64,000 nucleotides of DNA from Artocarpus heterophyllus (taxonomy: Eukaryota; Streptophyta; Magnoliopsida; Rosales; Moraceae): assembly GCA_025403435.1 (NCBI GenBank), contig CM046337.1:1619501-1683500 (forward strand), given 5' to 3'. Each line of letters starts with the position of its first letter. Positions within the stretch are counted from its first letter, which is position 1. The notes below the pieces were generated by a model. The model was not told where the DNA came from and did no database searches. It worked only from the letters and a program-made list of their open reading frames with translations. This document shows, piece by piece, positions 1-64,000 of the stretch. The position numbers were made by a program, and so were the translations under genes.

Positions 1-172
1 TGCTAAAGAAGATTCTCAGAAGTCAAAATCTAGTAGATATGTGAACAAAGATGGTTCTGATCGAGAAATTAAAGTTGTGTGCAACTTTAATTAGACTTCT
101 CTCTTGAGGATTGAGGAGTGATTGCCGCTATAGTCAAGACGTTGAAGATGAATTAGTCTTTAAGTGGGAGAT
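1..172 (+). mobile_element. 3' internal end of a Copia-type retrotransposon with polypurine tract
   Basis: This stretch ends in TTTAAGTGGGAGAT immediately before an LTR start (TGTTGAAG). That is the usual polypurine tract of plant Copia elements. It therefore represents the last internal bases of an element whose body lies left of the window. No open frame is visible. Its position in front of an LTR that is itself followed by a PBS shows that two element bodies share one LTR. Confidence 0.65.
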
Positions 173-782
173 TGTTGAAGATGTGGAGTCTAATCTTTAA
201 AGCTTAGGAGAAACTTGATTGAAGATGCAAGATTGGAAGGAAAAAAGAAAAAAAGAAAAAAGAGGTTTTGGGCACTACGGCCCTAACATTGGGCGCTGCA
301 GCGCCGCTCAAGCTCAAGAATCGCAAAAGAGTGGCAGTATGCAAAGCACTTAGGAGCTATGGGAGTAGTGTCTGAGCGTGCTACAAAAGTTTTTATCACC
401 GCGCTACAATGCTAGAGGAGGGTGCTATAGCACCAAAGTGCCCAAGGCACTGGTTCATTCGAAGTGGTATTGGGGCGATTACTGGACGTATTTCTTGAGG
501 TTTTTTTAAAGCTAGTTTCCTCTTTTTTTGTACATTATAAATACCTGATATTATAGGTAAATATTAGGACAAATTTTCTGAGAGAAAATTGTGAGTGTGA
601 GACTAGAAAACATCATTTGAGCGTGAGAGAAACATAAGAGTGATTGAGTGATTTCTCTGTAATGTAGCCAAATTGGTGAACCTGCATAAAATTCTTGGTG
701 TGAATTTTTCTGCTTTTATTTTTCGTTCCTATTTTTTTCATTCTCCCTTATTTTGCTTGGTTCATAGCAAATTCTCCTAACA
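173..782 (+). repeat. Copia-type LTR (about 610 bp)
   Basis: The LTR starts TGTTGAAGATGTGGAG right after a polypurine tract and ends CTCCTAACA right before a primer-binding-site-like sequence. A TATA-like stretch (ATTATAAATACC, about 534-545) lies where the U3 promoter is expected. No second copy of this LTR lies inside the window, so its edges rest on the flanking PPT and PBS. Confidence 0.65.
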
Positions 783-784
783 AC

Positions 785-796
785 TGATATCATAGC
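785..796 (+). other. Degenerate tRNA-iMet primer-binding site
   Basis: TGATATCATAGC differs at two positions from the plant Copia primer-binding site TGGTATCAGAGC. It sits 2 bases after the LTR end. The mismatches fit the decayed state of the gag that follows. Confidence 0.55.
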
Positions 797-819
797 TAGG
801 TTGTTGATTGAGAGAACGA

Positions 820-1755
820 TGGCCAAAAACGAAGGAATGCCACTTAGAGTTGTGAAATTTGATGGTAATGATTTCTCATTCTGAAACATGCAAGTAGAGG
901 ATTATCTGTATAGCAAGAAGCTTCACTTGCCGCTTCTCAGTAATAAACCGCAGGTGATGAAGGATGAAGAATGGCAAGTCCTTGACAGACAGGTGTTAAG
1001 GCTTGTGTAGTTGACACTTTCAAAGGTGTTGGTCACATGGCGGAGATGGAGAAAACTACAGCGGGATTGATGCAGGTATTGCCAGATATGTATGAAAAGC
1101 CATCTGCTAATAATAAGATTTATCTTATGAAGAAACTGTTTAATTTGAAGATGTTTGAGAATATCCCCGTTGAAGCATGTAAATGAATTTAGTATGATTG
1201 TCAATCAATTAGCGTTGGTGGAAAATCGACTTTGGTGATGAGGTCCATGCTCTATTTCTCTTGGCGTCTTTGCCAAATACTCAGGAGCCCATAAAGGCTA
1301 TTGTGAGCAACTCTATTGGGAATGGGAAGGTATAGTATAATGATGTCGGAGATCAAATTATGGCTGAAAAAGTTTGCAAGAAAGATTTGGGAGAAACATT
1401 GAGGGCTTCTACTTCTAGTTCTGCTCTAAATGTTGAGAAGGGTAGAAGGTCTAACAAGGGTTCCAACAAGAATGGTAATGGGAAGCAGAGGAGTCGCAAA
1501 AATAAGTCTAGGTCTGGGAGGCATTTGGAATGCTGGAACTGCAGAAGAAACGGGCACTTGAAGAATGATTGCAAAGCGCAAAAGAAGAATGAGGACAAGA
1601 GGAACGATGTTAATTCTTTGATAGATAATGAACAGGATGCTTTACTCCAATTGACTTGTGGATGCTAAGATTCGGGAGCTTCGTCTCACGCCGTGGTATG
1701 GACTCTCATGACTCAGGAGTGCCCGTGGGACCGGGCATTCTATGTGATGCTGTAC
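820..1755 (+). pseudogene. Copia gag-protease pseudogene (truncated)
   Basis: The reading starts ATGGCCAAAAACGAAGG and gives a Copia gag N-terminus, but a TGA stands where the conserved Trp of the FW/N motif is expected (about 882), with further stops near 1008 and 1182. From 1360 a clear open frame runs through a basic region into a CCHC zinc knuckle (CWNCRRNGHLKNDC, about 1532-1573), typical of retroviral and Copia nucleocapsids. A frame change follows, then the protease active-site motif DSGAS (about 1670). Homology is lost near 1755, so integrase, RT and RNase H are absent. It is a dead fragment. Confidence 0.75.
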
Positions 1756-1816
1756 TTTGGAAAAGAATACTCTTTGATATGATCAGCTGCTGTCAGGTGT
1801 ACACTTCTAGGCATCT

Positions 1817-2052
1817 GGACACGTGTTTCAAAAAAGGACGTATAAGCATTGAAAAATCTTTTTAATCTTAAAAATAAAACGAAAAGAAAAACAATCTGGT
1901 CCCGTATTTCAAAAAGCATGTATGTGTATTGAAAAATCTTTTTAATCTACATGTTGTTATAATATTAAAAAAAAAAGAAAAGAAAAACGTCTGAACACGT
2001 ATTTCAAAAAGCATGTATATGTATTGAAAAATCTTTTTAATCTATGTGATGT
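1817..2052. repeat. Three imperfect tandem repeats with core GAAAAATCTTTTTAATCT
   Basis: The core ATTGAAAAATCTTTTTAATCT recurs three times (about 1848, 1928 and 2024), each preceded by a variant of CGTATTTCAAAAAGCATGTAT. The units are about 80-95 bp long. This is non-coding and AT-rich, directly after the broken Copia element. Confidence 0.7.
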
Positions 2053-5000
2053 TATAAGACCATTTTTTATAAAATTATGAGCCATAATCTATTATACAGT
2101 GTATTTTTTAAATTAGATTTTATTGGTTTGTTGTGATAAGGTTATAATTTTATAGCGTTAAATAAAATTGTTCATATGTATTAGAACAAGAAATTGTACT
2201 ATTAAATATGTTTTTGTTAATCATTTGAGGTAAATAACATATTTTACAATGGTGAAAGTAAACTATATTTTTTTTAAAAAAAAATTATGAACAAAGTGTT
2301 TAGTAAAATTAGTTAGAATTAACTTTTTATTCAAAATATTGTAGCAGATGTGAGCTTTAAACTGTAATAATTTTATGTATTTTATTGTAACATATGAAAG
2401 CATTTACACTATTTACTAACTAAAAAAGTTAGTTTTGAACAACTTTACCAAACATTTTAGACGCTTTGAGTATATAGTCTTCAATTTTACGTTTCAGTTA
2501 TTTCAAATTTGTAACCAATTTCAGTATTGCTTACACTATTAATTTAGTCTAAAATTTTGACTTTATTCAAGCTGCTTGTAGGCAAATTTCATGACTTCGT
2601 TCTCAATCGTACCTCTTTTTTTTTTTTTTTTTGGGGGGGGGGGGGGGGGTATTTTGTGATTACGTCCTTCCTGGATATAATTTTGGCTCCGTCACAGTAG
2701 TATTAAGAATTTCTTTCCAAGTAATTTGTTTTTCTTTTGTTTTCAAGTTTACAAACTGACGAGACAAAATCTAGAGAACTAGTTTTTTTTTTCCTTCTGC
2801 TAAATAAAGACTTCTATTAAAACTCAATAAAGATCCTCGTGGATCAGTCACCATAATGGGGGGGTCTCTATTAATGTCATTAAAAATGAGGGCATTGTTT
2901 GTTAATGAAGTTGAAATTTATTAATTCCAATTGCTCTAATGTAAAGTAAAAATATGATATAGTGTAAGAAAAATCCTTTTCATCCTATGAGGCTGTACAC
3001 CCTAATCTAGTTTTTAGTATACTTTTTAGACGAAATCTTACTGTTTTGTTAATAGCGGGGTTATAACTCACTCTATAAAATCAAATAGGATTGCTCGTAA
3101 TGTAAAAGCTCTTGTATATTCTAGTGCTTTGGTTTCTACTTATTAGTTATAACCAATAGGGTATTTAGAACATTAATTTCAACTCATTAATTATAACTGT
3201 GAATAATATAAAGCTTTTAACAATTACAATAAAAAGCAAAAGGTTATTACACTATAAAACTCTCAAACGCTATACTTCTTAAACTTAAAACGTATGTTTC
3301 AACTGATTCTTCAAACAAAAGCTAAGCTCCCCGAACACACCAGAAAACAAAAGAGAACGAACTACAAAGCATCTGCCAGTGAATAACATAAAAAAAAAAA
3401 AAAAAAAGTCAGAAAAATGACCATGTATCAGCCTGTGTGGAGGTTATTATCAGTCGGTCAATTGCTAAATAAGCACAATTTTGACCAGAGCCACTATCTA
3501 TGACGTTTACGATGCTAACTAACACACAAAAGTAAAGAGAGTGACAGACTAAACATAGAAAATTAAACATGGAAAATGCAACGCGTGGGTTTAATTCATG
3601 ATCAAATAATTTTTTGCCTCATAGAATTTAAACGGCGCTTATTACGTAATCACACAGAGTTACAAAAGCACTTTGCTACGTCTCTAATCTAATTGGAGCA
3701 AGACCTTTGTCCATAAATAATAATAATAAGTAATAAAATCAAACTATAGCCTCCGGATGTTTGAACTTTCAAGCTTAGCTCACAATTATTTTGACCTAAA
3801 TAATTAATTAGCCCCAGACAGATTTTCCCAGTTCCTCTCATTCTACGCAACACTAATTAAGAATCGCTGCTAGCTGTTCATATACTCTTCCGTCGTTTCT
3901 GCTGTTGCTTCTTTTTCTTCTAGAAACTATGCACAGTTTTTCAACTTTGGCACTGAGTGCCGAGTTGCTATCGGTTTGCTATCCGATAAGTCTTCTTCAA
4001 ACCTTTTTTCTCTCCTTCTTTTTAAATCTTTGGCATGGAAAATTAGGCAATTTCTTTAGTAAGATCTGGAAAAAAAAACTTATCTGTGAATATTTATCTT
4101 TGAATCGTTGTATATGCAGAAAAAAAAGAAGATTAGATTTAATAGTTTTAAAAGGAGCATTAAAAATAGAGGGTTTCTATTAAAGAATTTTTAAGAAATT
4201 ATCTATTTGTTATCTCGATTACAACTAATAAAGAGTACAAACTTTCAACTATACTAAAAAATAAAAGAGTAATTTGTACTCGTAGTCTCTTAATTATTTA
4301 GTTGGTGATATTTTGATCTTAAATTTTTTTTATTTTAACAAAACAGTCCTTAAATTTTAAAAATATTTGCAATTAAAAACTTATCTAAGAAAACCAACGG
4401 AAACATGGATATGCCCATCACGTGAGTTGCTTTTATGGGGTTATAACAGTAATTTCGAACGTACGCGCCAAATTGGGAATAGCAAGAGGGACATTTGGGC
4501 TTGCAAAATTGTACAAAGCACTGGTTCAGATTTGCACGAACAAATCTAATATCCGAGAAGAAAAAAGACAACAAGCGTCAAAATACCGGAAGCTACCTAC
4601 AGATGGAAGACGTAAAAAGTTACCAGTGATTGGGAATAAGCAATTAAGCATGATTTTCAACCCCGTAAATGTGTATATTGGCTGTATGTATATTCAAGGA
4701 AAAACGTTAGTAATGTTTAATTTAAAACCTTAAAAAAGAACAAATTAATTAACAAAACTACAAAATAACTAAAAAGAAATGTAAATACCCCACAAAAAAT
4801 GTAGATCTGGGGAAAAAAGTGAAGAAGAAGAACTAGTCTGAGATTTGGGGGCCGGAATAGACGGGAAGAGGTGGTGGCACATTTGGGATCAAGAGGAGAA
4901 GACGAGAAGGGTATGAGGAGGAAGCGTGATGGGTCGGCGGCTGATTGGCGAGGAGGGTCTCCGACATGACCCACAACGTTTGCGTGTGGATTCTCAATTG

Positions 5001-5515
5001 CTGCTTCTTCTTCTTCGGGCAATGAAACTGTGGATTCGCGACTCATTCAATCTTCTCTTGTATGGGCCTTTTGGGTTTTCAAAGGGTTGTAAGATCAAAA
5101 GTGACATGGTTTATGGAGGAGGGAGTATGGTTTGATGGGTTTGATTTCATTAGATGTTTGCGATGGTGTTCGAGCATATATATCTTTGTTCTTATTTCCC
5201 TATAATTTCTCAAACTATGAAATTAAAAACTACAAGTATTTGAGTCTTTTTTGTGTAAAATTGTGCACATACCTTGCACGTGATAATATTCGGTCAAAAA
5301 GTTAAACAGATTTGAATGAAAGCCCATCAATTATCAAGAGTTTAAAAATTAAAAAACTGTTTGATTTAAATTAAAAGAAAAAACTAAAATATCACCATTT
5401 AAGGAGTTCGGGACACGAGTCCAAACTACTCGAAAACAAAATTGCTATCAAGTAAAATACATTAGCTGGGTAGAACAAAAACATTTCTGTGGCTCGCTTA
5501 GCCCAAGCTTCAGCA
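2053..5515. other. Non-coding AT-rich stretch, no gene recognised
   Basis: I see no convincing gene. A run of 17 T followed directly by 17 G stands at 2616-2649, and a poly-A run at about 3391-3407. The minus-strand open stretch at 4717-5046 (109 aa, acidic and Pro/Ser-rich) has no recognisable domain or partner exon. The last few hundred bases before 5516 should hold the promoter of the glycosyltransferase, but no clear TATA box could be assigned. Confidence 0.5.
2616..2649. repeat. Homopolymer junction T17-G17
   Basis: Seventeen T residues are followed immediately by seventeen G residues. Such a junction is prone to polymerase slippage and sequencing error, so the exact lengths are uncertain. 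Confidence 0.85.
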
Positions 5516-6994
5516 ATGGCTGATGAGAGAGAAAAGTCAAGAAACATAGTGTTATTCCCTTTCATGGCACAAGGCCATATAATTCCTTTCATAGCCTTGG
5601 CCAATCAACTCCAACGAACCCACAACTGCTCCATAACCTTTGTCACAACAGAACTCAACGTCCCCAAAATCTCCTCATCTCTTCCTCCCAACCATAACTT
5701 TCGTCTTCTCACAATCCCCTTTCGCGGCTCCCATCACGGCCTTCCTCCCGGCGTTGAAAACACCGACGCCCTTCCTTACCATCTCGTCCCCAATTTCTTA
5801 GACGCCTCTCTGTCTCTCAAATCCTCCTTCAGAAACCTCATCTCCGATCTCGTCAAACACGAGACCGGCGGCCTCCTCTGCATCATCTCCGACATGTTCT
5901 TCGGATGGTCCCACGACATCGCCCGTGAATTTGGTATCTTCCATGCACTCTTCTTCGGCGGCGGCGCCTTTGGATTCGCCTTTCTTTACTCTCTGTGGAT
6001 GAATTTACCCCTCGATAACATCATCGTGGACGAGATGATCCAAGTCCCGGACTTTCCAGAAGCTTCGAGAATCCACGTCAATCAGATGTCGGCGAATTTA
6101 CGGGAGGCAGATGGACGCGATAAGTTTTCATTGGTAATTAAGCAATTGTTTTCCGAATGGGAAAATTCGGACGCCCTGTTGTTCAACACTGTGGAAGAGC
6201 TTGAAGCCAAAGCTGGGTTGTTGTACTTCAGAAGGAAATTGGGCCGACCGGTTTGGCCCATTGGGCCTCTTGTTTCGCCGGTTGTTGCGAGGAAAGAGGG
6301 TGGTGGAATTGCGTCGGAGATGTGCATCAAATGGCTTGATTCAAAACCTGCAAGGTCAGTACTCTATGTGTCGTTTGGGTCAATGAACACAATTTCACCA
6401 TCACAGATGATGGATTTAGCCATGGCACTTGAGTGTAGTGGTAAAAATTTCATATGGGTTGTTAGGCCGCCAATTGGGTTTGACATAAATGGGGAATTCA
6501 AAGCTGAGGAGTGGCTGCCTAAGGGTTTTGAGGAGAGAATGAGAGAGTCAAAAAGAGGGTTGATTGTGCATAAATGGGCACCACAGATTGATATTTTGTG
6601 TCATGAAGCTGTTTGTGCTTTTTTGAGTCATTGTGGTTGGAATTCAGTCATTGAAGCGCTTGGTCATGGCGTGCCCATAATTGGATGGCCTCTCGCGGCA
6701 GAACAGTTCTACAATGCCAAGTTTTTGGAAGAAGAGCTGGGAGTGTGTGTGGAGGTTGCGAGAGGAAAGAGCTCTGGTTTTGGACATGAAGAAATGGTTA
6801 AAAAGATTGAGTTGGTGATGAATGTTGGATCAGAGAAGGGAAGTGAAATCAGAAGGAAGGTTTGCAATGTTAGGGACATCTTGAGGAATGCCATGAAAGA
6901 TGAGAGTGGTTTCAAGGGGTCTTCTGCCAAAGCCATGAACGAATTCTTGGATGCAGCAGTTTCAGCCTTCACTCATGTGATGAAAAGAACATAG
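5516..6994 (+). CDS. UDP-glycosyltransferase (UGT92A-like), intact
   Basis: This is a 492-aa intronless family-1 glycosyltransferase, which moves a sugar from a UDP-sugar onto small molecules in the cytosol. I chose the ATG at 5516 (MADEREKSRN...) because upstream in-frame codons contain no ATG and the paralogue at 9284 begins at the matching codon. The catalytic His is His21 in MAQGHIIPF. The 44-residue PSPG box spans about residues 354-397, with WAPQ at its start, HCGWNS in the middle and a final Gln, the residue usually linked to UDP-glucose use. Length and layout are normal for the family. The overall sequence resembles UGT92A1-type enzymes, but the acceptor cannot be told from sequence. 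Two broken paralogues lie downstream, so this is the surviving member of a tandem cluster. Confidence 0.93.
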   Translation: MADEREKSRNIVLFPFMAQGHIIPFIALANQLQRTHNCSITFVTTELNVPKISSSLPPNHNFRLLTIPFRGSHHGLPPGVENTDALPYHLVPNFLDASLSLKSSFRNLISDLVKHETGGLLCIISDMFFGWSHDIAREFGIFHALFFGGGAFGFAFLYSLWMNLPLDNIIVDEMIQVPDFPEASRIHVNQMSANLREADGRDKFSLVIKQLFSEWENSDALLFNTVEELEAKAGLLYFRRKLGRPVWPIGPLVSPVVARKEGGGIASEMCIKWLDSKPARSVLYVSFGSMNTISPSQMMDLAMALECSGKNFIWVVRPPIGFDINGEFKAEEWLPKGFEERMRESKRGLIVHKWAPQIDILCHEAVCAFLSHCGWNSVIEALGHGVPIIGWPLAAEQFYNAKFLEEELGVCVEVARGKSSGFGHEEMVKKIELVMNVGSEKGSEIRRKVCNVRDILRNAMKDESGFKGSSAKAMNEFLDAAVSAFTHVMKRT

Positions 6995-8029
6995 AGTAAC
7001 ACAGCACGTTCTTTTTCTTTCTACTTTTCGTCAAAGACAACTATTATTAGTTGTTTGGATAAATGTTGTGTCGTTATGGTGGGCTTGATTGTTGATAATA
7101 GAAATGATAACTATGAATAATCATTACTGATAATCAGTAAGATTCATTTGCTATCAATAATCTTAATTTTGCAAAAGTGAAACAAAACTTGTGCTTTTTT
7201 CTTCCCTGGTGCTTGATAGAAATATAAACAAAACCAGCTTGCAGCTTTATTGAAACAAACACTCCAGCCACCGGCTATGCAAGTTTGTTTTCTGGCTACC
7301 TTTGAAATACAACCTTAACCTGAAAACGACAAAGAACATAAAACAACTACAACCTGATAGACGACAACAACATTATAAGCGACAATGACCTGGAAACGAC
7401 AATGAAATGTAAGAAGAAAACAACCTCATAAACGACAGTATAAGAACAATAACATGATAAACATTCGACAAGGATGCAATGCCAAACGACAGCAACTTAC
7501 GCACTGAAGCAGCTTGTTAAACGACAATAAAGCTACAAATGCCAAGAATCTAAGAAACGGCACCAAATGTACAACGACATCAACTTTAAAAACAACTGTA
7601 AATCTGGTAAACGACAACAAAGCTTAGTAACGACAAAGGACTGGAGAAGAAAGAATTACGTCAAAAGTCAACGACCTTTTATGTGGAGGCCCACTCCTTT
7701 CCCCAATTTCTCTCTTGGCAGAAATAGTTAAAGCTACTACGTCAATCTTAAGCTCCAAATACATTCCTCATGTTTATTCTTTCATAGATTGCGGTTAGGA
7801 AAAGATACTTATCTACTTGGTAGCAGTAAGGGAGAAAAAAAAAAGGTTAAAAAGACCTTCAGATTATAACAAAGAAAGCGGTTAAAAAGATACTGATGCA
7901 AAATGAGTTTTCAACGGATTGAAGATTGAAAGCAACGAATCATACCGAGACAAAAACCTTCCAGAAAGGGCATTTCTTCATATATAAAACCTTCCAAGCT
8001 TCTCCTTTGATCATTCATCGCCATACCAA
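6995..8029. other. 3' flank of the UGT gene, non-coding
   Basis: No gene is visible. The stretch holds the UGT 3' untranslated region and, at 7322-7640, an irregular array of AACGACAA-type words listed separately. Confidence 0.55.
7322..7640. repeat. Degenerate array of AACGACAA words
   Basis: The word AACGACA or ACGACAA, often as TAAACGACAA, recurs roughly a dozen times at irregular 20-45 bp intervals (for example 7324, 7361, 7381, 7396, 7432, 7484, 7533, 7573, 7610 and 7629). Spacers are not conserved and no reading frame is supported. It may be an eroded tandem repeat. Confidence 0.6.
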
Positions 8030-8405
8030 GCATGTGATGACAGATTCACAGATATATAATTCTATATTTGCATTCGCATGAATCACGACAAAGGGAATAA
8101 AGCGATAATATTTTATACAACTAATTAAACCATTATGAAGTCAAATTCATAAACCAACATGATCACACGGGAGAACGAAGAGGGGCGGATGGCTGCATGC
8201 TAAAAAAGAATGCATGACAATAGATCATGAAAAAAACCCATTTAAACATGGGAACCCAATAGTCTTAAACTCAGAAGAATTTACTAATGAGTATATGTTA
8301 AAGCAGGGATAGACGCAGGCAACATATATTTATATCATATACAAAACTTATTACTGTATCAAGCACATTATGTTGGTACTTTAAATGAAACGAATGTCTA
8401 CATGG
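8030..8405. repeat. Duplicated UGT flank, copy 1
   Basis: The stretch beginning GATGACAGATTCACAGAT and containing TTGCATTCGCATGAATCACG, then ATGATCACACGGGAGAA and ATTTACTAATGAGTAT, matches 16604-17165 in the same order and orientation. Divergence is a few percent plus indels. This marks the unit of tandem duplication that produced the UGT cluster. Confidence 0.8.
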
Positions 8406-9106
8406 CTATTAATTGACCATATTATAATGGATTTAAAAAAAAATAGTTGAGGTATGCGCGTACATTTATTGGATTGTAATGAAGTTTAGTTAACATATAT
8501 GAACAAGAACATACAAACCACTAAAATAAAAGAAAAATTGTATTTGGAGATTTAAAAAGAGTTGATAGTAATAAAAAGTCACATTTCATCATAGAACTAC
8601 GGTAATATAATAATTACTATATAAAACATTTTAATATTAAGATAACAAAATACGGCTCACTTCTTTTGTAAAACTTTTAATATTTAAGATAACAAAATAC
8701 AACTCATTTCTTTTGTAAAACTTACATAATAGCATTTTGTTATCCAAAATAAACTTTTTATGTCAATGTCGACTCATTGTAAATTCATGATTGACAAAAA
8801 TACATTGAAAATAATTAGTCCAAGAATAGCAGCCAAAGAAACATAAGCTCGCGCGTATGTTCTTTTTTTTAAAAGAGATGTATTAGCAGCGTTTTTTGTC
8901 TTATTTGATTTTATACACTCTATCTATTTACTATCTGACACGTGAAATTCACTGTCTCATTTTCTGTTTAAATAATAATTTATCATATTAGCAGATTTTA
9001 TGTGCCGGATTCTAAATGCAAAGATTACTATAAGAAAAAGTAAGACAAAGAGTACTACTAGCATTCCTCTTTTTAAAAACAAACGTATGTATGATCAAAA
9101 TATTGA
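8406..9106. other. Non-coding stretch with a short local duplication
   Basis: No gene is seen. A roughly 50-bp unit (AAGATAACAAAATAC ... CTTTTGTAAAACTT) occurs twice in tandem at about 8638-8731. Confidence 0.55.
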
Positions 9107-9283
9107 CCATATCAAAACAAATCTTTTTTTGTTTGAAAAACTGAAATTACATATAAAATACCAGCCTGGCCACATGAGTAGTCGTTCAAAGTTCCTATGA
9201 GCTTCTCCACTATTAACGTGCTTATAATCGAACAAAGGATCTCTGTTTTCCTTTACCTCTCTTATGCACCCCAAGCTTTCACA
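9107..9283 (+). promoter_or_regulatory. Promoter/5' leader of the second UGT copy
   Basis: This sequence (TTGACCATATCA, then GAAATTACATATAAAA, CCTGGCCA and ATGAGTAGTCGT) is shared with 16364-16582 upstream of the third UGT relic. It ends directly at the start codon. CATATAAAA may act as the TATA element. Role is inferred from position and conservation between copies. Confidence 0.55.
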
Positions 9284-9670
9284 ATGGCTAATGAGAGAAA
9301 TCAAAACTCAAGAAGCGTAGTGCTTTTTCCATTCATGGCACGAGGCCACATAATCCCATTCCTAGCCTTGGCCAATCAACTCCAACAAGCACACAATTGC
9401 ACCATAACCATGGTCACAACCAAACTCAACAACCCCAAATCTTATCATCTCTTCCTCCAAACCATAACATTCTTCTTCTCACAATTCCGTTTTCTAGCTC
9501 CGAACATGGCCTTCCTTCCGGAGTTGAGAACATCAACTCCATTCCTTACCATCTCATCCCCAACTTAATCGAAGCCACACTCTCTCTCAGACCCCCCTTT
9601 AGGAACCTCATCTCTGATCTCATTGCAGACAAAACAAGTTTCCTCTGCATAATCTCTGACATGTTCTTAG
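9284..9670 (+). pseudogene. UGT pseudogene 2, 5' part
   Basis: The reading starts MANERNQNSRS and keeps the catalytic-His context MARGHIIPF. It aligns codon for codon with the intact gene at 5516 until about 9438, where one base is missing and the frame shifts. The shifted frame then continues the homology to ISDMF. At 9670 it is cut by a Copia insertion, and homology resumes at 14374 with the next codons (FGWS). Frameshift, insertion and later stops make it non-functional. Confidence 0.92.
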
Positions 9671-9989
9671 TGTTGAAAATATTTGAGACATTTTTTAGTT
9701 GTCCATGTCAATAGGAGTTTGTTTTTAGTGGTTTTAATTTGTTTTGGTTTTACCTTGTCTATAGGAGAATACGTAGCTTCAGGTGGCTTTATTGGAGTCT
9801 ATTGCAAGTTTTTTGTACGTGAGCACTTTATTAGGAGTTAGTGGCTGCATTTCTTAGTTTCAAGCATTTATCCGTTGGTTTTAGCTCTATTAGCTTCTTG
9901 TTGTGAGTCATTGTATCAGATTTCAAAGCAATAAAAGTTTAGTCCTTTGTTTCTCTTATTTTGTCTTTTCTTCCTCAATATATTTAGCA
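9671..9989 (+). repeat. LTR 1 of the tandem Copia element
   Basis: This LTR is 319 bp, TGTTGAAAAT...TTAGCA. It lacks about ten bases around the TATA box: the other two LTRs read CTCTATAAATAGA before CTTCTTG, while here CTCTATTAGCTTCTTG is found. It is followed by the PBS TGGTATCAGAGC at about 9993-10004. Confidence 0.88.
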
Positions 9990-11873
9990 GAGTGGTATCA
10001 GAGCAGTATCAGAGCCATCAAAGTTGACAGTTATTTGTTGTTCCATGGCCAAAACCTTTCTTCATCAAAAACGACATCACGCCTGATAACAATTTTCTTA
10101 GTGATAGGATTATAAAGCTTATAAGCTTTTGATTGATGACTAACACAAAAAAAAAAATGCATTTCTAGGAAGAGGAAGAGGACAAAGAGGCCACCACTCA
10201 ACATCTCATAGACCAACGTTAGTAGAAAAGTCCAATCTTGAATGCTACCGATGTCATAGGTATTGTCATTATCAGTCAGAATGTTGAACTAATTTTAATA
10301 GGTAAAATGGAGAAAGAATTAACTTTGCAGAAAAAAAAAAGAAAAAAAGATGTGCTCTTATGATGGTGTGTCACTTGAATGAAGAAACTCAACAAAACAT
10401 GTGATATTTAGATACTGGCTGCAGCAACCACATGTGTGGAGGTAAAAATGCGTTCTCTAACCTAGACGAATCTTTTTGCGGCACTATCAAGTTTGGTGAC
10501 AACTCCACAGTATTTGTTATGGCACAAGGAAAGATTACTCTCTAGACAAAGAAAAACTCCACCCACATTATCTCTAATGTTCTTTTCGTTCTAGATTTAA
10601 AAACCAACTTGCTTAGTGTGGGTCAACTGCAAGAGAATGGGTATGAGATTTCTATCAAAGATGGAGTATGTCGAATTCAAGATACAAAGCTGGGCTTAAT
10701 TGCTCAAGTTAACATGACTACGAATCATATGTTCCCGCTTTATCTCCATAACACCACTCATTCATGCTTCTCAGCAAAAATGAAGGATGCAGCATAGCTA
10801 TGGCATTTTCGCTATGGTCACCTAAATTTTGGTGGATTGAAGACTCTACAGTAGAAAAATATGGTGACCGGTCTTCCTCAAATTACTACTCCATCTCAAG
10901 TTTGTGAAGAATGTGTTGTTAGCAAATGACACCATAATCAATTTCCATAAGGAAAGTCATGGAGAGCAAAGAATGTATTTAGGTTGGTGCATTCTGACCA
11001 TTGTGGCCCAATAAAGCCATTTTCAAATAGAGGTAAAAGATATATAATTACCTTCATTGATGATTTTAGTCAGAAAACTTGGGTATATTTTTTGCAAGAA
11101 AAATCTGAAGCTTTTGCAACTTTCAAAAACTATAAAGTGTAGGTTGAGAAAGAAATAGGCAGCCCAATCAAGGTTCTTCGTACAAACCGTGGCGGAGAAT
11201 ATATCTCATAAGAATTTGCAAAATTTTGTGAGAACCATGGAATCAAGAGGCGACTTACGGCAACTTACATGCCTCAACAAAATGGAGTTTGCGAGTGGAA
11301 AATCGCATTATTTTGAATATGGAGTGAAGACTTTTGACAAGGAGCGACATTCCAAAAACTTTCTAGCCTAAAGCAGTCAATTGGAGCATTCATATTTTGA
11401 TTAGAAGTCCCACACTTGCTATTCAAAATATGACACCAAAGGAAGCATGAAGCAGAAGGAGAATGACGGTAGATCATTTTAGAATTTTTGGTGTGTTGCC
11501 TATGCCCGTATTCCAGACTAGAAGAAGACAAAACTTTAAACAACAAGGGCCTATAACAATTTTTTGTGACAACAATTCTTTCATCAAACTCTCCAAAAAT
11601 CTTGTTCCACATAGAAGAAGCAAGCATATAGATGTGAAGTTTCACTTCTTAAAAAACCTGACAAATGAATGAGCCATTGATCTCGTCTACTGCAAGAGTG
11701 AAGACCAGATTGCTGATATAATGACCAAGCCTCTCAAATTGGTGTTGTTTGTAAAGTTTAGAACATTACTTGGTGTCTCCGCTTTGGAAGGTCTAGTTTG
11801 AAGGAAGTTCGGTGCTTCCATACTAAAATTTTTTAAACTGATTGTTTGAAAACTTTCAGTCTAAGGGAGGGAT
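9990..11873 (+). pseudogene. Copia internal region, unit 1 (gag-pol remnants)
   Basis: Recognisable pieces in order: a zinc-knuckle CYRCH...C motif (about 10240), a protease-region fragment with LDTGCSNHMCG (about 10411; a TGA stop replaces the preceding codon), a pre-integrase LLSVGQLQENGY segment (about 10609), an integrase core with FIDDFSQKTW and RTNRGGEY (about 10990-11205), and the RNase H end (about 11550-11700). Stops and frameshifts are frequent. Reverse transcriptase is missing, and only about 1.9 kb of the usual 4 kb or more remains. Confidence 0.8.
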
Positions 11874-12199
11874 TGTTGGAAATATTTGCTAAATTTCTTA
11901 GTTGTCCATGTCAATAGGAGTTTGTTTTTAGTGGTTTTAATTTGTTTTGGTTTTACCTTGTCTATAGGAGAATACGTAGCTTCAGGTGGCTTTATTGGAG
12001 TCTATTGCAAGTTTTTGTACGTGAGCACTTTATTAGGAGTTAGAGGCTGCATTTCTTAGTTTCAAGCATTTGTCCGTTGGTTTTAGCTCTATAAATAGAG
12101 TAGCTTCTTGTTGTGAATCATTGTATCAGATTTCAAAGCAATAAAAGTTTAGTCCTTTGTTTCTCTTATTTTGTCTTTTCTTCCTCAATATATTTAGCA
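11874..12199 (+). repeat. LTR 2 of the tandem Copia element
   Basis: This LTR is 326 bp, TGTTGGAAAT...TTAGCA. It has an intact TATA box (CTCTATAAATAGAG, about 12088-12101). It is preceded by a polypurine tract and followed by the variant PBS TGGTATCAGAAC, so it is shared by both units. Confidence 0.88.
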
Positions 12200-14047
12200 G
12201 AGTGGTATCAGAACGGTATCAGAGCCATCAAAGTTGACATGTATTTGTTGTTCCATGGCCAAAACCTTTCTTCATCAAAAACGACATCGCGCTTGATAAC
12301 AATTTTCTTAGTGATAGGATTATAAAGCTTATAAGCTTTTGATTGATGACTAACACAAAAAAAAAAATGCATTTCTAGGAAGAGGAAGAGGACAAAGAGG
12401 CCACCACTCAACATCTCATAGACCAACGTTAGTAGAAAAGTCCAATCTTGAATGCTACCGATGTCATAGGTATTGTCATTATCAGTCAGAATGTTGAACT
12501 AATTTTAATAGGTAAAATGGAGAAAGAATTAACTTTGCAGAAAAAAAAAGAAAAGAAAAAAAGATGTGTGTCTTATGATGGTGTATCACTTGAATGAAGA
12601 AACTCAACAAAACATGTGTTATTTAGATACTGGCTGCAACAACCACATGTGTGGAGGTAAAAATGCGTTCTCTGACCTAGACGAATCTTTTTACGGCACT
12701 ATCAAGTTTGGTGACAACTCCACAGTATTTGTTATGGCACAAGGAAAGATAGTATACTCTCCAGACAAAAGAAAACTCCACCCACACTATCTCTAATGTT
12801 CTTTTCGTTCTAGATTTAAAGACCAACTTGCTTAGTGTGGGTCAACTGCAAGAGAATGGGTATGAGATTTCTATCAAAGATGGAGTATGTCGAATTCAAG
12901 ATACAAAGCTGGGCTTAATTGCTCAAGTTAACATGACTACGAATTGTATGGTCCCGCTTTATCTCCATAACACCACTCATTCATGCTTCTCAGCAAAAAT
13001 GAAGGATGAGCATAGCTATGGCATTTTCGCTATGGTCACCTGAATTTTGGTGGATTGAAGACTCTACAGCAGAAAAATATGGTGACTGGTCTTCCTCAAA
13101 TTACTACTCCATCTCAAGTTTGTGAAGAATGTGTTGTTAGCAAATGACACCATAATCAATTTCCATAAGGAAAGTCATGGAGAGCAAAGAATGCATTAAG
13201 GTTGGTGCATTCTGACCATTGTGGCCCAATAAAGCCATTTTCAAATAGAGGTAAAAGATATATAATTACCTTCATTGATGATTTTAGTCAGAAAACTTGG
13301 GTATATTTTTTGCAAGAAAAATCCGAAGCTTTTGCAACTTTCAAAAACTATAAAGTGCTGGTTGAGAAAGAAATGGGCAGCCCGATCAAGGTTCTTCGTA
13401 CAAACCGTGGCGGAGAATATATCTCATAAGAATTTGCAAAATTTTGTGAGAACCATGGAATCAAGAGGCGACTTATGGCAACTTACATGCCTCAACAAAA
13501 TGGAGTTTGCGAGTAGAAAAATCGCATTATTTTGAATATGGAGTGAAGACTTTTGACAAGGAGCGACATTCCAAAAACTTTCTAGCCTAAAGCAGTCAAT
13601 TGGAGCATTCATATTTTGATTAGAAGTCCCACACTTGCTATTCAAAATATGACACCAAAGGAAGCATGAAGCAGAAGGAGAATGACGGTAGATCATTTTA
13701 GAATTTTTGGTGTGTTGCCTATGCCCGTAACAATTTTTTGTGACAACAATTCTTTCATCAAACTCTCCAAAAATCTTGTTCCACATAGAAGAAGCAAGCA
13801 TATAGATGTGAAGTTTCACTTCTTAAAAAACCTGACAAATGAATGAGCCATTGATCTCGTCTACTGCAAGAGTGAAGACCAGATTGCTGATATAATGACC
13901 AAGCCTCTCAAATTGGTGTTGTTTGTAAAGTTTAGAACATTACTTGGTGTCTCCGCTTTGGAAGGTCTAGTTTGAAGGAAGTTCGGTGCTTCCATACTAA
14001 AATTTTTTAAACTGATTGTTTGAAAACTTTCAGTCTAAGGGAGGGAT
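12200..14047 (+). pseudogene. Copia internal region, unit 2 (gag-pol remnants)
   Basis: This is nearly base-for-base the same as unit 1, with the same deletions of gag and RT. It differs by point changes and by loss of about 43 bases near 13728 that unit 1 still has (about 11511-11553). Its integrase fragment (13202-13429) is open over 75 codons, whereas unit 1 has an internal stop there. The shared deletion end-points show the two units arose by duplication of one already-deleted element. Confidence 0.8.
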
Positions 14048-14373
14048 TGTTGGAAATATTTGCTAAATTTCTTAGTTGTCCATGTCAATAGGAGTTTGTT
14101 TTTAGTGGTTTTAATTTGTTTTGATTTTACCTGGTCTACAGGAGAATATGTAGCTTTAGGTGGCTTTATTGGAGTCTGTTGCAAGTTTTTTGTACGTGAG
14201 CACTTTATTAGGGGTTTGTGGCTGCACTTCTAGTTTCAAGCATTTATCTGTTGGTTTTAGCTCTATAAATAGAACAGCTTCTTGTTGTGAGTCATTGTAT
14301 CAGATTTCAAAGCGATTAAAATTCAGTCCATTGTTTTTCTTATTTTGTCTTTTCTTCCTCAAGATATTTAACA
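14048..14373 (+). repeat. LTR 3 of the tandem Copia element
   Basis: This LTR is 326 bp, TGTTGGAAAT...TTAACA. It is preceded by TAAGGGAGGGAT and followed at once by the resumed UGT coding sequence (CTTCGGATGG). Confidence 0.88.
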
Positions 14374-15478
14374 CTTCGGATGGTCCCAAAAGATCGCCCG
14401 CGAGTTCGGTCTTCTCCATGCCTTCTTCGTCGGAGGCTGTGCCTTTGGATTCGACTGTAATTACTCTATGTGGATGAACTTGCCTCACCGCAAAATTGGA
14501 AATTGCAGCGAGGAGTTTGCCTTGCCGGACTTCCAGAAGCTTCTACATTCCACATCACACAGATGCCGTCTTATTTGCTAGATGCCGACGAGTTTGACAA
14601 GGGTTCAGTGATTATGCGGTAGCCTTTGCTACCCAAACGGTAAAAGGCCGACGCTGTTTTGTTCAACACTGTGGAAGAGCTTGAAGCCAATGCAGGGTTA
14701 CTCTACTTCAGGCGGAAATTTAGCCGATTTGTTTGGCCCATTGGGCCTGTCGTTTTGCCAGTTGTTGCGAGGAATAATGGTGGAATTATGTGCACTGATT
14801 GGCTTGACTCAAAACCTGCAAGGTCAGTACTTTATGTGTCGTTTGGGCCATAGAACACAATGTCACCGTCACAAATGATGGATTTGGCCATGGCACTTGA
14901 GTCCAGTGGCAAGAATTTCATATGGGTTGTTAGGCCACCAATTGGGTTTGACATAAATGGGGAATTCAAAGCTGAGGAGTGGCTGCCAATTGAATTTGAG
15001 GAGAGAATGAGAGAGTCGAAAAGAGGGTTGATTGTGCATAAATGGGCACCACAGATTGATATTTTGTGTCATGGAGCTGTTTGTGCTTTTTTGAGTCATT
15101 GTGGTTGGAATTCAGTTATTGAAACGCTTACTCACGGAGTGCCAATAATTGGATGGCCTCTCGCGGCGGAACAGTTTCAGAATGTCAAGTTTTTAGAAGA
15201 GGAGTTGGGGGTGTGTGTGGAGGTTACGAGAGAAAATAGCTCAAAGTGTTGGTCATGAAGAAATGGTCAAAAAGATTGAGTTGGTGATGAATGTTGGATC
15301 AGAGAAGGGAAATGAAATCAGAAGGTAGGTTTGCAAGGTTAGGGACATCATGAGGAATGCCGTGAAAGATGAGAATGGCTTGAAGGCGTCTTCTGTCAAA
15401 GCCTTGGACGAATTCTTGGATGCCGCTTTGCTGAAGAGAGACCAAATCATGAGTAATTGGAGTTCGGATCAAGAATAA
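14374..15478 (+). pseudogene. UGT pseudogene 2, 3' part
   Basis: The coding homology resumes after the Copia insertion with FGWSQKIAREFG. It includes the whole PSPG box (WAPQIDILCHGAV...HCGWNS, about 15042-15173). Defects are a frameshift in the region before 14659, an in-frame TAG after YVSFGP (about 14851), a frameshift near 15240 and a TAG after the codons for EIRR (about 15327). The end (DEFLDAALL...) runs to a TAA at about 15476. Amino-acid identity to the intact copy is high, so inactivation is fairly recent. Confidence 0.92.
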
Positions 15479-16363
15479 CAGTGTGAATGTATGATCATGA
15501 TAACGTTGGGCTAGTGTGGTTATGAAGAGTGGATGCTTGCTTTTAGCACATATTTTGGTATATCTGCAAGTTGTTCTCTTGCGAATGGCACCTAGAGTTT
15601 TTTTAGATCTAGAAGGTAAAAGGTTATTTTGAGATCTAGAATTAAGTCAAAATCTTAGGACAAGTCCGTTCATAGGTCATAATTCTAAATAGGCAGAACA
15701 TGACTTTTTATCTGTTTCTTATGGTTGATAAACACTTGCATGGTATTATCAATATTAATTCTAGAATCGAAATTAATCAACTAAGTATTATCAAAAACAC
15801 GTGTGATATTATATTCATAAAGAAACAAGAGATTAATCAAAATTTGGAACGGACAAGGATTAAATAAGTGCAAAATAAATTGAATATAGCTTACCACAAG
15901 CACAATAAAGGAAAACTATGAAAGATTTATCCATGTATATTAGTCCAAATAATAAATTCAACATGTCATTATAATCTATCAGTGGGCTTAGATTATAGCA
16001 TGCAAATTATTTTAAAGGGTCATTATAATTTTGATATCATGTATTATGACAAGACATCAAATTAATATCCTATTGTTTGAAAATATCATTTTGATATCCT
16101 GAATACATATTTTTTTAGAATGCAAAATGCATTTATTCTTTTATTGATTAATTTTAACTTGATTCAATTTTTTCAAAAACTTGTACATAGTACGATGATC
16201 TTGAGTCACAAAAGAAAGGCATATAAAGCAAGTCTTAACAAGAAAATATGGAAAAAGAGAGAAAATTGAAGGGGTACTAAAGGAAAAGAAAATCAACAAT
16301 TAAAAAACACTCCAAAACACTCGTTCACTTTTGCACCTTATAAAGTTACGCATTAAATAATTA
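15479..16363. other. Non-coding spacer after UGT pseudogene 2
   Basis: No gene or clear repeat is seen. The spacer is AT-rich, with a short direct repeat GATCTAGAA (about 15605 and 15634). Confidence 0.45.
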
Positions 16364-16582
16364 ATATTGACCATATCATAATGGATCTCTTTGAGAGAAA
16401 CCGAAATTACATATAAAAGACCTGCCTGGCCAAATGAGTAGTCGTGAGGCTGGTTCTAAGGTTTTTTTTATTTTTTATTTTTATTTTAATACCATTAATG
16501 CGCTTGTAAAGAATCATATGATCTCTATTTTGGCTTGCCACCGGCAGTTTCTCTCACTTACCCCAAGCTTTAGCAAGTAGCA
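16364..16582 (+). promoter_or_regulatory. Relic promoter of a third UGT copy
   Basis: It matches 9107-9283 (TTGACCATATCA, GAAATTACATATAAAA, CTGCCTGGCCA, ATGAGTAGTCGT, CCCCAAGCTTT). It has insertions, including a T-rich stretch near 16460-16490. It ends at an ATG that opens the same first codons as the other copies. Confidence 0.7.
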
Positions 16583-16605
16583 ATGGCTAATGAGAGAAAT
16601 CATGA
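16583..16605 (+). pseudogene. UGT relic 3: only the first codons survive
   Basis: ATGGCTAATGAGAGAAATCA encodes MANERN, the same start as pseudogene 2. It is then fused directly to the duplicated flank (ATGACAGATTCATAG), which in copy 1 lies downstream of the intact UGT. Nearly the whole coding region has been deleted. Confidence 0.75.
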
Positions 16606-17165
16606 CAGATTCATAGATGTAAAATATTATATTTGCATTCGCATGAATCACGACAAAGGGAATAAAGTCATAATGTTTTATAGCATATTTTAAAATGCAA
16701 AATAGCAAATAAAGTCATGAAGTCAATTTCTGTATTTTATACAACTAAAACCATTATGAAGTCAAATTCATAAACTAACATGATCACATGGAAGAATTAA
16801 CACGGGCGGATGGCTACAGGCTAATTAAAAATAATGCACGACAATAGAATATGAAAATATCCATTTAAACATGGGAACCCAATAATTTTACTGGCTGTTT
16901 GACAATCGTTCCTATCACAAACTCAGTTATAAACAGTGTAAAGCTCTCACATGCTATAGTAACAATTAAAAAAAATGTTAATCCTATAGTAAAAGTGGTT
17001 CTAATCAACGGTTCTCACCACCCTTCCGAATCTCAAATCAATTTACTAATGAGTACGTATTAAAGCACGGATAGAGACAGGCAACATATATTTACGTCAT
17101 ATTCAAAAATTATTACTGTATGACGCATATTATGTTAGTACCTCAAATGAGATTAATGTCTACAT
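16604..17165. repeat. Duplicated UGT flank, copy 2
   Basis: Homologous to 8030-8405, in the same order. About 130-150 bp of extra sequence at about 16890-17035 has no counterpart in copy 1 and may be a small inserted element. It contains words such as CTCAGTTATAAACAGTG. Confidence 0.75.
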
Positions 17166-17422
17166 CCAATTTTCTGTTTTTTTATGCAGGATGAATCCTT
17201 CCAAGCTTCTCGTTTTATTGCTAATTGGTAAGAACTTCACGACACACAAAGTTAGAGAGCAGGAAGTTGAGCGACTATTCAAATTCTTTAAACACTTGTC
17301 TACTCTTTTTCAATAAAATTATCGAATTTAATTAACATATAAACGCTTAGAGAGCTACAAACTTTTTTTAAAATGATTGAAGATGATCCTTCTAAAAACC
17401 AGTAGTTGATTTTCAAACTCTT

Positions 17423-19815
17423 TCAAGTTACAGACTTATACCTGCAAAGAACCTTACACCTCAAAACCCGGTCTTGAACATAAAAACCAGGCATAACCAT
17501 GATCTTGACACGGCTCGGACCATTTGATCTCTGCCTTTCCATGAACATGTCTTCCATGTAATGTGCATCAAAGTTCCTATTCTCTTCCACCCTCAGGATT
17601 CCTAGTGGAGGGTTGAATGAAAACGCCAGCAAGTGAAGCAACCAAATGCATTTAGCTGCAACAAAGAACGCCTGAAGGAGCTTCTCTAACCAGGGTCTAG
17701 TCCAATTAAGTGTTGTAATGATGTGACTCATTTTCTGGTCACAAAACTTGCTAAATTCTTCGCTGTAATACTTTGTCCCCTTTCTTAAAACTTCATTCCA
17801 ACTCAAGTTTCGTAGCGCGACAAACAAGGTAAACTGAGCTTGCCGATCTTGTTGGGGGTCTAGAATCTTTGGCGAGCCATTCTTCTGAAACATGCAGTTC
17901 TCAAAGTCTTGATACAATGACTGGTTTATGATGGCCTCTAAATGGTACAGAACCGCCTTCGAATACTTGGAATTGAGGGAAAGCTTATGTGGTTGAAGAA
18001 GCAAGTTGAGATTATCCACGAGCATGGTATCACTCTCTTCAATCTGGCCTACAAGGGTCTTGCAGAATTGTTTTACTGATAGTCTTGCTTCTGATACTAT
18101 CTGCAAGAAGCCTTCCACCATTACTTCCTCGCTAACTGGCATCAAATTTTCTCCGTTACCTTCTACAGATTTCCCTCTTTTTGGAAAGTTTCCGAGCTTT
18201 TCAGGAGCCTGCAGATTATTCTTCCCTTGCGTCGCTTGTCCCAAAGCTCTCTTCAGCTCTTCACAGTAGGTCTCCAAGCACTCAAGCTTCTGCCGCAGCT
18301 CCCCAAGCGAAGACTTCATCTCGGTGACCTCCATTAAGGCTGCATCTCTATTCTCACGAGCTTCCATCAGCTCCTTCTTCAATGCCTCAACCGTCATAAT
18401 CCCTGAGTCCCTTAAAACCTGAGAGACCTCTTCAGATTCCATCCAGTTCGGAGAATTCTCGTGCTTGTGCTTCTTCTTCAACCGAGGAAACAACCACGAA
18501 ATTACTCCCCGGTTCTTGGGCTGTGAATTAAGCGACGAGTGAGAGGCTGTCGACGGCACAACGAGGTTGGAAGTCCTCCGGTCCCTGGCTCCGGTCTCCA
18601 ATTCTGAGGTTATGGTAGCGGGCCTGCATCTATTACAAGACGACACCAACTTGAAATCCCCCAAACTGTTTCTCCTTCTCGACTTGAAATAGTCATTGGT
18701 TGGCGAGGTTTGTTGAAGGACAGTGATGTGGTTTGTTGAAGAGCCAGTGACGGATTTGTGATCCTCAGCAGGGCAAATGTGGGACTCTAAGTTGGCCATA
18801 TTATTATCAGAAGGCAATGATAACACTCCTTTTCTTGAAGATGAATTCTCCTTTTTGTAATCTGATGATGAAACTTTATCATCCCCAGTTCCTCCTCCTA
18901 GTCCATACTCATCCCAAATTTCCGATAATGTTCGACTTCTCGTTGAATTTTGATGGTATGCAAGTAATTCGTCTTCATAACTCTGCAAAAAAAATAAAAA
19001 AAAGTTATCTCTTTACAACTTTAGAAGAATAAAGAACAAAGCTTTTTGATCCTAAAGAAATTCTGAAAGAGGAAAGTTTATTGGGTTATGCATTGCAAGC
19101 TACACCACTTAAAAAAAAAAAAAGTCTCAATTATCCACACAATGCCAAAATAGAAGAGCGATTATAATTCTGAATTGTTCAACTTTCCTGTTAAACATGA
19201 GAATTGTTTCTCAAAATCTAATTTAAGCAAGCATAAGAACTTCAATCTTTCTTTTTTTGTTTTTTTTGTGCATTACACGAAATCCAAATTTAGAAAATCC
19301 TCCAATATTATTATAACATCAACACAATATTGTAAAAAAAAAAAAAAAGTGAAAGTATTTTAAAGCAAGAAGTTGAAAACAGATAGATAATATATAACCC
19401 TTTTTTTTTTTTTTACTTTGTGGGTTTTTATCAATTTACAATGCAGCAGAAGCTTTATACTGAAATGGGGTTCAATTAAGAACTGAAACCCACATCAGAA
19501 AAAACATAAAGAAAAATATACAGCGACATTATTCTTCCAAAAAAAAGAAGAAGGTGTGCTTACAGGGGTAAAAACAGGGTAATCTTGAGCAGAGAAGTGA
19601 GAAGCAGGACGGGAATTAGCCGGCGAAGAAGAAGAAGGGAACCTTAGATTGGAAGAAGGGCTGTTTCCTTGCATAAGAGCAGCGTGAAGAGCTCTGAGCT
19701 TCACTGCTTTAACAATGGCTGCTTGAATCTCTTGCCTGTTAACATCATTTTCATTGATGTTGTTGTTATTTGTATGGTCTTGGAAGAACCTGGTGTCAGT
19801 TGTCACACTAGCCAT
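17423..19815 (-). CDS. DUF641 / IRK-interacting (GIL1-type) protein, two exons
   Basis: Minus strand. Exon 1 is 19564-19815 (84 codons from MASVTTDTRF) and exon 2 is 17423-18982 (519 codons plus stop). The intron at 18983-19563 has GTAAG and TTTGCAG borders in phase 0, giving about 603 aa. The motif QEIQAAIVKAVKLRALHAAL (residues 29-48) is characteristic of plant GIL1/IRK-interacting proteins. Ser-rich linkers follow, then a coiled coil at about 280-337 (KKELMEARENRDAALMEV...) and a C-terminal DUF641 region that runs to the end. Family members act in light-dependent gravitropism (GIL1) or bind the receptor kinase IRK. Which of these this gene does is not decidable here. I chose the start at MASVTT over an upstream in-frame Met (19950) because known relatives begin close to the QEIQAA motif. 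Confidence 0.85.
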
Positions 19816-20400
19816 GGACAGAGGACGACGCAGCAGAGCAGGAGCATCTAATTCTAAATACAGCCAGGAAATGGAACAAACGGAAAAACAGGATAAGAAA
19901 TCACCAAAGGAAAAAAAAAACAAAGGGGAATAATGTTTGGTCTTATCCAACGGTTAAATTTGGTTTGCAGACCATGTCTATTGCGGAATCTTGGAGAGCC
20001 AGAAAATGGGCAAGAGAGAGAGAGTTGAAGAAGTTGTGGAGGAAACTCAAACTCAAAGCCAATGAGCTTTTGTCTTTGTTCTGAATGGAATTTGATGATA
20101 CGAAGAGGGCATGTGAAGCAAAAATAGAGAGAGAGAGAGAGTAGTTTTTACTCCAAGTAAGCTGGCATGAATAATATTGAAGTTTTTTTGGGGGGGTGTG
20201 GTTGATTTTACTAAAATGCCCATGGTTTTCACCCATGCATGAATAGAAATGGTGGTGGCATGAATGATATTGGAGGTTTATATGGGGTTTGATTGAATTT
20301 ACTAAAATGCCTATGGTTTTCAACCGTGCATGATGAGATTGCAAGAGTATAGTTATCATCAGATATTCCACTACTATATATTACTAGTTTCAAATGGTGG
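19816..20400 (-). promoter_or_regulatory. 5' leader/promoter region of the DUF641 gene, with GA repeats
   Basis: Upstream of the minus-strand start lie CT-rich tracts (GA on the plus strand): a short one at about 20011-20022 and a (GA) run at about 20127-20142. Such pyrimidine-rich leaders are common in plant genes. A roughly 60-bp unit, containing GTGGTTGATTTTACTAAAATGCC or close variants and CATGGTTTTCACCCATGCATGA, is repeated at about 20165-20242 and 20262-20333. Confidence 0.45.
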
Positions 20401-20923
20401 TAACGCCAAGATTATTGTTTCACTAGTAAAAGAACACTCCATGCAATCATAGCGGCCCAATCATAATCCCACTTAAAGTTTTTGGGCTTTTTGATCTTTT
20501 TTTTTTTCTTTTCTTGGCTAAGTTAATCAGTGAGAGGAAATGAACTTACAAGTTGTGGCTTAAGTTTATAGCGTATAACATGCTCCTTTCAACGTGTTAG
20601 AAAAGTACAACAACGTTGAGGGAGAAAAAGGTTAAGGCTTTTCTTTTAACTTTCTTTAATTTTGCTTGTAAATGGATTGGTTCTTTTTCACAAAAGAAGA
20701 TACTTGAAATGTCTATAACCTTGTAGCATATGCTCAATCTCTCATAAGTACGCCTGAGTAAAGAAAAAATTCTTTCATAAAGTGCCTTCGTGACCCCGAA
20801 GAAAATTCATTGCACTAATCATCCAAAAAAGGGTAATATCTGTTTCTTCTTCAGTTGTATGACACAGTGATACTTGTGCTAGATTCTTGTAAAAAAGACA
20901 CTTGAAAGCTCACAAGGAATTAA
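20401..20923. other. Intergenic, nothing recognised
   Basis: AT-rich non-coding sequence with no open frame of note. Confidence 0.4.
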
Positions 20924-21420
20924 GGGTGTGTTTGTTTCACTAGTTTAGTCCAGTTGACTCAGTTCAAACGGCCATCAAAGTTTGAATTAGTGTTTAGTAA
21001 AGCATTTAATTCGTACGAAACAGACAGTTCAAATTAGACTGAATTGCCCAACTTAAAGTTTAAACCCTCTCTATTTCAATATTTCGAACCAATATTGAAC
21101 AGTGATTTCACTCCAAATTATTTTTATTTATAATTTAAAACTGTTATTTTATATTATTTTTAATTAAATAATTTCTTTTCAAATATTTCATGTTTATTAT
21201 TCAATTAAAAAAAATTTTTATACTTCAAACTAAAATTATCAACATTCATCCCAATACAAGATCAGATCGAATATCCTGTTCGAATTAATATTTTAATTGC
21301 ATATCCAAACGTCAATTTGAATTACTGTTTAAACTACACAATTTGATTTCTTCTGGTCAAAACAAAAAAAAAAGTTTAAATTAACACAATTCGAACAAGT
21401 GAACCAAACGAGTCTCAAGA
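20924..21420. mobile_element. Putative MITE with imperfect terminal inverted repeats
   Basis: The left end (AAGGGTGTGTTTGTTTCACT) is roughly the inverse of the right end, which reads TTGAGACTCGTTTGGTTCACT on the minus strand. The interior is AT-rich, with several TTCGAAC/GTTCAAA words in both orientations. AAG stands at both borders and may be a 3-bp target duplication. Non-coding. Family assignment (PIF/Harbinger or hAT) is open. Confidence 0.5.
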
Positions 21421-24400
21421 TATACTCATGCAAGGAGAAAAAAAAAAAACGAAAGTTATTACATTCAAATAATAGAGCAGTAGAGAAGAACAAATTCTGA
21501 GCTGTCCAAGTTTAGTTTTTGTTGTGGAAAAACGTGGGGTCCAGAAAATATCCAAAACCTTCCAAGCATCCAATTGTCTTTCCCCTTTCTCTAACCTGTG
21601 AATCTTGCAAAAGCATGGGAAATTGGAACAATGGTGGTGCTGTAGTGGGGACCAAATGAGTCTCTTCCTTTTTGATTGTTTATTAACTTCTTAATTGAAC
21701 AGTGCCCACAAATTTCCATGTTTATTTCCCCCTCAAAATGGAATATTACACTCTGTGTTTAGTGCCAAGCAACAAGGTGAGCGTTTCGAGTGGCATTTTT
21801 GAAAGAATCAGGTGTTGTATAGTGCACTGGCAAAAAAACCCAAAATTCATCTGAGTATTTGGATATGGAATTCCATTTAAGATTTGGGAAATGTATACTA
21901 TTGGAGAGAGTTCGTTGTATTCTACAAGTCTACAACAGCTTTTGTTGGGAAAAAAAAAGGTCATTATTTCCATCAAATTAGCTTTCTAACCCCAACTACC
22001 CTTTAAAAAAGGCTGTAAAGTTTGTCAACCTCCACATGCAAAAAAGTGCCTCTTTTCCGTTGTTTAATGAAGACCCCATTAAACAAATTTATCAAGTGGC
22101 TAGAACAACCAAGGAATGAGCCCTTTACAATACAAAGACTTTCTCTGTTATGATTCACACCCTTTTCAAGGATTAACTTGTATTTGACCCTTTGATTGTT
22201 GAATCAAAAGTTGGAGGTGAAAAAGATAAGAAAATTTTGGCACCTAATATATGACTTAGGGGTCAGCATGGTTGTTGTTATGAGATTATAAATTGGTTAA
22301 TTATTCAAAACAATAACGAATGATTTGTTTAAACGCGGCAATGTCGTTTCTGTTGTCTGTATTAGTTGTATGCAATCTTCCTTCGTTACACAAAATCACA
22401 TATTATTAAAGTCTAAAAATATTGAAAAACAGAATGAGAAGTACACATTTTCATTTTTCTATTTATTGTACTGTATTACTTAAATTTTAAAGTTTTGAGG
22501 TTGAGGAACAGAATCTGAATTAGAATTTCGTACCAAAGTAAGCGAAAAAAGGCCAATACTTTGATCAGATATAATTTGGACACATGCGAATCACTAATTG
22601 TATCATAGTGTAAGGTATTTATTGCTGTAAAGGTATTTGTTTTTCTCCCTCCTCCCTTTTTCAACAAATGTTGTTCTCTTAGCTGACCATATAGCCAATA
22701 AAAAAAGAACAATATTTTTGCCTTTATACTAAGAACAAATTTTTGAGGCATCAATAATATTAAACATCACATCGCAGGTTAAAAATAGGTCTTGTAATAA
22801 TAGAAAACAACTCAAAAGATCTACAAACGAGACTCACCTTCTATTATTAATATTGGTTCTGCGTACGGGTGATTTTCTGAGCTCTTTTTTTTTTATCATT
22901 AATGTGGTTATTCTCTCTTTGAAAAAAAGATCATATTGTAGAAATGTGTTTTGGTTGCAGCTTTTATGCTCGTGAATATGCAGTTCCCTTTCATTTTCAC
23001 ACACAGCCTTGGATGAAAGTAACAAGAGAGGTGACTTCATATGATGTCTCATTCTCTGTACCCTGCAAGAAAGTAACATGAAAAATGGTAAATAAATATG
23101 GGACTTCTCTAGTGGAAATTTTTACTGGTGATGTATGTCTCAAAACTACTAGATCAAATTAAAATTATTTTTCTTTGTAGATTTAACGATCGAAAAACAG
23201 ACACTTTTCGACGGTAGTCTTTTTCCTTTTTTTTTTTTTGAAAAATGTCTATTTCATCTCCTATTTGAGAAACTATCAAATGAAGAGGAAGAGCAATTAA
23301 TATTCTTTTTGCTTAGTTACGACTCTCTGGCCCATTTGAACTTTGTGAGACAAAACTCACAACACAATAAATACAGGGACTCCATTCTGAGTATTGTTTT
23401 GCAAAGTTGAAAACTAAAAAGTGAAAAGACAAGGTATTTCTGCTGTCCTCCTCCTATGTAACGTTTGCATTTTGTCCTGTTTTTGTTGTTGGATCCAAGT
23501 AAAGGTGGATTCCTTATGTTCATGGGTTAACCAAGAAAAGTCCCTTTCCCCAAATATCGACAATGTAGTAGCTAACTGCCCTTATCGTAGATCATATTTT
23601 TTTATATTGAATGTGCCATTATAATTGTTTAATATGGTATGTAGATATATAATCGTGAAACAACAGCAACGACACCCCATTATCATCGTTAGCAGAGCTT
23701 TTTACCACATTATTTAGGAATCAGCCAATACTTATGAAACTGCATGGTGCATATACGCTTTGGAACCTTCATTTCATAGTGACCTTTTTCCTAACAAAAG
23801 TAGTTGTAAACTAAAGTAGTCACTAGGCCCCTTTGAGAGTAGCCTGACTGCAGGACCCTCAGCCAACATTTTTGTCAAAATTTGTGGAGCCTCTTTCGTA
23901 ATGTGTCTAACAAGGTCATGCTAATGCTAGTTACCTCCTTTTCGTACCTTTCTTGTAACCAAAAAAAAAAAAAAACACCATATTCATGTCAAAAGTAAAT
24001 AAATTTGAGCCCTACATTGTTAATTATAACAATAAAGACCAACTTATAAGGATATTGAGTCTTTTTACTTAACAAGTTAACCTTTCAAATAAAAGCCAAA
24101 ATCCTTATCAAGTTTAAATTTTATAAAAATCAGCCATGTTAATTAAACTCAATTACATAAAATAGAGACCGGGAAAAACAAAATTAAACACTGTTGCAAC
24201 CTAACCTATCTCATAACATAAGGGTGATATATGTCGGCCCCATCTCTACCAAATTTTGAAATGCTTTAAGACCTTTTCCTAAGGTTTAGTTATTAACAGG
24301 CTAGGAATCCTAGGCCATGGATAGGGTCACATGACAATGACTAGTGCGTACAATTAAGTAGTCATTACATACATATCGTTCACATATACAAGTCTTTAAT

Positions 24401-26330
24401 TATAGATATGATTTTACACATATAAATCTTTTTGGTGAAAAGGCAAAACGTGTTAGATCATGAGCTAGCCAAATGGTAGGTAACACATGGTATGTTGACG
24501 CGTGAAAATGTTCATGGTCGTCATGGATTTGAGTAGGGTAGAATTGGTCGTCATGGATTTGTTTGTTGTCCTCTTCCGGACCAACTCCAAGGGCCTCTCC
24601 TTTGGTTTGCACATTTTTCTATGTAGCCATGAAATCTGCGTCCTAGAGTAGAATAAGGTGTAAAATTACTGTTATGTTATATATATTGTTATGTTATATC
24701 TATAATTAGTGAATCCTTTTATTAACGAGAATAATAACAATACCGATATTAAAAGAAAAAAAAAAGGAGAGATAAAATAGAAAGAGGTGATGGTATTAAC
24801 TTTTGGAAGGAGACAAAGCACATCTTTAACTTGAAAATAAGTTTCCTCTCTCCCATGAGTGGAAGGCCATTTGTTGTCGTTTCTTTTTCACTTTTTCCTT
24901 TTGATTCTGTAAAGGTCCTAGAGAAGGATTTCCATAGGCTAACATAATTCATAGACACATTTATTTGATTGTTTCTATGTGATTTCATGGTATGCCCACC
25001 AAATGGTTGTCCAAGGGAGACCACAAAAATTTTAGAGTAGAATCCGTGCGCCATATGAACATTTAACTGCGATATGAGAAAAAGCATGGATAAGAATTTT
25101 TTTTATAGAGTGTTTGACATGATGGTTAGAACTGTTTTTACTATAATATATGAAAACTTACACTGTTTATAACTAATGAAATAATAGTTAGAACTGCCCG
25201 TTGCCAAATAGGCTATTGATTTGGCAAAGTTTGAATTCTGAACCGGTTTCCAAAATTTCCTCCCGCTTTGGTTTTTTTTTTTCTATCTTTTTTTCTTTTG
25301 GGCGAAATGATCCAAAGTCTCCGTCACATATTCCTCAAGTTTAATATTTTTTTGTTTTTTTGAACGAGAGTTTAATCTTTTTCTATTTAATGTTGATCAA
25401 CATATTCAAATTACAACATACAGTTCTTTATGTTATTTATTTATTTATTTAACAGCTCTTATGTTTTGAAAGCATTGTGTATTGTATGTTCTTCGAACTT
25501 TATCTTAAATATTAGGATTATCATAACGACGTGTGTGATAATGATGATATAATGAAATTTATATTCTTGTAGTGCACATGTGTATATTAATTATATATTA
25601 CGGCAATGATTAGTTTATGCAACGTGTTTGCATTTTTCAGTTGCATTGTCCAGTCTAGTTTTGATTTTCTTTTTTCAGATTTTCATTTTTATTTTTTTTT
25701 TCGCATCTTGTTTGATTATTTGTATTCGTGTTTGTTTCTTTTTTGATAAATACATTATCATTGCCATAATTATGTTGCTATTTTACATTATCAACTAAAA
25801 TTTTGCTTCTTTATGGACTGCGAATTAAACATAGAGTAATTGCAATATCATTTTCGAAATTATTCATTAGGCAATATATTTACTTTAAACTGAAGTTGAA
25901 TGTAGATTAATAACATTAATTGTCTTGATTGAATGATAATATTAATTAATTAAAGGATATTCACCTCATTACGTATTCGATATCATTAAGTCATTACATC
26001 TTTGCAATTTTTCTATACATAAAAATGTACATAATTTTATGTATATTGAAATATTTCAATATGAGTAGATCTTTATTTACCGTTGAAGGTTGGAAAGTTT
26101 TTGCTAGGTTTCTCTGCTTCATTCGTCAAGGTTTGAACCTCTGTAGTTCCTGTAAGTTTCCCTGCTCTAATAATAGCTGTTGAAGCATTAGGTTGGAGGT
26201 GTAAGTGGGTGTGGGCTTAGGCCGATAAATTAAATAAACTAATATAAAGTCTCGACTACTCATTCTATGGCGTCAGGGCGTACTGCTTATCCTTAACCCT
26301 GGGGTTGGGAAAGAGGCCATCATTCCTCTT
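21421..26330. other. Long intergenic stretch, no gene recognised
   Basis: The many short open stretches here have no recognisable domain and no consistent codon pattern. Small simple repeats occur (TATGTTATAT twice near 24674-24702; poly-T and poly-A runs). Confidence 0.45.
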
Positions 26331-27130
26331 TTAACTTAAAAAAAGATCTTTGTTTTAAAAGAGTGTTTTTTTTAAGGGGATGAGGAAAATATGCCAAATA
26401 AATAGGGGAATAAAAATTAATAGGCCAAATAATATAGGCTAATGAATAGGCAAATCCATATTTACTAAATATATATAATGATTAAACTATCCTAATTTAG
26501 AAATCCCTAATAGTCAAAATACCCCAAAATTTTTCCAAAAAAAACCCCAAAGTCCCCAAACCACAGATCTCCCTCTCGGATCTTCCTCGTGCGAAGTCGA
26601 ATCCGCACTCGCTAGTCTCCGAGGAGCTTTCACACCGGAGATTGATTCATAGAAGGAGCAACTAAAACTTCACAAATCACCATGTCTTAGTTTCATAGCA
26701 TCCTCGTTAACTCTAGTGCATGCTCGTCTATGAGATCGGGAAGTACAAGGGCGATTGTGACCGATCTTAGAGAGACCATCGCGACCTCAAATAGAGAGTA
26801 GCGTCGTTGCCAGAGTCTCACAGGGAGTAGCATCCCGACCAGCAGAGTCATCTCGTCTCTTCGGAGTCACGTCCGTGGCTGGCATTGTTGCCGTCACGAG
26901 AAGAGCATCATCTCCATTGCTCGAGGAGTAGATCACCACCAACGGAGGAGCATGATGAGATGGAGGAGGAGAGAGGAGAGAGAAAACGTGTCGTTAAGGT
27001 TTTTTTGAGAGATGAAGAAGAAGAGAGTATTTTTGAAATTTCACTTGATAGTAATTACGAATTAAAGTTATCAAAATTTTGATAAAATAGTTTTCATTGC
27101 TACATTATTTTAGCCTGTTTGTGTTATGTT
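26331..27130. other. Stretch with a GC-richer core, possibly transposon-derived
   Basis: About 26560-27060 is clearly richer in GC than its surroundings. It contains repeated words such as GAGACC, GAGTAGC and CGTCG, plus an open stretch of 65 codons (26885-27082) rich in Glu and Arg. AT-rich arms flank it. I do not recognise a protein family. A non-autonomous DNA transposon carrying captured sequence is one possibility. Confidence 0.3.
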
Positions 27131-28604
<1,474 letters not shown>

Positions 28605-28614
28605 GATTCCTGAT

Positions 28615-29250
28615 TGTCACTGTATGGATTACCAGGGTTCTAATTGCAGTGAATTTTAAATCTATAGACGACGTCATGTTTTGAAGATTCTGGTAGAATC
28701 TTCTCCTATTTTATCAGCCTGTATTTTTCTTTTGCATTGTAATGATGCATGTAAAATCGCAACAAATCTAATAGTTAGTTAGATTTTCCTTTCTTCTTTT
28801 CAAGCTTATTGTTTGGGTCTCCTAGTGTTTTGTCACTGTATGGATTATATTCCAGGGTTCTAATTGCAGTGAATTTTAAATCTATAGACGATGTCATGTT
28901 TTGAAGATTCTAGTAGATCTAGATTTTATCTTCTCCTATTTTATCAGCTTGTATTTTTCTTTTGCGTTGTACTGGTGCATGTAAAATCGCAACAAATTTA
29001 ATAGTTAGTTAGATTTTCCTTTCTTCTTTTCAAGCTTATTGTTTGGGTCTCCTAGTGTTTTGTCACTGTATGGATTATATTCCAGGGTTCTAATTGCAGT
29101 GAATTTTAAATCTATAGACAACATCATGTTTTGAAGATTCTAGTAGATCTAGATTTTATCTTCTGGTGCATGTAAAATCGCAACAAATCTAATAGTTAGT
29201 TAGATTTTCGTTTCTTCTTTTCAAGTTTATTGTTTGGGTCTTTCAGTGTT
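28615..29250 (+). repeat. Triplicated H3 3' flank
   Basis: Three tandem units begin TGTCACTGTATGGATTA at 28615, 28831 and 29061. Each carries TTCTAATTGCAGTGAATTTT, ATGTAAAATCGCAACAAAT and TAGTTAGTTAGATTTTC, then ends near TTTGGGTCT. The units are about 216, 230 and 190 bp. The third lacks an internal piece (TCCTATTTTATCAGC...). The first begins about 10 bp after the stop codon, so the 3' UTR itself has been multiplied. Confidence 0.9.
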
Positions 29251-30529
29251 GTCAATGTTTTTGTTAATGCTTTTTGGTATATCTAGAGTAATTTTTCTGG
29301 TTTTTTGCTTCTGACATTTAATTTAATTTAATTTCGTTGTGCTTTCTTGTTAAGAGGTTTTGTATCAGGCCAATAATGCAAGGAACCCAGAATCTGTTCA
29401 CTTAGCGATGACATAAAGAAGATTTAAATTTAGTTTCTTTGTAAACGTATTTTTAGTTATGAAGTGTTAGAATCCAATTGAATGATTGATGTTTGCAATT
29501 ATCGTGTTCACTTTTTTTTTTTAATGAAACCTTAGAATGGAAAATTATTAAACAAGAAAGAAAAATGCAACAGAGAACAGAGAGTCAGAGAAGAAAAGAG
29601 ACAAAAAAACATCAAGTCTTGAACCTATGATCTTGTTTGTTTTTGTTTTCAGAATTTTTTGGAATGTTTTTGTATATTTTTTGAGACAAAAATTTATGAT
29701 CTTGTATGTTTTTGTTTTTAGTATAATTTCTAAAAAATTTATGATTTTTTTATATCTCATAAAGCATCTAAACCAAGCTCTCTAAAAACAAAGCTTGGAG
29801 CACTATGCCACCAAGTATAACAAACAGAAACAACACCAAAATTTGCAAAACAGTCGGGAACAGTACTAGCTTCACTAAAAGAATGATAAATAACAAAATC
29901 CAAATGTTTTATGTTCACATGAAACATTTGGGGAAAAAAAACCCGAATGAAGGAATGAGGTTTCAAATTTAAAAAAAAAAAAATGATGCATTTAAGGCAA
30001 TGTGTTTCAAAAGCAACAACGTTTACATTTTCAAACAAGATTGCATTTGTTCGACATGATACATGACAGATAATTGAGTCCAAACTAAAAAGTGTGGTTA
30101 CACCAAGCATAAGAGCACAATCAAGTTTCATGGTACATTGGTTGGACTCTGTTGGATCATATCACGTTCTATGCACCTTTCTGCGCTGAGCAGGAGAAGC
30201 CTAAATTTACCTAAGTTACTGACTTGCTAAAATCATAAAATTAGCAAGAATTCCCGACTGATATTTGATCCTGCTGGCACTACTTCCAATGGCAAGTTCT
30301 ATGCACATGCCCGCAGATGCATTTTCATCACCTCTTTATGGGTCATTATCACATTGACCTGATGGATGTAAGATTGCCAACCGAAGATGAACATCAGCAC
30401 CTATGATCAGTCAATTGTCATGCATCACGAGTTAAATAATGAATCGGAACTCTAAACAATCTACAAAAGCAAGGATGTAGGGCTTTCCCCCAGCTGCAAT
30501 TGCTTACTGCTCAAGTAATAATCTTCACC
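29251..30529. other. Intergenic / 3' flank of the WD40 gene
   Basis: No independent gene is seen. TTTTTGTATGTTTTTGTTTT-like repeats occur at about 29636-29745. The part near 30150-30529 probably includes the 3' UTR of the minus-strand WD40 gene. Confidence 0.45.
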
Positions 30530-33500
30530 TCAACATAACTGGTGCCTTTGAGAAATCATGAGCAAGGAAGAATGCTGAAACCAATCATGCATAACTATCA
30601 TTAGACAAAACTATCAATGAAGATGGAGAGAAGCAAGAAACTAGAGATTTAGAGAGAAGTATTGAAAGGTGAATAATATTTCTTTATACAAGATACCTTT
30701 GTTCCAGCTATGATGGTTCCATTGAGAGGATGAGCCGCACAAGCGGTAACTGCTTCAGACAGTGGAACAAAGCAGTTTTCCTTATTTTGTTTGTTGACCA
30801 CAGATGAAGTTTCTACATCCTCCCTGCAACTGGAATACAAAGAAGCATCACACATCCAACTATAAAAAAAGTTGAGCCATAACAGGACAATGAACACAAG
30901 TTCGAGCCTTATAAGCAGCAGGCAACTCTTAGAAATAAATATCTGTTTAACTAAATGAAAAAAGGTCTAGAATTTTCGTACTTGAAGTCCACATGACTGG
31001 GAGAACTGGGATTGGGATAGAAATCTAATAGATGAACACCTTTGTCAGATGTTGATCCAACTACGTAGATCTGCAACAGAACATTGGGTGATAGAAGAGA
31101 TTTCAGTCAGGGTTAAATAATTCAATAATTTACATCCTATTTTCAGCCGGTTACTGTAATAAGCAATTAGATGGAGAAATGAAACAATTCTATTTAAATT
31201 TGTAGAAACAAATAAGACCTGAACACTAGTCAATCAATATGAAATAATAAAACAGAAGGCAATGATTGAAATTCCTTACAGAATTTGTTGGTAGCCAAGA
31301 TGGTTTTCGCAAACACAATGGGTCAGCATAATTTGATTCATTTCTGCTCCCTCCAAATTTTAAACAAACAAGTTTAGTTAAAATGTGAGCTAATGGATCG
31401 GCTAATGCTTCCCATGATTTTAATACAAAACGTTTGAATGGTTTCAACTTACAACCAAGCTGGCGGAGGGCAATGTATATGTGTAACATGAAACGTATAC
31501 GTATCCAAAACGCCAGACCTACATCATTGGATTGGGAGGAAAATGTAAAATAAAAAGCATTAAAGCAATGCTAAAAGCAGAGCTAGTTATTTTCCAAATT
31601 GTTTTTAGTACTCTGTATACATGTGTGTGTTTATGACTTTTGAACTCTATTGAGCAGCCAACACTTGATATAAACAATACGCACGCATATATATGTACCC
31701 TAAAAGTGTCATAATCTGTCTCTAAAGGTGATTGTCACAGACAATTTAGAGTGTATTGCAATATTTAAAGAAAATTCCATCCCCAACTCACCATCCATCA
31801 TCGAGGTGAAATGCTAGTTGGTATGGACAAGATGGATCAAGATCAATGGAGTGTATTTCCTTTGCAATTATATCTGATTGTGCCTAAAAAGCAAAAACTT
31901 TCTGTCAAATACATTGTATGAGCTTCTTTATGGACGCTGGGTTTAATAATGCAAGTAAAGAATAGCCAGAAGATGATACTTTTTTTATTTTATTATTATT
32001 ATGACCATTTCTTTTAGAGTATAAGATGGCATATCTAGAACTAATCAGATAATTAGGCGGCCTTTTGAACTAAATAATAAATAAAATCAAAATACCTTCA
32101 GAGGTTCAATTTTCTCTATTACGGATGCCAACTTCAATGACACAAGGCTTGAACGAGATATCTGGACAAACACGAGAGCCCAACATTGAATGCGGTCAAC
32201 TACTAAGTACATATATGCACCAATTCCAAGTCAGTAAATTATACAACTCGTTCTAGAAACATAATATATATTAAAAGGCCAACAGTCACCTACCTATGGA
32301 CGCTAACTTCAGTAACCTAAATAAATATTAAGATTGATTTTCATTCATCTTCTGTAATAGCTTCTCATTACATTCTAGAGCTGTTTCATGATACTAAACT
32401 ATAACATTTCATAAATTGTAGGGAGGAATTACATTGCTGATTTACTTACCTCTTTATGACTACGAAAAGCAGCAGAGGCTTTTCCTCCACGAAGATCCCA
32501 CATGTAAAGAGCCCCGTCCTTATTGGCCCCAAAAATGATCTGTAATGAAGAAAACTAGAAAAGTAAATTTACATCTATAATGAAATTTATAAACTTTCAA
32601 CTTAAATTTTAATTTTATAATAATTTTTTTATGAAGTGGATCCAAAAACTTTAGCAAACATTCAGTGAAATGTAAACAAGTCAATTTCCCGTAAAAGTTG
32701 AGATAAGATAAATTCAGTCCTTACCTGGCTTTCCACGCTTAACTGAATACTATTAAGGGTACTGCGAGAGTTAGTAGTAAGTTCAAGACATGGAAGCGAA
32801 CTCATTCTTCTGTCCCATACATTGACTACCCCATGCGTATCAGATGCAAATAACCTATCCATATTAAGCACCAAAGAAAAATAATTGTATCATCCAAGTC
32901 CAACTAATTAATATACTTGGGAAGCATGGAAGCGGTAAACAGTTAAAGCATTCAAATACAGTGTCCATAGAAAAACAAAAGGCCAGCTGGAAGCGAGATC
33001 AAGCTTAAAATTCTTCGAATTATAAACACCCCCACTCACCCCATGCACTAAATTGGGTTCCAAGAGTACATATTGATAACTAGAACTTAATTTTTCATCA
33101 ATCTTTGATTTATTTCTATTGCCGTAAAAAGCCACGTTAAGTTTAAAAATAAATTGATTTTATCATCCTTGTGCCAACCTTGAACCATCAATGGAAGTGG
33201 AAGCTATATCCGAGAGACCTTTATGAATGTTTGAACCATGGAGAGAAGCAGAAAGCCTTGTTCTTAACACCTGCACCATATCAATGGAACCACATGCATA
33301 TTGCTGAACCACATACGATGATAACAGAATAAGAATTTAGGCAAGGAAAAAAATAATCCTAAAAACAGAACAAGCTAAACCAATGATTGATTCCATGAGA
33401 ACTTTAGCAAATACTTGAGAACAAACTAGGTATATACCATCAGCACAGATGATGAAAATGAAAAGACTCACTTACCTGGGATGGTTCAGAAGAAATGTAA

Positions 33501-35195
33501 CCAACGTCAAATATTAGTAACTCGTTACTTTTCGTAGAACTGCAAACAACCTAAAGCAAATAAAACAGATAATTAAAGAAAGAAACAAATTTTGAACAAC
33601 GTGGCAGTAAATATCATCACTCATCAGTAATTTCCACACGAGGAAAAAAAATCACAAATTAAGAAAGATGGGAATCAATTTTCTTCCAAATTCAAAGGAA
33701 CAACGTACAAGTAGACCCTTAGTCCCTGACCGCATAACCACATTTAACATGCTTGAAAGCACTGAAATTGGTGAATCACTAAGTACTACAATACTATTAG
33801 TTGGGATTCATATGATTCCTAATTCCTATTGAATCACGGAGGAAAAATAACAGAAACGCTCTTCCATTTCATCCATGGGCAGAGAACTTTTATGTAGGAC
33901 ACAACTCACTACGTGAGAAAAAGCCAGCAGAAGAGGTTCGAAGGTGCATCTGTGATTGACACAAATTATCTGAAGCTAAATGCCTATAATCTACGAGTGG
34001 TTTATAAGAAAACAGAAAAATATAAAATGATTTTAAACCTCGTCTTGGTTGGCAAGGTTCCATCGAGCGAAGTCAATCTGTTGATGTTTAGAAAGGTGCA
34101 GGACAAGTTTAGTTGCCTCATTCTCCAGGCCTAACAGGAAAGAAAGGGTATTAGCATTTGATAGACAAGAATTTTCATTCATAATTGCATAAAAATGAAA
34201 CGATCAAGAACCTATCAGACCAACACGAAAACGCACAGGAATGCATAACATTACACAAAGGGAAATGTCAAAAAATAAAAAAGAACACTTGTAGTCTGTA
34301 GTGACTGTAGGGATCTGCCTCTACTACTTACATGCCGATGATTCACTACTCTCGCAATAGAGACTCTCAAAATCATGAACTGTTACGCACCCAGATTTTG
34401 TCGCCGATACCAGGTATATTCCCTGATACAAACAAGGGATGAGGAGCTCCTGATAAAGATGCTAACCCCGTTGTTCCACTCACACTAACTCGTGCTAGCA
34501 AGACCAAAAAGGACTAGAATATACCTTGTTATCAAAGTCCAGTGCAGAAATTCCCTCCCTAAGAGAAACAAAACGAGTAATTGGGAATCCTTTGTAATTT
34601 AAAAAAAAAAGAAAAAAAAACTAAGCCATACTCAAAGAGACAGCGATGGAGAGAGGGACTGACTTTCTAATGGGCGACTGGCCGTGAATATAGCCGCCAT
34701 TGGTAATTCGATTAAGCTGTAAAATCAAGCATTTATATCCCACAATAACAGAAGAATACAGAACCAAATCAACAGAAAAGTCTTTAGGAGATAGTACATA
34801 CATGGGTCTGACAGGGTATGCCATCGATGTGATACAAATGCGGAAATGCCCCAACCTATAAATAATTGTCGTAACAACTAAATCTAGAAATTAAGAAAAG
34901 AAAAAAGAGAAAATTTAGCTGTAAAAGTAAAGGAAATATAGAGGACCTGAGAGTAGGATTGCATGAGCAGAGCGGAGAGTGAATGGCGGTACTTGCGCTC
35001 AAACCTTCCGTTCAATTCAATGAAACTCCGATCCCATTCTCGCCTGAATAATAAGCGTTAGAAACTGATATCAGTAACCATATCTTCCACCTTGGAAACA
35101 ACAAAGGTGAGAAACGATTAAGAAAATTACCTCTTATTACGACTGGGTTTAGGGTTTTGATTTGGGGATTTCAGAGGCACAAAATATTTGTCCAT
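30530..35195 (-). CDS. WD40-repeat protein, 18 exons
   Basis: Minus strand. Exons read by eye: 35131-35195, 34947-35043, 34802-34855, 34664-34716, 34525-34558, 34332-34422, 34039-34130, 33476-33550, 33179-33303, 32725-32854, 32450-32539, 32096-32161, 31792-31883, 31453-31518, 31280-31343, 30982-31070, 30697-30823 and 30530-30574. All have GT-AG borders and phases agree throughout, giving 484 aa. The protein starts MDKYFVPLKSPNQNPKPSRN. Beta-propeller signatures are clear: VNVWDRRMSS, GALYMWDLRGGKA, ARWNLANQDE and LVSATKSGCVTVHDFES. WD40 proteins are scaffolds, often substrate receptors of CUL4-DDB1 ligases, but I do not recognise the specific subfamily and give no symbol. The last exon encodes only HSSLLMISQRHQLC, and alternative 3' splicing is possible there. 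Confidence 0.85.
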
Positions 35196-35465
35196 CAAAA
35201 CCACAATGAATCCCCAGATTTGCAAGTGAAAGGATTTTTTTTTTTTTTTTCTTTGCCGAACTTTATACGAGGTTCTAAAATGCTTTCCTTTTCCCGTCAA
35301 TTTCCTTGCAACTTTCATGCCAATCTAACGGGTCGGATCAATTATGACCGATCGGTTCGGGTCAGTATTTTCAGTGAGAAAATCATACCCAGGAAAAATA
35401 AAATATTAAAAAAATAAGATTAGAATCCTCTGTCTTCAAAAAAAAACACGGTTAACTATTTGTTA
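35196..35465 (-). promoter_or_regulatory. Presumed promoter/5' leader of the WD40 gene
   Basis: This is the spacer upstream of the minus-strand start codon. It contains a T18 run at about 35233-35250 and no TATA box that I can assign. Confidence 0.35.
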
Positions 35466-35625
35466 GATTAAGAGGGTATTTAGCAACGATGAAAACTACT
35501 TAATTTCTATCATATAAAAATTTTATATATATTATAATAACAATAAAAAATATATATTACAATATAAAATTTTTATATGCTATAATAAAAATAATTTTCG
35601 CCACCTTATCAAATACCTTATAAAA
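35466..35625. mobile_element. Possible small palindromic MITE
   Basis: AGGGTATTTAGCAACGATGA at the left and CACCTTATCAAATACCTTAT at the right are roughly inverted. The interior has inverted ATATAAAATTTTTATAT-like segments (about 35512-35580). No clear target duplication was seen, hence the low confidence. Confidence 0.35.
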
Positions 35626-35858
35626 CATAAAAGAGAAAATAGAACGAAAAAAATCCATATAACATTTAAGACAAATAATGCTGAATCCACAAAACAAACA
35701 ACGGAATCCAACTAGTCATTAGATTAAGCAACAGATATACACCATCTATTACTCAAAAAGTTCCAAACTAAAAACTGGAAAAGCCTAAAATACATTTTTT
35801 TCTTCACAAAATACAGCACTGGAAAATCTAAAATTGAAGACGATTCAAGATTGGATCT

Positions 35859-36278
<420 letters not shown>

Positions 36279-36381
36279 TCAAGATAAGAATTGAAGAGTG
36301 CTGAAGGTTTTGGGTGTTTGTTTAGTGAGAAAAATGGTGAAGAGAGTTTGCTGGTGAAAGGGAAGATGGGTTTGGGGGTAA

Positions 36382-36539
36382 ATTTATAGCGGTACGGGAA
36401 AATGGCGCTCATCCGAAAGTTTCGTTTTTGTTTTGAAATGGAAGAGTATGAACCGTTGATGTAAGGACTAAAATGAACGCTCAGATGTTAATTATAACTA
36501 GACGCGGATTGCGATCCGTGCCTGTCCGAATCCACCAAT
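36382..36539 (-). promoter_or_regulatory. Histone H3.1 promoter (second copy): TATA, double octamer, CCAAT box
   Basis: On the minus strand: ATTGG (36535-36539), 16 bases, then CGGATCGCAATCCGCG (36503-36518), then TATAAAT at about 36382-36388, about 115 bp before the ATG. The 16-base gap and the orientation are the same as at the other H3.1 gene, although the bases between differ. Confidence 0.75.
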
Positions 36540-36871
36540 AAGCTTCGGCCTTTCAACAGCTCGCATTTCCCACACAGGGCCTTTTTTTATTTTTATTATG
36601 TAACTTGGCGGGTTGGGGGATTGCTTCTCGTTGTTCTTTTCTTTTTCTTTATCCTTTTATCTTCGCCAACCCTTTGGGGATAGCAATCAACTACACAATA
36701 AACGACAAATAATTTCATCATCTATTAACTATCTACAAAAGTGTCGTAAGCCCGTTCTTTTTTCCTAGAGTTTGTAGGTTTCGTTCACATTTCAATTCTC
36801 TATCTCTTGTTTTTTTCTTTTTGCTACAACGTGTTCTGATCATCATCTTCATCTTCTTCTTGGGTGTTTGG
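36540..36871. other. Spacer between H3.1 promoter and Copia C
   Basis: Pyrimidine-rich non-coding sequence. It ends in TTTGG, the left target duplication of Copia C. Confidence 0.5.
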
Positions 36872-37309
36872 TGTAAACATAAACGAATTCAATCATGCTA
36901 TATACTTTATGCATAATAAAATCGAATTAAAACAGAAGCGTGAAAGATTTTGTACCTCCGGCCATTGCAATCTACAGTGTAATTGCATTGCTGTTGTGGA
37001 ACGTTGTACGACAAATTTGGCACTTCTATCACTCAAACACTCACATGCGATGATGCATAATCTGGATGTGAGAGAGAGGTGATAGAGACCAAACTATAAA
37101 ATTGCTTAACAAAATGAACGTGAAAATTTTGTTTTCTCTGGTACATACATTTCCTTCCATCAAGGAAATATATAGCACCCAAGAAAAATCAATTACCAGT
37201 GCTCTAATTGATGTTTTAATGAAAACATAAATAGGAGACCATTAGAATTCAAAACCATTAAAAATTGATTGGTTTCAATTGGAAAGCTTTAGAATTACAA
37301 TCGGTTACA
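36872..37309 (-). repeat. Copia C 3' LTR
   Basis: It begins TGTAAACATAAACG and ends AATCGGTTACA on the plus strand, and matches 58853-59290 at about 96%. The polypurine tract lies immediately to its right. Confidence 0.92.
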
Positions 37310-38432
37310 TTCTCCCACTTGGTCTCCATATTTAACCTTATATTCATTAAAACCAAATCTTTAGAAAACAAATACATGAATCATGACGATAATTTCTCTA
37401 AATTGTGAGTATTATCTTTCATGTATTACAATGTATTATTTCTCAGACTTTATTCCTTATATGGTAATTTAACTTTATGAATAAACCCAATGTATATTCT
37501 TGATCCTACTAAATGTGAATTTTTCTCTAATAACTTTATGCGCAAAACAAATATGAGAAAACATCACATCTGAATAAGAGTTTTATTAAGACTGTAAATT
37601 GTATGTACAAACAAATTTACATTATGGAACCAAGTCTCATCTGAACTACATGATCCTTAAATGACTTCGGTGGCATTCCTTTTGTCATAGGATCTGCGAT
37701 CATCAATTCAGTGTTTATATGCTCAATGACCACTTTATTTTCCTTAATCCGTTCCCTTATGGCTAAGTACTTAATGTCAATGTGTTTACTTCGACTGCCA
37801 CTCTTATTATTCTTAGCCATAAAAAAAAACAGTTGAATTGTCACAATATATCTTTAATGACCTAGACACAGAATCTATAATTCTAAGGCTTGACATGAAA
37901 CTCTTCAACCATACACCATGCACAGTAGCCTCAAAACAAGAAACGAACGCTACCTCCATCGTGGAAGTAGCAACCAATGTTTGCTTTCCACTCCTCCAAG
38001 ATACAGCTCCTCCGACTAGCATGAAAATATAACCTGAAGTTAATTTTTTGTATCCCTTAAACCGTTCAGCATATGTGATGGAACCAACGTTTGCTTTCCA
38101 CTCCTCCAACCTAGTGGCATGTGATGGACAATAAAATCTGTATCCCTTAGACCATTCATCATATCCAACGAAATACCCACTTATGGTCATTGGGTCTAGC
38201 TTATTTTCTTGTGGATTATAGACTCTCACTTCAGACAGGCATCCCTAAACGCGTATATGTCGCAAACTCGGTTTCCAACCTTTCCATAACTTGAACGGTG
38301 TCTTTAAGACAGCCTTAGTTGGAACTTGGTTTAATATATACACAACTGTCTTGAGAGCTTCAGTCCACAAAGACCTAAGAAGCTTTGAGTTGCTAAGCAT
38401 GCTCCGCACCATATCCAACAATGTTCGGTTTC
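37310..38432 (-). pseudogene. Copia C pol 3' part: integrase end fused to RNase H, RT deleted
   Basis: Reading the minus strand from 38432, the integrase end and linker ([16 protein letters not shown], then [17 protein letters not shown]) run to TRLEEWKA. The text then jumps to the RNase H domain ([26 protein letters not shown]; the end at 37617 with KHIDIKYLAIRERIKENKVV). The whole reverse transcriptase is missing. A 25-bp sequence ending GCTTTCCACTCCTCCAA occurs at both about 37974-37998 and 38080-38104, bracketing the deletion scar. A frame change near 37830 separates the two RNase H pieces. Confidence 0.85.
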
Positions 38433-40396
38433 TGTAACGCCCCTATATGGGGGTTAACAGTTTTTAATGAGATAAAATAAAAATAAATAATAAAAGTAAA
38501 ACCTTAAAAATAAAATTTGCCCGGGACTTAAATGAAAACTCTCAACTCAAAAATAAAAATATAAACGATAAATAAACCACAGTTTTAATGTAGCACCTTA
38601 AATTTAATAATATAAACTGTTGTCATCATCATTTTAACCCTCGACACATTGAATACAGTCACAGAAAGTAACAATTGATGCTTACATTATCATGAAGAAC
38701 ATTCTCAACAATTGAAGCAGTCCCAATGTAATATAGCTACATCACTTCCTCAACTATATTTCTCGTAGCCACCTCACACTTAGTGAGTCCTGAAAAGATA
38801 AAAATATAAGGGTATGAGCAACACTATGCTCAGTAGAGAAAGCCATTACTCACCTCTATCATTACCACATTAAAATCTGCATGGTTAGTAAGTTACATCA
38901 TATTCCAGATTATGAGGTTTATTATGATCACATCTTATGGATACCGTAGTTAATCGTTACCAAGTGTCATAATTACACATTTATACAAATATTACCAATC
39001 ATCATTGTTCCTAGGTATCCATGTTAAATTGAGTATCACTCAACTCATCGAAACCCAAATGGGCGCACTTGATCACCTTATAAACATTCCAAGGGTGTTC
39101 CGGTGAGGGGACATCAAGCCCCGAGTCCTCACCAAATCGATTCCTGTACAGTGTGTTCTGGGACTTTCAACCCAAGGAAGCGTCATCGCCTTCCCCCTAT
39201 TTTACCTTTTAGGGTATTCATGCCCAAGGACGTAACCGTCGCCCTCTTCATGTCTCACAATTTCTCTATATTGAATCATTATCAATAGAGTTAGTTTTCC
39301 TAACCATGCTTCTCAATTTATAACATGTGTCAATTTATTATGTTCCTCGCCGTACAATACAAGACGAGTCCATGTCATAGTTTCATATGTGATAATCATA
39401 TAATATCAGTTCAACATAGATATATATATATTGCGGCAAAACAATCAATTTTAATTCTATAAAAACCTCACAAAAGATGAGTAATAGAATCCCTACCTTT
39501 TAAGCTTATCAACAGTCTCTTAATCCTGGAATCAATTAACGTTAGCTCCATACTCCCTTGATCCTAAGGCGTGCATAAGGACAATTAAAACTAAAGCACA
39601 ACATACATCTACATTCATAAAATTTATTTTAATTTAATCTTAGAATTTCAAGAAATAACCACTGCCCATAGAGGTATTACAAAGTTTAACAATATAAATT
39701 TTCTGTCTAGGGCATATACACTTAGACTTCATACATATGCTCCAAAATAGCAACAAACATATACTTAGGTTTAAGAACGCAAATTTGAATAATCCTTTAG
39801 TATAAAAGAAAATTTATAAATGAAAGACTAAATTTGTTCATAAGATTCTAACCTCGGATTATGGTTAGTTGGAAGCTTGAAATGGCTTCAAAACAGGTTC
39901 CTTTACTTCGGTATGACTGAAATTCTTGCTCAAATGGAGGTGATGGTGGCTGATTTTTATGGCTGCCTTGAAGAAGTTCTCTAAGTATTTTGCTTCAGCA
40001 AAGAAATGAGAAGAAGAGTGTGGGAACCGTGGAAGATAAAGGAAGAAAAGATGAAGTCTTTGAAGAGAAGTGATAGAAACAATTATAGAGGAGACATGTT
40101 GAAGCATGTCACGGAGGAAATAAAGAAAATGAGGGTCAAGAGTAGTTGGAAAAGATATCCTTATGTCTCATCTAAAGACTTTAACACACATAATGCCAAT
40201 ATGACATTTTTGAGATTTATTAGAAGTTCTAAGGCTTTTTAGTAATCATACTAAATAAATATAGGAGAATTTTAGAAAATTTAAAAATAGATAAAAATAA
40301 ATATTATAAAATAAATTTAAATGAAGCAATTTTTTTTATACATTAAAAATTAATTTAATTACCTCAATACCCGTTAGGAGAATAACGGGTGTCACA
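38433..40396 (-). repeat. Element A 3' LTR
   Basis: It starts TGTAACGCCCCTATATGG and ends AACGGGTGTCACA on the plus strand. The part at about 38648-38810 differs from the other full LTRs of A and B and instead resembles the fragment at 62411-63543 (ATTGAAGCAGTCC, TAGCTACATCACTTCC), suggesting a mosaic. The short open frames inside recur in every LTR copy and are not supported as genes. Confidence 0.92.
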
Positions 40397-41351
40397 GCTC
40401 TACCCCCCTTAAAGAAATTTCGTCCTCGAAATTTCAATTCTAGCAATACTAGTAAAAATTTTGATTCCATTATGATTCCAATTCCGAGTCTAAACCGTTA
40501 ATGTTGTTTGTCCTCCAAATTTAAGTTATCGTATCTCCACTTATTTACTTGCATAATAAATCTTACTCCTAAATCCCTCAATGAGAGTATTTCTGACAAG
40601 TTTCAACTTATAACACCGTATAATAGTCTAAGAATCTGATCAGGCATACATATTGACCATATCATGATTCCAGTCCTTCATTGTCCAATGACCGTGATTT
40701 ACAATCACATTTAAGGAGATTGCCAGAGAAATTTTATATACTTCATCTTTAGGTTCCTTTTCCTTTTTGAGTAAGGAAAAGTCAAATATATTTGATTTCA
40801 TACCTCAACTAATAAACTAAAACATAATCATAAAACATATATCACAAACGCTTTTATTCAAAACTATACATTAAACTTACTCATAGAGATATTAAACGGA
40901 ATCTCAGAGTTGCAGACAAACCCGACATATTTTTCATTAAACAGCTATCCTCATGACACAAACATTCAACCCAAATAATATACTCATATTTCATATGAAA
41001 TATCCCCATAACTGACTTTGGTACTTCCACATAATATTAACAGAATATTACACATTACAAACATAATACGGATACGTTTCGAGAGTACAAGGCACTCCGT
41101 ATACCAGCTATCCATATCATGCATGCTTATAGGATACAAAAACATCGATAAACAAAAGATCGGACCTTAAGAAGGATGCGTTTCGAGAGCATCAAGTACT
41201 CCGTATCCAGCCATCCCGGCATTAGGCTCAATAAATCTAAAAGATTTAACAATGACGTACCACAAAAAACACAGAATACAAGGCAAACGGTTATTCGTAA
41301 CACACGAAATACGGACACACATGCCTACATGCCAAAGATAAAACAAAAAGA
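40397..41351 (-). other. Element A 3' non-coding region with PPT
   Basis: This sequence lies downstream of the LOG-like ORF. It contains the polypurine tract at the LTR border and the paired GATACGG...CTCTCGAAACG motif (about 41069-41104 and 41177-41211), the inverse of that in element B. No further ORF is seen. Confidence 0.7.
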
Positions 41352-42041
41352 TTACAGATGGAGATTCAAATCAATTGGTCGCTCCCGGCTTTCCCTTTCC
41401 CATTCAAGCTTGGATGTTGCAGTGTCGGATTCTGGATGTATGATTTGCATTTTATCTATCAATTCCTCAGCTGTTGAAGCAGTAACAAAGATTTGTCTCT
41501 CCGATTCTGTAGTGATGTTTTCTTCCACAGCGTAATCTAGAAATTTCAAAAGACCGTCATAAAAACCCTTTACGTTCAGCAGACCCAAAGGTTTGGAATA
41601 AAAGCCCAACAATTGCCCACAAGCAACTATAAATATTTCCTCAAGAGTACCTAGACCACCAGGTAATGCTATAAAAGCATCAGAATTATAGATTATGTCT
41701 TTAAAATTTTTAGGGATACTCCTGACTCCTTCTCCCTTACCTATGGCTTCCTTACAAAGGTTTCCTTCAACTGGAATATGAGGCCAAATTCTTACATCAG
41801 TAGCGTCGCTAGACCTAGCTGCTAGTGCCATATTTACCATCATTTTTATACTACCACCCCCATAGATTATGTTAATCTTCTTGTGTGCTAGGACTTGCCC
41901 TAAGTGATTTGCAGCTTCTAAATAAGCTTTATTTTTTCCAAGGCTGGAACCACAAAAGACACAAACATTCTTTATTTTCTTCGTGGACTGGGAGGTAGAC
42001 ATATTTGGTTTATAGAAGTGGTTGCTTAATGTCTGCTCCAC
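41352..42041 (-). CDS. LOG-like protein (cytokinin riboside monophosphate phosphoribohydrolase family), element A
   Basis: This is a 229-aa intronless ORF. LOG enzymes cut ribose 5'-phosphate from cytokinin nucleotides to release active cytokinin in the cytosol or nucleus. Visible here: VCVFCGSS (26-33), YGGGSIKMM (60-68), SDAFIALPGGLGTLEE (120-135, containing PGGxGTxxE) and KPLGLLNVKGFYDGLL (150-165). Plant LOGs usually carry an Arg-Lys pair about eight residues before SDAF, and here the matching stretch is KNFKDIIYN, so activity is doubtful. Plant LOG genes have several introns, so the lack of them fits capture through RNA. The family's GGGSxGLMG loop is changed to GGGSIKMMV. It differs from the element B copy by 7 residues, and both are open. 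A second Met (residue 14) could also be the start. Confidence 0.85.
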   Translation of the reverse strand: MEQTLSNHFYKPNMSTSQSTKKIKNVCVFCGSSLGKNKAYLEAANHLGQVLAHKKINIIYGGGSIKMMVNMALAARSSDATDVRIWPHIPVEGNLCKEAIGKGEGVRSIPKNFKDIIYNSDAFIALPGGLGTLEEIFIVACGQLLGFYSKPLGLLNVKGFYDGLLKFLDYAVEENITTESERQIFVTASTAEELIDKMQIIHPESDTATSKLEWERESRERPIDLNLHL

Positions 42042-42645
42042 TTAGACTTCGGGTTCTACATGAGTTTTTAAAGATGAGAAATATACAAAAAGGGCTAAAG
42101 AGATAGACAAGTAGGTAATGAAAAGGTAATCCAAAGATTTAAACAAAATCTTGTGCGGATAAGAAAGTAAGATAAGGTGATTGATAGTTTACAGAAAATT
42201 TGATTCACTTTTTGAAAAAGATTAGACTCTAATTGTATAACTTTTGACAATTGAGAACAATTCGACAGAAGACCCTCTTGACACAACTGTAGACTTTTTG
42301 ACAAATATACACCAAGTCTAGAAATTTAATATAAACGACAAATACTGTAGAACTTTTGAAATTTGAGACACAAATCTTGAAATATCTGGATAAGCTTTTC
42401 AAAATTCAAACATATTACTGTACCGTATGTGACGTGTCTGATAAGATAATATATTTTATTATATATATATTTAAGAAAATCATAAATTAAATAAGATATT
42501 AACACTTACTGTATCAATCTAATAATCACAATTATTTCAAACACAAAAGCAAATATTTTGAGTAAAAGAAAAACACAAACTGTTGAACATCAGCTAAAAC
42601 TGCTTCAAATAAGTAAAGACTAAATAACCTTTATAGAGCGATGAC
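42042..42645 (-). other. Element A spacer between the two ORFs
   Basis: AT-rich spacer of 604 bp. A 69-codon open stretch (42095-42304) is shared with element B but has no recognisable features. Confidence 0.5.
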
Positions 42646-43167
42646 TTATTCCCCATCCAGTTTTCTTATGGCTTGGCAAACAGGATCTAAAAATACCATA
42701 TTCCTGAGGCGTTGTCTTTCTGTATAAAATTTAGGCCAGAGTTTAAAAATAGCTCCTTGAACATATCCACTAGGGTGACCGTGGAGAGGAGGATGGATGC
42801 TATCCAAGTTCTCCTTTGAAAGTCCATCCCTACAAAACCTTATTTTATCCTCTCTATTCGTAGACATATAACCAGGTGAAGTACATTTACCGTTACAATT
42901 TTGTCTTCCACATTTGTTACAAGTGACCACGATGGCACGAGCTCTTCTTTTCATTGCACTACGACTGGTACCTGTTTCTGGTAAACCGACATCTTGACTA
43001 AAGTCACTCGGACGGATTTTCCCCTCTATTAACATTCTCACATCACAAGGGATGCCAAAACGCATAAGAATCCACAACCGAGTAATTCTAGCCTTGTATT
43101 TCTTTCTAAGAATCTTTTGGGAGAGTGATGGGAAATACTTTCTCAGGTGTTGGTACTTTGGGTCCAT
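42646..43167 (-). CDS. Basic Cys-rich protein resembling flexivirus nucleic-acid-binding proteins, element A
   Basis: A 173-aa ORF. Its N-terminal half is basic and hydrophobic (residues 17-40 rich in Lys, Arg, Ile, Leu). An arginine-rich stretch KRRAR (73-77), a possible nuclear signal, is followed by a compact cysteine cluster Cys83-x2-Cys86-x4-Cys91-x3-Cys95, a likely zinc site. The order small/Ser-rich, then KRRA, then a CxxC cluster recalls the Cys-rich nucleic-acid-binding proteins of carlaviruses and relatives (Viral_NABP family), several of which suppress RNA silencing. The similarity is judged by eye only. It is not a retroviral CCHC nucleocapsid (C-x2-C-x4-H-x4-C). It differs from the element B copy at 4 residues. 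Its upstream leader has been cut away by element B. Confidence 0.6.
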   Translation of the reverse strand: MDPKYQHLRKYFPSLSQKILRKKYKARITRLWILMRFGIPCDVRMLIEGKIRPSDFSQDVGLPETGTSRSAMKRRARAIVVTCNKCGRQNCNGKCTSPGYMSTNREDKIRFCRDGLSKENLDSIHPPLHGHPSGYVQGAIFKLWPKFYTERQRLRNMVFLDPVCQAIRKLDGE

Positions 43168-43379
43168 GATGAGATGAAAGAAGAGTAAATAGAAAGGAAA
43201 AATTAAGATAGTAAATTGCAGAATCCTAGAATTCCTTCTTCTTTTAGAGGAAAAGAAGAATTTCTAATGAAAAAGAAGAGGATTTGCGATTTAGAGAGAA
43301 AATAACAAATTAAGAGAGAAAAAGTGAACTCGGAGAAATAAGCTCCTATGCACAGTAAACGTATATGTAAACAATGATT
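43168..43379 (-). other. Element A leader next to the ORF, cut by element B
   Basis: CT-rich on the minus strand. It ends at the junction with element B. Its continuation is at 51579, with 14 bases missing compared with element B (46615-46628). Confidence 0.8.
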
Positions 43380-45348
43380 TGTGACACCCGTTATTCTCCT
43401 AACGGGTATTGAGGTAATTAAATTAATTTTTAATGTATAAAAAAAAAAAATTGCTTCATTTAAATTTATTTTATAATATTTATTTTTATCTATTTTTAAA
43501 TTTTCTAAAATTCTCCTATATTTATTTAGTATGATTACTAAAAAGCCTTAGAACTTCTAATAAATCTCAAAAATGTCATATTGGCATTATGTGTGTTAAA
43601 GTCTTTAGATGAGACATAAGGATATCTTTTCCAACTACTCTTGACCCTCATTTTCTTTATTTCCTCCGTGACATGCTTCAACATGTCTCCTCTATAATTG
43701 TTTCTATCACTTCTTTTCAAAGACTTCATCTTTTCTTCCTTTCTCTTCCACGGTTCCCACACTCTTCTTCTCATTTCTTTGCTGAAGCAAAATACTTAGA
43801 GAACTTCTTCAAGGCAGCCATAAAAATCAGCCACCATCACCTCCATTTGAGCAAGAATTTCAGTCATACCGAACTAAAGGAACCTGTTTTGAAGCCATTT
43901 CAAGCTTCCAACTAACCATAATCCGAGGTTAGAATCTTATGAACAAATTTAGTCTTTCATTTATAAATTTTCTTTTATACTAAAGGATTATTCAAATTTG
44001 CGTTCTTAAACCTAAGTATATGTTTGTTGCTATTTTGGAGCATATGTATGAAGTCTAAGTGTATATGCCTTAGACAGAAAATTTATATTGTTAAACTTTA
44101 TAATACCTCTATGGGCAGTGGTTATTTCTTGAAATTCTAAGATTAAATTAAAATAAATTTTATGAATGTAGTTGTATGTTGTGCTTTAGTTTTAATTGTC
44201 CTTATGCACGCCTTAGGATCAAGGGAGTATGGAGCTAACGTTAATTGATTCCAGGATTAAGAGACTGTTGATAAGCTTAAAAGGTAGGGATTCTATTACT
44301 CATCTTTTGTGAGGTTTTTATAGAATTAAAATTGATTGTTTTGCCGCAATATATATATATCTATGTTGAACTGATATTATATGATTATCACATATGAAAC
44401 TATGACATGGACTCGTCTTGTATTGTACGGCGAGGAACATAATGAATTGACACATGTTATAAATTGAGAAGCATGGTTAGGAAAACTAACTCTATTGATA
44501 ATGATTCAATATAGAGAAATTGTGAGACATGAAGAGGGCGACGGTTACGTCCTTGGGCATGAATACCCTAAAAGGTAAAATAGGGGGAAGGCGATGACGC
44601 TTCCTTGGGTTGAAAGTCCCAGAACACACTGTACAGGAATCGATTTGGTGAGGACTCGGGGCTTGATGTCCCCTCACCGGAACACCCTTGGAATGTTTAT
44701 AGGGTGATCAAGTGCGCCCATTTGGGTTTCGATGAGTTGAGTGATACTCAATTTAACATGGATACCTAGGAACAATGATGATTGATAATATTTGTATAAA
44801 TGTGTAATTATGACACTTGGTAACGATTAACTACGGTATCCATAAGATGTGATCATAATAAACCTCATAATCTGGAATATGATGTAACTTACTAACCATG
44901 CAGATTTTAATGTGGTAATGATAGAGGTGAGTAATGGCTTTCTCTACTGAGCATAGTGTTGCTCATTCCCTTATGTTTATATCTTTTCAGGACTCACTAA
45001 GTGTGAGGTGGCTACGAGAAATATAGTTGAGGAAGCGATGTAACTATATTACATTGGGACTGCTCAATTGTAAAGAATGTTCTTCATGATAATGTAAGCA
45101 TCAATTGTTACTTTCTGTGACTGTATTATAATGTGTTGAGGGTTAAAATGATGATGACAACAGTTTATATTATTAAATTTAAGGTGCTACATTAAAACTG
45201 TGGTTTATTTGTCGTTTATATTTTTATTTTTGAGTTGAGAGTTTTCATTTAAGTCCCGGGCAAATTTTAATCTTTAAGGTTTTACTTTTATTATTTATTT
45301 TTATTTTATCTCATTAAAAACTGTTAACCCCCATATAGGGGCGTTACA
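43380..45348 (+). repeat. Element B 5' LTR
   Basis: TGTGACACCCGTTATTCTCC ... GGGGCGTTACA, 1969 bp. Near-identical to 49614-51578; differences seen include GAACTAAAGG versus GAAGTAAAGG, TGCCTTAG versus TGCCCTAG, TTTCTTG versus TTTATTG, and TACGGCG versus TACAGCG. Confidence 0.93.
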
Positions 45349-46840
45349 GAATTTTTGGTATCAGAGCCTAGGTTCGGTTAACCTAGGGAGTGTAGCACCA
45401 CTTTAAAAAAAATATATATTTTTGAGATGGTTTTGAAGCTGAATTTTCATTGTCATCATCAAAATGAACCTTCACATTGATTTATACAGTCTAGAAGGAT
45501 GTAACATGGAAAGGCCATAGAATGAAAATATCAATAGTTATATGAGTACAATAATTATATAGAAGGAAAGTATTAATAGTTATGAGGGAATGATAATTAT
45601 ATGGAATGAGTTTATAAGTAGATCGCTTATGAGAGATTCGTATAATATTTGGATCTATAAGCGTATCTAATTCGTATAAACGATGAGAAATTCGTATAGA
45701 TAAGAGGATTTAAAAGCCTTTTGTCTCGTGAAAAACAATGAGAAATATAAGGCTTGATTTATTGATTTTAAAGTTTGACATAGATATGCCAAATTTTTTA
45801 TAATTGATTCAAACCTAAGTAATGATTATGTGTGGATTCGATGGAGCACATAAGTGTCAATGTCTTTTTTTAAAAGTTCTATATATTTGAGGAATATGAT
45901 ATAAGTTGGGAATCATGGTATTGAATCATGAGAGAGATAAATGTTAGACTTTTGGTCTGTTGAGACTGTGTAAAGTCTAGAATGCATGAATCTCAAAATT
46001 GGAATATTTTGTTACGTACATTGTATTTAAGTGTATCAGTGAATCTTTTGGTTACCTAAGGTTTTGTTATATGAGGAAATTATATATTGTATGAGTAGAA
46101 TTGTGGGGATTGTAGATGTTCTTAAGTAGTAACATCTAGTGTCTTTGTTCATTGATATGGTCTATGTTGGAAGACGTAAATCGTATTGATTTCAAGGTTA
46201 GTCGCATTCTAAACCCTTGGTAGTAATGATGATGAATCCATTGATAGATGTTAAGTATTATGAATAACATATGGGTGTATGCATTGTTCAATAAGGTTTT
46301 GATTAAAATAAAATTATTTGAGTTGCTGGAAGATTGTGTTGTTATGAAATGATTTTAAATATCATTCAGGAAGATCCTTGTTGTCGTTAAATTAGATTTG
46401 TTGTTCATAGTTAACTTTATGTATAGTGGGCTTTGAATTGGGTTTAAGATTCATACGAATTGGTTTTCAATTTTATGTTTGTTATTTAACTCGTTCCAAA
46501 TGTGTTAAGGCCTGAAACAACCTGACCATTTTCAACTAAGAACATTTGGGCCTAGTTCAAATCTTAAATCAGTTTGATTCACACTGTCTCTCCCACGTGG
46601 TCTCTATACGTGTCATATACAGTGGTTTAATCATTGTTTACATATACGTTTACTGTGCATAAGACCTTATTTCTCCGAGTTCACTTTTTCTCTCTTAATT
46701 TGTTATTTTTTCTCTAAATCGCAAATCCTCTTCTTTTTCATTAAAAATTCTTCTTTTCCTCTAAAAGAAGAAGGAATTCTAGGATTCTGCAATTTACTAT
46801 CTTAATTTTTCCTTTCTATTTACTCTTCTTTCATCTCATC
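45349..46840 (+). other. Element B leader: PBS and possible internal promoter
   Basis: The PBS TGGTATCAGAGC at 45356-45367 pairs with tRNA-iMet. The next 1.2 kb is AT-rich with no ORF. Near the end a G-box (CACGTG, 46594-46599) is followed by a CT-rich leader-like stretch (46665-46835) directly before the first ORF. This might be an internal promoter brought in with the cargo. That is inference only. Confidence 0.6.
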
Positions 46841-47362
46841 ATGGACCCAAAGTACCAACACCTGAGAAAGTATTTCCCATCACTCTCCCAAAAGATTCTC
46901 AGAAAGAAATACAAGGCTAGAATTACTCGGTTGTGGATTCTTATGCGTTTTGGCATCCCTTGTGATGTGAGAATGTTGATAGAGGGGAAAATCCGTCCGA
47001 GTGACTTTAGTCAAGATGTCGGTTTACCAGGAACAGGTACCAGTCGTAGTGCAATGAAAAGAAGAGCTCGTGCCATCGTGATCAGTTGTAACAAATGTGG
47101 AAGACAAAATTGTAACGGTAAATGTACTTCACCTGGTTATATGTCTACGAATAGAGAGGATAAAATAAGGTTTTGTAGAGATGGACTTTCAAAGGAGAAC
47201 TTGGATAGCATCCATCCTCCTCTCCACGGTCACCCTAGTGGATATGTTCAAGGAGCTATTTTTAAACTCTGGCCTAAATTTTATACAGAAAGACAACGCC
47301 TCAGGAATATGGTATTTCTAGATCCTGTTTGTCAAGCCATAAGAAAACTGGATAGGGAATAA
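46841..47362 (+). CDS. Basic Cys-rich protein resembling flexivirus nucleic-acid-binding proteins, element B
   Basis: A 173-aa ORF, the counterpart of 42646-43167. KRRAR (73-77) and Cys83, Cys86, Cys91 and Cys95 are all kept; differences are at residues 64, 81, 82 and 172. The upstream leader is uninterrupted, so this is the copy more likely to be expressed. The C-terminal half has HPPLHGHPSGY (125-135) and an aromatic segment FKLWPKFYTERQRLR (141-155). The family link to viral nucleic-acid-binding proteins is by motif order only. An unrelated plant zinc-binding protein remains possible. Confidence 0.6.
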   Translation: MDPKYQHLRKYFPSLSQKILRKKYKARITRLWILMRFGIPCDVRMLIEGKIRPSDFSQDVGLPGTGTSRSAMKRRARAIVISCNKCGRQNCNGKCTSPGYMSTNREDKIRFCRDGLSKENLDSIHPPLHGHPSGYVQGAIFKLWPKFYTERQRLRNMVFLDPVCQAIRKLDRE

Positions 47363-47968
47363 GTCATCGCTCTATAAAGGTTATTTAGTCTTTACTTATT
47401 TGAAGCAGTTTTAGCTGATGTTCAACAGTTTGTGTTTTTCTTTTACTCAGAATATTTGCTTTTGTGTTTGAAATAATTGTGATTATTAGATTGATACAGT
47501 AAGTGTTAATATCTTATTTAATTTATGATTTTCTTAAATATATATATATAATAAAATATATTATCTTATCAGACACGTTACATACGGTACAGTAATATGT
47601 TTGAATTTTGAAAAACTTATCCAGATATTTCAAGATTTGTGTCTCAAATTTCAAAAGTTCTACAGTATTTGTCGTTTATATTAAATTTCTAGACTTGGTG
47701 TATATTTGTCAAAAAGTCTACAGTTGTGTCAAGAGGGTCTTCTGTCGAATTGTTCTCAATTGTCAAAAGTTATACAATTAGAGTCTAATCTTTTTCAAAA
47801 AGTGAATCAGATTTTCTGTAAACTATCAATCACCTTATCTTACTTTCTTATCCGCACAAGATTTTGTTTAAATCTTTGGATTACCTTTTCATTACCTACT
47901 CGTCTATCTCTTTAGCCCTTTTTGTATATTTCTCATCTTTAAAATCTCATGTAGAACCCGAAGTCTAA
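47363..47968 (+). other. Element B spacer between the two ORFs
   Basis: 606 bp, AT-rich. The 69-codon stretch at 47706-47915 is open in both A and B but has no recognisable features. How the second ORF would be translated (splicing, own promoter, reinitiation) is not visible. Confidence 0.5.
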
Positions 47969-48658
47969 GTGGAGCAGACATTAAGCAACCACTTCTATAA
48001 ACCAAATATGTCTACCTCCCAGTCCACGAAGAAAATAAAGAATGTCAATGTCTTTTGTGGTTCCAGCTTTGGAAAAGATAAAGCTTATTTAGAAGCTGCA
48101 AATCACTTAGGGCAAGTCCTAGCACGCAAAAAGATTAACATAATCTATGGGGGTGGTAGTATAAAAATGATGGTAAATATGGCACTAGCAGCTAGGTCTA
48201 GCGACGCTACTGATGTAAGAATTTGGCCTCATATTCCAGTTGAAGGAAACCTTTGTAAGGAAGCCATAGGTAAGGGAGAAGGAGTCAGGAGTATCCCTAA
48301 AAATTTTAAAGACATAATCTATAATTCTGATGCTTTTATAGCATTACCTGGTGGTCTAGGTACTCTTGAGGAAATATTCGTAGTTGCTTGTGGGCAATTG
48401 TTGGGCTTTTATTCCAAACCTTTGGGACTGCTGAATATAAATGGTTTTTATGACGGTCTTTTGAAATTTCTAGATTACGCTGTGGAAGAAAACATCACTA
48501 CAGAATCGGAGAGACAAATCTTTGTCACTGCTTCAACAGCTGAGGAATTGATAGATAAAATGCAAATCATACATCCAGAATCCGACACTGCAACATCCAA
48601 GCTTGAATGGGAAAGGGAAAGCCGGGAGCGGCCAATTGATTTGAATCTCCATCTGTAA
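47969..48658 (+). CDS. LOG-like protein (cytokinin riboside monophosphate phosphoribohydrolase family), element B
   Basis: A 229-aa intronless ORF in the sense orientation of the element. It keeps the FCGSS nucleotide-fold start (29-33), YGGGSIKMM and the PGGLGTLEE motif (127-135). Changes from the element A copy are Cys27Asn, Leu34Phe, Asn37Asp, His53Arg, Ile138Val, Val157Ile and Lys158Asn. As in A, the Arg-Lys that normally precedes SDAF in LOG enzymes is replaced (NF). The length is slightly above plant LOGs (about 210-225 aa) because of an N-terminal extension and a charged tail (WERESRERPIDLNLHL). If active it would raise free cytokinin where expressed; if inactive it might bind nucleotides or act as a decoy subunit. 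Confidence 0.85.
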   Translation: MEQTLSNHFYKPNMSTSQSTKKIKNVNVFCGSSFGKDKAYLEAANHLGQVLARKKINIIYGGGSIKMMVNMALAARSSDATDVRIWPHIPVEGNLCKEAIGKGEGVRSIPKNFKDIIYNSDAFIALPGGLGTLEEIFVVACGQLLGFYSKPLGLLNINGFYDGLLKFLDYAVEENITTESERQIFVTASTAEELIDKMQIIHPESDTATSKLEWERESRERPIDLNLHL

Positions 48659-49613
48659 TCTTTTTGTTTTATCTTTGGCATGTAGGCATGTGTGTCCGTA
48701 TTTCGTGTGTTACGAATAACCGTTTGCCTTGTATTCTGTGTTTCTTGTGGTACGTCGTTGTTAAATCTTTTAGATTCATTGAGCCTAATGCCGGGATGGC
48801 TGGATACGGAGTACTTGATGCTCTCGAAACGCATCCTTCTTAAGGTCCGATCTTTTGTTTATCGATGTTTTTGTATCCTCTAAGCATGCATGATATGGAT
48901 AGCTGGTATACGGAGTGCCTTGTACTCTCGAAACGTATCCGTATTATGTTTGTAATGTGTAATATTCTGTTAATATTATGTGGAAGTACCAGAGTCAGTT
49001 ATGGGGATATTCCATATGAAATATGAGTATATTATTTGGGTTGAATGTTTGTTTCATGAGGATAGCTGTTTAATGAAAAATATGTCGGGTATGTTTGCAA
49101 CTCTGAGATTCCGTTTAATATCTCTATGAGTAAGTTTAATGTATAGTTTTGAATAGAAGTGTTTGTGATATATGTTTTATGATTATGTTCTAGTTTATTA
49201 GTTGAGGTATGAAATCAAATATATTTGACTTTTTCTTACTCAAAAAGGAAAAGGAACCTAAAGATGAAGTATATAAAATTTCTCTGGCAATCTCCTTAAA
49301 TGTGATTGTAAATCACAGTCCATGGACAATGAAGGACTGGAATCATGGTATGGTCAATATGTATGCCTGATCAGATTCTTAGACTATTATACGGTGTTAC
49401 AAGTTGAAACTTGTCAGAAATACTCTTATTGAGGGATTTAGGAGTAAGATTTATTATGCAAGTAAATAAGTGGAAATACGATAACTTAAATTTGGAGGAC
49501 AAACAACATTAACGGTTTAGACTCAGAATTGGAATCATAGTGGAATCATAATTTTTACTAGTATTGCTAGAATTGAAATTTCGAGGACGAAATTTCTTTA
49601 AGGGGGGTAGAGC
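48659..49613 (+). other. Element B 3' non-coding region and polypurine tract
   Basis: It contains two copies of GCTGG(T)ATACGGAGT followed by CTCTCGAAACG(C/T)ATCC (about 48799-48835 and 48902-48940), each able to fold back through GGATACG/CGTATCC-type pairing. Near the end, CGAGGACGAAATTTCTTTAA then GGGGGG and TAGAGC form the PPT region up to 49613. Confidence 0.75.
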
Positions 49614-51578
49614 TGTGACACCCGTTATTCTCCTAACGGGTATTGAGGTAATTAAATTAATTTTTAATGTATAAAAAAAATTGCTTCATTTAAATTTATT
49701 TTATAATATTTATTTTTATCTATTTTTAAATTTTCTAAAATTCTCCTATATTTATTTAGTATGATTACTAAAAAGCCTTAGAACTTCTAATAAATCTCAA
49801 AAATGTCATATTGGCATTATGTGTGTTAAAGTCTTTAGATGAGACATAAGGATATCTTTTCCAACTACTCTTGACCCTCATTTTCTTTATTTCCTCCGTG
49901 ACATGCTTCAACATGTCTCCTCTATAATTGTTTCTATCACTTCTTTTCAAAGACTTCATCTTTTCTTCCTTTCTCTTCCACGGTTCCCACACTCTTCTTC
50001 TCATTTCTTTGCTGAAGCAAAATACTTAGAGAACTTCTTCAAGGCAGCCATAAAAATCAGCCACCATCACCTCCATTTGAGCAAGAATTTCAGTCATACC
50101 GAAGTAAAGGAACCTGTTTTGAAGCCATTTCAAGCTTCCAACTAACCATAATCCGAGGTTAGAATCTTATGAACAAATTTAGTCTTTCATTTATAAATTT
50201 TCTTTTATACTAAAGGATTATTCAAATTTGCGTTCTTAAACCTAAGTATATGTTTGTTGCTATTTTGGAGCATATGTATGAAGTCTAAGTGTATATGCCC
50301 TAGACAGAAAATTTATATTGTTAAACTTTATAATACCTCTATGGGCAGTGGTTATTTATTGAAATTCTAAGATTAAATTAAAATAAATTTTATGAATGTA
50401 GTTGTATGTTGTGCTTTAGTTTTAATTGTCCTTATGCACGCCTTAGGATCAAGGGAGTATGGAGCTAACGTTAATTGATTCCAGGATTAAGAGACTGTTG
50501 ATAAGCTTAAAAGGTAGGGATTCTATTACTCATCTTTTGTGAGGTTTTTATAGAATTAAAATTGATTGTTTTGCCGCAATATATATATATCTATGTTGAA
50601 CTGATATTATATGATTATCACATATGAAACTATGACATGGACTCGTCTTGTATTGTACAGCGAGGAACATAATGAATTGACACATGTTATAAATTGAGAA
50701 GCATGGTTAGGAAAACTAACTCTATTGATAATGATTCAATATAGAGAAATTGTGAGACATGAAGAGGGCGACGGTTACGTCCTTGGGCATGAATACCCTA
50801 AAAGGTAAAATAGGGGGAAGGCGATGACGCTTCCTTGGGTTGAAAGTCCCAGAACACACTGTACAGGAATCGATTTGGTGAGGACTCGGGGCTTGATGTC
50901 CCCTCACCGGAACACCCTTGGAATGTTTATAGGGTGATCAAGTGCGCCCATTTGGGTTTCGATGAGTTGAGTGATACTCAATTTAACATGGATACCTAGG
51001 AACAATGATGATTGATAATATTTGTATAAATGTGTAATTATGACACTTGGTAACGATTAACTACGGTATCCATAAGATGTGATCATAATAAACCTCATAA
51101 TCTGGAATATGATGTAACTTACTAACCATGCAGATTTTAATGTGGTAATGATAGAGGTGAGTAATGGCTTTCTCTACTGAGCATAGTGTTGCTCATTCCC
51201 TTATGTTTATATCTTTTCAGGACTCACTAAGTGTGAGGTGGCTACGAGAAATATAGTTGAGGAAGCGATGTAACTATATTACATTGGGACTGCTCAATTG
51301 TAAAGAATGTTCTTCATGATAATGTAAGCATCAATTGTTACTTTCTGTGACTGTATTATAATGTGTTGAGGGTTAAAATGATGATGACAACAGTTTATAT
51401 TATTAAATTTAAGGTGCTACATTAAAACTGTGGTTTATTTGTCGTTTATATTTTTATTTTTGAGTTGAGAGTTTTCATTTAAGTCCCGGGCAAATTTTAA
51501 TCTTTAAGGTTTTACTTTTATTATTTATTTTTATTTTATCTCATTAAAAACTGTTAACCCCCATATAGGGGCGTTACA
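49614..51578 (+). repeat. Element B 3' LTR
   Basis: 1965 bp, TGTGACACCCG...GCGTTACA, directly after the polypurine tract and followed at 51579 by the rest of element A. Confidence 0.93.
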
Positions 51579-52843
51579 GACACGTATAGAGACCACGTGA
51601 GAGAGACAGTGTGAATCAAACTGATTTAAGATTTGAACTAGGCCCAAATGTTCTCAGTTGAAAATGGTCAGGTTGTTTCGGGCCTTAACACATTTAGAAC
51701 GAGTTAAATAACAAACATAAAATTGAAAACCAATTTGTATAAATCTTAAACCCAATTCAAAGTCCACTATAGATAAAGTTAACTATAAACAACAAATCTA
51801 ATTTAACGACAACAAGGATCTTCCTGAATGATATTTAAAATCATTTCATAACAACATAATCCTCCAGCAACTCAAATAATTTTGTTTTAATCAAAACCTT
51901 ATTGAACAATACATACACCCATATGTTATTCCTAATACTTAACATCTATCAATGGATTCATCATTATTACTACCAAGGGTTTAGAATGCGACTAACCTTG
52001 AAATCAATACGATTTACGTCTTTCAACATAGACCATATCAATGAACAAAGACACTAGATGTTACTACTTAAGAACATCTACAATCTCCATAATTCTACTC
52101 ATACAATATATAATTTCCTCATATAACAAAACCTTAGGTAACCAAAAGATTCACTGATACACTTAAATACAATGTACGTAACGAAATATTCCAATTTTGA
52201 GATTCATGCATTCTAGACTTTACACAGTCTCAACAGACCAAAAGTCTAACATTTATCTCTCTCAAGATTCAATACCATGATTCCCAACTTATATCATATT
52301 CCTCAAATAAATAGAACTTTTAAGAAAAGTTATTGACACTTATGTGCTCCTCGAATCCACACATAATCATTACTTAGGTTTGAATCAATTACGAAAAATT
52401 TGGCATATCTATGTCAAACTTTAAAATCAATAAATCAAGCCTTATATTTTTTTATTGTTTTTCACAAAATAAAAGGCTATTAAATCCTTGTATCTACACG
52501 AATTTCTCATCGTTTATACGAATTAGATATGCTTATAGATCCTAATATTATACGAATCTCTCATAAGCAATCTACTTATAAACTCATTTCATATAATTAT
52601 CATTCCCTCATAACTATTAATACTTTCCTTCTATATAATTATTGTACTCATATAACTATTAATATTTTCATTCTATGGCCTTTCCATGTTACATCCTTCT
52701 AGACTGTATAAATCAATGTGAAGGTTCATTTTGATGATGACAATGAAAATTCAGCTTCAAAACCATCTCAAAAATATATATTTTTTTAAAGTGGTGCTAC
52801 ACTCCCTAGGTTAACCGAACCTAGGCTCTGATACCAAAAATTC
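51579..52843 (-). other. Element A leader, distal part, with PBS
   Basis: Minus-strand counterpart of 45349-46614 of element B. The PBS lies at 52825-52836. The G-box equivalent (CACGTG) is at 51594-51599, now separated from the A ORFs by the 8.2 kb of element B. Confidence 0.85.
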
Positions 52844-54807
52844 TGTAACGCCCCTATATGGGGGTTAACAGTTTTTAATGAGATAAAATAAAAATAAATA
52901 ATAAAAGTAAAACCTTAAAAATAAAATTTGCCCGGGACTTAAATGAAAACTCTCAACTCAAAAATAAAAATATAAACGATAAATAAACCACAGTTTTAAT
53001 GTAGCACCTTAAATTTAATAATATAAACTGTTGTCATCATCATTTTAACCCTCAACACATTATAATACAGTCACAGAAAGTAACAATTGATGCTTACATT
53101 ATCATGAAGAACATTCTTTACAATTGAGCAGTCCCAATGTAATATAGTTACATCGCTTCCTCAACTATATTTCTCGTAGCCACCTCACACTTAGTGAGTC
53201 CTGAAAAGATATAAACATAAGGGAATGAGCAACACTATGCTCAGTAGAGAAAGCCATTACTCACCTCTATCATTACCACATTAAAATCTGCATGGTTAGT
53301 AAGTTACATCATATTCCAGATTATGAGGTTTATTATGATCACATCTTATGGATACCGTAGTTAATCGTTACCAAGTGTCATAATTACACATTTATACAAA
53401 TATTACCAATCATCATTGTTCCTAGGTATCCATGTTAAATTGAGTATCACTCAACTCATCGAAACCCAAATGGGCGCACTTGATCACCCTATAAACATTC
53501 CAAGGGTGTTCCGGTGAGGGGACATCAAGCCCCGAGTCCTCACCAAATCGATTCCTGTACAGTGTGTTCTGGGACTTTCAACCCAAGGAAGCGTCATCGC
53601 CTTCCCCCTATTTTACCTTTTAGGGTATTCATGCCCAAGGACGTAACCGTCGCCCTCTTCATGTCTCACAATTTCTCTATATTGAATCATTATCAATAGA
53701 GTTAGTTTTCCTAACCATGCTTCTCAATTTATAACATGTGTCAATTCATTATGTTCCTCGCCGTACAATACAAGACGAGTCCATGTCATAGTTTCATATG
53801 TGATAATCATATAATATCAGTTCAACATAGATATATATATATTGCGGCAAAACAATCAATTTTAATTCTATAAAAACCTCACAAAAGATGAGTAATAGAA
53901 TCCCTACCTTTTAAGCTTATCAACAGTCTCTTAATCCTGGAATCAATTAACGTTAGCTCCATACTCCCTTGATCCTAAGGCGTGCATAAGGACAATTAAA
54001 ACTAAAGCACAACATACAACTACATTCATAAAATTTATTTTAATTTAATCTTAGAATTTTAAGAAATAACCACTGCCCATAGAGGTATTACAAAGTTTAA
54101 CAATATAAATTTTCTGTCTAGGGCATATACACTTAGACTTCATACATATGCTCCAAAATAGCAACAAACATATACTTAGGTTTAAGAACGCAAATTTGAA
54201 TAATCCTTTAGTATAAAAGAAAATTTATAAATGAAAGACTAAATTTGTTCATAAGATTCTAACCTCGGATTATGGTTAGTTGGAAGCTTGAAATGGCTTC
54301 AAAACAGGTTCCTTTACTTCGGTATGACTGAAATTCTTGCTCAAATGGAGGTGATGGTGGCTGATTTTTATGGCTGCCTTGAAGAAGTTCTCTAAGTATT
54401 TTGCTTCAGCAAAGAAATGAGAAGAAGAGTGTGGGAACCGTGGAAGATAAAGGAAGAAAAGATGAAGTCTTTGAAGAGAAGTGATAGAAACAATTATAGA
54501 GGAGACATGTTGAAGCATGTCACGGAGGAAATAAAGAAAATGAGGGTCAAGAGTAGTTGGAAAAGATATCCTTATGTCTCATCTAAAGACTTTAACACAC
54601 ATAATGCCAATATGACATTTTTGAGATTTATTAGAAGTTCTAAGGCTTTTTAGTAATCATACTAAATAAATATAGGAGAATTTTAGAAAATTTAAAAATA
54701 GATAAAAATAAATATTATAAAATAAATTTAAATGAAGCAATTTTTTTTATACATTAAAAATTAATTTAATTACCTCAATACCCGTTAGGAGAATAACGGG
54801 TGTCACA
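52844..54807 (-). repeat. Element A 5' LTR
   Basis: 1964 bp, pairing with 38433-40396 and followed on the right by the target duplication GTTTC. In the region where the A 3' LTR is aberrant, this copy matches the element B LTRs (ACAATTGAGCAGTCCC). Confidence 0.93.
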
Positions 54808-55828
54808 GTTTCTTCTTTCTGCCACACCATTTTGATCTGGAGAACCGGGCATAGTATATTGGGCAACTATCTCATGTTTTTGAAGAAACTTCCCAAATGG
54901 ACCAGATGCTTGTCCATCTTCGGTGTATTTACCATAGTATTCACCACCTCTATCAGATCTCACTATCTTTATTTGCTTACCACATTGTTTCTCTACTTCT
55001 GCCTTAAACACCTTAAAGGCATCTATAGCTTCATTTTTGTTACGAAGCAAGTAAAGATACATATATCGTGAGTAATCATCAATAAAAGTAATGAAATACT
55101 TTTGACCATACGCGTCTATGTCTGGACTACAAATATCTGTATGTATGATCTCTAATATGTCTGAACTCCTCTTGGCACCTTTCTTTAACATATTGGTCTA
55201 CTTTCCCTTTATGCAGTCCACACAAGTGTCAAAGTCAATAAAATCTAGAGTGCTAAGTACTCCATCATTCACTGATCTCTTTATTCTCTCAATAGAGATA
55301 TGATCCAATCTACGGTACCACAACATAGAGGAATCTTAATTCATAACACATCTCTTAATGCCAGCATTATCATGAACATGCATAGAAGTATAAGAAGCTT
55401 TATCTTGTAAATTAATTTTGAAAAGACCATTTGACAATGTACCATTCCCAATAAGTTCAGATCTATAAAACAAACAAAATATAGTGTCTGAAAAATTAAA
55501 GGAAAATCCCACGGTACAAGCCTTGAAACTGAAATTAAATTCCTAGAAAAACTAGGAATATAAAAAGTCTTTTCTATCTTTAAAACATAACCACTAGATA
55601 AAACTAAATTGCATGCTCCGACAGCCTCAACATGTAGCGCATCTTGTTGCCTGAATAGATGCATTGTTCACTTCCCACTGGCTTCCTTAGGCCTTACAAT
55701 CCCTGCAAGGAATTAGTGACATGGATTGAAGAACCGGAATCAATCCACCATGTGTTATGTTCAACATCAACCATATTAGATTTATAACAAACAAGTGAGA
55801 ATTGAGTACCTTTTTTGTTAAGCCATCT
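54808..55828 (-). pseudogene. Copia C protease-integrase part
   Basis: Minus strand. The protease motif WWIDSGSSIHVTNS is at about 55719-55760. The pre-integrase zone has in-frame stops. The integrase core is open over 54808-55191 with HTDIC, FIDDYSRYMYLY, VRSDRGGEYYG and DQNGVAERRN, so the D-D-E residues are present. A TAG stands just before this open part (about 55200). Element A is inserted immediately after the ERRN codons, and the continuation is at 38432. Confidence 0.88.
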
Positions 55829-56611
55829 CTAATATTTAGGACAATCTTTCTTTATGTGCCCCTTCTTTTTGCAAAAGAAGCACCTGGATTCCTTCTTGAT
55901 ATCAGCTTGAGCAGGGAGTTTGCCTTTTCCCTTATTCTTGGCTTGGCCTTTATTGTGCCTTTGAGTTGCCAGATGCACACTCTCTCCCGCTTCCATAATA
56001 AGCCTTCCTTCTTCCTGAACACACATGGTCATCAATTCATTGATAGACCACTTATCCTTATGTGTGTTGTAGGATATCTTGAAGGGTCCATATTGATGTA
56101 GGAGGGTGTTGAGGATGTAGTGCACAAGGAAGGTTTCAGACATCTCAACCTCAAGTGTCTTCAGCTGGGCCGCTATATCCCTCATTTGCATGATGTGCTC
56201 ATGCACACCATGAATTCCAGTAAGCTTCATGGATGAAAATTTCATTATCAAGGTGCTAGCCAAGGCTTTGTCTGATGTAACAAACTGCTCATCAATTGCC
56301 TTCATCAAAGCTTGCACATTGTTATATTGCTCCAATGAACCACGTATGCCAGCCAAGATCTTTGTCTTTATGAACATTACGCAGAGCCGATTAGATCGCT
56401 CCCATTTTTCATAACGGTCAACATCATCTAGCTGGCTGATCTCCGTAATGGCAGGTGGTTCATCCTTACGGATAGCAAAGTCAATGTCCATGATACCTAA
56501 ATGAAGAAGAATTCTCTCCTTCCACACCTTATAGTTGTCTCCCTTAAGTTCAGGAATGTCACATTGGAAATCAGAGCAACTCACAGTTTGCATAGCTGTA
56601 TAATAAAACAT
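55829..56611 (-). CDS. Copia C gag (open frame)
   Basis: A 260-codon open frame giving a Copia gag polyprotein. The N-terminal part has LKGDNYKVWKERILLHLG, the UBN2-type gag core follows, and a CCHC zinc knuckle CFFCKKKGHIKKDC stands near the C-terminus. Gag coats element RNA in virus-like particles. The frame is undamaged although the pol that follows is broken. It could in principle still act in trans, but no other part of this element is functional. A later Met (MQTVSCSDF, seventh codon) is an equally good start. Confidence 0.85.
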   Translation of the reverse strand: MFYYTAMQTVSCSDFQCDIPELKGDNYKVWKERILLHLGIMDIDFAIRKDEPPAITEISQLDDVDRYEKWERSNRLCVMFIKTKILAGIRGSLEQYNNVQALMKAIDEQFVTSDKALASTLIMKFSSMKLTGIHGVHEHIMQMRDIAAQLKTLEVEMSETFLVHYILNTLLHQYGPFKISYNTHKDKWSINELMTMCVQEEGRLIMEAGESVHLATQRHNKGQAKNKGKGKLPAQADIKKESRCFFCKKKGHIKKDCPKY

Positions 56612-56936
56612 ACATACTTATGTTACTAAATTGAGGCTACAATACTTTATGACATGTTTACCAATGTAAATCATGCATTAAAAAATATGAATCAAATGAC
56701 ATAAAAATTACCTGTGGGTTAAATTTTTAACTCAAACAGATTCATATATTCTTATAATGATACTATCAAATTATATGCCATTTTCTTAATTCCTGTGGGT
56801 AAATTAAGAAAGATAATTTGATACATCATCTTAACTAATCATACTAAATATAATAAAAATTCATGTGGGATAAAATTTATCATATTACATATGATTAATC
56901 ACAATTTAATATCTTTTTACCATATGTGATTTAAAC
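56612..56936 (-). other. Copia C leader, proximal part
   Basis: Non-coding, with a repeated theme CCTGTGGGTTAAATTT / CCTGTGGGTAAATTAAG / CATGTGGGATAAAATTT at about 56711, 56793 and 56863. It ends in the left target duplication of the hAT-like MITE. Confidence 0.6.
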
Positions 56937-57739
56937 TAGGGGTGAACGGCAGGCTATTTGATAGTTTTTGGGCGAATGCGGTGCGGTTTTTTTAGATGAC
57001 GGGTTGGCGATTAACCAACCCGCAAACCGCCCACCACATGGCGGGCGGTTTTGGTTTGGTTTTGGGTGGTTGCGGGTGGGTGCGGGCGGGTTGAGGCGGT
57101 TTAGACCTATGCTATTGCCCAATGTAATTTTTTGGACTTTTTTTTAGAAAGTGAAGAAAATTTGTAGAAAATATAAGATGATAATACATAAAGCATTCCC
57201 AACAAGTTTGATGCTTAAAGACAGTGACCATATTCAAAAGTACAAATTAAGAAACATAATCATTCACTGCAACAAGAAACATCAGCTACATATAAAGTGA
57301 TAAACAAAGTCAAGAGTCCATAAAAATTAAAGCCTATTCACTGGGTTCAAAAATAATAGAATGCTACAAATGAAATGATGAACAAAGTCAAGTGTTCTTT
57401 TTCTTTTAAGGCTTTCTCTACTAACTTACTTGATTTGAATTTTGATCACTTCACAAAATAATAGGAGAATTTTCAGTTTCTAATATGTCAAGAGGCAGCC
57501 GAGCCCATGCTTAAAGTGTTGGATTGTTCAATCATCTCTAAAATAAGAACAAAATCAAATAAATGATAAGTTTTTTTAAAAAAATATATAGGCGGGCGGG
57601 TGCGGGTTGAACCCGCCCTCAAAAACTTAAAACCAAACCCGCCCACCAGTGGGTTGCTAACGTAAACCCGTTTTTTTTGAGATGGGTGGGCACGGGCCCG
57701 GGCGGTTGGTGGGTGCGGGACGGTTTTTGTACAGCCCTA
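56937..57739. mobile_element. hAT-like MITE, 803 bp
   Basis: The element begins TAGGGGTGAAC and ends GTACAGCCCTA, which are imperfect inverted termini of hAT type. It is flanked by perfect 8-bp target duplications ATTTAAAC (56929-56936 and 57740-57747). Both subterminal zones are unusually GC-rich, full of GCGGG/CCCGC words in both directions. The AT-rich middle has no ORF, so it is non-autonomous. Confidence 0.88.
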
Positions 57740-58852
57740 ATTTAAACATCTAATATAATTTTTTTGCATAATCAAAGATGCTGTGGCTACTATTTAATTA
57801 TTCAAAAATTAAATACATATATCACAAGACATTTATTCTTAAATTTTTGCTCATAAAATAAATTGCATTTACCTTAAGCAATAAATAAATATGAGCAAAG
57901 AACCAGAATTTATGTACTAATTTTTATTATGTATAGATTAAAATTATACGCTCAAAAATATAATTTAGCACATTATTGCACAAAATTAAATGTACTAAAT
58001 TATTTAACTTAATATTGCATGCATAATTTTAAATCACAAATTATACATAATGAACACTATATGCACATAAATTTACAAAATTATATCCACACAAATACTG
58101 TATAATATTCATAACAAATACCAAAAATTATGAATATTCAAAATTATGAATTTTTCATAAATTATTCCATAATATGAAAATTTTCATAAAAATATCAAAA
58201 TTATGGATATTATGAAAAACTCATAAAATTACAAAAACTGAAAATTTTATGAAATTTTCCCCAAAAATATCATTTTCTAAAATCTGGAAAAAATCAAAAT
58301 TTTTTTTTTTAATTTTTGGGTTTTTTTTTATTTAAAAACGGCGTCGTTTGGAGAAGGCCCCCCCCCTCTCGGCGTAAACGACGCGTCGTTTAAAAAGGAG
58401 GGCAGCCTGTCAACATTTCAAACGACATGTCGTTTTGGTCATTATTGTCCAAAACGACTTGTCATTTTTCAGCAATGAAACGAGCCCTCAATGCATGAAA
58501 CGACATATTGTTTTTGGCTGACCCAAGCAAAACGACATGTCATTTTTTCTCGTCTTCAACCTTTGAATCCGGGTCTTCTTCACCTGAACGACCCGGTTAG
58601 AGACCCGGCTGTAATTCTCCCATCCGGACACCAATTTTGTCGTTTCAAATTGAAGAATTCATAGAAATCTAATGTCTAAATGATTTCTGACATTAGATTT
58701 CTAATCTTAGTTTCAATTAAGAAACGCAAAAAAACAAAACCCATAAATCAAAAAAAAATTTCAACCGTGACTGTGGAACACATATATATATATTTTAAAC
58801 AAACTCCACAGTTCGCACGCAAGGCAGAGTCATTTACGGCTCTGATGCCAAA
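57740..58852 (-). other. Copia C leader, distal part, with PBS
   Basis: AT-rich and non-coding. It includes the AACGAC/GTCGTT motif cluster at 58337-58550 and the PBS at 58839-58850, 2 bases from the 5' LTR. Confidence 0.75.
58337..58550. repeat. Cluster of AAACGACATGTCGTTT-like palindromes
   Basis: Six related words: ACGGCGTCGTTT (58338), AAACGACGCGTCGTTT (58376), AAACGACATGTCGTTT (58420), AAACGACTTGTCATTT (58452), AAACGACATATTGTTT (58498) and AAACGACATGTCATTT (58530). They are spaced about 30-45 bp apart in the element leader, each able to form a small hairpin. Confidence 0.8.
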
Positions 58853-59290
58853 TGTAAATATAAACGAATTCAATCATGCTATATACTTTATGTATAATAA
58901 AATCGAATTAAAACGGAAGCGTGAAAGATTTTGTACCTCCGGCCATTGCAATCCACAGTGTAATTGCGTTGCTGTTGTGGAACGTTGTACGACAAATTTG
59001 GCACTTCTATCACTCAAACACTCAAATGCGATGGTGCATAATCCGGATGTGAGAGAGAGGTGATAGGGACCAAACTATAAAATTGCTCAACAGAATGAAC
59101 GTGAAAATTTTGTTTTCTCTGGTACATACATTTCCTTCCATCAAGGAAATATATAGCACCTAAGAAAAATCAGTTACCAGTGTTCTAATTGATGTTTTAA
59201 TGAAAACATAAATAGGAGACCATTAGAATTCAAAACCGTTAAAAATTGATTGGTTTCAATTAGAAACCTTTAGAATTACAATCGGTTACA
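58853..59290 (-). repeat. Copia C 5' LTR
   Basis: 438 bp, pairing with 36872-37309 and followed by the target duplication TTTGG. Confidence 0.92.
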
Positions 59291-62200
59291 TTTGGATCAG
59301 AGGAGGACCTATCTCAAACCTGCTTGCCTCTTGCCTCTTGAGTAGGATTTATCTTTTAGTTGTTCTATTGCTTGTGGGAAGTTTTCAATTACTGTATATG
59401 GTCTTGTGGGTTAGTCGGATATGTTACGTGACTTGTGACTAAAAATTTAGGAAATAAGAAAACAAAGAATATAATCTCGATTCAAGACATACCTTTTATT
59501 TACAGTGGTGTTCATGTGTCTACTCTTCTTCGCTCTTGCTACTTGTTGGAGAATTGTGTTCTCTACTTCATGGTGGGCCAGATAAAGGAAATCTCTCATT
59601 TTCATGACTGTTAGTGTTAATTCTAAGAATTCTAAGTGAATTTAAAGTCCTTCATGCGCAAGAGGCATAAGCATTCACTGAATTTTCCTACCTTATCACG
59701 TTCTCTGTATATCACACCTTTTCACCTTAGAAAAGAATGTTTATTTTCTCTGTATTGTTTTATGTAGTCTCGGATTGTCGTTAATAAGATTGGAATTGTT
59801 GACAATAGTAGAAAGAATTCATTCAAGTTATAATGAACATGAGATTTTGCTTATGTCTGTTTGTTGATTTGATACACAAACTAAACATATGGTATAATTC
59901 TTCTAATTTGAATTCTTCGTCTTCATTCACCAGGACGCAAATGATGCTAGGTTTATGGAATTGTGTGCACAGATACTATGATCCAAGAACAAACATCGTA
60001 TAAAAAACTGGCGAATGAAGTATTCTCAGTTGTTAGCCATGATCCCTCTTGTTATGGCAATTTTCCACCACTATTTATATTCTCTTTAAAATGAATTCAA
60101 ACTCTAACCAATCACAATTTTGCATAAGCAACTTGTTATGTGTATCTTAGCAGCTTTACTTTGGCACGAAATATATTATGCCCAAGATTGATCCGTAATG
60201 TCTTCATGGAAGGTAATTCTTATGCATCTATCTTATACCATTTGTAGGTAGCTGTTTTGGAAAAGCTTGAGCTGTCTGATGAGTTTATTGTTAAGGAGAA
60301 AACCATTACTAGCTGTTGCTTAGTGATATAAAATATAATGCACATAGAAATATAGAATAAAAACTATGAAATTCTCTACCGTGAGCATAGAAATAGCAGG
60401 AAAAAGCCAACTATTTATCACAAGGCAATGGGATCTATTACGAAAATAATGCGATAGAAACAAAGAACGAAAACCCATAAAAGATTGACGTGGAAACTCA
60501 ATACGGGAAAAAATCACGAGCAGAGGAGAAGAAAATTATTAAACTTGTGAAGATTACAAGATGGAGGCGTTTAGGAAGGCTAAAATTCGATATTAATAAA
60601 ACCCTAACGCAATACATTATATATATATAGGTATTAACAAAACCCTATGGTCCTAAAAACATAAATTAAACAGCTTAAAAATATAAAGGTCCGTACTACG
60701 GGGCCTTGGCAAGATCAGTGGTGGGCTGTGAGATCAGGCCTCTGCTATCACCACAGATCTCATGAAAAATCTCACATTTATTTTTTACAACAATTGCTGC
60801 AACGCAAACTTTTAGGACCGTGTCAAATTGAATTCAGGTCAGTAAACTTTAATAGGATCTATGTCGGATGGCTATGTACCTAGCGCAAAAGAGGGAGTCC
60901 ATTGATGATCTTGATAAAAAATAATGAAACCATAACAACTGCTTCATACTCTTTTAATAACTTGTTTTATAGTTATATTGTCTTTTTTTGTTCATTGCTT
61001 GAATTCAATTGGATGATTATCTCAATTGTGATGTGAATCATTGCATGTAATTAAAGCCTTTTTTTTTTTACTTGATCTATTTTTCCAACTACGTTTTCTT
61101 TATACTCGTATAACGTGCATTTTCTTTGAAGTTCATACTACGAGGACGACAAGCTTGTTTGTTTCAAATGCTTCTTTTTGATCTCATGTTCTTGTCTTTG
61201 TGTCCGATTTCTTATATCTAAACTGATCTTTTATTGTCACTTTAAAGTTTATAGGATTTTTGTCCTGCTTTTTCTTTTTCTTTTTTTTAAATGATAGGAA
61301 TTTTCTTTAGTTTTTTTTTTCTTCCATAAAGAGCTTCTTCCAGTTGGCCAAAAACTGTTTTATTTTTTGACTCCCAGATTGCAAGCTTGTTGAATTAAAG
61401 TTACAATTTCTTCGTAATTTTTTCTTAGAAGTTGGGGCTTTAAACATTATCCCAACCGCTAATGCATTGTTTGTTGATCAATTAACACAAAAAAAGAATA
61501 AAAAGTTGAATTATGCAATTAACTCTTGGGTACGATTTGATCAGGCCCAAATCATTCGTTAAGGCCCCAAATAAAGATTTAGAAATTTAACTAAAGCTAA
61601 TTGAGCCCAACAATATTGATCGATTTGAAGCAGTTTGACGTGAGAAACATTGTTTATCTAGTGTCTAAAAGAGTTGAGGCTTCGTTCGGTTCGATCAATT
61701 ACAAACCAATCATATGATTCATTCGGATAATATTTGCTATCGTTGAAGGTTTGTTTTCAAGTGTTCATTCGATGGGATTAATAAACATGACCTAATAGTC
61801 GTAAGAGAAAGCATGTCAAGCGACGAACTGAAACGTAGAAAAGCCCGATTCTTGTGGTTTATCATAAATCGACATGTGTTCTACTATTACAGTTACTTCG
61901 TGCACTATCATTCCCACTTTTGTTCAGTTGAAAGCCATTACCTTTCTTTATTCTTTATATAAGGGAATGTTGTCTTCATTTGTAAGGAGGATAGAAAAAA
62001 GGCATATAGATATTCTGCAAAAATTTCTTCTCATTTATTTTTCAGTATTGATTGATTTTGCTCAGTTTAATTTTTAATTATTTTTTGAAATTACTTTAAC
62101 GATTTTCTTTGAAGATAAACAGATCCTAATAACATTGATTTGAGGGCCTAAACTTGATAATAGCATAATATTAAATTGACTCGTCGTGTTTATATTTGAT

Positions 62201-62410
62201 TGTAAATTCAACGTCTACGTTCACCTATTAGTATAGTCAGAGTTCGGGCTCTTCAAATCTTTTGACCCGAGCTCTCTTGCATTCTGATAACTGGTTGTGA
62301 GATCAAATATCATAAATTAGTGGAAGATGAGTTCTGTTGAAATACTTGGTCTTAATTTTGCTTCAAGCCCTACATTGTTTCACACCCATCAATCGCCAGT
62401 TCAGGTGAAT
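59291..62410. other. Flanking DNA right of Copia C, no firm gene
   Basis: No confident gene is seen. One candidate exon-like segment at about 60249-60330 follows a TTGTAG acceptor and would read VAVLEKLELSDEFIVKEK before reaching a stop. It has no partner exons I can identify and may be a gene relic. An AT microsatellite is at about 60620-60632. Confidence 0.4.
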
Positions 62411-63543
62411 TGTAACGCCCCTATATGGGGGTTAACAGTTTTTAATGAGATAAAATAAAAATAAATAATAAAAGTAAAACCTTAAAGATTAAAATTTGCC
62501 CGGGACTTAAATGAAAACTCTCAACTCAAAAATAAAAATATAAACGACAATTAAACCACAGTTTTAATGTAGCACCTTAAATTTAATAATATAAACTGTT
62601 GTCATCATCATTTTAACCCTCAACACATTATAATACAGTCACAGAAAGTAACAATTGATGCTTACATTATCATGAAGAACATTCTCAATGATTGAAGCAG
62701 TCCTAATGTAATATAGCTACATCACTTCCTCAACTATATTTCTCGTAGCCACCTCACACTTAGTGAGTCCTGAAAAGATATAAACATAAGGGAATGAGCA
62801 ACACTATGCTCAGTAGAGAAAGCTATTACTCACCTCTATAATTACCACATTAAAATCTGCATGGTTAGTAAGTCACATCATATTTCAGATTATGGGGTTT
62901 ATTATGATTACATCTTATGGATACCGTAGTTAATCATTACCAAGTGTCATAATTACACATTTATACAAATATTACCAATCATCATTGTTCCTAGGTATCC
63001 ATGTTAAATTGAGTATCACTCAACTCATCGAAACCCAAATGGGCGCACTTGATCACCCTATAAACATTCCAAGGGTGTTCCGGTGAGGGGACATCAAGCC
63101 CCGAGTCCTCACCAAATCGATTCCTGTACAGTGTGTTCTGGGACTTTCAACCCAAGGAAGCGTCATCGCCTTCCCCCTATTTTACCTTTTAGGGTATTCA
63201 TGCCCAAGGACGTAACCGTCGCCCTCTTCATGTCTCACAATTTCTCTATATTGAATCATTATCAATAGAGTTAGTTTTCCTAACCATGCTTCTCAATTTA
63301 TAACATGTGTAAATTCATTATGTTCCTCGCCGTACAATACAAGACGAGTCCATGTCATAGTTTCATATGTGATAATCATATAATATCAGTTCAACATAGA
63401 TATATATATATTGCGGCAAAACAATCAATTTTAATTCTATAAAAACCTCACAAAAGATGAGTAATAGAATCCCTACCTTTCAAGCTTATCAACAGTCTCT
63501 TAATCCTGGAATCAATTAACGTTAGCTCCATACTCCCTTGATC
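62411..63543 (-). repeat. Truncated LTR of the A/B family
   Basis: It starts TGTAACGCCCCTATATGG like the A LTRs and follows them for about 1133 bp. Homology stops after TACTCCCTTGATC, so the outer (U3) 40% on the minus strand is missing. No internal region or target duplication is seen. It shares variant bases with the aberrant tract of the A 3' LTR. Confidence 0.9.
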
Positions 63544-64000
63544 TTGAACTCCAAGCAAAGCAGATCCAGTTGTATCTCGCTGTATCTATAAAGCATCCTC
63601 TGTAGTGCTCCTCGAGCGACTATGAATGGCTAGGAATGCTTCCTGGAGATCATACATTCTTGAAAACGTCATTCTGGTCTCCGATACTGCTGTTTGAATC
63701 GCCTCGATTCGCGTGCAGTCGGTACCGGATGATTTTCATCGGAGTGGAATTTGCTCGAACGGAGGTCACCATTGCATCCAGAGCATCGAAACGAGTCAGG
63801 AGGCGGTCTCGGATCTTCGATCGGAGGTCCGGATCACAAAATCCCATTTTGGCCTTTGACCACCGTTGACCGGCGTTGACCACCGTTGACCGGCCGTTGA
63901 CCGGCGGCGGTTGGCTCCGTTGAGGGCTGAGCTCAAGCCTACCCCCCCTAATTCGACCCTTCTGAGTTCAATGGTGATGTCAATTTCATTCAATTCGACC
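63544..64000. other. GC-richer sequence of unknown nature with GTTGACC repeats
   Basis: It directly follows the broken LTR. The word GTTGACC occurs five times at about 63866-63902, in the pattern CCGTTGACCACC / GCGTTGACC / CCGTTGACCGGC. Open stretches exist on both strands but none is recognisable. It runs off the window and could be the leader or gag of another retroelement that truncated the LTR. Confidence 0.5.

What the first reader, a model, noticed from the sequence alone, without database searches (positions are those of the whole stretch)
43380..51578. Non-autonomous LTR retrotransposon carrying a LOG-like cytokinin-enzyme ORF and a Cys-rich nucleic-acid-binding-like ORF instead of gag-pol
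Directly seen: LTRs, iMet PBS, polypurine tract, no gag or pol, and two intact sense ORFs, also intact in the sister copy A. LOG enzymes release active cytokinin; viral Cys-rich nucleic-acid-binding proteins are known in several cases to suppress silencing or act in the nucleus. A retrotransposon combining both would be a cargo-bearing element able to alter cell division and defence. I know of no described family like it.
Basis: partly seen in the sequence, partly recalled or inferred. Interest (0 to 1): 0.93.

Follow-up and report, generated by a model that had tools for sequence, protein, structure and literature searches.

The report
Retrotransposon carrying virus-like silencing-suppressor relative
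A plant jumping gene that seems to lack copying enzymes of its own carries two protein genes, one related to plant-virus proteins annotated as silencing suppressors and one a changed hormone-enzyme fold with a repressor-recruiting-type tail, so it may carry counter-defence genes.

Summary
Window 43380-51578 is a young LTR retrotransposon (LTRs 99.8% identical over 1965 aligned bases) with a Met-type PBS, a polypurine tract, no gag or pol found, and two intact sense ORFs, also intact in sister copy A. ORF1 alone is below the Pfam cut-off (15.9 against 23 bits), but 110 of 125 aligned family members match Viral_NABP at E<=0.01. Where organisms are named, relatives are in seven eudicot species. 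In one contig (L001) a relative lies 204 bases 3' of an integrase ORF. ORF2 is LOG-fold, but the cytokinin-enzyme reading is disfavoured: catalytic Arg99 and five prenyl-site residues are replaced. It keeps a C-terminal LxLxL (EAR-like) tail found in 90 of 109 non-canonical and 1 of 13 canonical LOG sequences. LOG-bearing Ty3/gypsy elements are already in print (PMC9289625); I found no paper on virus-type NABP genes in LTR retrotransposons. Best reading: a non-autonomous element carrying two counter-defence-like genes, mobilised in trans. Function, expression, helper, lineage and host are untested; seven genome-search calls did not complete.

The parts
43380..45348 (+). 5' LTR of element B, TGTGACACCC...GCGTTACA, 1969 bp
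45356..45367 (+). Primer binding site TGGTATCAGAGC (Met-type, recalled)
   Evidence: tRNA-Met primers are used by most chromoviruses and by Ty1/copia lineages with complete-tRNA primers, not by non-chromoviruses (PMC6317226 passage)
46841..47362 (+). ORF1, 173 aa, Viral_NABP/Carla_C4-like protein
47057..47125 (+). Conserved core of ORF1: basic KRRAR followed by C83-x2-C86-x4-C91-x3-C95
   Evidence: K73, R74, R75, A76 and the four Cys are in the columns at least 90% conserved among 125 sequences; coordinates checked
48008..48658 (+). ORF2, 216 aa from the first ATG, LOG-fold protein
48293..48316 (+). IPKNFKDI, in the place of the LOG motif MHxRKxxM (Arg99 to Asn)
48347..48373 (+). PGGLGTLEE nucleotide-binding motif, retained
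48635..48655 (+). C-terminal IDLNLHL, LxLxL (EAR-like) tail
   Evidence: the EAR name is recalled
49600..49613 (+). Polypurine tract
49614..51578 (+). 3' LTR of element B, 1965 bp
51579..54807 (-). Sister copy A, 5' part (5' LTR 52844-54807)
   Evidence: GAAAC duplication at the outer ends of A read
38433..43379 (-). Sister copy A, 3' part with intact ORF1 (42646-43167), ORF2 (41352-42002) and 3' LTR (38433-40396)

Best explanation
A young LTR retrotransposon without gag-pol, probably of chromovirus type by its cis signals (Met PBS; look of LTR ends and PPT, recalled), is copied in trans by the gag-pol of an unseen helper. Instead of gag-pol it keeps a two-gene accessory cassette. ORF1 belongs to a large eudicot family, at least one member of which lies beside a retrotransposon integrase, related to betaflexivirus Cys-rich proteins annotated as silencing suppressors; I infer it binds RNA or DNA through its basic stretch and Cys4 core and blunts small-RNA silencing. 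ORF2 is a LOG fold that has lost most of its active site but keeps the phosphate-binding motif and an LxLxL tail; I infer it recruits TOPLESS-type co-repressors instead of making cytokinin. Shown: anatomy, intactness, family relations, residue losses, tail. Inferred: trans-mobilisation, lineage, both protein functions, benefit to the element.
For: Anatomy. ORF1: 856 proteins at E<=1 in a profile search, 120 listed, of which 7 rows name an organism, all plants; 110 of 125 aligned members match Viral_NABP and 107 Carla_C4 at E<=0.01; L001 relative 34.2 bits against cut-off 23 for Viral_NABP; 8 of 12 weak viral-structure matches are betaflexivirus proteins (virus family recalled), 7 of them named RNA silencing suppressor. 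Retrotransposon context: L001 ORF1 relative at 1799-2347, 204 bases after an ORF at 104-1594 with two integrase domains. Selection: 12 of 24 A/B coding substitutions are nonsynonymous; expected fraction 0.747 at kappa 2 (P 0.0079), 0.692 at kappa 10, which is nearer the observed 20 transitions of 24 (P 0.038); no gap in either ORF between A and B. Pairing elsewhere: two exact contig-length coincidences between LOG and NABP relatives at 2.5-20 kb, 0.17 expected, P 0.0135. ORF2 tail: 91 of 122 LOG sequences with LxLxL in the last 12 residues against 23.3 expected from shuffled tails; 90 of 109 non-canonical against 1 of 13 canonical, P 1.2e-7.
Against: Window ORF1 alone is below the Pfam cut-off (15.9 bits against 23) and gives no match at E<=0.01; the L001 relative is below cut-off for Carla_C4 (19.8 against 20.9). 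No viral-structure match reaches E<=0.001 and the best is 0.12; the model is moderate (mean pLDDT 67.3, pTM 0.33) and PDB gives none. Met PBS is also used by Ty1/copia, so the lineage is open. LOG relatives share descent, so the tail statistics are not independent; many relatives also lack the canonical Lys (14 of 122 have it). P0131, one of the two length-matched LOGs, lacks the tail. Contig length is not contig identity, and I chose the size classes after seeing the matches. L001 is one 3330-bp contaminant contig. The selection signal is weak and rests on 24 substitutions. No expression data, no helper found, no functional test. Both copies are young, so intact ORFs alone prove little.
Confidence: 0.37

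Rival explanations
1. ORF1 is a nucleocapsid-like RNA chaperone or packaging adapter that helps the non-autonomous RNA enter the helper's particles; its likeness to viral proteins reflects nucleic-acid binding, not silencing suppression.
For: Basic stretch plus Cys4 core conserved in the family; no gag found in the element.
Against: The L001 relative lies 3' of pol, where accessory ORFs are most frequent (PMC7264820); the Viral_NABP match covers residues 36-123 of the L001 protein, more than the Cys core.
Confidence: 0.25
2. Passive cargo: two sequences captured by chance, with ORFs intact only because the copies are young.
For: LTR divergence is small (K 0.0020 for B, 0.0067 for A); A/B ORF divergence (K 0.018 and 0.024) is no lower than in other internal DNA (0.009 to 0.033); the synonymous bias is weak once the transition excess is allowed for (P 0.038 at kappa 10).
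Against: A/B changes still lean to synonymous; 10 of 15 ORF1 relatives are 178-185 aa, at 43-60% identity; an intact LOG ORF at 98% identity is a further cluster of 8 member sequences (P0016); contig-length coincidences.
Confidence: 0.23
3. ORF2 is an active cytokinin-releasing LOG, so the element alters cell division.
For: LOG fold and PGGLGTLEE retained; Glu122 retained (one search read).
Against: Arg99 is Asn in all 3 sequences of this family while 113 of 122 aligned LOG sequences have Arg there; prenyl-site Met96, His97, Lys100, Glu125, Trp129 of CgLOG are I, P, F, V (I in A and P0016), G here (matched by motif position against P0134; CgLOG itself was not aligned); stem branch 1.17 changes per column.
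Confidence: 0.07

Closest known systems
LOG (YgdH)-bearing Ty3/gypsy elements of Citrus and Populus (PMC9289625 section 12, read; Steinbauerova et al. 2011, cited there, not held)
   Same: LOG-fold domain inside plant LTR elements; LOG relatives in Populus
   Different: Those came from consensus sequences built around a reverse transcriptase, so they have pol; section 12 mentions no NABP-type domain (its figures and supplements were not seen). Here no gag-pol was found, ORF1 is present, and the LOG active site is largely lost.
Orchid Ty3/gypsy elements with an AlkB m6A demethylase ORF (PMC9289625; abstract, sections 12 and 17)
   Same: Accessory ORF kept by an LTR retrotransposon; AlkB domains also occur in Betaflexiviridae
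   Different: 25-kb elements with gag-pol, different protein, activity shown in vitro by the authors
Betaflexivirus Cys-rich proteins (Pfam Viral_NABP PF05515, Carla_C4 PF01623)
   Same: Pfam matches for most aligned family members, over a basic stretch and Cys-rich core
   Different: The 8 betaflexivirus proteins among the structure matches are 77-135 aa, two of them fragments; ORF1 is 173 aa and in a retrotransposon
[quoted passage not shown] PMC6317226 passages)
   Same: Position of the ORF1 relative in L001, 3' of pol in sense
   Different: The PMC6317226 survey counted eORFs of at least 250 codons, so proteins of 173-216 aa fall below it

Membership tests
LTR retrotransposon | Paired LTRs with TG...CA ends, PBS and PPT | tested here: met
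LTR retrotransposon | 5-bp target-site duplication | tested here: not met
   B: TGATT/GACAC with 14 bp missing from A at the junction; sister copy A has GAAAC on both sides. 93.4% of surveyed plant elements have 5-bp duplications
Autonomous Ty3/gypsy element | gag-pol domains | tested here: not met
   (20 further sense stretches scanned; antisense ones were not)
Chromovirus (Tekay-type) lineage | RT/INT phylogeny | not testable with these tools
   no pol; the Met-type PBS fits chromoviruses and also Ty1/copia; look of LTR and PPT is recalled
Viral_NABP / Carla_C4 | Pfam gathering score for window ORF1 | tested here: not met
   15.9 against 23 and 12.6 against 20.9 bits
Viral_NABP / Carla_C4 | Pfam gathering score for relatives of ORF1 | tested here: met
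   Viral_NABP: L001 34.2, P0149 33.8, P0194 25.5 against 23
RNA silencing suppressor | Suppression of silencing | not tested
   needs a bench assay
LOG phosphoribohydrolase | PGGxGTxxE motif | tested here: met
   PGGLGTLEE
LOG phosphoribohydrolase | Catalytic Arg (CgLOG Arg99) | tested here: not met
   Asn in B, A and P0016; Arg in 113 of 122
EAR-motif repressor | LxLxL motif | tested here: met
   IDLNLHL
EAR-motif repressor | Binding to TOPLESS/TPR | not tested
   needs a bench assay

The most novel reading that the evidence does not exclude
Eudicot LTR retrotransposons carry their own counter-defence module: a silencing suppressor homologous to RNA-virus suppressors, exchanged between retrotransposon lineages (beside an Athila-like integrase, by recall, in L001; with a Met-type PBS here) and between retrotransposons and viruses, paired with a LOG-derived TOPLESS recruiter. 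Non-autonomous copies like this one act as satellites that supply the module while borrowing gag-pol.
Probability: 0.27. Interest if true: 0.92.

Novelty: new variant of a known kind. Interest (0 to 1): 0.72.

Why it matters
To my knowledge (recalled, not searched) it is largely open whether plant retrotransposons encode proteins against host silencing. A repeated plant gene family related to viral silencing suppressors, with a member in a retrotransposon without gag-pol and another beside an integrase, makes that directly testable and raises the question of which way such genes moved. The LxLxL tail on a LOG fold with a damaged active site gives a second concrete, cheap test.

Tried and rejected
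Rejected: ORF2 as an ordinary active LOG. Rejected: ORF1 as a one-off viral insertion private to this element, since relatives are numerous in other plants. Weak or empty: ORF1 profile against PDB sequences (best E 0.24); ORF1 fold against PDB (0 matches); ORF1 relatives in viral contigs (0 of 54 stretches) and genome contigs (1 of 117, L001); LOG profile in viral contigs (17 of 49 stretches, 25-59% identity in the best segment, not examined further); first ORF1 model from 18 sequences (pLDDT 52), replaced by the 125-sequence model. A first selection test with kappa 2 gave P 0.0067 (codon 14 of ORF2 counted by hand as two nonsynonymous changes); allowing for the observed 20 transitions of 24 it weakens to 0.038 at kappa 10.

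Partial use of data: the LOG tree took 39 of 120 listed proteins plus 2 window copies (P0017 and P0018, double-domain proteins, dropped); the ORF1 tree 49 of 125 listed proteins plus 3; the ORF1 alignment A4 122 of 125 plus 3 (P0001, P0003, P0015, short, dropped). The contig-length test used 120 LOG and 124 NABP proteins (P0198 has no contig) and size classes that I set; matches among short contigs were near chance (5 against 2.46 at 500-1500, P 0.0995; 0 against 0.95 at 1500-2500), and the Xanthoceras match is only a shared chromosome. Of 19 non-canonical LOG sequences without the tail, 10 are 194-200 aa long and may simply end early.

Papers: PMC9289625 (outline, passages, sections 12 and 17), PMC6317226 (passages), PMC11963269 (passages), PMC7264820 (part 1 of 3, passages), PMC4979012 (passages), PMC11593424 (passages). 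Other papers were seen as search listings only. That I found no paper on NABP-type genes in LTR retrotransposons rests on (2 papers listed, not read; 0; 'carla c4' 0 times in the 20 listed of 339; 0), in one open-access library.
Full report
What is there. The finding's coordinates are exact. Element B (43380-51578) has LTRs of 1969 and 1965 bp with 4 substitutions in 1965 aligned bases, a Met-type PBS, a PPT directly before the 3' LTR, and two sense ORFs. No gag or pol was found: 20 further sense stretches of the 60 stop-to-stop stretches were scanned with Pfam; 19 gave nothing and one a sub-threshold match; the integrase ORF of L001 had no tblastn hit in the window. Host species was not determined.

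Surroundings. B lies inside a sister copy A on the minus strand (54807-51579 and 43379-38433). A has a GAAAC target-site duplication and interrupts an integrase-like reading frame (by eye) of what I take to be a Ty1/copia element: a copia-type gag at 55832-56617 and 440-bp, 96% identical repeats at 36872-37311 and 58853-59292 that I read as its LTRs. B has no duplication; A lacks 14 bp at the junction that B's own internal sequence has. A and B differ by 2-3% internally but only 0.5-1.0% in their LTRs, which suggests recombination between copies.

ORF1. The window protein alone is a weak Pfam match (Viral_NABP 15.9 bits, cut-off 23). A single-sequence search found 15 relatives at 43-94% identity, 10 of them 178-185 aa; a profile search found 856 at E<=1, of which 120 are listed. 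Seven of the 120 rows name an organism: Hibiscus cannabinus, Xanthoceras sorbifolium, Populus x canadensis, P. alba, Acer yangbiense, Rhamnella rubrinervis and Orobanche hederae, all eudicots (recalled; Rhamnella checked). Clusters of up to 566 member sequences point to a repeated gene. Of 125 aligned members (two window copies, L001 and 122 of the 125 proteins listed), 110 match Viral_NABP and 107 Carla_C4 at E<=0.01; window copy B does not at that level. The basic KRRA core and C-x2-C-x4-C-x3-C are at least 90% conserved. The AlphaFold model is moderate (pLDDT 67.3), and none of its 12 viral-structure matches is significant on its own (best E 0.12); 8 of the 12 are betaflexivirus proteins (virus family recalled), 7 named RNA silencing suppressor; the other 4 are an unnamed entry, a pithovirus and two phage proteins. 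The method also uses sequence, so this is not independent of the Pfam result.

Where ORF1 relatives live. The one fetched locus, L001, is a 3330-bp plant-like contaminant contig in a bacterial bin. Its ORF at 104-1594 matches integrase core and integrase zinc-binding domains, and the ORF1 relative follows 204 bases later at 1799-2347. The integrase looks Athila-like (recalled; no tool classified it). P0136, identical to the L001 protein over 182 columns, has a longest contig of 10,263 bp. Non-chromoviruses are reported not to use tRNA-Met primers, while most chromoviruses and the Ty1/copia lineages with complete-tRNA primers do (PMC6317226), so ORF1 probably occurs in more than one retrotransposon lineage. 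This is an inference from one locus and one recalled classification.

ORF2. It is LOG-fold (best PDB match At2g37210, E 8.2e-42). The listed relatives apart from P0016 (98%) are at 38-49% identity. In Corynebacterium LOG the proposed catalytic residues are Arg99 and Glu122, and the prenyl site is Met96, His97, Lys100, Glu125, Trp129 (PMC4979012 passages). Matched by motif position against the plant LOG P0134, Arg99 is Asn here and the prenyl residues are I, P, F, V (I in A and P0016) and G, while Glu122 and PGGLGTLEE remain. Of 122 LOG sequences, 113 have Arg at that place; Asn occurs only in B, A and P0016. Only 14 of 122 have the Lys, so part of the prenyl-site change is shared with the relatives. 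The family sits on a branch of 1.17 changes per column. A canonical cytokinin-releasing activity is therefore unlikely.

The tail. 91 of 122 LOG sequences, the window copies included, have LxLxL within the last 12 residues, against 23.3 expected from shuffled tails; 4 have it elsewhere. It is in 90 of 109 without the MHxRKxxM-type motif and in 1 of 13 with it (Fisher P 1.2e-7). The sequences are related, so the P value overstates independence. B, A and P0016 all end IDLNLHL. LxLxL is the EAR motif that recruits TOPLESS co-repressors (recalled). This was found here, not in the first-stage finding. PMC11593424 describes a C-terminal 'motif 8' of LOGs but its main text does not mention EAR, LxLxL or TOPLESS.

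Do the two genes belong together? Two exact contig-length coincidences between LOG and NABP relatives exist at 2.5-20 kb (8723: P0063/P0149; 3111: P0131/P0194; 0.17 expected, P 0.0135). Pfam confirms the identity of the four proteins. This is indirect: contig identity could not be checked, and the size classes were set by me.

Selection. Between A and B, 12 of 24 coding substitutions are nonsynonymous. The expected fraction is 0.747 at kappa 2 (P 0.0079) and 0.692 at kappa 10, nearer the observed 20 transitions of 24 (P 0.038; N/S ratio 0.44 of expectation). This is weak evidence for constraint. Against it, overall divergence in the ORFs is not lower than in other internal DNA.

What is known. 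LOG (YgdH) domains in Ty3/gypsy elements are published for Citrus and Populus, and an AlkB ORF in orchid elements has been tested in vitro (PMC9289625). Additional ORFs 3' of pol are well known (PMC7264820). I found no paper on virus-type NABP genes in LTR retrotransposons, within one open-access library.

Verdict. A real, young element without recognisable gag-pol and with two intact accessory genes of older families: a new variant of a known kind. The silencing-suppressor and TOPLESS readings are hypotheses with specific, ordinary tests.

Noticed in passing
43379 / 51579 (B inside A): B has intact LTR ends but no target-site duplication, and A lacks 14 bp at the insertion point.
   Followed up: partly
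38433-43379 and 51579-54807 against 43380-51578: LTRs of A and B differ by 0.5-1.0% while internal regions differ by 2-3%, suggesting recombination between copies.
   Followed up: partly
36872-59292: Probable Ty1/copia element (440-bp repeats, 96% identical; gag at 55832-56617 minus) that holds A, which holds B: three-level nesting.
   Followed up: partly
62411-63543: Third fragment of the same LTR, about 98% identical, outside the copia element.
   Followed up: no
28190-28603 and 35860-36273: Inverted pair, 92% alike; the first lies in a histone H3-like ORF (recognised by eye).
   Followed up: no
5474-6994 and 9671-15426: UDP-glycosyltransferase-like ORF (by eye) with partial duplicates at 14621-15426 and a repeat of about 2.2 kb at 9671-14231.
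   Followed up: no
L001 1-3330: Plant-like retrotransposon contig binned as Candidatus Nomurabacteria, apparently a contaminant in a public bacterial assembly.
   Followed up: partly
L001 1641-1661: CT-rich stretch ending in TCTCTGCAG between the integrase ORF and the ORF1 relative, resembling a splice acceptor; possible spliced expression as for env (inference).
   Followed up: no
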